34,518 nucleotides of DNA from Candidatus Latescibacterota bacterium (GTDB lineage: Bacteria > Latescibacterota > UBA2968 > UBA8231), in contig JAJDYK010000230.1 in the NCBI GenBank assembly GCA_022825185.1, forward strand, positions 1-34,518, in the 5' to 3' direction. Every line of letters begins with the position of its first letter. Position 1 is the stretch's first letter. Below, piece by piece: positions 1 through 34,518 of this stretch. Made by a program: the position numbers and the translations under genes. A model generated the notes under the pieces. That model worked only from the letters and a program-made list of their open reading frames with translations. It had not been told where the DNA came from and ran no database searches.

Positions 1-876
1 ATGACCGGAGCCGTCCGCTACGAAATCGAACACCTCTCTCACTACTCCTACACGGCCCCAGTACAGCAGTGCGTGATGCTCCTGTGTCTGGAGCCGCGCA
101 AGGACCGAGGGCAGCGACTCCTCGACTTTGAGATTGAGACATCCCCTCCAGCCAACCTGAGCCGCGAGACGGACTGTTTCGGCAACACGCGACACCTCCT
201 CGACCTTCACCAAACGCACCAAACCTTGGAGATCACAACCCGCTCCACGGTCGAGGTTGCATCCGCCCCACCGCTTCCAGCGCACTTGCACATCGATGCT
301 TGGAAGGAGATCCGCTCCCGTAGAGAATCCGATTGGGACTTCACACACCCGAGCGCGCTGGTGCGCCCTTCGCCCGCACTCACCGAGTTCGTCGCCCGGC
401 ATGGCATCGAGCCTATGGACGACCCGCTCAAAAGTCTGATGCAACTGTCGCACACACTCCACGACTGCCTGCAATACATCCCGGGCAGTACCACGGTGGA
501 ATCCCCCGTCGAGCACATCCTCGAAACTGGTCGGGGCGTCTGCCAGGACTACGCCCACCTCATGATCGCCATTGCGCGCTCTTGGGACATTCCCGCCCGC
601 TATGTCTCGGGCTACCTAAACCCAACCGATCAATCCAACGAGCAGGCACCAAGCAACGCCACGCACGCTTGGGTCGAATGTCGGCTGCCAGCGCTTGGCT
701 GGGTCGGCTTCGACCCAACCAACCAGAGTTTCGCCGGCGAGGGCGGGAAAGTACACATCGCAGTAGGGCGCGATTACCGCGACGTGTCGCCGACGCGCGG
801 CGTCCTCCAAGGCGGAGGAGCAATCCGTCTCGAAGTCGATGTGCGGACGCGTTCTTTTCCTATTGAATTGCCGTAG
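1..876 (+). CDS. Transglutaminase-like cysteine protease/peptidase family protein
   Basis: This 291-residue protein has the bacterial transglutaminase-like layout: an N-terminal beta-rich region (about 1-130, opening with RYEIEHLSHYSYTAPV) and a papain-like core. The catalytic triad is visible as Cys181 in GVCQDYAH, His222 in THAWVE and Asp238 in GFDPTN. Family members hydrolyse or transfer amide bonds, often on peptides. The real substrate cannot be read from the sequence. There is no signal peptide, so it is probably cytoplasmic. The ATG lies at the first base of the window. It aligns with the usual family N-terminus and I take it as the true start, although the ribosome binding site is outside the window. 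An unrelated small membrane protein follows 52 bases downstream. Confidence 0.9.
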   Translation: MTGAVRYEIEHLSHYSYTAPVQQCVMLLCLEPRKDRGQRLLDFEIETSPPANLSRETDCFGNTRHLLDLHQTHQTLEITTRSTVEVASAPPLPAHLHIDAWKEIRSRRESDWDFTHPSALVRPSPALTEFVARHGIEPMDDPLKSLMQLSHTLHDCLQYIPGSTTVESPVEHILETGRGVCQDYAHLMIAIARSWDIPARYVSGYLNPTDQSNEQAPSNATHAWVECRLPALGWVGFDPTNQSFAGEGGKVHIAVGRDYRDVSPTRGVLQGGGAIRLEVDVRTRSFPIELP

Positions 877-928
877 GCATAAGTCTTAACTTGAGGGGAA
901 ATTCAACCACATCACCTGGGAGGGAATT

Positions 929-1369
929 ATGGATACGCTCAAGCGAATCTGTGGCCTGTTTCTCGTCTTAATGGCGGTTGCGGTCGCAATCCACACCGTA
1001 ATCGAACCGCTCTATCACGTCTCCAGCGAAGGACAGCCGTACAGCCCGTTCTGGTCCGTCTTGGATTGGTTGATGGCGCTGGCCATTGTGTTGGGCCTGA
1101 TATTCGGCTACCTCCGCAAGAAAGCCTCCGACAGCGAGGGGGACAGCGGAGCGGTCACGCGTGAGTTCGTTGCCGCCAACGTCCAGTTTTACGGCTTCCT
1201 GTGCGTGGGCATCATGTTCTTCTGGAACTGGTTTATCCTGTACAGTCCCGAATTCACGGCCGTAGGAGCGGAAACGGCCTCCCTCGTGTGGATCCTCATC
1301 GATGCCACCCTGCCGCTGCTTACGGGCGCGATGGGCGTGTTCCTGCTGCGCGGCGGCAATGACAGCTAG
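929..1369 (+). CDS. Small four-helix integral membrane protein, function unknown
   Basis: I do not recognise the family. The 146 residues contain four hydrophobic stretches, at about 7-29, 47-66, 86-108 and 119-140. A charged loop rich in Lys, Ser, Asp and Glu (about 67-80) follows helix two. The ATG is preceded by a strong GGGAGGGA ribosome binding site. It follows the transglutaminase-like gene by 52 bases and could share its transcript. The product is probably an inner-membrane protein. Nothing in it indicates enzymatic activity. The next gene is convergent. Confidence 0.8.
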   Translation: MDTLKRICGLFLVLMAVAVAIHTVIEPLYHVSSEGQPYSPFWSVLDWLMALAIVLGLIFGYLRKKASDSEGDSGAVTREFVAANVQFYGFLCVGIMFFWNWFILYSPEFTAVGAETASLVWILIDATLPLLTGAMGVFLLRGGNDS

Positions 1370-1434
1370 GACAGGCGCTTCCAGTAATCAGTTCAGTTGC
1401 AACGGCACGACCGGAGCCGTGCGGCTACAAGTGT

Positions 1435-1480
1435 GCCCAAGCGAATTGCCTCTTACAGATAATCCTCAATTCGCTTGGGC
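1435..1480 (-). terminator. Perfect 14-bp inverted repeat straddling the stop codon of the Gfo/Idh gene
   Basis: GCCCAAGCGAATTG (1435-1448) and CAATTCGCTTGGGC (1467-1480) are perfectly complementary, with an 18-base loop. The right arm is the coding end of the minus-strand oxidoreductase (residues PKRIE), and the stop codon lies in the loop. It sits between convergent genes and could end transcription from either side. There is no T-run, so a classical intrinsic terminator is not proven. Confidence 0.5.
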
Positions 1481-2478
1481 TGACCATCTACCGTCGTCTC
1501 CATCGCCGCAATCACCAACGCGAAACTCTGCAAATTATCTTCAATCCTCGTCGCCGATGCGGCCCCGCCCTCCAGCCAATCTACAAACTCCTTGAACAAA
1601 TGATCGTGCCCTGCCCACTCAATCGCCGGTGCCGCATACACCTCCACCTCCTGCCCCACCCGATAAATCCGCATCTCGTCTCCCGCCCCTATCTCCACCG
1701 TCCCTTCCTCGAACTCTAGGCGATAGTACTCGCGTTGCCAACAACTCGTAATCCCGGCGGCCGAACTGTTTCCCTCGTATGCCGTATGCACTCCATTGTC
1801 CATTTTCATCAGATAAAACCCGCTCGAATAGTGCTTAAAACTCGACCACGCCGGGTTCCAGCCAAACCCTTGTAACACCTCGCAATTCCCACCCGCTAAA
1901 AAGCGCATCATATCGAAGTGATGCACTGAGCCTTCAAAGAGCAGGCTAAAATCCATGTCGTGTCGCCACTCCTTGCCCCACGACTTGTATTGGCGATAGT
2001 CGCAGGCGTAGCGACCGAAGATGTGCTGCAGCTGCCCCAGTCGCCCTTCCTCCCGAATCCGCACCACCTCCTGCTTGTTGGGCGCGTAGCGGTAATTCTG
2101 GATAATCGCACACGGCAACCCCGTCTCCTCGGCCTTGGCGGCCATGGCCTTGGCCGCGGCTAACGTATCGGCAATCGGCTTCTCGCAGATAACCGGCATC
2201 CCCGCTTCCAGCACGGCAATAGCCTGCGGGCTGTGGAATTGCGGCGGGGTGGCAATGCCGCAGAAATCGGCCTGTACTTTGGCGCAAGCCTCTTGGTAAT
2301 CGGCAAAGAGCTGATCGGCACCCAATCCGAGCTTAGCTCCTTGCGCTGCGAGCACTTCCTCATTGACATCCACCAAGCCGACGATTTGGATCCGGTCGCC
2401 GAGGCGCTCCGTCATCCGTCCGATCCAACCACCAGCCATGCCGCTGGCTCCGATCATCAAACACGTCTTAACTGCCAT
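1453..2478 (-). CDS. Gfo/Idh/MocA-family NAD(P)-dependent oxidoreductase
   Basis: The protein has 341 residues, the normal length for the family. An N-terminal Rossmann fold opens with LMIGASGMAGGWIGRM, and the family's EKP motif is at residues 99-101 (VICEKPIADT). A C-terminal alpha/beta substrate domain follows. Such enzymes oxidise or reduce sugars, inositols and related polyols using NAD(P). The substrate here is not evident. The gene starts 32 bases after the stop of the large secreted protein upstream, so it may be the last gene of a three-gene transcript from about 6900. Its 3' end is part of a perfect hairpin (1435-1480). Confidence 0.93.
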   Translation of the reverse strand: MAVKTCLMIGASGMAGGWIGRMTERLGDRIQIVGLVDVNEEVLAAQGAKLGLGADQLFADYQEACAKVQADFCGIATPPQFHSPQAIAVLEAGMPVICEKPIADTLAAAKAMAAKAEETGLPCAIIQNYRYAPNKQEVVRIREEGRLGQLQHIFGRYACDYRQYKSWGKEWRHDMDFSLLFEGSVHHFDMMRFLAGGNCEVLQGFGWNPAWSSFKHYSSGFYLMKMDNGVHTAYEGNSSAAGITSCWQREYYRLEFEEGTVEIGAGDEMRIYRVGQEVEVYAAPAIEWAGHDHLFKEFVDWLEGGAASATRIEDNLQSFALVIAAMETTVDGQPKRIEDYL

Positions 2479-2510
2479 CCTATCTACCTTTGCTTGTTTG
2501 GGTTGAGGAA

Positions 2511-4859
2511 CTAATATGCCAAGGCAAGGGGCCGCAAAATCGCCGCGCTACCGCTCGCCGTCCCTGGATTAATCCGGCAGAGGTACATCCCCGGCAACGC
2601 CAATGCGCCGTCCACAGTCTGCCCCGACCAGCGAAAGTGCCAACGTCCAACACCCTCGCTACCAGCTAGCTGCGCCACCAACCGACCAGCGACGTCGAAA
2701 ATCTGCACTCGCGGCTGGATGCCCGTTGCCTTGAAGACCGTAAAGCTGATCTCCACTGCGTCGTTGACCCCATCGCCGTTGGGCGTAAACGCCACAGGCG
2801 CAATCGCCACGTCGCCGACGAGCGCAGATTGGCCCGGCAGGTCGGGCAACAACACGATATTGGCCCGCCGCTCGCTCGGCACTACCGACTGCCAGATCCC
2901 AAGACGCTCACCCATACCCAAGTCGAGCGCAAACAGCGCAGCATTGTCCCAAATCCGCGCCGTAAAATCCACCTCCACCGAATCGGCGACCACGATGCGC
3001 GGCAACGAGACCAATAGTGAATCGCCGTGCAATCTCACCGCCTCGGGCGCGACCTCTTCTCCGCCAATCCGCAGGGCCACATCGCCCGTGGTTGCGCCGG
3101 GAATGTGAAAGCGCAGGCGATCGAAGCCACTGTCCTGCTCGTCGGCGTCCGTCCACAGCGTATAGGTAAAGCGCGTATCCTCGTTGAGCCGGGCCGCGCG
3201 CGGCCAGATTTGTCCCCGCGCTTCTTGTACCAAAGCATCGACAAATCCAATCGCCAGCGCATCTACGGAGGGAGCTACGTGCAGATCCTCGGTCGAGAGA
3301 ATCATCTCCAATTGCACGAAGCGGCGCGGACTCGCCGACTTAAAGGTCTCGCCCGAGAACTGGTAGATGTTGCTCCAAGCGTCCCAGTCTTCGCCTACTA
3401 CCAAGGTCGTATCAATCGAGCCTTTTAACACCTTGGGTAAACTGTTCCACTTCTCCTCGGTGACAATATCGCCTTTGCGGTCGGAGAAAGTGTACACCTC
3501 CTGTAGTGCATTGCCCGAGCGCGAGCGCAGTTGGATCCGAGTCTGCGGCGGCAGGTCAGCGTCCCACGTCAGCCGCTCAATCACCTTGGGCCGCCCGTCG
3601 CCGGCTGCTGCCGCTAAATTGACAAAGTCCGAGCGCATCTCCACGCGCGCAGGGTAGCCCGCAGAAAAGAGCATGGTCTCCAAGCCCCAACCAAAGCCCG
3701 AGGCCGTCCCGTCTATCTCGTGCCAGAGTAGGTAGCGGACCTTGCGCGGGGCAAACAAGTAGCGCTGGTGAAAAATCCGTCCCAAACACCGGGGCCGACA
3801 GCGATCTTCAACGAGCACCTCGTAATCGACCCGCTCGGGCACTGGCAACCCCGATCCCGCAGCCGGACGACCGTCGGAGACCAAGAAAAGCCCACCCGCC
3901 GCCGAAGGGTTGCCGCCCTGGACTTGGCTGCGCAGCCCCTCGCCTAGCTGGCTGAAGTAGATAAAAATTTCATCTAGAAAAAACACCGCCCCCAAATCCA
4001 CCCGCCACCACACGCCCGCATCGCGCCAACCGCCTTCGGCACTAGTCAACAGGGCGAAGCTGTCCATATCGCCGTCGAACATCAGAGCCGCGCCCGTGGT
4101 GCGGCCCCCTTCGAGAAAACTGCCGCCGCGCTCGGCCGTGCCCAAGCTCACGTTATCCCCCACGGCCAGCACCTCGATTTCAGCTAGCGCCGCGTCTGGA
4201 TGCTGCTCGTCGGCTTCGACGATGATGTACTGGATCACCTGATAGCGACGCTCGCGCTCGCGATCAATGTCCAAGGACGCGTCCAATACATAGGTGCTGT
4301 CCGTGCCCAGATACTCCAAGGGAATCACTAATTCAGTCTCGGTGTTGGGCTTGGACGTGCGATAGACCGCTTCAAACTTGAATACATCGTTGAGCGCCTG
4401 AATCCGCGCACCCGAAGAGGCGAAGACGCTAAATTGCCGCAAGGGCCGCGCCCCCTCGCGGTCGGGAAAGACGAGGCGAATCTGGCGCGCCAGCACCGGA
4501 CGCCCCAAATCAATCTGCACCGACCACTGATCGAGCGCATCGTCGGGATCGGGTTGCCAATAGGTGGTGGGGTCGCCGTCGATGATAAAGGCTGCTGTCT
4601 GCGGGCTACTTTTGGCCTCCCAGATCCCGCCTGCCACCTCGCCGCGCTCCTGCGTCGCATGGCGGAAGTCTCCGGCGTTGGCCACGGCGTTGATCTCCTT
4701 GCGGAACTTCCGCAGCCGCAACCTGCCGTCGGCATCGATCTGCACCAAGTCGTTGGGCATCTGCCAAGTCCGCCACGCCGCCACACCGTCGAATCGCAAC
4801 TCATCGGCCCACACCGCGCCGATTCCCAATAGTAGCGCGTACAACAAGCGCATCGCCAT
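2511..4859 (-). CDS. Large secreted protein with discoidin-like regions and FTPNGDG/FlgD-like C-terminal tail
   Basis: The 782-residue product has a signal peptide (hydrophobic residues 5-17, probable cleavage near Ala18). A discoidin-like stretch (about 90-135) contains FIIDGDPTTYWQPD and a second DGDMDS-type segment lies near 255. The C-terminal module (from about 689) starts with FTPNGDGVND, continues with a FlgD-like IFDVAGRLV...LPGMYLCRI fold and ends in Tyr. That ending resembles gliding-motility or type IX secretion C-terminal domains, but secretion by that route is inferred. The start lies four bases after the stop of the 677-residue gene, indicating one operon. It is a clear homologue of the 871-residue protein at 22214-24829: both share a KEINAV/RDINAV segment and YWQPD. 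The exact role is unknown; surface binding or a structural role is likely. Confidence 0.88.
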   Translation of the reverse strand: MAMRLLYALLLGIGAVWADELRFDGVAAWRTWQMPNDLVQIDADGRLRLRKFRKEINAVANAGDFRHATQERGEVAGGIWEAKSSPQTAAFIIDGDPTTYWQPDPDDALDQWSVQIDLGRPVLARQIRLVFPDREGARPLRQFSVFASSGARIQALNDVFKFEAVYRTSKPNTETELVIPLEYLGTDSTYVLDASLDIDRERERRYQVIQYIIVEADEQHPDAALAEIEVLAVGDNVSLGTAERGGSFLEGGRTTGAALMFDGDMDSFALLTSAEGGWRDAGVWWRVDLGAVFFLDEIFIYFSQLGEGLRSQVQGGNPSAAGGLFLVSDGRPAAGSGLPVPERVDYEVLVEDRCRPRCLGRIFHQRYLFAPRKVRYLLWHEIDGTASGFGWGLETMLFSAGYPARVEMRSDFVNLAAAAGDGRPKVIERLTWDADLPPQTRIQLRSRSGNALQEVYTFSDRKGDIVTEEKWNSLPKVLKGSIDTTLVVGEDWDAWSNIYQFSGETFKSASPRRFVQLEMILSTEDLHVAPSVDALAIGFVDALVQEARGQIWPRAARLNEDTRFTYTLWTDADEQDSGFDRLRFHIPGATTGDVALRIGGEEVAPEAVRLHGDSLLVSLPRIVVADSVEVDFTARIWDNAALFALDLGMGERLGIWQSVVPSERRANIVLLPDLPGQSALVGDVAIAPVAFTPNGDGVNDAVEISFTVFKATGIQPRVQIFDVAGRLVAQLAGSEGVGRWHFRWSGQTVDGALALPGMYLCRINPGTASGSAAILRPLALAY

Positions 4860-4863
4860 GCTC

Positions 4864-6897
4864 TCAGTAGATCAGGGTTAACGGGCGCAACCGACGTACC
4901 CCCGTCCGCTCGGCTTCAGGCGCTACTTCAACCAAGTAGATCCCCGGCGACAATAAAACTCCGTCCTCATCGCGCCCATCCCAGCGCACCCGCTGCGCAC
5001 CAAAGCGCTGTGAACCTAGTGCCCGCTTGGCCACTCGCCTCCCGTCGAGCGAATACACTTTGAACACCACCGGGACATCCTCGGGCAACCCCACCAGCGC
5101 ATAGCCGATCTCGACCTCGTCGTGGACTCCGTCGCCATTGGGCGTCAGCACCCTAGTGGAAAAATCCAATCCCACCACCGGCCCATCGCTTTGCCCGGCC
5201 ATCCCCAAGACCCGCAGGCTATTGGTCCCCAGTTCGGCGCTGGCATCGCCCGGTTCGACGGGCTGGGGCAGCGCATCGACGCCGTCATTATAGACCTCGC
5301 CCGAAAACGTCCAAGCCAGCGAGAACACATCCGCGACAAAGACGACCCGCGCTCCTTCCGCGGCCCCCGGCCCGATCCGCTCCGGCAACACCACCGCTAG
5401 TTCCTCATCGCCCTCGATGACTGCAACCGGCTCGACCGCCCTCGGAGGGTCCCCCATCTCCAGCCGGGTAAACTCAGCCCGCGTCCCAGTGCGAATCCTC
5501 AGCGCGTCAAAACCGGTCCCCTCACCGGCAAATTCGCCGCGAATATCGTAGGCAAACTCCGCCGCTTCTCCCAATGGCACCTCGACCAATCCTCCCGCTG
5601 GCTGGACATCGCCCAATAGCGCGACCTCTCCCAAGACCCGCTGGGCCAACAGCGGTGCAGTCTCAATCCACAGCGAGTCGAGCCGCACGAACGCAGCGAA
5701 GTCTTCGCTTTTGAGCGTAATCCGCAACTGAAAATGAGTCCCCCCTTTGAGGTCAATCGCCTGCCCTGGTTCGGAAAAAGGCAGCGACCAAAAAGACCAA
5801 TTGTCGCTATCGTACTGAATAGAGGCGCGCATTCCCGGCCGGGGATCGCGCAGGCGGCCGGCGCGCCAGCGCGGCTGTAGCACCAAATCGTAGCGCTCGC
5901 GCGTCACCACTTCCTCGCCGCCGCGATCCGTGTACTCGTGGTAGATGTTCGGATCCCCATCGCGCCCCGTGCGCACTTCCACCTCTACTCCCACCTCGGC
6001 ATCGGGAGCCTCCACCAGTGCCCCATCAACCACGCGCAGTGGCGTTGCCGCCCAAGACAAGCGACCAAAATTGCGGGGCACTCCCAAGTCGAAAATCCGC
6101 GAGCGGTACACCACCCGGCGCGGCACGCCCTCGCCAAAAAGTTCAAAGTCGCCAATGGACCCCTTGAAAGCGGTCCCCGAACCCACGCTGGTGTTGCCTC
6201 CCCTCCCCGAATCCAACAGCGAGGTCTTCCGCTTGTAGCGCACGAAGCGCACGTATTGTCTGGGAAATTCGATCTGCACTCGGGCGACAAAATTTTCGGC
6301 AACATCGGCGATCAGTGGACCAATTCGTTTATAGGGTTGGCTCCCTTCGAGCCAACTCGGATCGCCTTCCGCTGCGATAGACACCTCGTAGGCGGGCACG
6401 GCATCCTCGGCAAAGGGGATACCGTCGGAGCGAAAGCCCCGAGGCGGCGTAAAAAAACCAAAGCGGTGCGCCGGTACCGGCACGGCCAGGTCTATAGTGT
6501 ACCAGACCGACTCGGGATTGGACGAGACCGGCGGATTGAACGACATACTGTCGCCATCGACCATATAGGTGCCATTGTGGGCGGTGGTCTCGTTGCCCTG
6601 CGACCCCTTCCAAGCCCGTGGCGTCTCGCCTTCGACATAGGTCAACTCGCGCGGCTCTTTGAGCGGCTCCCAGCCGGTAAATAGCGAGAACAAGCTCTTG
6701 TCCGGCTCGATATAGACGGGCTGAATCGCGCCGGGCACCGAGTCAAAATCGACGAGCACCACTGAGGAATCGCCCTCGCTCCAAGCCAAGCCCGCGCCGC
6801 CGATCTGCCAACTTTGCCGCTGGGCACCGCTAGCCGTCGCCCAGCAGACCAGAAGTAGCCAAGTGATATTTATAATGCCTACTCTTAAACCTGCCAT
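4864..6897 (-). CDS. Large secreted protein with FTPNGDG/FlgD-like tail (partner of the 782-residue protein)
   Basis: The 677-residue product starts with a signal peptide (hydrophobic 8-24, cleavage near ASGA|Q). Its middle holds predicted beta-sandwich regions. Landmarks include FDLGVPRNFGRLSW (near 275) and a TGRDGDPNIY segment. The C-terminal module begins LTPNGDGVHDE at about 584, continues with VYSLDGRRV and SPGIYLVEV, and ends LTLIY. The 645-residue protein at 20248-22185 has the matching landmarks IDLGQPVSLGRLNW and SGDDSDPNTY in the same order, so the two are paralogues. A GAGG ribosome binding site precedes the ATG at 6897. It is the first gene of the minus operon. No catalytic motif is visible; it is probably a surface or extracellular protein. 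Confidence 0.87.
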   Translation of the reverse strand: MAGLRVGIINITWLLLVCWATASGAQRQSWQIGGAGLAWSEGDSSVVLVDFDSVPGAIQPVYIEPDKSLFSLFTGWEPLKEPRELTYVEGETPRAWKGSQGNETTAHNGTYMVDGDSMSFNPPVSSNPESVWYTIDLAVPVPAHRFGFFTPPRGFRSDGIPFAEDAVPAYEVSIAAEGDPSWLEGSQPYKRIGPLIADVAENFVARVQIEFPRQYVRFVRYKRKTSLLDSGRGGNTSVGSGTAFKGSIGDFELFGEGVPRRVVYRSRIFDLGVPRNFGRLSWAATPLRVVDGALVEAPDAEVGVEVEVRTGRDGDPNIYHEYTDRGGEEVVTRERYDLVLQPRWRAGRLRDPRPGMRASIQYDSDNWSFWSLPFSEPGQAIDLKGGTHFQLRITLKSEDFAAFVRLDSLWIETAPLLAQRVLGEVALLGDVQPAGGLVEVPLGEAAEFAYDIRGEFAGEGTGFDALRIRTGTRAEFTRLEMGDPPRAVEPVAVIEGDEELAVVLPERIGPGAAEGARVVFVADVFSLAWTFSGEVYNDGVDALPQPVEPGDASAELGTNSLRVLGMAGQSDGPVVGLDFSTRVLTPNGDGVHDEVEIGYALVGLPEDVPVVFKVYSLDGRRVAKRALGSQRFGAQRVRWDGRDEDGVLLSPGIYLVEVAPEAERTGVRRLRPLTLIY

Positions 6898-6963
6898 ACT
6901 AACACCTCGGCGCGGACCTCTTCACAAAACAATTGGCCAGATGAGTTTAAGGTCCGACAAACT

Positions 6964-6992
6964 GTGACAAACGGTGCAAAATTCCTTATACT
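6964..6992 (+). promoter_or_regulatory. Sigma70-type promoter for the envelope operon
   Basis: GTGACA (6964-6969) and TATACT (6987-6992) each match five of six consensus bases and are separated by exactly 17 bases. Transcription would start near 7000, leaving a leader of about 54 bases before the ATG at 7054. It lies in the 156-base divergent gap between the minus-strand secreted-protein operon and the plus-strand envelope operon. Confidence 0.65.
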
Positions 6993-7053
6993 AAGTGTTT
7001 TCTTATAAAGCAAGCGCCTCTTTAGCTAAATCCCCAAATTAAACGGCAAACAC

Positions 7054-8340
7054 ATGCCAAAGCGCGCAATTGAACAAGGAATTTTGGTTTTTCCCGCTGG
7101 CGCGGCAACCGATGTGCAGGTTGCTGGCCGCACTCTCCTCCAGCGCGGGGTCCGCACCATGGCCCGCGTGGGCATCAAGCGCGTCTTGGTCGTGCTTCCC
7201 CCCGGCCACGCCCCCAGCAGCAAATCCTTAACCCCCGACCTCGACATCCAAGTAGAGCAAACCACCCCGGAGACCGCTCGCCTACCCAACGCGCCCTCGC
7301 TGCTGCTCAGAGGCGATTTTGTCCACCACCACTCCTCGCTGCAAGCCCTCATCAACGCGGGCCTACAGCGAGACGACCTCGTCGCCCAGACTAGCCAAAG
7401 CATCAGCAGCGGAGCGTTCCTCTGCGCTGCGGGCGCGTTGTCCCCGGATGCGCTAACCGGCGACCTCTGGAGTTCGCTCGCAGCGCGTCCGCACCGCTGC
7501 ACAGACATCGCGCCGCACCTGTGGCAGCAAGTAACCGACAAGCGCAGTGCGCGTGCCGCTAAGAACATGCTCTTCGACCAAGTGAGCAAGGCCACCAGCG
7601 GCACGGTAGCGCGCCTACTCAACGTGCGTATCTCCGTACCCATCAGCAAGCTCATCGTCGATACCGGCATCTCGCCCAATATGGTAACCTTTTTCATGGT
7701 CCTGTGCCCGGGCCTGTTCGCCGCCTATCTGGCGACGCAGCCGGACGACTATCTGCGGCTTGCCTGTGCTGGCGTCCTCTGGCAGCTCGCCTCCATCCTC
7801 GATGGCTGCGACGGCGAGATCGCCCGCGTCAAGCTAGCCGAGACCAAATTCGGCGCTTGGTTCGATACGGTCACCGACAACCTCGCCTATCTCTGCGGCT
7901 ACGCCGCGCTGATGGCCGGTATGTGGCACCTCTATCCCGACAACTACCTGCCCATCTACGCCGGCATCTCCGCCATCGTCTCGATGGTCTTGACCCTAGT
8001 CCTGCTCTACAGCTACGCTCTAAAAACCGGCACTGGCAGCTTACAGTACTACCTCGGCGACTTGGGCAACAAGGTGCCCGATGGCGAAAAGGACTGGAGC
8101 TATCGGTTCCTAGAGCGCGCTGGCTTTATTACCAAGCGAGACTTTCTCTCATTGTTCATTGCCATCGGCTTGGTGGCCAATTTGTTGCCGATCGTTTATT
8201 GGCTCCTAGTCGTCCTGATCCACTCGGCGGCTCTGGGCGTTTTGACCACCCACTATCGGCTAATGGGCAACCAGCGTGCCGCCGAGCGGCAGATGGCCGC
8301 GCTGCCGGCACCGACCGTCAACCGAGAAGAGACCGCGTGA
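7054..8340 (+). CDS. CDP-alcohol phosphatidyltransferase with degenerate nucleotidyltransferase-like N-terminal domain
   Basis: The C-terminal half (about 200-405) carries the complete CDP-alcohol phosphotransferase signature: Asp250, Asp253, Gly254, Ala257, Arg258, Gly267, Asp271 and Asp275. It is surrounded by about six membrane helices. The N-terminal half (1-185) resembles sugar-phosphate nucleotidyltransferases, with VAGRTLLQRGVRTMARVGI and a LLLRGDFV strand. However, the usual AGxGxR nucleotide loop reads AGAATD, so that half has probably lost catalysis. The fusion recalls the bifunctional inositol-phosphate cytidylyltransferase/DIPP synthases. The product should be a phosphodiester-linked lipid or polyol made at the inner membrane; the acceptor is unknown. 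The next gene overlaps its stop by four bases. The ribosome binding site is weak. Confidence 0.88.
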   Translation: MPKRAIEQGILVFPAGAATDVQVAGRTLLQRGVRTMARVGIKRVLVVLPPGHAPSSKSLTPDLDIQVEQTTPETARLPNAPSLLLRGDFVHHHSSLQALINAGLQRDDLVAQTSQSISSGAFLCAAGALSPDALTGDLWSSLAARPHRCTDIAPHLWQQVTDKRSARAAKNMLFDQVSKATSGTVARLLNVRISVPISKLIVDTGISPNMVTFFMVLCPGLFAAYLATQPDDYLRLACAGVLWQLASILDGCDGEIARVKLAETKFGAWFDTVTDNLAYLCGYAALMAGMWHLYPDNYLPIYAGISAIVSMVLTLVLLYSYALKTGTGSLQYYLGDLGNKVPDGEKDWSYRFLERAGFITKRDFLSLFIAIGLVANLLPIVYWLLVVLIHSAALGVLTTHYRLMGNQRAAERQMAALPAPTVNREETA

Positions 8341-9368
8341 AAGCTCTACAAATTTCCATGGTCGCCTTTGGCTTCCTGTTGCTGGGCTATCTCGTCGGCC
8401 AGCTCGGGGTCGAGGAGGTCCTCCACCACCTAGACGCGATCAAGTGGGTGTTCCCTCTGCTGTTGCTGCCCTCGTGCGCCTGGCATCTTTCCAACACCAT
8501 CGCCTGGAACTTCGCCTTCCCGCCCGACGCCTTCAAACCGAGGCTGCTCACCCTTTTTGCCGCCAAGCTCGCTGGCGAGGCAGTCAATCAGCTCACGCCG
8601 CTGGCCAATCTCGGCGGCGAGCCGGTCAAGGCCTATTTGCTCACCCACCGGACGCCCGGCCCGCGCGGTATGGCCTCGGTGGTCGTTGACAAAACCGCGC
8701 AAATTGCAGTTGGCCTGTCCTTTACCATCCTCGGCCTTGGGCTGTTGTTCTACTACCACGATGTGTCCGAGCTTATTCCCTTGGAATACCGGGTCTTTTT
8801 CGCCGGTTTGCTCCTTGTCAGCTTGGCGGCCTTCTGGGTCTTCTACAAACGTCAAGAGCGCATGTTCACGTCCCTGCTCAAACTGCTTCGCTCAGCCGGC
8901 CTGCGCACCGACATGATCGAGCGCAATATGGGGCGCGCGGCGCGCATCGACACCAATATCGGCACCTTTTACCGCACCCACCGCACCCGCTTCCTGCGCG
9001 CTTTGTTCTTTCAGAGCATAGGCTGGTTTATGGGCACCTGTGAGACCTACGCCATCCTCTGGGCACTGGACGCGGGCGTTGGTTTTTGGTTTTGTTTTCT
9101 ACTCAACGCCTTGGGCGCGGTTATCAACGGCCTGTTCTTCTTCATGCCCTCCAATATCGGGGTCATGGAAGGCAGCCTCGTATTCCTATTCTCCAGCTTA
9201 GGATTGGATCCATCTCTCGGCCTGTCCTTGGGTCTTACGCGCCGCCTGCGCCGCGTGTTCTGGATCTTCATCGGCTGGACCTGCCTCAGCTACATGAGCC
9301 GCACCGCGCTCCAGCGCCGCCCTGCGACGGACTTAACCGTGCTTCAGGAACAAGAAAACCCGCGCTGA
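8337..9368 (+). CDS. Lysylphosphatidylglycerol synthase-like integral membrane (flippase-type) protein
   Basis: The 343-residue protein has seven to eight predicted membrane helices. It shows the features of the UPF0104/LPG-synthase transmembrane family: LTPLANLGGEPVKAYLL near residues 83-99, a DKTAQ segment after it, and a late FFMPSNIGVMEGSLVFLF block. Family members flip or present lipid-linked molecules at the inner membrane. I chose the GTG at 8337, which overlaps the preceding stop as GTGA and has AGAAGAG upstream. The frame is open further upstream to 7704, but that part lies entirely within the phosphatidyltransferase gene. Context suggests it moves or processes the lipid made by the upstream enzyme. 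Confidence 0.88.
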   Translation: MKALQISMVAFGFLLLGYLVGQLGVEEVLHHLDAIKWVFPLLLLPSCAWHLSNTIAWNFAFPPDAFKPRLLTLFAAKLAGEAVNQLTPLANLGGEPVKAYLLTHRTPGPRGMASVVVDKTAQIAVGLSFTILGLGLLFYYHDVSELIPLEYRVFFAGLLLVSLAAFWVFYKRQERMFTSLLKLLRSAGLRTDMIERNMGRAARIDTNIGTFYRTHRTRFLRALFFQSIGWFMGTCETYAILWALDAGVGFWFCFLLNALGAVINGLFFFMPSNIGVMEGSLVFLFSSLGLDPSLGLSLGLTRRLRRVFWIFIGWTCLSYMSRTALQRRPATDLTVLQEQENPR

Positions 9369-9386
9369 TCCACGAGAGGTAGAGCA

Positions 9387-10136
9387 ATGCGTCGACACAT
9401 ACTCGCTGGCCTAGCGGGCTGCTGCGTCCTCTCTCTCTACACTGCCTCTGCCCAAGATGCGCCGCCGGCTGGAGGCGAGCGTGAAGCCCCCCCCTACATC
9501 GTCATCGAAGACTTTGCCTCCACGCCCCTAGACAGCCTGCCTCGCGGCTGGCGCTGGCGCGGCAAGGACGACGACAAACCCAAGCTCTACGCCGTTCGCG
9601 AGGCCAACGACCGCCGCTACTTAGCTGCCCAAGACACCGGCCACTCGGTCGTCCTCATGAAGCGATTCCACTGGGATCCCCGGCAATATCCAATTATGAC
9701 TTGGTGCTGGCGCACCGACTCCCTGCCGCCGGGGGGCGACGAACGCTATACCGAGACAAACGACAGCGCCGCCGGGGTACACGTCATTTTTTCGCGCAAC
9801 CTCCTCGGCATCCCGCGACAGATCAAATACGTGTGGAGCACGACCTTGGCCCCGGGTACCGTCTCCCGCCGCAAAGGCATTGCCCGGCCTTGGTTTGTCG
9901 TGCTCCAAAGCGGGCCAGAGAAGTTGGGGCAATGGCTCCAAGAGTGGGTCGATCTGGAAAAAGATCACGAGCGCATCTTGTCGTCCAACTTACCGAAAAA
10001 AACCATTGGCATCGCGTTGCTCACCGATGCCAATTCGACTCAGGGGTACGCCGCAGCCGCCTACGCTGACTTCCGGGTCTGGCCGCGGGCGGCACTGGCG
10101 CACATCCCCAACTACTGCGTCGGCCTCCCCCCATGA
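9387..10136 (+). CDS. DUF3047 family exported protein
   Basis: This 249-residue protein has a cleavable signal peptide (about 1-22, ending TASAQ). The mature part matches the DUF3047 pattern: IEDFASTPLDSLPRGWRWRGKDD, then YLAAQDTGHS, PIMTWCWRTDSLPPGGDER, and later LTDANSTQGYAAAAYADFRVW. The family has a jelly-roll-like beta-sandwich look and no assigned biochemical role. It is exported, probably to the periplasm or outer surface. A GAGAGG ribosome binding site precedes the ATG. It lies 18 bases after the flippase-like gene and overlaps the glycosyltransferase start (ATGA at 10133), so it belongs to the same envelope operon and may bind or process its glycan or lipid product. Confidence 0.85.
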   Translation: MRRHILAGLAGCCVLSLYTASAQDAPPAGGEREAPPYIVIEDFASTPLDSLPRGWRWRGKDDDKPKLYAVREANDRRYLAAQDTGHSVVLMKRFHWDPRQYPIMTWCWRTDSLPPGGDERYTETNDSAAGVHVIFSRNLLGIPRQIKYVWSTTLAPGTVSRRKGIARPWFVVLQSGPEKLGQWLQEWVDLEKDHERILSSNLPKKTIGIALLTDANSTQGYAAAAYADFRVWPRAALAHIPNYCVGLPP

Positions 10137-11284
10137 GGATCTGCATCGACGCTCGCTCTCTGCGCGACGTGCCCACCAGCCTCGGCCGCTACGCCGCCGA
10201 CCTCGTCAGCCACATCGCCAAGCTAGACCGCGCAAACGAGTACATCGTCGTCCGCCGGCCGTCGCGCCACGGCCCCATCGCCGATCAGGCCAATTTCAGG
10301 GAGATTTTCTCACCGCACGACATCTCCTCGCCACAGAACATCCTCGCCGGTGCCCGGGTCATCAACGGGCTCGACGCCGATGTGTATCACTCCCTATACC
10401 ACTTTCTCCCCATCGGCGTGCGCGCCCGGCGCGTCGTCATTACCCTACACGACCTGATCTGGATAGATCACTCTCACCTCTCCGACGGACGACGCTGGCG
10501 ACGCTGGGTTAAAGGGTCCCTAGGCAGTTTCGGCATCCGCCGAGCCATCGCCGCAGCAGACCACATCGTCGCCGTCTCGGAAAGCACGCGCCAAGCTGCG
10601 CTCGATCACGGCGTCCCCGCCGACAAAGTAACTGCCGTCCTCCACGGCGTGGCTCCCGCTTGGCACTCGGATAATGCGGAACCGGCCCAGTTTGACTTGG
10701 GTAGCTCGACCATCCAAGACCAAGCGCAGGAGGATATTCTCGACGGTCTTGCCGAACGGCCTTTTGCGTTTGGCCTAGGCAACAGCTTGCCGTACAAAAA
10801 CTTGCCTCGGCTGGTGCGCGCCTTTGCCCAAGTCGCCCCGGACCATCCCGATCTCGCCCTCGTGTTCGCCGGCCGCGGCGAAGGCAATCCCGCGCTCGTG
10901 CAACTGGCGCATCAACTCGGTCTAAACGACCGAGTCCTCCTCGCCGGCCAGCTCAGCGACGAGCAAATCCGCGCCTGCTTTGCCCACGCGCTCTTTTTCG
11001 CATTTCCATCGCTGATAGAAGGATTCGGGCTGCCCGTGCTCGAAGCAATGGCCAGCGGCTGTCCGGTGCTCACGTCAAACTGTTCGTCACTGGCCGAAGT
11101 CGCCGGAGAAGACGCGGTGCTCGTCGACCCGCTCGACGTCGCGTCCATCGCCGCTGGAATGCAGAGCCTGCTGACCGACTCCGCGCTTCGCCAACGGCTA
11201 TCGCACCAAGGACGCCAACGGGCTGCTGCCTTCACGTGGGAAGACGCGGCCCAGCAGACTATTCAGTTGTATAAGCAGTTATAA
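10133..11284 (+). CDS. Glycosyltransferase family 4 (GT-B fold)
   Basis: The 383-residue protein has both GT-B domains. The N-terminal domain starts MRICIDARSLRD with GRYAADLV and holds the HDLIWIDH segment (106-113). The C-terminal donor domain has GLGNSLPYKNLPRLV (about 214-228) and the EX7E pair Glu296/Glu304 in EGFGLPVLEAMASG, followed by SSLAEVAGEDAVLVDP. These retaining enzymes move a sugar from a nucleotide donor to a lipid or glycan acceptor at the cytoplasmic face of the membrane. The start ATG overlaps the stop of the DUF3047 gene, with no obvious ribosome binding site, so translation is probably coupled. It is the last gene of the envelope operon. Confidence 0.93.
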   Translation: MRICIDARSLRDVPTSLGRYAADLVSHIAKLDRANEYIVVRRPSRHGPIADQANFREIFSPHDISSPQNILAGARVINGLDADVYHSLYHFLPIGVRARRVVITLHDLIWIDHSHLSDGRRWRRWVKGSLGSFGIRRAIAAADHIVAVSESTRQAALDHGVPADKVTAVLHGVAPAWHSDNAEPAQFDLGSSTIQDQAQEDILDGLAERPFAFGLGNSLPYKNLPRLVRAFAQVAPDHPDLALVFAGRGEGNPALVQLAHQLGLNDRVLLAGQLSDEQIRACFAHALFFAFPSLIEGFGLPVLEAMASGCPVLTSNCSSLAEVAGEDAVLVDPLDVASIAAGMQSLLTDSALRQRLSHQGRQRAAAFTWEDAAQQTIQLYKQL

Positions 11285-11296
11285 ACCGTAACTGTT

Positions 11297-11329
11297 CGCC
11301 GTAGCATCAGCATCATTAGATGCTAGGCG
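11297..11329. terminator. Hairpin between convergent genes, spanning the Gfo/Idh stop codon
   Basis: CGCC-(G)-TAGCATC (11297-11308) pairs with GATGCTAGGCG (11319-11329), leaving a ten-base loop and one bulged G. The TAA stop of the minus-strand oxidoreductase (11316-11318) lies in the loop. It is placed where both the envelope operon and the minus operon end and could act as a bidirectional terminator, although neither side has a T-run. Confidence 0.5.
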
Positions 11330-12347
11330 GAGAGCCCATGGGATGCGGGCCGTTAGTCAGAGCGTTTCGGCGGGCGTGGTCGTACACCGCATCCTGTATT
11401 TCGAGGATACGCACAGCTTGGTCGATATTGGGGGTAAAAGAGCGTCCATCTGCCAAAGCGGTCAGGGCTTGATCGACAATGGTCGTCATGCGCTCGCCGT
11501 GCGACAAATCCTCACTGAATTGCACACCTTCGGTAGTATGGACTTCAATGAGCGGCTCACCCTCTTTTCCGTACTGCTGGAACACCATGGCGCGGGTGCC
11601 GATAAAACGGAAGAAATGGTCGCCGCTGCGCACCCCTGACGGATAGGCGTAGCCGCTTTCGATAACGCCGGTCACACCTTCATCCGTGCGCAGCATTCCC
11701 AAACCAATATCCTCCACTATACGACCGTGGGTGGCATTGGACATGATGGCACCGACCACGTGTACCGTCTGCTCGCCGACGAATTGCAGAAAGGTGTCAA
11801 TGCCGTGGGCCGCCTCTACGGCCCAACTGCCGCCACCGGAAATGGCCGGATAGTTGTGCCAAGCCGAGGGCGTCGGGTCGTAGCGCGAGGGCGGGCCGTT
11901 ATTGAGGCGGCAACTGTACTGGACCAAATCGCCCAGCGTACCGTCAGCTAACAGACGCTCCACCGTGGCGACGATGCGGCTGGCGCGGTTGGGCAGCGTG
12001 AGGGCGCTGAAGACCCCGTGTTTGGCCGAAACTTCGGCCGCGGGGCGAAGCCGAGCAGCACAATCGGCAAAGGGTTTGTCGAGCAGGTAGGGAATGCGCC
12101 GATCAACGCAGGCCTGCACGTGATCCGGCATTTCAATGTGCTTGCCAGCGACTAAGGCGGCGGCGGGCGGCGCGGCGTCGAGGCACTCGCCCGCGGTGGC
12201 AAAGCCCGGACATTGAAAAATCTCTACAAGTTGTTGGCGCGGGCCTTCTTCCCCGTCCATGACCCCGATTATATCGTGCCCCAAGGCGCGGATGGTCTGG
12301 CCGATACCGCGACCGTGGTGGCTGTACGACAGGATGACTAGGCGCAT
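11316..12347 (-). CDS. Gfo/Idh/MocA-family oxidoreductase
   Basis: The protein has 343 residues. An N-terminal nucleotide-binding region (LVILSYSHHGRGIGQTIRALG) precedes a DKP motif at 90-92 (PYLLDKPFAD), which replaces the more usual EKP. The C-terminal domain is typical of sugar and polyol dehydrogenases, with ISGGGSWAVEAAHGIDTFLQ supplying the acidic/His substrate-site region. The cofactor is presumably NAD(P). It is the last gene of a three-gene minus operon: its ATG overlaps the end of the acetyltransferase gene by ten bases. The substrate is unknown; with a cupin and a GNAT enzyme upstream, a modified-sugar pathway is possible. Similarity to the other Gfo/Idh gene at 1453 is limited. 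Confidence 0.92.
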   Translation of the reverse strand: MRLVILSYSHHGRGIGQTIRALGHDIIGVMDGEEGPRQQLVEIFQCPGFATAGECLDAAPPAAALVAGKHIEMPDHVQACVDRRIPYLLDKPFADCAARLRPAAEVSAKHGVFSALTLPNRASRIVATVERLLADGTLGDLVQYSCRLNNGPPSRYDPTPSAWHNYPAISGGGSWAVEAAHGIDTFLQFVGEQTVHVVGAIMSNATHGRIVEDIGLGMLRTDEGVTGVIESGYAYPSGVRSGDHFFRFIGTRAMVFQQYGKEGEPLIEVHTTEGVQFSEDLSHGERMTTIVDQALTALADGRSFTPNIDQAVRILEIQDAVYDHARRNALTNGPHPMGSPPSI

Positions 12348-12937
12348 AGGTCGGTATCCTCGCTGGAATTAGTACTCGCCGCCCACTCGGTTTTGACGAT
12401 GCACATATCGCAGATAGAGCGCGCCTTGCCGCCGGGCGGCTGGGCGATGTGAGCTACGACGCGAAAGCCCACTTTGGCAAACGCGGCGCGGCTGCGGGGA
12501 TTGTAATCGGCAATGTCGCAGGCGAAGATAAAATCGGCCTTCTCCTCGGCAAAACCGAAATCGACCAACGCGCGGATTATTTCAGTCCCCAAGCCCTTGT
12601 TCCAGTACTGCTTCTCGCCAATGGACAGGTCAATGCGGCGGCAGTCACTGCCGGGGTGGGCCTCGATAATCCGCGACAGATTCATCACCTGCAACCAAGC
12701 CTCGGCGATGGGCTGGCCGTCGAGTTCAGCGATGAAGCAGAAGGCGGCTTGCGAGATGCCGCCATAAATGCGCTTGATCTCGTCGAGCGTATAGGCTGTC
12801 ACATCCGCGCCATCGGCGTAATACAACACCTCGGGATCTTGGTTCCAGCGCAGCAAGGTGTCCCAATCGGCGTCGGTCATGGGACGCAGGTGCAGGCGAG
12901 GCGTGTGCAGGTGGACGGTGTGGCTTTTGATGAACAT
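12338..12937 (-). CDS. GNAT-family N-acetyltransferase (RimJ/AAC(6')-like fold)
   Basis: The 199-residue product is a single GNAT domain. It opens with TPRLHLRPMTDADWDTLLRW. The acetyl-CoA loop NKGLGT is at 113-118, followed by EIIRALVDFGF, and the C-terminal end of the fold is NPRSRAAFAKVGF. It should transfer an acetyl group from acetyl-CoA to an amine. Resemblance to aminoglycoside 6'-acetyltransferases is only at fold level and does not show resistance. I chose the ATG at 12937: the frame remains open to 13150, but the extra 71 residues are arginine-rich, non-family sequence lying inside the cupin gene. It starts 11 bases after the cupin stop and overlaps the oxidoreductase start. Confidence 0.87.
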   Translation of the reverse strand: MFIKSHTVHLHTPRLHLRPMTDADWDTLLRWNQDPEVLYYADGADVTAYTLDEIKRIYGGISQAAFCFIAELDGQPIAEAWLQVMNLSRIIEAHPGSDCRRIDLSIGEKQYWNKGLGTEIIRALVDFGFAEEKADFIFACDIADYNPRSRAAFAKVGFRVVAHIAQPPGGKARSICDMCIVKTEWAASTNSSEDTDLCA

Positions 12938-12948
12938 AGGTACGCCGT

Positions 12949-13344
12949 CTAATCGGACGCAGTCGCCAGCCACACCCCCTCGACCGGGTAGGCTTCGTCC
13001 TCGCCGGGCCACGGAGGCATGGTAACGGCAATCGCGACGAGCGGTTCGTCGCCCAAGGCGCGGAACTGAAAGTGGGTGCCCAGCGGAATGGTCAGGCAGA
13101 CGCCCGGCTCGACTGTCACGACTTCCTCGCGGTCGTCCTGCCGCCGCCACATCTGGCCGCGACCGGCGAGAAAAAACCAGATCTCTTCGACCGTGCGGTG
13201 AACAACGGCTTTCGACGTCTGCCCAGGTTGGAGTTCAAAATGCGCCATGCCGCCGCCTTGCAGGCCCAATAGAATGCGCACATCCGAGCCATCGGGGGCA
13301 GTCACGTCAGGAGTAGCGGGCAGTTTTTGCGTGTCGAATTCCAA
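12949..13344 (-). CDS. Cupin-domain protein
   Basis: The 131-residue protein is a single cupin beta-barrel. The first motif has His49 and Glu53/Glu54 in VVHRTVEEIWFFLAGRG, and the second is IPLGTHFQFRALG with His91. These are the usual metal ligands. Small cupins of this type act as metal-dependent isomerases, oxygenases or binding proteins, and the substrate is not evident. The start is TTG at 13344, preceded by GAGGAG nine bases upstream; no ATG gives a complete cupin. It is the first gene of the minus operon with the GNAT enzyme and Gfo/Idh oxidoreductase. Its promoter must lie in the 182-base divergent gap that carries a 14-base palindrome. Confidence 0.88.
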   Translation of the reverse strand: MEFDTQKLPATPDVTAPDGSDVRILLGLQGGGMAHFELQPGQTSKAVVHRTVEEIWFFLAGRGQMWRRQDDREEVVTVEPGVCLTIPLGTHFQFRALGDEPLVAIAVTMPPWPGEDEAYPVEGVWLATASD

Positions 13345-13431
13345 GGTCGGATTCTCCTCGATGGTTCATCTTGTTCGGACGACGGGGGCGCGTCCGGATT
13401 TTTCCCAGAATTCCCAAGAATTTTACTTTTT

Positions 13432-13445
13432 TCTGTCTTGACAGA
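13432..13445. promoter_or_regulatory. 14-base palindrome in divergent intergenic region (possible operator)
   Basis: TCTGTC-TT-GACAGA is a perfect 6+2+6 inverted repeat. It lies in the AT-rich gap between the divergent cupin operon and the small membrane protein gene. It contains a consensus TTGACA -35 hexamer on the plus strand, but the nearest TATAAA (13467) is 23 bases away, too far for an ordinary promoter. Its role as a repressor site is inferred. Confidence 0.3.
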
Positions 13446-13526
13446 GCTATCATTTTCGATTCCGTTTATAAACACCCTGAACTTAGGGAGAGGAGTCGAT
13501 GACGTGGGATTTGCAAGGAGATTGTC

Positions 13527-13742
13527 ATGATTGATTTAGGCACTGGGATTACCTTAGCCGGAATAGCTGCTGTTCTGGCTTTTTTGTGGAAACTTACTAA
13601 GGATATTTCGGGCGTTGAGTTGCGTTTAAGCGAAAAAATAACGGCAGTAGATAGGCGCGTATCAAGTTTGGCAGAGCGCGTAGCCCACATAGAAGGATTG
13701 CTGGAAGGAACCCGAACTAAAGCGAGTGACATAGATAACTAG
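13527..13742 (+). CDS. Small membrane-anchored coiled-coil protein
   Basis: The product has 71 residues: one N-terminal membrane helix (about 5-23, ITLAGIAAVLAFLWKL) followed by a charged amphipathic helix (about 29-62, with Leu/Val/Ile heptads such as LRLSEKITAVDRRVSSL). This looks like a DUF-type membrane-anchored coiled coil. A good AAGGAGA ribosome binding site precedes the ATG, which supports a real gene. The MBL-fold gene starts 33 bases downstream and may be cotranscribed. Function is unknown. Coiled-coil oligomerisation at the inner face of the membrane is the only structural inference I would make. Confidence 0.75.
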   Translation: MIDLGTGITLAGIAAVLAFLWKLTKDISGVELRLSEKITAVDRRVSSLAERVAHIEGLLEGTRTKASDIDN

Positions 13743-13775
13743 GACGGTCGGCGGCCACGTGTTGGAGACGATCCC

Positions 13776-14639
13776 ATGCCAAAGCTAAACATTGTCGGTG
13801 CCGGTACGCCCACCCCCACTCGCGACCGCTGGGGCACCTGTTTCATCCTCGAAATCTGCGACCAGCGGCTGATGATCGACTGCGGCCCTGCATCGACCTT
13901 TAAGATGCACCGCCTGGGCATCCCCTGCACCTCGGTACACAACCTGTTTTTCACCCACCTGCACTCCGACCACATCTCCGATTATCTCTGCTTCCTGATG
14001 ACGCGCTTCGACCAGTGCATCGGCACCGAGCCAGACCTGCGCGTCTATGGACCACCCCCAATCAAGCGCATCACCGACGGCATCTGGAGTCCCAATGGCC
14101 TCTTCTGGTACGACGTGATCGCCCGCACCAATCATCCCATGAGCGTCCACGCCTACCAGATGCGCGGCGGCGTGGGCGATTCCAGACCGGAACCAGTAGT
14201 CCACGCAGTTGAATATACCGAGGGCCAAGTAGCCGCCGGAAAAGGCTGGACCTGCTACGCGCGCGAGGTCAAGCACGCCCAGCCCTACATCGAATGCTAC
14301 GGCTTCCGCTTCGAGACCGAAGAAGGCGTCGTCGCCTTCAGCGGCGATACCGCGCCGATTGAGTCCGTAGTCGAGCTAGCCCGGGATGCAGACCTGTTCG
14401 TGATGGAGGCCGTGCATCGGGAGGAGAAAATCCAAACCTTCCCCAGCGTCATCTCCGAAACCGGCACCCTAAATGCCGGGCGCATGGCCGCTGAGGCCGG
14501 TGCCAAGCGCTTGGTCATCAACCACCAGTCACCGACCCTCGACCCCGCAGAAGAAACCACCCAAGGCATCGCCGAGGTAAAAAGCGTCTTCGACGGGCCG
14601 ATGTACTGGGCGCGGGACATGATGGAAGTCGTCTGGTGA
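13776..14639 (+). CDS. MBL-fold metal-dependent hydrolase (RNase Z-like)
   Basis: This 287-residue metallo-beta-lactamase-fold protein has every expected metal ligand: HLHSDH at 61-66 (His61, His63, Asp65, His66), His167 in EVKHAQPY, Asp191 in FSGDTAP and His250 in INHQSP. The arrangement resembles the ribonuclease Z/arylsulfatase-like subgroup of the superfamily. There is no signal peptide, so it is cytoplasmic. The substrate could be a phosphodiester, sulfate ester or lactone. The ATG has GGAG nine bases upstream. It precedes a hydroxyacid dehydrogenase by 13 bases, consistent with a short catabolic operon. Confidence 0.92.
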   Translation: MPKLNIVGAGTPTPTRDRWGTCFILEICDQRLMIDCGPASTFKMHRLGIPCTSVHNLFFTHLHSDHISDYLCFLMTRFDQCIGTEPDLRVYGPPPIKRITDGIWSPNGLFWYDVIARTNHPMSVHAYQMRGGVGDSRPEPVVHAVEYTEGQVAAGKGWTCYAREVKHAQPYIECYGFRFETEEGVVAFSGDTAPIESVVELARDADLFVMEAVHREEKIQTFPSVISETGTLNAGRMAAEAGAKRLVINHQSPTLDPAEETTQGIAEVKSVFDGPMYWARDMMEVVW

Positions 14640-14652
14640 TCGGCTCAGAGTC

Positions 14653-15702
14653 ATGGCGTCCTTCCGCTTCGTCCGCCTCAATGCCACCCTGTACCCAGCC
14701 AACGAGCTGGAGCAATCGCTGTACGCCAAGTTCGGCATTGAACCTGAATACGTTGAGGAAGAAGACCCGCAGGAACTCATTCGCCGGCTAGCTAACTGCG
14801 ACGCCGTCGCCGTCGTCTCGACCGGCTTGCCCGCGACCGTAGTCGCATCGCTGGATCGCTGTTGCCTTATCTCTCGCCTCGGCAACGGCACCGACAAGAT
14901 CGCTGTAGCAAAGGCCACAGAATGCGGTATCATCGTCTCCAATGCCCCCTTCTTCTGCGCCGAGGAAATGACCGACCACATCATGGCCATGCTGCTGGCC
15001 CTGGCCCGCCAATTGCCGAGGATGGAGCAGTTCATGCGCGCCGGCCGCTTCCGCCAAGCCCGCGCCGAGTCCACCCAGTTGCAACGGCTGTCCACCTGTG
15101 CGCTGGGCATCGTCGGCTTTGGAGCCACCGGCGAGATGGTCGCCCGCCGCGCCAGAGCCTTTGGCCTCCGAGTCTTGGCCACGCGCAGAAACCTGCAGGC
15201 ACCCTTACCGTCAGATTTGGACATCGAAATGGTGGACTTAGAAACGCTACTGGCTGAGTCCGACTTCGTCTCCTTGCAGGTGCCGCTGAACGCGGACACC
15301 TACCACATGTTCGACGAGACGCTGTTGCGCAAAATGAAGCCGGGATCCTACCTAATCAATACGTCCCGAGGTGCCTTGGTAGATGAAGATGCGCTGGTGC
15401 GAGTCCTGCGAGAAGGGCCGCTGGCCGGCGCAGCGCTGGACACCTACGAGTGGCTCAACGTGTTCACGGACGAGGATCAGACCTTGCAGCATCCCCTCAT
15501 GGCGCTGGACAACGTCCTGATGACGTCCCACGTTTCCGCCCACTCAGTGCAGTCCGGCGAAGACGTGGCTCGCACTGGCGTCTGCAATCTGGCCTCCGTC
15601 CTCAAGGGCCACTGGCCAGCGCCGGAAAACATCGTCAACCGAGGTGTGGTGCCGAAGTACCCGCTAAAACCGCACGATGCGGAACTGTACGCAAGCGCGT
15701 AA
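14653..15702 (+). CDS. D-isomer-specific 2-hydroxyacid dehydrogenase
   Basis: The protein has 349 residues, in the usual range for the family. The NAD-binding motif is GFGATG (Gly155, Gly157, Gly160). The catalytic residues are all recognisable: Arg239 in INTSRGALVDE, Glu266 in LDTYEWLN and His293 in TSHVSAHS. It should interconvert a 2-ketoacid and a D-2-hydroxyacid with NAD(H), as phosphoglycerate, glycerate or hydroxypyruvate dehydrogenases do; which of these is not decidable. It starts 13 bases after the MBL hydrolase and is followed 32 bases later by the phosphodiesterase, so the three are probably one transcript. No ACT regulatory domain is present. Confidence 0.93.
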   Translation: MASFRFVRLNATLYPANELEQSLYAKFGIEPEYVEEEDPQELIRRLANCDAVAVVSTGLPATVVASLDRCCLISRLGNGTDKIAVAKATECGIIVSNAPFFCAEEMTDHIMAMLLALARQLPRMEQFMRAGRFRQARAESTQLQRLSTCALGIVGFGATGEMVARRARAFGLRVLATRRNLQAPLPSDLDIEMVDLETLLAESDFVSLQVPLNADTYHMFDETLLRKMKPGSYLINTSRGALVDEDALVRVLREGPLAGAALDTYEWLNVFTDEDQTLQHPLMALDNVLMTSHVSAHSVQSGEDVARTGVCNLASVLKGHWPAPENIVNRGVVPKYPLKPHDAELYASA

Positions 15703-15734
15703 TCGCATCAGTGCCCCCCAAAGAAAGGAATCCC

Positions 15735-16526
15735 ATGCCTCCACAACGCGTCATCCTCTTCGTCCTCGACGGACTACGGCCCGACGGCTTGCAACAGGCC
15801 TCCACCCCCCACGTCGATCGCTTGATCAGCCAAGGTGCCTGCACCTATACAGCCCGCACCGTAATGCCCTCATCTACCTTGCCCTGCCACACCTCCATGT
15901 TCCGCGGCGTGCCCCCACAACGGCACGGCATCCTCACCAACACTTGGGTGCCCCAAGTAAGACCCATACCCAGCCTCGTCGACGTGCTACATCGAGCTGG
16001 CAAACGCACAGCCTTCTTCTACAATTGGGAGCAACTGCGCGATCTGGCCGATCCAGGCTCGCTGGACCGCTCGTACTACATGAACAATTGCCACGAGCCA
16101 AACGGCGATTTGGAATTGGCCAGCTTGGCCGCGGCGACCCTGCGGGAATGGACGCCCGATTTTGCCTTCGTCTATCTAGGCGGCACCGATATAGCCGGCC
16201 ACGACCACGGCTGGATGTCGGACGAATATCTGGCCACTATTGGACGGGCCGATGCAGCCATTGGCGCGGTGCTGGAGGCAGTCAACCAAGAAGAAACCGT
16301 GGCCATCGTCACCAGCGACCACGGAGGACACGAGCGCACCCACGGCACGGAAATGGACGAGGACATGACCATTCCGTGGGTAATCTCCGGTCCTGCGGTA
16401 TCCCCCGGACGGAGCTTGCAGGAGCCGGTGAGCATCATCGACAACCCTACTACTATTGCCACTTTGCTCGAAGTGGCACCAGCGGAGGATTGGGCCGGAC
16501 AAGTGGTGCGGGAAGCCCTCGCCTAG
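15735..16526 (+). CDS. Alkaline phosphatase superfamily nucleotide pyrophosphatase/phosphodiesterase-type enzyme
   Basis: The 263-residue protein has the two-metal site of the NPP branch: Asp12 in FVLDGLRPDG, nucleophile Thr48 in PSSTLPCHTSM, Asp152 and His156 in TDIAGHDHGW, Asp195 and His196 in TSDHGG, and His203. It should hydrolyse phosphodiester or phosphonate ester bonds. No signal peptide is seen, so it is probably cytoplasmic, which is less common for this family. I chose ATG 15735, eight bases after AAAGG. The frame is open back to 15450, but that part lies within the dehydrogenase gene and has no family similarity. It is short for an NPP enzyme, close to a minimal core. Confidence 0.9.
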   Translation: MPPQRVILFVLDGLRPDGLQQASTPHVDRLISQGACTYTARTVMPSSTLPCHTSMFRGVPPQRHGILTNTWVPQVRPIPSLVDVLHRAGKRTAFFYNWEQLRDLADPGSLDRSYYMNNCHEPNGDLELASLAAATLREWTPDFAFVYLGGTDIAGHDHGWMSDEYLATIGRADAAIGAVLEAVNQEETVAIVTSDHGGHERTHGTEMDEDMTIPWVISGPAVSPGRSLQEPVSIIDNPTTIATLLEVAPAEDWAGQVVREALA

Positions 16527-16530
16527 CGAA

Positions 16531-16585
16531 CTCGTTTTCTCCGATAATCTAAGTATCCACTACTTAGCAACTACGAGCAAACGAG
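16531..16585. other. Nested inverted repeats downstream of the phosphodiesterase gene
   Basis: CTAAGTA (16549-16555) and TACTTAG (16561-16567) form a perfect seven-base stem with a five-base loop. They lie inside a second pair, CTCGTTT (16531-16537) and AAACGAG (16579-16585). The nesting suggests a folded RNA or a transcript end. It sits in the 151-base gap before the substrate-binding-protein gene. Confidence 0.35.
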
Positions 16586-16593
16586 CTTGACCA

Positions 16594-16622
16594 CGGCACA
16601 ACAAAGTCCCTTTATTGTGCCG
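16594..16622 (+). terminator. Compact hairpin before the substrate-binding-protein gene
   Basis: CGGCACAA (16594-16601) pairs with TTGTGCCG (16615-16622). An inner AAAG/CTTT pairing closes a three-base TCC loop, with one C-A mismatch between the two stems. It is a strong stem without a following T-run. It could end the upstream transcript or act in the leader of the gene at 16678. Confidence 0.4.
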
Positions 16623-16677
16623 TACATCCCGACCACATGCTGGCCCCCTCCAGCAGAAAGAAGCTAGCGGTAACTGT

Positions 16678-17967
16678 ATGAGAGCAATGACGCGGCGATC
16701 GCTGCTCCGTGCCGGCCTTACCGGTTGCTTGGTCGCCCCTTGGTGGCACGCACTGCGGGCCTTTGCCGCCCGCCCCACCGAGCTACCGACGAAATCCGGC
16801 GTGACCGATACCGAGATTATCCTCGGCACGTCCGCCGCTTTCTCCGGCCCCTCTCGAGGGTTGGGCATCGAACTCTATCGGGGTGCCGGTGCGTACTTTA
16901 CCCACGTCAATCAGCAAGGTGGCATAGCTGGCCGCACCATACAGGTCAAAGCCTACGACGATGGCTACCAGCCCGGCCCTTCGGTCAAAAACACCATGAA
17001 GCTGATGCTCGACGATCAGGTGTTTTTGCTGTTCGGCTACGTTGGCACGCCGACAGTAACGCGCGTGTTGCCCATCCTCAAAAAATTCCAAGACCGGAAT
17101 ATCCTGCTGTTCTTCCCCTTCACCGGCGCCCAACCCCAGCGCGAGCCACCCTATGGCACCTTCGCCTTTAATCTGCGCGCCTCCTATCGCCAAGAAACGG
17201 CTGGCTTAGTCGATAATTTCGTGCGCATCAACCGTCGGCGCATTGCCGTATTCTATCAGGCCGATGCGTACGGCCGCAGCGGCTGGGCCGGCGTGCGCAG
17301 CGCCCTGAAAAAGCACGGCGAACAAATCGTCGGCGAGGCCACGTACCGGCGCGGCGAACGGTTCACCGGCACGATGCGTAAACAGGTCGAAATCCTCAAG
17401 GAAGCCAAGCCCGAAGCGGTGATCTGCATCGGGGCCTATGCAGCTTGCGCGGCCTTTGCCCGCGATGCCGTCGATCTCGGCCTAGAGGTACCCTTTGCCA
17501 ACCTGTCTTTCGTCGGCAGCGAAAATCTCCTCAAGCTACTCACCGAAGGACGCGACGACAGCCAGCGCTACACGCAATGGCTGGTAAACTCCCAAGTCGT
17601 GCCCAGCTACGAAGACACATCTATACCCGCAGTCCAAGAGTACCGCAACTTGATGAGCAGCTATGCCCCGCAGCCGCCCGCCGAGCTGTTAAAAGACCCC
17701 TATACGCCCTTTGATCACAGCTTCGTCAGTCTCGAAGGCTTTCTCAACGCCAAGTTGCTAGTCGAAATTTTGCACCGCCTCGGGACCGAGCCGCAGCGCA
17801 ACCAACTCGAAGACGCGGTGTTCTCCGTCGCGGACTTCGATCTGGGCATCGGCGAACAGGTCTCCTTTGATCCCGACCGCCGCCAGGGTCTCCAGCGAGT
17901 GTACTACACGGTAGTCGATAAAGGCCGTTTTGTCCCCCTGGACGATTGGCGCGCGAGGTTTGCATGA
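16678..17967 (+). CDS. Tat-exported type I (branched-chain amino acid-type) substrate-binding protein
   Basis: The 429-residue protein starts with a twin-arginine signal (TRRSLLRAGLTG then a hydrophobic stretch ending near AFAA). The mature part is a type I periplasmic-binding fold: TEIILGTSAAFSGPSRGLG, NQQGGIAGRTIQVKAYDD and a YGRSGWAGV second-domain start. Relatives bind amino acids, amides or urea. No permease or ATPase gene is next to it. Instead it overlaps a membrane sensor gene by four bases (ATGA), so it probably presents a ligand to that sensor rather than feeding an ABC importer. I chose ATG 16678; the ATG at 16687 (MTRRS) is also possible. The frame extends to 16615 without family sequence. 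Confidence 0.88.
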   Translation: MRAMTRRSLLRAGLTGCLVAPWWHALRAFAARPTELPTKSGVTDTEIILGTSAAFSGPSRGLGIELYRGAGAYFTHVNQQGGIAGRTIQVKAYDDGYQPGPSVKNTMKLMLDDQVFLLFGYVGTPTVTRVLPILKKFQDRNILLFFPFTGAQPQREPPYGTFAFNLRASYRQETAGLVDNFVRINRRRIAVFYQADAYGRSGWAGVRSALKKHGEQIVGEATYRRGERFTGTMRKQVEILKEAKPEAVICIGAYAACAAFARDAVDLGLEVPFANLSFVGSENLLKLLTEGRDDSQRYTQWLVNSQVVPSYEDTSIPAVQEYRNLMSSYAPQPPAELLKDPYTPFDHSFVSLEGFLNAKLLVEILHRLGTEPQRNQLEDAVFSVADFDLGIGEQVSFDPDRRQGLQRVYYTVVDKGRFVPLDDWRARFA

Positions 17968-18689
17968 TGGTGATAAAAGTCCAAAAGCTCTTTAAGAAAA
18001 CGCTGTTCGGCGTCTTTGCCCTGTTTGGCTTGATCGGCCTATCGACCTCCATTCTGTGCGTCTATACGGTCGATACGCACCTGTCGGCCGAATACGAGAG
18101 CAACAGCCGCGACATCGCCAAAACCATCGCCGATTCCAGCGTCGATATTCTCTTAAATCGCGACTTGTCGGCGTTGCAGTCGCTCATCGATCAGTTCGTC
18201 GAGATTCAGGGCATCAAGTACATCTACATCACCGACGAATCCGGCGAGTTCCTCGCCCACACCTTTGTGCCGGGCATTCCCGCAGAGATTCGCGCCAGCG
18301 ATCCGTTTAATATGGAGACGGTAGAGCGCAGCCTGCCCGGGATGGGCGATTTCGTCGAAGTGGGCAGTCCGATTCTCGCCGGCGTTGCCGGCACGGTTCA
18401 CGTGGGCATGGACACTGGTTTGATTGCGCTAAAAATTCAACGCGCAATCGGCCAGCAGGTGTACCTCTTCTCCATCATCCTCGTCGTCGGCGTCTTTGCC
18501 GCCATCTGGTTGGTCAATCTGGCGGCTAAGCCGCTGGGCGCGCTCTTGGGCTACGCCGTGGGTGTGGCACGCGATGAGAAACCCACCGACGACAACCTAC
18601 TGGAGCGCGACGACGAAGCTGGACACCTAGCTCGACTCTTCCTCTACGTTGCCGACAAAGGCCAGCGCACGCCTGAAAGCGTGGAGTAG
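17964..18689 (+). CDS. Membrane sensor with extracytoplasmic Cache-like domain and HAMP region, no output domain
   Basis: The 241 residues comprise a first membrane helix (14-36), an extracytoplasmic ligand domain (about 37-160) with the Cache/PAS-like strand pattern IKYIYITDESGEFLAHTF, a second helix (165-188) and a HAMP-like segment (about 189-232, DDEAGHLARLFLYVAD). It then stops. Normally a histidine kinase, cyclase or chemoreceptor domain would follow. No in-frame continuation is visible after the TAG. The ATG overlaps the stop of the substrate-binding protein and has GAGG seven bases upstream. The pair therefore looks like a two-gene sensory module, either truncated or signalling through a separate partner. 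Confidence 0.82.
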   Translation: MMVIKVQKLFKKTLFGVFALFGLIGLSTSILCVYTVDTHLSAEYESNSRDIAKTIADSSVDILLNRDLSALQSLIDQFVEIQGIKYIYITDESGEFLAHTFVPGIPAEIRASDPFNMETVERSLPGMGDFVEVGSPILAGVAGTVHVGMDTGLIALKIQRAIGQQVYLFSIILVVGVFAAIWLVNLAAKPLGALLGYAVGVARDEKPTDDNLLERDDEAGHLARLFLYVADKGQRTPESVE

Positions 18690-18711
18690 ATTTGATTCCC
18701 GGTAATGTATC

Positions 18712-18738
18712 CGCAGATGAACGCAGATTAGCGCAGAG
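18712..18738 (+). repeat. Three direct repeats of CGCAGAT/G with 10-base period
   Basis: CGCAGAT occurs at 18712-18718 and 18722-18728, and CGCAGAG at 18732-18738, separated by three-base spacers. It sits in the 99-base gap between the sensor gene and the MFS transporter gene. No reading frame or hairpin explains it. Confidence 0.55.
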
Positions 18739-18788
18739 GTGAGATGAGGTCATTCGATGCGAGTACTTGGTGATTGAGGTCTAGAGAC

Positions 18789-20099
18789 ATGGCGCAACAA
18801 AGGGTACTGATTCCGCGCTCGCTTATGGCGCTGTTCTGCACGGTCCTGCAGGTCTGTTTTGGGACGGTGTACGCGTGGAGTTTCTTCCAGACGCTCTTGG
18901 TGCGGCAATTGGGTTGGACGTTCACGGAGACGGCTTGGGCTTTCAGCCTGACGATCCTTTCGCTCGGCACTTCGGCGGCTTGGGCGGGCGCGCTGCTGCC
19001 GAAGGTCGGACCGCGGCGCTTGGCCGTGACCGGCAGCGTCATGTTCTCGGTCGGCTATGTGCTGGCGAGTCTGGCGCTAAAGTGGGACATGCTCGCGCTA
19101 TTCTACGTGGGGTACGGCGTCATTGGAGGCGCGGGCATCGGGCTGGGCTACGTCACCCCCGTGGCCACGGTCGCCAAATGGTTCCCAGACAAGAAGGGCT
19201 TGGCGACCGGCATCGTCGTAATGGGGTTCGGAGTAGGTGCCTTTCTGTTGAGCAAGGGCTTGGCACCCCTGCTCGTATCCCATCTAGCAGGCGATCTGTC
19301 CCAAGTCTTCCTGGGCCTCGGGGTGATCTTCGCCTGTGTCCTGATCCCCTGCAGCTTGCTGTTGAGCAATCCCCCTGCTGCCGCAGCAGCGGTTGCCGAA
19401 CAAACGCCCGCCGACGAGTCCGACTCGGTGTCGCCGTATCTGCGCTCCTCTGAATTCGCCCTCATGTGGATCGTCTTCTTCTTCAACATCGCCGCTGGCA
19501 TCTCCGTCATCAGCTTTCAGTCGGAACTCCTGCAGGAAGTCTGGGGCCTAGCCGATCCAACTGTAGAACCAGCGACGCTGGCCGAGTATGGAGCCACGCT
19601 GATCGCCGTCAGTTCGCTGTGTAATGGCGTGGGCCGACTGTTTTGGGGCTTGCTCTCAGATCGGCTGGGGCGCGTCAGGGTTTTCAGAATTCTGCTCGCC
19701 AGTCAGATGGTCGTCTTTGGCATTTTAATGACCGAGCGCAATCCCTATGTCTTTTCGATCCTCGTTTGTTACATCCTCTTGTGCTTTGGCGGCGGCTTTG
19801 CCACCATGCCCTCTTTCGTGCTCGATGTTTTCGGCCCGCAAAAGATGTCGACGATCTACGGCACCATTTTGACGGCCTGGGCGGCGGCGGGGATTTGCGG
19901 GCCGCTGTACGTGGGGTACCTGAAGGATCAATACCCCGATCGAGCATTCATCTATTGCTTCCTAATCGGCATCCTGATGCTTGGGCTTGGCTACGTATTC
20001 TCCTATTTGTTGAGCGACGATCGCATTCGCCTCCGCCGGCCGACCCTAGAGGATACGCTGCGTCAGTACGGCATTTTGCCCGTGGGGCAAGGTAACTAA
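18789..20099 (+). CDS. MFS transporter, OFA (oxalate/formate antiporter) type
   Basis: The 436-residue protein has 12 predicted membrane helices in two halves. It has the OFA-family hallmarks: FGTVYAWSFF in helix one, GAGIGLGYVTPVATVAKWFPDKKGLATG spanning helices four to five, and a second-half SDRLGRVRVF loop. OFA proteins exchange small carboxylates (oxalate, formate, pyruvate, lactate and similar). The natural substrate here is unknown, but a hydroxyacid dehydrogenase lies upstream. I chose ATG 18789, with TGAGGT upstream; the frame extends 15 bases further to a weaker start. It stands alone, between a repeat-containing gap and the secreted-protein pair. Confidence 0.9.
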   Translation: MAQQRVLIPRSLMALFCTVLQVCFGTVYAWSFFQTLLVRQLGWTFTETAWAFSLTILSLGTSAAWAGALLPKVGPRRLAVTGSVMFSVGYVLASLALKWDMLALFYVGYGVIGGAGIGLGYVTPVATVAKWFPDKKGLATGIVVMGFGVGAFLLSKGLAPLLVSHLAGDLSQVFLGLGVIFACVLIPCSLLLSNPPAAAAAVAEQTPADESDSVSPYLRSSEFALMWIVFFFNIAAGISVISFQSELLQEVWGLADPTVEPATLAEYGATLIAVSSLCNGVGRLFWGLLSDRLGRVRVFRILLASQMVVFGILMTERNPYVFSILVCYILLCFGGGFATMPSFVLDVFGPQKMSTIYGTILTAWAAAGICGPLYVGYLKDQYPDRAFIYCFLIGILMLGLGYVFSYLLSDDRIRLRRPTLEDTLRQYGILPVGQGN

Positions 20100-20161
20100 T
20101 GGAAGCCTCAATGCGGCTGCGCGGTGGCCGCCGAACTCAATGTGCAGACATGCGCTAGCAG

Positions 20162-20190
20162 TTGCCCTTCCCCCCCTTTTTCTATATATC
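20162..20190 (+). promoter_or_regulatory. Weak promoter-like pair upstream of the second secreted-protein pair
   Basis: TTGCCC (20162-20167) and TATATC (20185-20190) are 17 bases apart, each matching four of six sigma70 consensus bases. It is embedded in a pyrimidine-rich stretch in the 148-base gap before the gene at 20248. No other clear signal is visible in this gap. Confidence 0.25.
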
Positions 20191-20247
20191 CCATAATAAG
20201 TACAGCCTGTTAAAGATCATTCACGCCGCCCGAAGGAAATCGTTCAG

Positions 20248-22185
20248 ATGAGCCTACATCTGGTATTGCCGCTGATAGCCTTGGTATTTTGCGCCATTCT
20301 GACCGACGTGAGCCATGCGCTGACCATCTACCGCATCGGCGGCTCCGACCTACCGCCGCCCGAGCGCGACGCGCCTTTCGACTTCATCCAACTAGAATGG
20401 GCCGATATCGACGCCAAGCAGCACGGCAGTACCCTGCTGACGGAGATCAGCACGACCCTCGCGCCCGAGCAACTGGACCCTACCGTCAACCTGACACCAC
20501 TGCTAGATGAACGGGGCGGGAAGATCGAAACGCTGCGCTCGATCGTGGGCTGGGCTGACTTTCCCGCCCGCGACGCGCCGATGTTCGACGGCGATCCCAC
20601 CACCCACTTTCTCGGCGACGGCGATTGGGGTGGAGACTACGGCGCGATAGAAAACAAAGTGCTGGTATTCGATATGGGCGGGCTATTCAACATCGACCGC
20701 GTCCGCTTCTATCCCCGCGAAAAACACCTTGTAGATCGCTTTATCCAGACCTTTATAGTTGGCATCAACGACGGCGATCCGCTCAAGGACGGAACCCGGG
20801 AATACCTAGTGGGCGAGAAGTGGGCAAGGCGACCGCCAGGTGTTCGGAAAGACTTTGAGATAGTCCTCAACGCCACCGAAAATACCCGTTCCGATATCAT
20901 CATCGAAATGCCCGATCGGCCGATCCGCAATCTCCTGTTTGAAGCGCCGGCTAACATCCGCGGCGTCTGGGAAATCGCCGAATTTGAAATTTACGGTTCC
21001 GGTTTTGCACCGCAGGCTACCTACGTCTCCAATGTGATCGACCTAGGCCAACCCGTCAGCTTGGGCCGACTCAACTGGTCTGCGCAGGAGGACGAAGGTG
21101 CGGCGATTGATCTGACTATGCGCAGCGGCGACGATTCCGACCCCAACACGTACTGGCGCAAAACCTTCCGCGGCGACGAGACTACGCGCTATAGCGATGG
21201 CAAAGCCTTGGTGTTGGCCACGTACAACAAACTGGATAAAGGGGAGCGAGCCGGAATCACGCCAGACACCGAAAACTGGCAAACTTGGAGCCCTCCGTAC
21301 GATTTGCCCCTCGGCAGCGGCGACCTCGCCGGCAACAAGCCGCGGCAATTCGTCCAGTTCGCCGTCCAGTTCTCTTCTACTTCGGCAGCGGGCGGGTGGC
21401 TGCATTATCTGCAATTTGAAGTATCCGATCCGCCGGTGGCGTCTCAAGCGTTGGCCGAGATCGTTCCGGTGGAGGTTCAAGCAGGTGCAGTAACGCAGTT
21501 TACCTACAAGATCCTGCCGCGATTAACCGGCACTGATCTGGGTTTTGACAGCATTGAGATCAAAACGCCAGCTCGGATCGCCAGCATCGATCAGGTCCGC
21601 TTGGAAGGATTGCCGGTGGATTTCACCGAGGTTCGCGTGGAAGAAAATGAATTTGAGTTGCGAATTCCCCGCATGGACCTGCAGCGCACCAACGAATTGC
21701 TGGAAGTAGATTTCCAAGCCCAAGTCTTCCAGTTCGGCACGGTATTCGCGGCGCGGATTTTCGATAGCGAGCAGCCCCACGAAGTGCATCAGGGGGTCAC
21801 GGCAGGAGATGCCGATCAACTAGTCGATAGCAACACCTTGCGCGTCGGTCTGATAGATATCGACAAGAAAGCAGTCAACGCCCTGCGCTTGACCACGCGG
21901 TCATTCACCCCAAATGGAGACGGGGTCAACGATCAGCTAAAAATGCAGTACGAATTGCTCAATCTGAGTGCTGTACCGGTGGCTATTGATCTGTACGATC
22001 TTGCGGGGCGGCGCATCAGCGAGCTATACCACGGCACCGCGACCAGCGGCCGTTTTGCAGTAACTTGGGACGGCCGCGACGCCCAAGCCAAGTTACTGCC
22101 GCCGGGCCTCTATATCCTGCGCCTAGAAGTAGAAAGCGACGAGGGCATAAAATCGGAAGAACAAGTAGTTTCGCTGGTTTATTGA
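20248..22185 (+). CDS. Large secreted protein with FTPNGDG/FlgD-like tail (second-module short partner)
   Basis: The 645-residue product has a signal peptide (hydrophobic 4-19, cleavage near SHA|L). A discoidin-like segment MFDGDPTTHFLGDGDWGG is near residue 111. The central block has IDLGQPVSLGRLNW and SGDDSDPNTYW, then a WQTWSPPYDLP segment. The C-terminal module runs from about 551 (FTPNGDGVNDQ at 553), with LYDLAGRRISEL, WDGRD and PPGLYILRL, ending SLVY. It is the paralogue of the 677-residue protein at 4864-6897. GAAGGAA precedes the ATG. The longer partner follows 28 bases downstream, and together they form a duplicated two-gene unit. Function is unknown; an extracellular or surface location is inferred from the signal peptide and tail. 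Confidence 0.88.
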   Translation: MSLHLVLPLIALVFCAILTDVSHALTIYRIGGSDLPPPERDAPFDFIQLEWADIDAKQHGSTLLTEISTTLAPEQLDPTVNLTPLLDERGGKIETLRSIVGWADFPARDAPMFDGDPTTHFLGDGDWGGDYGAIENKVLVFDMGGLFNIDRVRFYPREKHLVDRFIQTFIVGINDGDPLKDGTREYLVGEKWARRPPGVRKDFEIVLNATENTRSDIIIEMPDRPIRNLLFEAPANIRGVWEIAEFEIYGSGFAPQATYVSNVIDLGQPVSLGRLNWSAQEDEGAAIDLTMRSGDDSDPNTYWRKTFRGDETTRYSDGKALVLATYNKLDKGERAGITPDTENWQTWSPPYDLPLGSGDLAGNKPRQFVQFAVQFSSTSAAGGWLHYLQFEVSDPPVASQALAEIVPVEVQAGAVTQFTYKILPRLTGTDLGFDSIEIKTPARIASIDQVRLEGLPVDFTEVRVEENEFELRIPRMDLQRTNELLEVDFQAQVFQFGTVFAARIFDSEQPHEVHQGVTAGDADQLVDSNTLRVGLIDIDKKAVNALRLTTRSFTPNGDGVNDQLKMQYELLNLSAVPVAIDLYDLAGRRISELYHGTATSGRFAVTWDGRDAQAKLLPPGLYILRLEVESDEGIKSEEQVVSLVY

Positions 22186-22213
22186 TCTGAATACTCATCG
22201 AGTGGTGCGAGAT

Positions 22214-24829
22214 ATGGAACGGATTCTGAAGTGCATAAGCTGGGCGATCTTGTCGGTGATTCTAGGTACGGCAGTGTACGGTCAGGGAACAGGTCACCGA
22301 GTGACGTCCGACCAAGTAGTAGTCAACAGCGCAGCGCACTGGCGCAATTGGACCTTTCCCCAAGGGGTAGTGGAAATTTCGTCCAGTGGCACCTTGACGC
22401 CGCACCAGTTGCACCGCGACATCAACGCGGTCCGGGACATTGTCGCTTATCTGCAAGCCCGCCCACCCGATGGGATAAAAAAGGGGCCCGAAGAAATTAC
22501 CGTCCTAGACGGCATCCAAACCGGAACCGCTGGCAATCGGGCGGACGTGGTCAACCTTTTCGACGGCGACTTGGCAACGTACTGGCAGCCCGACTCGCCC
22601 ACCGGTGAGAGCGAACTGGCTGGCCAGTGGTGGTTTACCGTCGATCTGGGGCGGCTAGTAATCGCCAAGAGCATCGTGCTGAAGTTCGTCGACGAGGCAT
22701 TGGGCGATCCCTTCCTGCAGTTCGACGTGCTGGTGTCCCAGGGCAACAAGCCCACGGGTAGTCGTGGGCCCTCTCTCGAATACACCACCATGTTGCGGAC
22801 CCTCAAGCCCAACAAGGAACAGCGGCTCTTCGAGATCGACATGGACCTAGAGCGCGAGTTCGAGGGTGTCGGCATTCGCTTCGTGCAGGTGGTGGTAACT
22901 GGCAGCAATTTCGGTCGGGGTCGAGAAATTACTCAGGCCGAGTACGATCAGCTCGCAGCCGACGAGCGAGGTGAGGTCGATTACTTTAAGCTCCATGCAA
23001 ACGGGCGCGAGACCCTAGTGCCTCAAGAGGTACACAGCCAACTTGAGCCTGAGCAACAAGGGTCGGTGCGCTATTACCGGATCGAGCGTCCACGGCTAGC
23101 CGAGTTGGAAGTGTGGGCAGAAGGCGACGAGATCCTCACCGGAGCGTTGGACAGAGGCGGTTTTGGCACGGCTTCTCAGACGGCATCGATCAATAGCTTG
23201 ATTGACGGGCATATCGAAAGCAAAGTGCAGTTCATCTACACCTACGGTCGGGGATCGCTCAAATCGCCCGAAGGGCAGGTACTTTTCGATTTGGGTGCCT
23301 TTTACTGGATCGACGCCTTCAGGATGGCCTATGGCGGGTCTAGGTTTTCCAATTATCGGCTGGATTTTTCGGACGGCACGCTGGCCGCCGACGGCAGCAT
23401 CAAGTGGAATACCGCTGTCGATCGCGAGCAGCGCGGCGGCGGTGGGATTTCGGCTTTAGGCTTCGGCTTTTACGAAGGCAACAATTTCGCGCGGCTCAAA
23501 GCCCGTTTCTTCCGCTTTGTCTGGAGGCAGTTCGAAAGTACCAGTTCCACGGGCAAAGGCGGAGCCACTGGGCAGCCAGCAGAGCTACAGCTATACGGGC
23601 GAGGTTTCCTGCCCGAAGTAACGCTGACCTCCGATCTGATCCGTTTGGGAGGCAGCCGCAACCTGCTCTCCGTCGAGTGGGATGCCGACACGCCACCCGG
23701 AACCAGTGTGCTGATCCAGACCCGCACTGGCAACGAGTTGAGTGAAACCCTGCATTACTTTAAAAAAGACGGCACGGAAGTATCCAAGGAAGACTACGAC
23801 AAGCTGCTGTCGATCTTCCGCGGCGACATCGTCGCCGAAGAAACCGCTGGTTCCGACTGGGAGCCGTGGAGCCAACCTTATGAAGCCCCGACCGGTTCGC
23901 CGGTGACCTCGCCCAGCCCACGCGAATTTCTGACCTTGCGGGCGACCTTGCTGTCGGACGATCCAGAGGTCAGTCCGACCTTGCGCTCGATTCGGCTCAA
24001 CTTTAGCAATCCCGTGGCACAGAGCATCACTGGCGAAATCTCGCCGTTTCAGGTGGACCAACTGGGTAAGGAGCAGATGTTTTCGTTCTATGTGCGTCCA
24101 GACTTCGGCAGCCGGGATCCGGGCTTTGACCAGTTGCTGTTGGTGGCTCCGTCCGATATGCCGCTGCGCTTTGTGGGACTATATGCCGGTGCCGAGGACG
24201 CCTTCGGGCCCAGCGCCGACTTGTCCAGTATAGCTATACCCGATGTGGAGGTGATGCAGACGCGCGAGGACAGTCTGCAATTGGCCTTCCCGCCGGTGGG
24301 GCCGCGCTCAGGCGTAGAAGTGATGCGGCTAGATTTCGCCACGGCGTTGTTTTCGACGGGCGCGGTGATGCGGGCGCTGTTAAAAAATAGCGACGCGAGC
24401 GAGGGCAACTGGCAACGCGTTGATGCCGGCGAGGCCTTAGTCGGAATCGAGAGCAACACTACGACGCTGGTCGGTGCAGTGCAGAGTACCTCGCTGCTGA
24501 CAGAAGTGGAAGTGATCCCGCGCGTCTTCACACCCAACGGCGACGGTGTCAATGACCAAGCTCAATTCGCCTTCAAGGTGGTGCGGGTGGGCGACGATAG
24601 CCCAGCGGAAGTAGAAGTTTTCGATCTGGCGGGCCGTCGAGTGCGCCGGTTAGTGGAGCAGCGGGATTTGAGCACTGGTTCCTACGCCATCGGCTGGGAC
24701 GGCAGAGACGATGCGGGAGCCTTGGTGCCGCCCGGAGTGTATTACGCTCGCTTGCGGATCGACACCGACACCGAGGGCGCTGGCATCGATGGCGAACAGG
24801 TCCTGAAAACCATCGCCGTCGCGTACTGA
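22214..24829 (+). CDS. Large secreted protein with discoidin-like regions and FTPNGDG/FlgD-like tail (second-module long partner)
   Basis: From ATG 22214 the product has 871 residues; a GTG at 22202 would add four but lacks a ribosome binding site. The signal peptide ends near VYGQG. The first discoidin-like region (about 105-145) has FDGDLATYWQPD and WFTVDLGRLVIAKSI. A second near 350 has VLFDLGAFYWIDAFRMAYGG. The central WDADTPPGTSVLIQTRTGN segment matches WDADLPPQTRIQLRSRSGN of the 782-residue protein, confirming paralogy. The tail begins FTPNGDGVNDQ at about 772, with FDLAGRRVRRL, WDGRDD and PPGVYYARL, and ends IAVAY. It is likely exported and surface-associated. No enzymatic motif is recognised. 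Confidence 0.88.
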   Translation: MERILKCISWAILSVILGTAVYGQGTGHRVTSDQVVVNSAAHWRNWTFPQGVVEISSSGTLTPHQLHRDINAVRDIVAYLQARPPDGIKKGPEEITVLDGIQTGTAGNRADVVNLFDGDLATYWQPDSPTGESELAGQWWFTVDLGRLVIAKSIVLKFVDEALGDPFLQFDVLVSQGNKPTGSRGPSLEYTTMLRTLKPNKEQRLFEIDMDLEREFEGVGIRFVQVVVTGSNFGRGREITQAEYDQLAADERGEVDYFKLHANGRETLVPQEVHSQLEPEQQGSVRYYRIERPRLAELEVWAEGDEILTGALDRGGFGTASQTASINSLIDGHIESKVQFIYTYGRGSLKSPEGQVLFDLGAFYWIDAFRMAYGGSRFSNYRLDFSDGTLAADGSIKWNTAVDREQRGGGGISALGFGFYEGNNFARLKARFFRFVWRQFESTSSTGKGGATGQPAELQLYGRGFLPEVTLTSDLIRLGGSRNLLSVEWDADTPPGTSVLIQTRTGNELSETLHYFKKDGTEVSKEDYDKLLSIFRGDIVAEETAGSDWEPWSQPYEAPTGSPVTSPSPREFLTLRATLLSDDPEVSPTLRSIRLNFSNPVAQSITGEISPFQVDQLGKEQMFSFYVRPDFGSRDPGFDQLLLVAPSDMPLRFVGLYAGAEDAFGPSADLSSIAIPDVEVMQTREDSLQLAFPPVGPRSGVEVMRLDFATALFSTGAVMRALLKNSDASEGNWQRVDAGEALVGIESNTTTLVGAVQSTSLLTEVEVIPRVFTPNGDGVNDQAQFAFKVVRVGDDSPAEVEVFDLAGRRVRRLVEQRDLSTGSYAIGWDGRDDAGALVPPGVYYARLRIDTDTEGAGIDGEQVLKTIAVAY

Positions 24830-24893
24830 GGGGTCAATCCAAAATGGATGAGGGCAGCGCTTCGCAGTGATCTAAGGCGCGTCCGCTCCCACC

Positions 24894-26072
24894 TCACGCC
24901 ACCGTCTGAAACCGCTCCCACGCCTCGCCAGCGGCCGCCGCTTGGCGCTCCAGTTCACTGCGCCAACCCACGACCTCTCCGGCTTTAATGCGTTGGACAT
25001 CAAATCCCGCGTACCGATCTTCGAGCGTATCCCCTAGCTTCTGGGTCTCAGCCCAACGATCCCACGCCGTCTTCATCCACTCGTGCGGCAACGCCTCGCG
25101 CACCGCAGGATCGAGTTGCCACGCACTGCGCGCATCCGCCACCGCCGGCTCTCCGCTAAACGGACCCGACCACTTCGACCAACCGATGGACAAGGTGTTG
25201 CGCTCGCGCTCGGGGACGGTGTGCCCGGTGTGGATCGTGACCCCATTGCGGATAAGGGCTTCCCCAGGCTTGAGTCGGATCGCCACTTGGCCCGGCAACG
25301 GATCTTTTCTATTCCAACTAGGCGTGTACGGCACCCCTTGGTCCTTCATGGATTGCGGCAGGAGTACATCGTGCTCAAACGGCGTGCGCCAGCGTTCGTG
25401 GCTGCCGGGGATGAGTTCGTGGCACTCGTCGTCCACCAGCGCTAGGAACATGCTCACGCCGTTCCGATTAGCGAGCGACTTGGCGTTGTTGGCACGGATT
25501 TCTGCCCAGCGGACTCTTTCGACTTCCTCGGAGTAATCCTCCGGGCTTTCCCCTCGGTTGTCCCGCTGCGAAAAATAGGGCTTGCCCTCGCCCCACCACG
25601 TCACGTCGCGGTGCCAACTCGGCCCATTCTCGTGCTGCCGGGGATTGCACCAAAGCAACATGCCGCTCAACGTCATATCTTCAGGCCCAAGCCCGTCGCA
25701 CCACGAGGCGACGAAATTGAGAAAATCGTCCGAGCCGTGGAATTCGGCAAAGCACGGTTCCTCAAAGGCAGGATGGATGAGGCCCCGAATCGCCCACGGC
25801 TCATTGCCGCCAGCGCGATGCACGTAGCCTTTTGAGCAGTCGATCTTGCTGTAACCATGCTCGGGTGCGCACGCTTCGGTGACGCGGCGGCCGGCCTCGC
25901 GGAGCACGGGAATCCACGGGTTATCGACAAAGTCGGTGATGATGACGAAACCATGCTCCCGCAAGTGTTCCAACCGCTCGGGCGTGGCCCCAGGAGCGGC
26001 GAGTTCGGGCTTGGAGTCGGCAAAAGCTGTGGCGCGGTAGGTCTCCTGTGCTGGAGATTGCTCGGTAGTCAT
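24894..26072 (-). CDS. Phytanoyl-CoA dioxygenase (PhyH) family protein
   Basis: The 392-residue protein has the double-stranded beta-helix pattern of PhyH enzymes. The Fe(II) ligands are His154 and Asp156 in SWHRDVTWW, with the distal His in NGVTIHTGH (His281 or His284). A nearby Arg (289 or 291) is the candidate 2-oxoglutarate ligand. It would hydroxylate an unknown substrate using oxygen and 2-oxoglutarate. A hydrophobic GFVIITDFVD segment opens the domain near residue 41. An AGAGGGG ribosome binding site precedes the ATG at 26072. It stands alone and converges with the secreted-protein pair; the gap there (24830-24893) shows no clear terminator. Confidence 0.93.
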   Translation of the reverse strand: MTTEQSPAQETYRATAFADSKPELAAPGATPERLEHLREHGFVIITDFVDNPWIPVLREAGRRVTEACAPEHGYSKIDCSKGYVHRAGGNEPWAIRGLIHPAFEEPCFAEFHGSDDFLNFVASWCDGLGPEDMTLSGMLLWCNPRQHENGPSWHRDVTWWGEGKPYFSQRDNRGESPEDYSEEVERVRWAEIRANNAKSLANRNGVSMFLALVDDECHELIPGSHERWRTPFEHDVLLPQSMKDQGVPYTPSWNRKDPLPGQVAIRLKPGEALIRNGVTIHTGHTVPERERNTLSIGWSKWSGPFSGEPAVADARSAWQLDPAVREALPHEWMKTAWDRWAETQKLGDTLEDRYAGFDVQRIKAGEVVGWRSELERQAAAAGEAWERFQTVA

Positions 26073-26122
26073 TTTGCACCCCTCTTTCGGCGGATGGGAA
26101 GGTTGGCCTTGTTATCGGGTTT

Positions 26123-26152
26123 AAGCTACGTTTGCCCTCATTAGCTTGTCAA
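26123..26152 (-). promoter_or_regulatory. Candidate promoter for the PhyH gene
   Basis: On the minus strand TTGACA (26152-26147) is a perfect -35 hexamer. TAGCTT (26128-26123) is the best -10 at 18 bases spacing, matching three of six. It lies in the 150-base divergent gap. The weak -10 limits confidence. Confidence 0.35.
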
Positions 26153-26222
26153 TAATTTTAACCACTGGCAGTTTTTTCGATAATTTAGATATCTCAAACT
26201 AACAAACCGCAAAGGCAACGGG

Positions 26223-26906
26223 ATGCACAAAATCTACGGCGACGAGCGCTGGCACCGCGCAGCCGAACGAGGCGGCGACTTCATCATCCTAGCCCAGATG
26301 CCCGATCCGCAACCGGCTTGGGCGCAGCAGTACAACTTGGCGATGGAGCCAGCTTGGGCGCGCAGATTTGAACCGCCCGCCATCACCGGCGGCGAGAGTT
26401 TTGGCGTGATGCAAATCCTGTTGGAACTCTATCTCGCATACGGCGAGCCGCGCTTTCTCGAACCTATTCCCCGCGCCCTAGCCTGGGCGAAAGCAGCGCA
26501 ATTGTCCGATGGGCGCATGGCCCGGTTCTACGAATTGCAGACCAACCGGCCGCTCTACTTTACCAAGGAATACGCGCTCACCTACAGCGATGCAGACCTG
26601 CCGACGCACTATGCCTTTAAGGTAGGCAGCCGCACAGATCGCATTGAAGGCTTATATCAGCGCATCCTCGCAGAAGGTCGCGAAACCATCCTAGCCGAAC
26701 GCGCCCAAGTGCGCCCGGTCGCTGCGGAACGGATCCAAACCATTATCGACGCCCTCGACGCAGAGGGCCGCTGGTTAGAAGGAGGTCGCCTGCGAAATCC
26801 CAAAGACCGCCACGCCCCCATCGTCGCCGAGGTCATCTCCTGCCGCACCTTCAACCGCAATCTCACCTTGCTATCTCAATACGTGGCCAGTCAGAATCGG
26901 CCGTGA
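26223..26906 (+). CDS. N-terminally truncated PL10-like pectate lyase-type protein
   Basis: The 227 residues look like the C-terminal part of a PelA/PL10 pectate lyase. WHRAAERGGDFIILAQMPDPQPAWAQQY, then EPAWARRFEPPAITGGESFGVMQ, are the conserved alpha/alpha-barrel segments, with a CRTFNRN stretch near the C-terminus. Full-length relatives have a signal peptide and some 100-200 further N-terminal residues. Here the protein starts immediately before the WHRAAERGGDF helix, with no signal peptide and no upstream extension. An AAAGG ribosome binding site is present, so a short product could be made. Whether it is active is doubtful: it may be a remnant or a cytoplasmic derivative. Confidence 0.75.
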   Translation: MHKIYGDERWHRAAERGGDFIILAQMPDPQPAWAQQYNLAMEPAWARRFEPPAITGGESFGVMQILLELYLAYGEPRFLEPIPRALAWAKAAQLSDGRMARFYELQTNRPLYFTKEYALTYSDADLPTHYAFKVGSRTDRIEGLYQRILAEGRETILAERAQVRPVAAERIQTIIDALDAEGRWLEGGRLRNPKDRHAPIVAEVISCRTFNRNLTLLSQYVASQNRP

Positions 26907-26957
26907 CGCACGCTGGCACCAGTGGCCGCTTTGGGGGCGGTGGATACGGTGGATTTA

Positions 26958-26992
26958 TCTGATAGATTTTTTGTCGGCTCGGGCATATCTTA
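26958..26992 (+). promoter_or_regulatory. Shared Cache-gene promoter box, copy 1
   Basis: Starts TCTGATAGATTT and ends GGGCATATCTTA. Within it TAGATT (26963-26968) and TATCTT (26986-26991) are 17 bases apart, a weak sigma70-like pair. The same arrangement with identical spacing precedes the other two Cache genes. The box begins 75 bases before the ATG at 27033. Confidence 0.55.
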
Positions 26993-27032
26993 ACCCTATA
27001 TCGTTTACATCCTCAATAGAGCGGAGGCCATT

Positions 27033-28673
27033 ATGAAATACTTGACCGCAGTAACCATTCTCGGGCTAGCCTACATCTTGCCCATCGCGCATCCCGCCAT
27101 AGCCCAATCGCCGGAGACAACCGCCAGCGAGGTGGTGGACGCAGAAACACTGCAAGCCTTTGTCGAAGGCGCAAGAGCGTGGTCGGAGACCTTTACCGAT
27201 CCCAACGATTTCGCGCCATATACTATCGCTATCAGTACCGAGGGTGACTGGAAGCACGGCAACACGTACCTCATCCTCATGTTGCCGAACGGCACGGTGA
27301 TCTTTCACGCCGAACACCCATCTGTGAACGGCAAGAGCCTGTACGAAACAGAAGACGCCCGTGGGAACAAAGTCGTCCAAGCCCTTCTGGCAGCAGCCGA
27401 GATGGGTGGAGCCCACGTCGAGTATTACTGGGATGATCCAGAGCAGGAGGGGGACGAAGAGACCGCAAAGATCGCCTACGCCACCAGCTATATCTCCGGA
27501 ACAACGGCTACCACGGTGGTCCTGATCGGCGGTTATTACCAGACCCCTCCGCAGGCCGTTGCGGCGACCTTCGATCCGTCGATCTTCCACCTCCCCGCGG
27601 TCACGGCCGCCGACGTGGTGGATCGCGAAACCCTCAGGGCCTTTGTACAGGGGACGAAGGACAGTTATGCCAATGCCCTAGAACAATTCGGAATCGATGA
27701 GCTCCTGCAACATCAGGATATCTTCAGAGAAGAAGGAGGGCCTTGGAGGCAGGGTTCCATTTACTTCTTCATGTTCACCACAGAGGGCCACGTAATCTTT
27801 CACGGTGCCGACCGGGCACGAGAGCTGAGGGATGCGATTGACTTCGAGGATGACAACGGAATCAAGGTCACTCAGGAACTCATCAAGCTGGCGAGGGAAG
27901 GCGGCGGCTTCCTCGAATATTACTACGACGATCCGGCGGTGACAGGAGACGAAGACACCGGCTCGCCCAAGGTGAGTTATGCGGAACTGTTCACGTTCCA
28001 GGGTCGGGAATATGTCTTAGGTGCCGGGTTCTATACTGGCGACCCCGACCATGCCCTGAGGACTGTTACCCGTACGGAGGTGGAGGCCACGGTCTTGGGC
28101 GACGCCGTCGAGGGATTGGCCGTCGAGTTTTCTCGCGCCATCACCGGCCGCCAGCCCAACTATGCCTGGAACGCGTTCACTGATGCCAGTGGCCACGTGT
28201 CCTTGACCATCTCCAGCACCCGTGGGGTGAGTGGTTACTATCGAGCTCGCGCCCGCAACGCCGCTGGCGAGGTCGTCGGCCAGTGGCACAGTATTCCTCT
28301 TAACCAGAACTACCGCCAAGTCTTGGAGCTACCGCTGGGCGGCGACAAGAGGCTCGTGCGCGTCGAACCACTGGCCGCCGCCAAGGCCGTGGCCGCAACC
28401 AGCGGTCTGGCACCCAATGTGCCCAACCCCTTCAACAGCGCCACGCAGATTGCCTACTACTTGTCCAGCCCCGGCCCAGTGCAGTTAGTGATCTACAATG
28501 TGCTAGGCCAGCGGGTGCGCACGTTGGTGGATCAGTTCCAAGCCGCTGGCTCCTACCAAGTCCAGTGGGATGCCCGCGACCAGCAAGGTGTCTCGCTGTC
28601 GTCGGGGGCCTATATCACCCGCCTGAGCTATCCCGGCGGGGAGCAGACGCAACGGCTGCTTTACCTCAAGTAG
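27033..28673 (+). CDS. Secreted tandem-Cache protein with FlgD/type IX-like C-terminal tail
   Basis: The 546-residue protein has a signal peptide (cleavage near AIA|Q, 24/25). Two sCache_2-like domains follow: about 33-170 (GDWKHGNTYLILM, FHAEHP, VEYYWDDP, KIAYATSY, GGYY) and about 191-334 (GPWRQGSIYFFMF, FHGADR, LEYYYDDP, KVSYAELF, GAGFY). A beta-rich linker (345-450) comes next. The C-terminal tail (463-546) has NPFNSATQIAYYL, YNVLGQRVRTLV and DARDQQGVSLSSGAY. Cache domains normally sense small carboxylates or amino acids in membrane receptors; here there is no membrane helix or output domain, so ligand binding outside the cell or in the periplasm is inferred. A GGAGG site precedes the ATG. 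A terminator follows at 28705. Confidence 0.9.
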   Translation: MKYLTAVTILGLAYILPIAHPAIAQSPETTASEVVDAETLQAFVEGARAWSETFTDPNDFAPYTIAISTEGDWKHGNTYLILMLPNGTVIFHAEHPSVNGKSLYETEDARGNKVVQALLAAAEMGGAHVEYYWDDPEQEGDEETAKIAYATSYISGTTATTVVLIGGYYQTPPQAVAATFDPSIFHLPAVTAADVVDRETLRAFVQGTKDSYANALEQFGIDELLQHQDIFREEGGPWRQGSIYFFMFTTEGHVIFHGADRARELRDAIDFEDDNGIKVTQELIKLAREGGGFLEYYYDDPAVTGDEDTGSPKVSYAELFTFQGREYVLGAGFYTGDPDHALRTVTRTEVEATVLGDAVEGLAVEFSRAITGRQPNYAWNAFTDASGHVSLTISSTRGVSGYYRARARNAAGEVVGQWHSIPLNQNYRQVLELPLGGDKRLVRVEPLAAAKAVAATSGLAPNVPNPFNSATQIAYYLSSPGPVQLVIYNVLGQRVRTLVDQFQAAGSYQVQWDARDQQGVSLSSGAYITRLSYPGGEQTQRLLYLK

Positions 28674-28704
28674 CGCCGGAGCGATTCGATAGGAAGCGCG
28701 CAAG

Positions 28705-28769
28705 AAGCCGTCTGGAGACACCTAATAAGCCTTGAGCAGAGGCGTACGGAGTTTTCAGGCGGCTTTTTT
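28705..28769 (+). terminator. Intrinsic terminator after the first Cache gene
   Basis: AAGCCGTCTG (28705-28714) pairs with CAGGCGGCTT (28756-28765); the single mismatch is a G-U wobble in RNA. It is followed by a T-run (28764-28769) and further U-rich sequence. The loop of about 40 bases contains a small GCCT/AGGC stem. It separates the first Cache gene from the second, which has its own promoter box. Confidence 0.6.
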
Positions 28770-28803
28770 GTTTGTTGCAAATGCTGGACGACAGAGACAA
28801 ATG

Positions 28804-28838
28804 TCTGATAGATTTATTCTAAGATCGGGCATATCTTA
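28804..28838 (+). promoter_or_regulatory. Shared Cache-gene promoter box, copy 2
   Basis: Starts TCTGATAGATTT and ends GGGCATATCTTA, with the same 17-base TAGATT/TATCTT spacing as copies 1 and 3. It begins 78 bases before the ATG at 28882 and lies just downstream of the terminator at 28705-28769. Confidence 0.55.
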
Positions 28839-28881
28839 TTTTATAAGTATTCACATCCTTACCAAGGGATAGGAGACCACC

Positions 28882-29946
28882 ATGAAGCGTCTAATCACAG
28901 TACTCAATCTGGGGCTAGCCAGCCTCTTACCCACCGTGCATCCCGCTGCGGCCCAATCTCCGGCGGTAACCGCCAGCGAGGTAGTGGACGCAGAAACGCT
29001 AAAAGCCTTCGTGGAAGGCGTGAAAGCGCGCATTGAGGAGATAGACGAGGGGAAAGAACTGCTGACGCCGTTTATCTCCAGCCTCAGGGAAGAAGGAGAC
29101 TGGAGGCACGGGAACCTGTACCTCATTCTACTGAGCGATGAAGGGACCGTCTTGTTCCACGCCGACGATGAGCATGCGGGAGACAAGAACCTCCTTGCGC
29201 TCGAAGACGATCGCGGGAATACAGTCGTGCAGGATCTCATCGCCGCCTCGGAGACAGGCGGCCACGTTGAGTATTACTGGGACGATCCAGCGCAGGAAGG
29301 CGACGAAGACACCCCCAAGATCGCTTATGCCACCCAGTTTTCCGGCCAGGCATACGGCAACACGAACGTCCTGATTGGAGGATATTATCAGGATGTATCA
29401 CATGTTCCTCCGCCCGTGTACGACCTCTCGCTCATTCCGCGTCCAGAGGTGACGGCCACCGACGTTACGGACCTCGAAAGCCTCCAGGCTTTTGTAACGG
29501 GAGCGCTTCAGGCCTATGTCGCCGCGTTGCAGGAACATGGAGCCGAGCGCTACAGGGACATCCTGAACGTTTTCAGAGCAAAAGAAGGAGATTGGCGGCA
29601 TGGCTCCATCTACCTGTTCATCTTTACCACGAACGGATACGTAATTTTTCATGGAGCGGATCGGACACTGGAAGCTCGGACCGTGCTCGACTCTGAGGAC
29701 ATCAACGGGCTCAAGATCGTCCAAGAACTCATCAAGGCAGCTAGAGCAGGGGGCGGCTACGTCGAATACTATTACAACGATCCGTCGGTAACGGGAGACG
29801 AAGACACCGGCTCGCCCAAGGTGAGTTATGCCAAATCCTTTACCACGAAAACTGGCCGGGAGATTGTCGTCGGTGCTGGGATATATATGGGAGCCGCTAC
29901 AGCGGTGGAAAGACGGTCCTGGGGACAGCTCAAAAGCCGCTTTTAG
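28882..29946 (+). CDS. Secreted tandem-Cache protein with short WGQLKSRF tail
   Basis: The 354-residue protein has a signal peptide (cleavage near AAA|Q, 24/25) almost identical to that of its neighbours. Two sCache_2-like domains follow: about 33-170 (GDWRHGNLYLILL, FHADDE, VEYYWDDP, KIAYATQF, GGYY) and about 191-336 (GDWRHGSIYLFIF, FHGADR, VEYYYNDP, KVSYAKSF, GAGIY). It then ends in a short tail, AVERRSWGQLKSRF (341-354), in place of the FlgD-like module of the upstream protein. There are no membrane helices after the signal and no signalling domain. The ribosome binding site is GGAG. It is a duplicate of the gene at 27033 that lost the long tail, or an ancestral form without it. Confidence 0.9.
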   Translation: MKRLITVLNLGLASLLPTVHPAAAQSPAVTASEVVDAETLKAFVEGVKARIEEIDEGKELLTPFISSLREEGDWRHGNLYLILLSDEGTVLFHADDEHAGDKNLLALEDDRGNTVVQDLIAASETGGHVEYYWDDPAQEGDEDTPKIAYATQFSGQAYGNTNVLIGGYYQDVSHVPPPVYDLSLIPRPEVTATDVTDLESLQAFVTGALQAYVAALQEHGAERYRDILNVFRAKEGDWRHGSIYLFIFTTNGYVIFHGADRTLEARTVLDSEDINGLKIVQELIKAARAGGGYVEYYYNDPSVTGDEDTGSPKVSYAKSFTTKTGREIVVGAGIYMGAATAVERRSWGQLKSRF

Positions 29947-29981
29947 CATTGTGCAGAACACGTCTTTTGCAGGTGGGCTTG

Positions 29982-30016
29982 TCTGATAGATTTTTTTCGG
30001 GATCAGGCGTATCTTA
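29982..30016 (+). promoter_or_regulatory. Shared Cache-gene promoter box, copy 3
   Basis: Starts TCTGATAGATTT and ends AGGCGTATCTTA, with the TAGATT/TATCTT pair again 17 bases apart. It begins 77 bases before the ATG at 30059. Two bases differ in the right half compared with copies 1 and 2. Confidence 0.55.
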
Positions 30017-30058
30017 TTCCATATCATTACACATTCTCACCTAAAAAAGGAGATCGTC

Positions 30059-30622
30059 ATGAAGCGTCTAACAGCAGTACTCATACTGGCGCTGGCCACC
30101 CTCTTGCCCGCCGCGCATCCCGCCGTCGCCCAAGACCCAGAGGTAACAGCCGGTGATGTAGTGGACCGGGAAACCCTGAAGGCCTTTGTACTCGCGGCGA
30201 AGGCATACGGGGATCAAGCCTCAAGCCTTCCCGAGTATCTGGCTATCTTGCAGGAATTCAGAACCGAAGGACCTTGGAAGCAGGGATCCATCTACCTCTT
30301 TCTTTTTACCACTGAAGGTCTCTTCATCCTGCACGGAGCGGATCCAAGCCTCGAAGGTCAAAACTTGATTGACCTCGAAGACGCCAACGGAGTCAAAATG
30401 GTTCAAGAGCTCATCGCCGTGGCGGCTGAGGGCGGCGGCTACGTCGAGTATCTTTGGCCCAATCCAGCGATAGAAGGAGACACCGGCTCGCCTAAAGTGA
30501 GCTACGCCATCCCCTATTCCGCGCTCGGCCAAGACTTTGTCTTAGGCTCTGGCTTTTTTCCGGAATCCGCTTCTACAGCAGTTGAAGGCCAATCTTGGGG
30601 ACAGCTCAAAAGTCACTTTTAG
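30059..30622 (+). CDS. Secreted single-Cache protein with short WGQLKSHF tail
   Basis: The 187-residue protein has a signal peptide (cleavage near AVA|Q, 24/25) and one sCache_2-like domain (about 32-167: GPWKQGSIYLFLF, LHGADPSLEG, VEYLWPNP, KVSYAIPY, GSGFF). It ends in TAVEGQSWGQLKSHF, which is the tail of the 354-residue neighbour with two changes. Its single domain is most like the second domain of the upstream proteins. It may be the simplest member of a family built by duplication. The AAAAAGGAG ribosome binding site is strong. It is secreted, with no membrane anchor or output domain. Confidence 0.9.
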   Translation: MKRLTAVLILALATLLPAAHPAVAQDPEVTAGDVVDRETLKAFVLAAKAYGDQASSLPEYLAILQEFRTEGPWKQGSIYLFLFTTEGLFILHGADPSLEGQNLIDLEDANGVKMVQELIAVAAEGGGYVEYLWPNPAIEGDTGSPKVSYAIPYSALGQDFVLGSGFFPESASTAVEGQSWGQLKSHF

Positions 30623-30634
30623 ACGCGCACTTGA

Positions 30635-30808
30635 ACGAGCGATAAGCAGCGGTGGGTGGATACACGGAATCTGGTACGATGGAGTAACAAGGCAGGGCAG
30701 AGCGTCGAGACTTACGCGCATATCTATCAAGGGGCGCATGAACAACTCCGAGGCCGTCCAACACGAACGTTCAACACCCAAACACTCATAACCGGAACAC
30801 AACTTTGA
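30635..30808 (+). pseudogene. Possible tyrosine-recombinase (integrase) C-terminal remnant
   Basis: An open frame without a start codon reads through 30635-30808, with SVETYAHIYQGAHEQLRG near its middle. The TYAH motif followed by a charged helix resembles the catalytic Tyr region at the C-terminus of phage-type integrases, but the usual LGH box is replaced by RWSNKAG. The upstream part of an integrase gene is absent. It overlaps the start of the outer-membrane gene by four bases. Support is one short motif, so this is tentative. Confidence 0.3.
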
Positions 30809-33099
30809 GCTTGGGAGCCACAAGAAGATCGGCCGTATCGGTCGTCTGGCATCTAGCCGTGTTCCTGTCAGGCGTCTGTGCTATAGCTCCGGCGTCCGTG
30901 GTTGCACAGGGCATCCGCTATCACCTGCGGCCCGCCGCGACTTGGACGCAGTGGGACGGTGCTCTCGGCCTGGAGAATGGTCGATTCCTCGGCGGCACGG
31001 CCGGCATTGGGTTCGGGCGGCACGTCGATCTGACGGGTTTCTACATGCGGAGCGATAATCGCTGGACGAATCTGTCCACTATTCCATTCGCCGCCGAGGA
31101 GGAAAAGCCCCTAACAGACCAATCGGTGGATATCATCTCCTACGGGAGCGAATTGTCCATCGGGCTCGCGAGCGGCTCCCTCGTACCATTGCTCATGGGA
31201 GGAGGAGGTATCCTGCGATTTCGGCCTGCGGCCGGGGAAGAGATTCAGCGCATCCAATTGAAATACGGGCTGGGATTCCGAACCCTCCTGACGGACGCGC
31301 TCGAGGCCGAGGTGATGCTGGAGCGCAACCGATACCACCTAGATCCGCTGGATCGGGCCGTACCCGTTTCCGAAGGCGACTCGGCGGTTGCGGAAGATCT
31401 GGATGCGGATGCCCTGCGCCGAGACTTGGCGGTTCGAGTGGGTCTGGGGCTACGGCTGGGAGAGGTGGACTACAACCAAGTGCGGGACTTGGACCGGACC
31501 GGGTCTCGGCTGTCGCTTGAGCCTTTCGGGGGGTTACAGACGTTCGATGCCGACCTAGGCATCAATCACCAATCCATCGCGGGCTTCCGCGCGGGTTTCG
31601 ACCTCGGGCCCTTCCTTGGGCTGAGCGGTTTCTGGTGGCGCGGGGTCAACGACGACTTTGACGCTTGGGAGGGGGTCGAGGGATACGGCGGTGAGGCGCA
31701 GTTCAATCTGAGTAGCGACGCCGAGGTCTCTCCGCATTTGTTGGTCGGCGGCGGAAAGATGGTATTCGCGCCCGACTTCGATGAAGGGGGCGTGGACGTC
31801 CCGGCTGATCGCAAGGCGTTGGTTCTCGGGGGAGGCCTTGATGCTCGGCTCGGTCCGCGTCTGCGTCTGTCGGCTACTGCCCGGGACTACATCGTGACGG
31901 GTCCGGGCTTAGGCGATGCACCCCCGGACTTGCAAGATGTCCAAGATCCGCGGCAACTTGCCCACAACTGGCAGATGTCGGTCGGGCTGAAGATCCTCGT
32001 GGGCGGCGACATCCGTTCAAGCCGTGCCGAGGCCGCCCGCTCGGGAGCAGTCGCCGCGCCGATGACACGTGGGGAAGCGGTTCCGGCGGAGGACGAACGA
32101 GCTGAGCAGACACAGATCCAAGCTGGTACTCAAGCCGGACTCGTCCCGGAGCAGATGATCATCCAGGTGCCCGGGAGTGACGAGCCTCTGATTGTATCCA
32201 ATCCCGTCGCCTCTCCCCCTATCATCGTGATCCCCATTAGCATTCCGGCGTACGGCCTTCCGGGTGGGGCGGAGGATACGCCTGCGACCGCTGGCGCAGA
32301 TGTGATGACGCTGGCCGATTTCCGCGATCTCCTACGCGCCGAACTCGCGCGTGCGAGCGCATCTAGCAGCCCAGCGACCGCTTCATCCGGCACCGACGTT
32401 TCGCAAGCCGACCTCAAGGCGGTCGAGGCTCGGGTGGAACTCCTGAAGTCTCGCCTCGACGACATGCAGCGGAGACTCGACGAGATCGCCCGCACAGAGG
32501 CCGCCGCCGATACCCGCCTAGCGGAACTCCTGAAGTCCCGCCTCGACGACATGCAGGGGAGACTCGACGAGATAGCCCGCACGAAAGCCACTGCCGATAC
32601 GCTGCCAGCCGAGCCCGACGCTGGTGTCGAGGCCCTCGTCTTCGGGCACACTGGCCTAGATTCCTCGCTCGGATTCCCAGCCCGGGAACTCCGGCCCTAT
32701 ACGGCTATCCAGTTCAGCCGCCACTGGCAATGGGTCGCTGGCTTTGCATGGGAACGGGGCCCCAGCAACATCCTCGACGGGTTCAACATCGTCCCCGAAA
32801 TTGCCTTGGGCTTCGGCCAAGGCAAACCCACTTGGATGGCATCGGGCAACTTTCAGTACCGGTTCCCCTGGGTATTCGAGCGCGACTCGTTCTGGATCAG
32901 CCCGGTTACCTCATTCGGTCTCGGACTGCTGAACCAAGATGGCACCGGACTCGTGCTCAACGCATCCTATGGTATCCACGTGCAACTGCGGCGCGACCGC
33001 GGGGATGGCACCCCCCCCGTAAACCTCTATGTTGCCCACCAAGGGGTTGGTCTCTTTCATCGCGACCGACTGATTTTCGGATTGAGCCTAGAGAGATGA
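30805..33099 (+). CDS. Outer-membrane protein with two beta-barrel-like regions and a coiled-coil linker
   Basis: The 764-residue protein begins with a signal peptide (hydrophobic 14-34, cleavage near VVA|Q). The N-terminal region (about 36-395) has alternating strands typical of an outer-membrane barrel (for example IRYHLRPAATWTQWDGALGL, LGLRLGEVDY). A low-complexity linker (about 400-520) follows. A coiled coil with two 29-residue repeats starting ELLKSRLDDMQ sits at about 545-600. A second strand-rich region runs from about 625 to the end (TAIQFSRHWQWVAGFAWERG, FGLGLLNQDGTGL). I do not recognise the family; a porin-like or structural surface role is inferred. The TTG start at 30805 lacks a ribosome binding site, so the start is uncertain. 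Confidence 0.75.
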   Translation: MSLGATRRSAVSVVWHLAVFLSGVCAIAPASVVAQGIRYHLRPAATWTQWDGALGLENGRFLGGTAGIGFGRHVDLTGFYMRSDNRWTNLSTIPFAAEEEKPLTDQSVDIISYGSELSIGLASGSLVPLLMGGGGILRFRPAAGEEIQRIQLKYGLGFRTLLTDALEAEVMLERNRYHLDPLDRAVPVSEGDSAVAEDLDADALRRDLAVRVGLGLRLGEVDYNQVRDLDRTGSRLSLEPFGGLQTFDADLGINHQSIAGFRAGFDLGPFLGLSGFWWRGVNDDFDAWEGVEGYGGEAQFNLSSDAEVSPHLLVGGGKMVFAPDFDEGGVDVPADRKALVLGGGLDARLGPRLRLSATARDYIVTGPGLGDAPPDLQDVQDPRQLAHNWQMSVGLKILVGGDIRSSRAEAARSGAVAAPMTRGEAVPAEDERAEQTQIQAGTQAGLVPEQMIIQVPGSDEPLIVSNPVASPPIIVIPISIPAYGLPGGAEDTPATAGADVMTLADFRDLLRAELARASASSSPATASSGTDVSQADLKAVEARVELLKSRLDDMQRRLDEIARTEAAADTRLAELLKSRLDDMQGRLDEIARTKATADTLPAEPDAGVEALVFGHTGLDSSLGFPARELRPYTAIQFSRHWQWVAGFAWERGPSNILDGFNIVPEIALGFGQGKPTWMASGNFQYRFPWVFERDSFWISPVTSFGLGLLNQDGTGLVLNASYGIHVQLRRDRGDGTPPVNLYVAHQGVGLFHRDRLIFGLSLER
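32437..32601 (+). repeat. Two 87-base tandem repeats encoding a coiled coil
   Basis: Copies begin at 32437 and 32524, each starting GAACTCCTGAAGTC. The period is 87 bases or 29 residues, and the second copy diverges after about 79 bases. Most substitutions between the copies keep the coiled-coil pattern, which suggests a recent in-frame duplication within the outer-membrane gene. Confidence 0.8.
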
Positions 33100-33133
33100 G
33101 GGACCGCGACTGTCGTGCCACCCAAGTAGAAGA

Positions 33134-33274
33134 GGCGATATCGCGATCAAAGGGCAGGTGTTCGAGGTGCTGCTCGAAGAGTACCCATTCGGGCACTCGG
33201 AAGCGAGATACGAAATTTGGCTCATGTCCACAAGCCGCATTGCGGTTGATGACGGTATCTATTTTTTTCATTAA
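33134..33274 (+). other. Short open frame with coding-like composition, possible gene remnant
   Basis: One frame between the outer-membrane gene and the sulfatase gene reads GDIAIKGQVFEVLLEEYPFG, continues with HSEARYEIWLM and ends ...GIYFFH, stop at 33272. A GTG at 33158 after GGGCAG could start a 38-residue peptide. Composition is protein-like, but I recognise no family and there is no clear start, so it may be the end of a decayed gene. Confidence 0.25.
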
Positions 33275-33335
33275 AAATGAGGTGATATCCTAGACAGATG
33301 CCCATTTCGCTTCGCACTATCGACTGCAGGTTCCC

Positions 33336-34518
33336 ATGCCAACTCCCAATATCGTCTATATCCACTCGCACGACACCGGCCGCTACGTCCAACCCTACGG
33401 CCACGCCATACCCACGCCTCATATCCAGCAGTTAGCCGAGGAAGGCGTCCTCTTCCGCCAAGCCTTTTGCGCCAACCCTACCTGTTCGCCTAGCCGCGCC
33501 TGCCTGCTCACCGGCCAGTGGGCCCATTCCTGCGGCATGACCGGCTTGGTCAACCGAGGCTGGACCTTGCCCTATCCCGAACGACTGCTGACCCATACCC
33601 TGCAAAAAGCCGGCTACACCACGGCCATGGCCGGCTTCCAGCACGTGGTAGCGGACATCGACGACGGCGGCTTCACCCGCCTGTTGCCCCAAGAGGCTCC
33701 CGCTGCCCAAACCGAAGACCGAGCTGCCGCCTTTTTAGCCGAAGATCATCAAGCCTCCTTTTATCTGGATGTGGGCTTTAGCGAAACCCATCGCCAGCGA
33801 CGCGGTTTTGCGCCCCAGCCCCAAGGCGAGGACCCCACCGATCCGCGCTACGTGCGACCATCCGCGCCCTTCCCCGATACACCTGAGACGCGCCGTGACA
33901 TGGCTGAGTACATCGACGCGGCCCGCACCCTCGACGCCAAAATGGGCCGCGTCTTCGCCGCTCTGCGAGACAACGGTTTGGCCGACAATACCCTCGTCAT
34001 TTGCACCACAGACCACGGCATAGCCTTCCCCACCATGAAGTGCAACCTCACCGACCACGGCCTTGGCGTCATGCTAGTGCTGCGCGGCCCGAGCGGTTTT
34101 AGCAACGGCCAAGTACTCGATGCCTTAGTCAGCCAAATAGATATCTATCCAACGGTTTGCGCCCTAGCCGGAATCGCATCGCCCGATCACGTGCAAGGCA
34201 CCTCGCTCCTGCCGCTGGTAAACGGCCAGGCCCAAGAAATCCGCGGCGAAATTTTCGCCGAAGTAAACTACCACACCTACTACGAACCCCAGCGCTGCAT
34301 CCGCACGCCGCGCTTCAAGTACATCCGCCGCTTCGACCAGCGCCAACATCCAGTCATGCCCAACTGCGACGATAGCTTGACCAAAGACTATTTTATCGAC
34401 CAAGGCTGGCGGCAACGCCCCCTAGAGCGCGAACGGCTCTACGACTTAGTCTTCGACCCGCACGAAACCCACAACTTGGCCGCAGACCCCAATTGCCAAG
34501 ATCACTTAGAGGATCTGC
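33336..34518 (+). CDS. Sulfatase (formylglycine type), C-terminally cut by window edge
   Basis: The 394 visible residues begin MPTPNIVYIHSHDTGRYVQ. The sulfatase signature CSPSR has the formylglycine-forming Cys50, in NPTCSPSRACLLTG. Further alkaline-phosphatase-superfamily landmarks are Asp13 near the N-terminus and ICTTDHGIAF, which supplies the metal-binding Asp/His pair. No signal peptide is seen in the visible part, and no stop codon precedes the end of the window. It should remove sulfate esters from a glycan or small molecule after activation of Cys50 by a formylglycine-generating enzyme, which is not in this window. The ATG has GCAGG seven bases upstream. Confidence 0.93.
   Translation, partial: MPTPNIVYIHSHDTGRYVQPYGHAIPTPHIQQLAEEGVLFRQAFCANPTCSPSRACLLTGQWAHSCGMTGLVNRGWTLPYPERLLTHTLQKAGYTTAMAGFQHVVADIDDGGFTRLLPQEAPAAQTEDRAAAFLAEDHQASFYLDVGFSETHRQRRGFAPQPQGEDPTDPRYVRPSAPFPDTPETRRDMAEYIDAARTLDAKMGRVFAALRDNGLADNTLVICTTDHGIAFPTMKCNLTDHGLGVMLVLRGPSGFSNGQVLDALVSQIDIYPTVCALAGIASPDHVQGTSLLPLVNGQAQEIRGEIFAEVNYHTYYEPQRCIRTPRFKYIRRFDQRQHPVMPNCDDSLTKDYFIDQGWRQRPLERERLYDLVFDPHETHNLAADPNCQDHLEDL

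Follow-up and report, generated by a model that had tools for sequence, protein, structure and literature searches.

A tandem array of exported Cache-domain proteins in Latescibacterota as a possible repertoire of carboxylate-binding proteins

In this study, we describe three adjacent genes (27033-30622) within a 34,518-nucleotide window, the whole stretch of Latescibacterota-like DNA analysed, that encode exported proteins built from two, two and one sCache_2 domains. Among the extracellular sensors of prokaryotes, Cache domains make up the largest superfamily (PMC4822843), and more than 90% of them reportedly occur as fusions with signalling modules (PMC12889525, available text). The best reading of the window proteins, as judged from their sequences, is that of a surface-displayed or released repertoire. 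We consider it an evenly balanced call that the three genes belong to a changeable set of exported proteins that bind small carboxylates and derive from a chemoreceptor-type sensing module. Falling just short of that balance is a wider proposal, that several Latescibacterota lineages devoid of flagellin and chemoreceptors may have kept the carboxylate-sensing Cache domain as a horizontally exchanged secreted repertoire. Its interchangeable C-terminal tags would include an undescribed one, TAVExx[ST]WGx[IL]K (WG tag), at or near the extreme C-terminus; in the nearest genus each genome has it on dozens of unrelated exported proteins, and in the Cache proteins of family f1 it often takes the place of a T9SS-type tail. 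A non-heme Cache family found only in flagellin-less relatives, with exported, clustered and apparently exchanged members, would mean that a sensor module has taken up a second career, and the array makes testable what a Cache domain does once signalling is lost. In word-based searches of open-licence papers, neither a secreted Cache array in Latescibacterota nor the WG tag was found among the matches listed.

Architecture of the array and its ligand pocket

A sequence-only reading had proposed 2, 2 and 1 sCache_2-like domains in exported proteins, and profile search confirmed this, all three proteins exceeding the Pfam sCache_2 / dCache_2 gathering cut-off (Table 1). The profile failure named there as a refutation did not occur. 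The Cache fold was also present in the predicted models of genes 1 and 3, the two modelled; that of gene 1 has a pTM of 0.40, and no domain arrangement is drawn from it. Foldseek matches of gene 1 to the intracellular PAS proteins PpsR and HIF/ARNT superposed poorly and were read as the PAS/Cache core only. Beyond the signal-peptide region, profiles and hydropathy revealed neither an output domain nor a transmembrane segment in the three proteins, all of which are devoid of cysteine. No tRNA was found.

Table 1 Features of the array and of its conserved upstream block (positions in the window)
Feature	Position	Strand	Description
Lactate-type MFS permease	18774-20099		
Membrane-anchored sCache_3 protein	17964-18689		HAMP-like linker (by eye)
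Upstream element copy 1	26958..26992	+	TCTGATAGATTTWTT-N6-TCRGGCRTATCTTA; family D5; before gene 1; possibly promoter
Gene 1	27033..28673	+	546 aa; signal peptide + Cache + Cache + transthyretin/Ig-like + FlgD/T9SS type A-like C-terminal domain
Gene 1 signal peptide	27033..27107	+	25 aa; by eye + hydropathy
Gene 1 Cache domain 1	27117..27548	+	residues 29-172; tetrad Y79 H92 Y131 K146
Gene 1 Cache domain 2	27600..28043	+	residues 190-337; tetrad Y244 H257 Y296 K313
Gene 1 transthyretin/Ig-like domain	28074..28370	+	residues 348-446
Gene 1 FlgD-like / T9SS type A sorting tail	28419..28670	+	residues 463-546
Upstream element copy 2	28804..28838	+	before gene 2
Gene 2	28882..29946	+	354 aa; signal peptide + Cache + Cache + WG tag
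Gene 2 Cache domain 1	28966..29397	+	residues 29-172; tetrad YHYK
Gene 2 Cache domain 2	29449..29895	+	residues 190-338; tetrad YHYK
Gene 2 C-terminal tag	29899..29943	+	TAVERRSWGQLKSRF
Upstream element copy 3	29982..30016	+	before gene 3
Gene 3	30059..30622	+	187 aa; signal peptide + Cache + WG tag
Gene 3 Cache domain	30143..30568	+	residues 29-170; tetrad Y79 H92 Y131 K146
Gene 3 C-terminal tag	30575..30619	+	TAVEGQSWGQLKSHF

Each array gene is preceded by a 35-nt element, with three exact pattern matches in the window versus none in 100 shuffles. The same pattern gave seven matches in four of six relatives, each of them immediately upstream of a Cache gene of this locus, and none with a reversed control; in the nearest genome, G001, a near-copy of copy 2 stands before an additional 337-aa Cache gene. 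As a generic scan for sigma-70 promoters and terminators found no more than in shuffles, the element may be a promoter only as a possibility. Because every gene has its own copy, a single operon with one promoter is not the simplest view.

In the chemoreceptor sensor PscD, the carboxylate is held by Tyr90, His103, Tyr143 and Lys156 (PMC5062169, available text), and we mapped these residue roles onto the window domains by hand through alignment. The Tyr-His-Tyr-Lys tetrad is complete in all five window domains and in 145 of the 160 family domains scored, 42 of the 202 Cache matches being too short to score, and its columns rank 2, 3, 7 and 10 of 142 in conservation. By this measure, the window Cache domains seem to have kept the ability to bind small acids. 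The PscD residues flanking the pocket differ in the window domains (Trp92 to F or I; Phe126 to V or T), so the bound molecule may be larger or of another kind. Further, many of the 42 unscored matches are first domains of a ~600-aa type in which the second half of the tetrad is missing by eye, and thus not every family domain need bind.

Cache proteins, tails and turnover in related genomes

Our comparison set comprised 60 relatives, 24 carrying the array and 36 not. The earlier suggestion of stand-alone extracytoplasmic Cache proteins, with differing tails and no output, held both in the window and across this survey, since signalling output was found on none of the 119 Cache ORFs of the 24 related genomes (Pfam dCache_2 recognised 110 of them at E up to 0.01, 55/56 + 55/63; the remainder were recovered with a custom profile). 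In five other genomes, eight of nine Cache ORFs bear kinase, chemoreceptor (MCP) or nucleotidyltransferase modules, and the ninth (L148) reaches the contig edge after a PAS domain. One apparent permease-Cache fusion (L146), in which the Cache match begins mid-domain, was treated as chimeric or broken. Flagellin was detected in 0/24 carriers versus 28/36 others and MCPsignal above cut-off in 0/24 versus 19/36 (one sub-cut-off match among carriers, in G004), comparisons for which our Fisher tests ignore phylogeny; phylogeny and habitat both confound the link between the array and the lack of flagellin. Two non-carriers within the class, G012 and G028, likewise lack flagellin.

The tails of the family fall into several types: by pattern, 50 of the 119 ORFs end in a FlgD/T9SS-like domain (49 match FlgD_ig), 37 in the WG tag and 13 carry a lipobox, the other 19 being different or partial. 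Gene 1 belongs to the first type, its tail exceeding the NCBIfam cut-off for TIGR04183 (32.5 bits vs 23), falling under that of Pfam Por_Secre_tail (17.4; cut-off 27) and, in the model, showing a fold match to the PorU C-terminal domain. Genes 2 and 3 have no T9SS sorting-domain match at E up to 1 and terminate instead in TAVExxSWGxLK. SprA_N, the one T9SS component surveyed in the relatives, is found in 57 of the 60, G001 included. In family f1 the WG tag is also borne by exported proteins unrelated to the Cache family, and by genome it is present in 25/25 members of this family, 0/22 other members of the class and 6/13 others. When the tag was sought with a stop-anchored DNA pattern, G001 had 14 matches versus 3 for the control, G009 4 versus 4 and G029 2 versus 9. 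The tag matches no NCBIfam sorting model and appears undescribed; if it is a sorting signal, it would make some of the proteins secreted by a little-studied phylum accessible.

The locus neighbours are 92.9-98.8% identical in G001, G002, G005 and G011, the best matches of the Cache genes are 45-95% identical, and the number of Cache genes at this locus ranges from 2 to 5; judged from these comparisons, the cluster is turning over between conserved neighbours. Some Cache copies also look exchanged between families. Since the close cross-family pairs were chosen from the tree for looking close, exchange probably occurs, at a frequency that the pairs do not give. In these pairs nucleotide identity exceeds amino-acid identity (for the SprA comparison the longest frame near the SprA_N match was taken, and four G024 rows, with 23-72 aligned residues in a wrong frame, were left out). 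Taken together with a dN/dS of 0.40 for q2 vs G002, the upper end of the 0.16-0.40 range of the three window genes, this suggests that constraint may be weak in some copies. In a tree built by a quick method, with weak deep branches (support 48), the receptor domains need 2 changes and all families together need 27 versus 57.5 in shuffles, the latter indicating that a vertical signal is present too.

Proposed function and alternatives

We propose that the Cache proteins would leave the cytoplasm by Sec, the gene 1 product then passing through the outer membrane along a T9SS-like route, while the WG tag would direct the handling of the gene 2 and 3 products. Once at the cell surface or beyond it, the proteins would bind small carboxylates, whose local concentration could thereby be raised for uptake. 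No transporter or permease lies between the three array genes or beside them; one candidate user of the ligands is the lactate-type MFS permease 7 kb upstream (320.5 bits vs a cut-off of 320), part of a block conserved as a whole. Ligand capture, raised by the sequence-only reading, gains indirect support because the carboxylate residues are kept in 5/5 window domains and because Peripla_BP_6 shares a similar Ig lipoprotein scaffold in relatives. Chemical buffering, named in the same reading, would look no different from capture in these data. Genes neighbouring the Cache genes carry Peripla_BP_6 in G029, G031 and G044, and the Ig scaffold common to both kinds of protein was identified with Pfam Big_1 in G031 and by visual inspection in G029.

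An unlikely but serious alternative is that the Cache domain serves surface recognition or adhesion, as a protein- or host-binding module in an animal-associated life in which the pocket would play a lesser part; vertebrate CACHD1 and alpha2delta are the models for this view. These two, to which a modelled window protein shows fold matches, are animal proteins with extracellular Cache domains lacking an output of their own, combined with VWA and other domains; profile search found no VWA match in the three window proteins. The strong retention of the tetrad would be unexpected if the surface alone mattered. Sample codes cover five of the 24 carriers, and a putative sponge origin of the IRC/COS-coded genomes is taken from the host list in the available text of PMC8163846, where the codes themselves were not seen.

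Somewhat more doubtful is a co-receptor role, in which the secreted proteins would present ligand to a membrane sensor with the output in trans. A membrane-anchored sCache_3 protein without Pfam output does lie in the same conserved block, and the element before every gene suggests regulated supply. LuxP presents its ligand to LuxQ in this manner. In a survey that covered sCache_2 and MCPsignal matches, we found no evidence for the partner receptor suggested earlier: in G001, 12/12 sCache_2 matches lie in proteins without output, leaving no sCache_2 receptor with output there, and no carrier has MCPsignal above cut-off. Moreover, a fixed partner would disfavour the free change in gene number.

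That the array is left over from chemoreceptors since lost, functionless today and decaying, we regard as highly improbable: the carriers' lack of flagellin and over-cut-off chemoreceptors and a few ORFs split over two frames (L061, L117, L143) would fit decay, but the dN/dS values of the window genes and the preservation of N-termini, tags, upstream elements and tetrad argue against it. Least credible of all is a redox or cofactor carrier, a role reported for stand-alone sCache_heme proteins (PMC12889525, available text), as the window proteins are cysteine-free and CXXCH in 0/202 Cache matches contradicts c-type heme.

Relation to known systems

The stand-alone sCache_heme / DUF3365-Tll0287 proteins, as far as described in the available text of PMC12889525, resemble the array in being extracytoplasmic Cache proteins without output; the array family differs in lacking CXXCH, in belonging to another Cache family, and in its tandem clusters and C-terminal tails. 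With T9SS type A cargo, gene 1 shares the sorting tail, the cargo here being a ligand-sensing domain, whereas the 37 WG-tagged ORFs bear a different short tag. Peripla_BP_6 solute-binding proteins have the same role as that proposed here and a similar Ig lipoprotein scaffold next door in relatives; unlike ABC/TRAP solute-binding proteins, however, the array has the Cache fold and no cognate permease within it.

Also close are the sCache_2 sensors of chemoreceptors (PscD, McpP, Adeh_3718 and a Vibrio parahaemolyticus MCP; PDB 5g4y, 4k08, 2qhk), from which the window proteins differ in having no transmembrane helices and no HAMP/MCP output. In contrast to these sensors, most alignments of the secreted family to the Pfam model begin around position 40-53, and thus its N-terminal helix differs.

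Domains and putative ligand pocket of the array proteins

We found the array to consist of three ORFs whose coordinates, strand and domain counts agree with the sequence-only reading, and all three score far over the Pfam cut-offs for sCache_2 and dCache_2. Pairwise identity among their five Cache domains is 36-59%. As had been proposed, no output domain was found in genes 1-3 by Pfam and NCBIfam searches, and hydropathy shows only an N-terminal hydrophobic segment in the window proteins; in gene 2 no segment exceeds the threshold, the N-terminal one included. The signal peptides had been called near-identical, which overstated their likeness, as identity is just 15-18/25. Predicted structure models were assessed through fold search alone.

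For the Cache regions of genes 1-3, the top-ranking NCBIfam models were MctS (a monocarboxylate sensor kinase) and CtpM (a chemoreceptor), matched around profile positions 95-185 with scores far under the whole-protein cut-offs. According to an excerpt of PMC5062169, PscD holds its carboxylate via Tyr90, His103, Tyr143 and Lys156. With these residues mapped by hand through an alignment onto the secreted family, equivalents of the Tyr-His-Tyr-Lys tetrad are present in 5/5 window domains. Among 160 secreted-family domains aligned over 100 residues or more, 145 have the complete tetrad and the other 15 deviate at one position, a scoring that left out 42 shorter Cache matches, many of them first domains of ~600-aa proteins, in which the second half of the tetrad is missing by eye. 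The tetrad columns rank 2, 3, 7 and 10 in conservation among 142. Two flanking, pocket-lining residues of PscD, Trp92 and Phe126, are substituted in the window domains (by F or I, and by V or T), and a larger ligand is therefore possible.

Our best reading, drawn from sequence comparison, is that the array proteins would be exported and would bind small carboxylates either at the cell surface or farther out. Besides the tetrad, the strongest functional hint is a scaffold swap. Adjacent genes of the related genome G031 encode an Ig scaffold of lipoprotein-like type (a Pfam Big_1 match under cut-off) that bears either a pair of Cache domains or Peripla_BP_6; the same swap is seen by eye in G029, and in G044 Ig-Peripla_BP_6 genes (Ig by eye) adjoin a three-Cache protein.

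Secreted Cache proteins and their carriers

Gene 2 was matched in 25/60 relatives of G001, the nearest genome (estimated completeness of the 60 genomes, 67-99%). One of these 25, G049, has receptors; loci matched in the other 24, the carriers, supplied 119 Cache-domain ORFs, some being fragments of genes split over frames. The proposed family of stand-alone Cache proteins is borne out in these relatives, with MCP, HisKA, HATPase, GGDEF and other output domains in 0/119 ORFs (Pfam, E ≤0.01; two full listings, with 10 and 17 families). A single ORF, L146, has a permease match and looks chimeric. The comparison set comprised nine Cache ORFs from G014, G049, G050, G053 and G054: three have HATPase (one in L074, two in L151), two MCPsignal (one each in L149 and L151) and three DUF294 nucleotidyltransferase modules (L147, L150, L152), while L148 has PAS domains and then meets a contig edge. 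The DUF294 frames, from G014, G050 and G054, also join PHP to Cache, and L147 has PAS and CBS as well.

Flagellin was found in 0/24 carriers versus 28/36 other genomes (p 3.8e-10) and MCPsignal over cut-off in 0/24 versus 19/36 (p 6.9e-6), both tests ignoring phylogeny; one carrier, G004, has a single MCPsignal match under cut-off. Within the class, flagellin is present in 0/24 carriers versus 21/23 non-carriers (exceptions G012 and G028), a pattern repeated in the nearest genus, genus g6 and families f3 and f4. In the nearest genus, 8/8 carriers are without flagellin and MCPsignal and 3/3 non-carriers have both. Carrier names include SB0661_bin_36 (G002), SB0670_bin_29 (G010), IRC4_bin_45 (G003), p16x65bins.25 (G001) and COS4_bin_9 (G024); as we infer the codes, IRC and COS probably denote sponges in the excerpted host list of PMC8163846.

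C-terminal tags and apparent exchange between families

The C-termini of genes 2 and 3 carry a short motif, TAVExx[ST]WGx[IL]K, that recurs at the ends of unrelated exported proteins. A profile (A5), built from 16 tags out of the same genomes searched, gave 50 matches in G001 (E ≤0.001), and tag-positive genomes were 25/25 in family f1, 0/22 among others in the class and 6/13 further in the phylum. ORF ends with the motif numbered 62, or 61 distinct proteins as one from G018 was listed twice; G018 contributes 12 of these and G001 all others, with six Cache proteins among the G001 set. Their bodies (examples L183, L187, L204, L233, L254, L265) are CBM9-like (L268 over cut-off, L183 under), fasciclin, PD40 propeller, FGE-sulfatase, Temptin_C or Cache, and most have, by eye, a signal-peptide-like start. 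NCBIfam sorting models matched none of 10 tagged proteins tested, and a word search of open-licence papers did not find the motif strings. The tag may serve in sorting or in processing, and is possibly an undescribed sorting tag. T9SS is called specific to Bacteroidetes in review abstracts; SprA_N was found in 57/60 relatives, which makes it seem that this phylum generally has a T9SS-like translocon.

In a tree calculated from 126 last Cache domains, labels (f1, f3, f4, receptors) change 27 times, against a minimum of 3 and a shuffled mean of 57.5, and Cache relatedness thus tracks families only partly. Among selected cross-family pairs, with SprA as comparison, Cache proteins of G002 (f1) and G029 (f3) share 89% aa and 92% nt identity over 385 residues (SprA 35%, 47%), those of G035 (f3) and G002 88% and 90% (SprA 35%, 46%), and those of G045 (f4) and G033 (f3) 88% and 91% (SprA 57%, 60%). 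The G002 protein stops with the WG tag and its G029 counterpart continues into Ig and FlgD domains, so that the tail is swapped where one domain meets the next. Another kind of tail, a dockerin-like stretch by eye, ends the f4 Cache proteins L136 and L138.

Gene neighbourhood

In stretches fetched from G001, G002, G005 and G011, array neighbours show 92.9-98.8% protein identity to the window, and the Cache genes 45-95%; Cache genes number 4, 5, 4 and 2, respectively, and 3 in the window. Conserved neighbours comprise a lactate MFS, the orphan sCache_3, an SBP, PhyH, the pectate lyase-like gene, a hydroxyacid dehydrogenase, FlgD-tailed proteins and a sulfatase; within these stretches, the FlgD-tailed pair was unmatched in G011 and the sulfatase found only in G001 and G002. 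Upstream of the array lie the L-lactate-type MFS permease (320.5 bits against a cut-off of 320) and the 2-hydroxyacid dehydrogenase, both belonging to a block conserved as a whole.

Coordinates of array genes and further features in the window and in relatives
Feature	Coordinates	Strand	Observation
Array	27033..30622	+	
Gene 1	27033..28673	+	two Cache domains
Gene 2	28882..29946	+	two Cache domains
Gene 3	30059..30622	+	one Cache domain
Orphan Cache protein	17964-18689		sCache_3_2, 49.1 bits; two hydrophobic segments; HAMP-like linker by eye; no output domain by Pfam
Pectate lyase-like ORF	26223-26906		short; best stretch PF09492 positions 130-220 of 292 only
Four large proteins	2511-6897, 20248-24829		similar to gene 1 tail region
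Lipoprotein-like Cache protein	L095:2066-4006		spondin-like on either side of Cache (NF038123, two stretches)
Lipoprotein-like Cache protein	L104:1612-4104		spondin-like on either side of Cache, by eye

The orphan Cache gene sits between the SBP gene and the lactate-type MFS, in a block kept in all four genomes, and the pectate lyase-like ORF has 83-94% identity in five relatives. The four large proteins are candidates for further T9SS-type cargo; those at 20248 and 22202 are over the FlgD_ig and CHU_C cut-offs, and the one at 2511 has an F5/8-type C domain and a CHU_C match slightly under cut-off.
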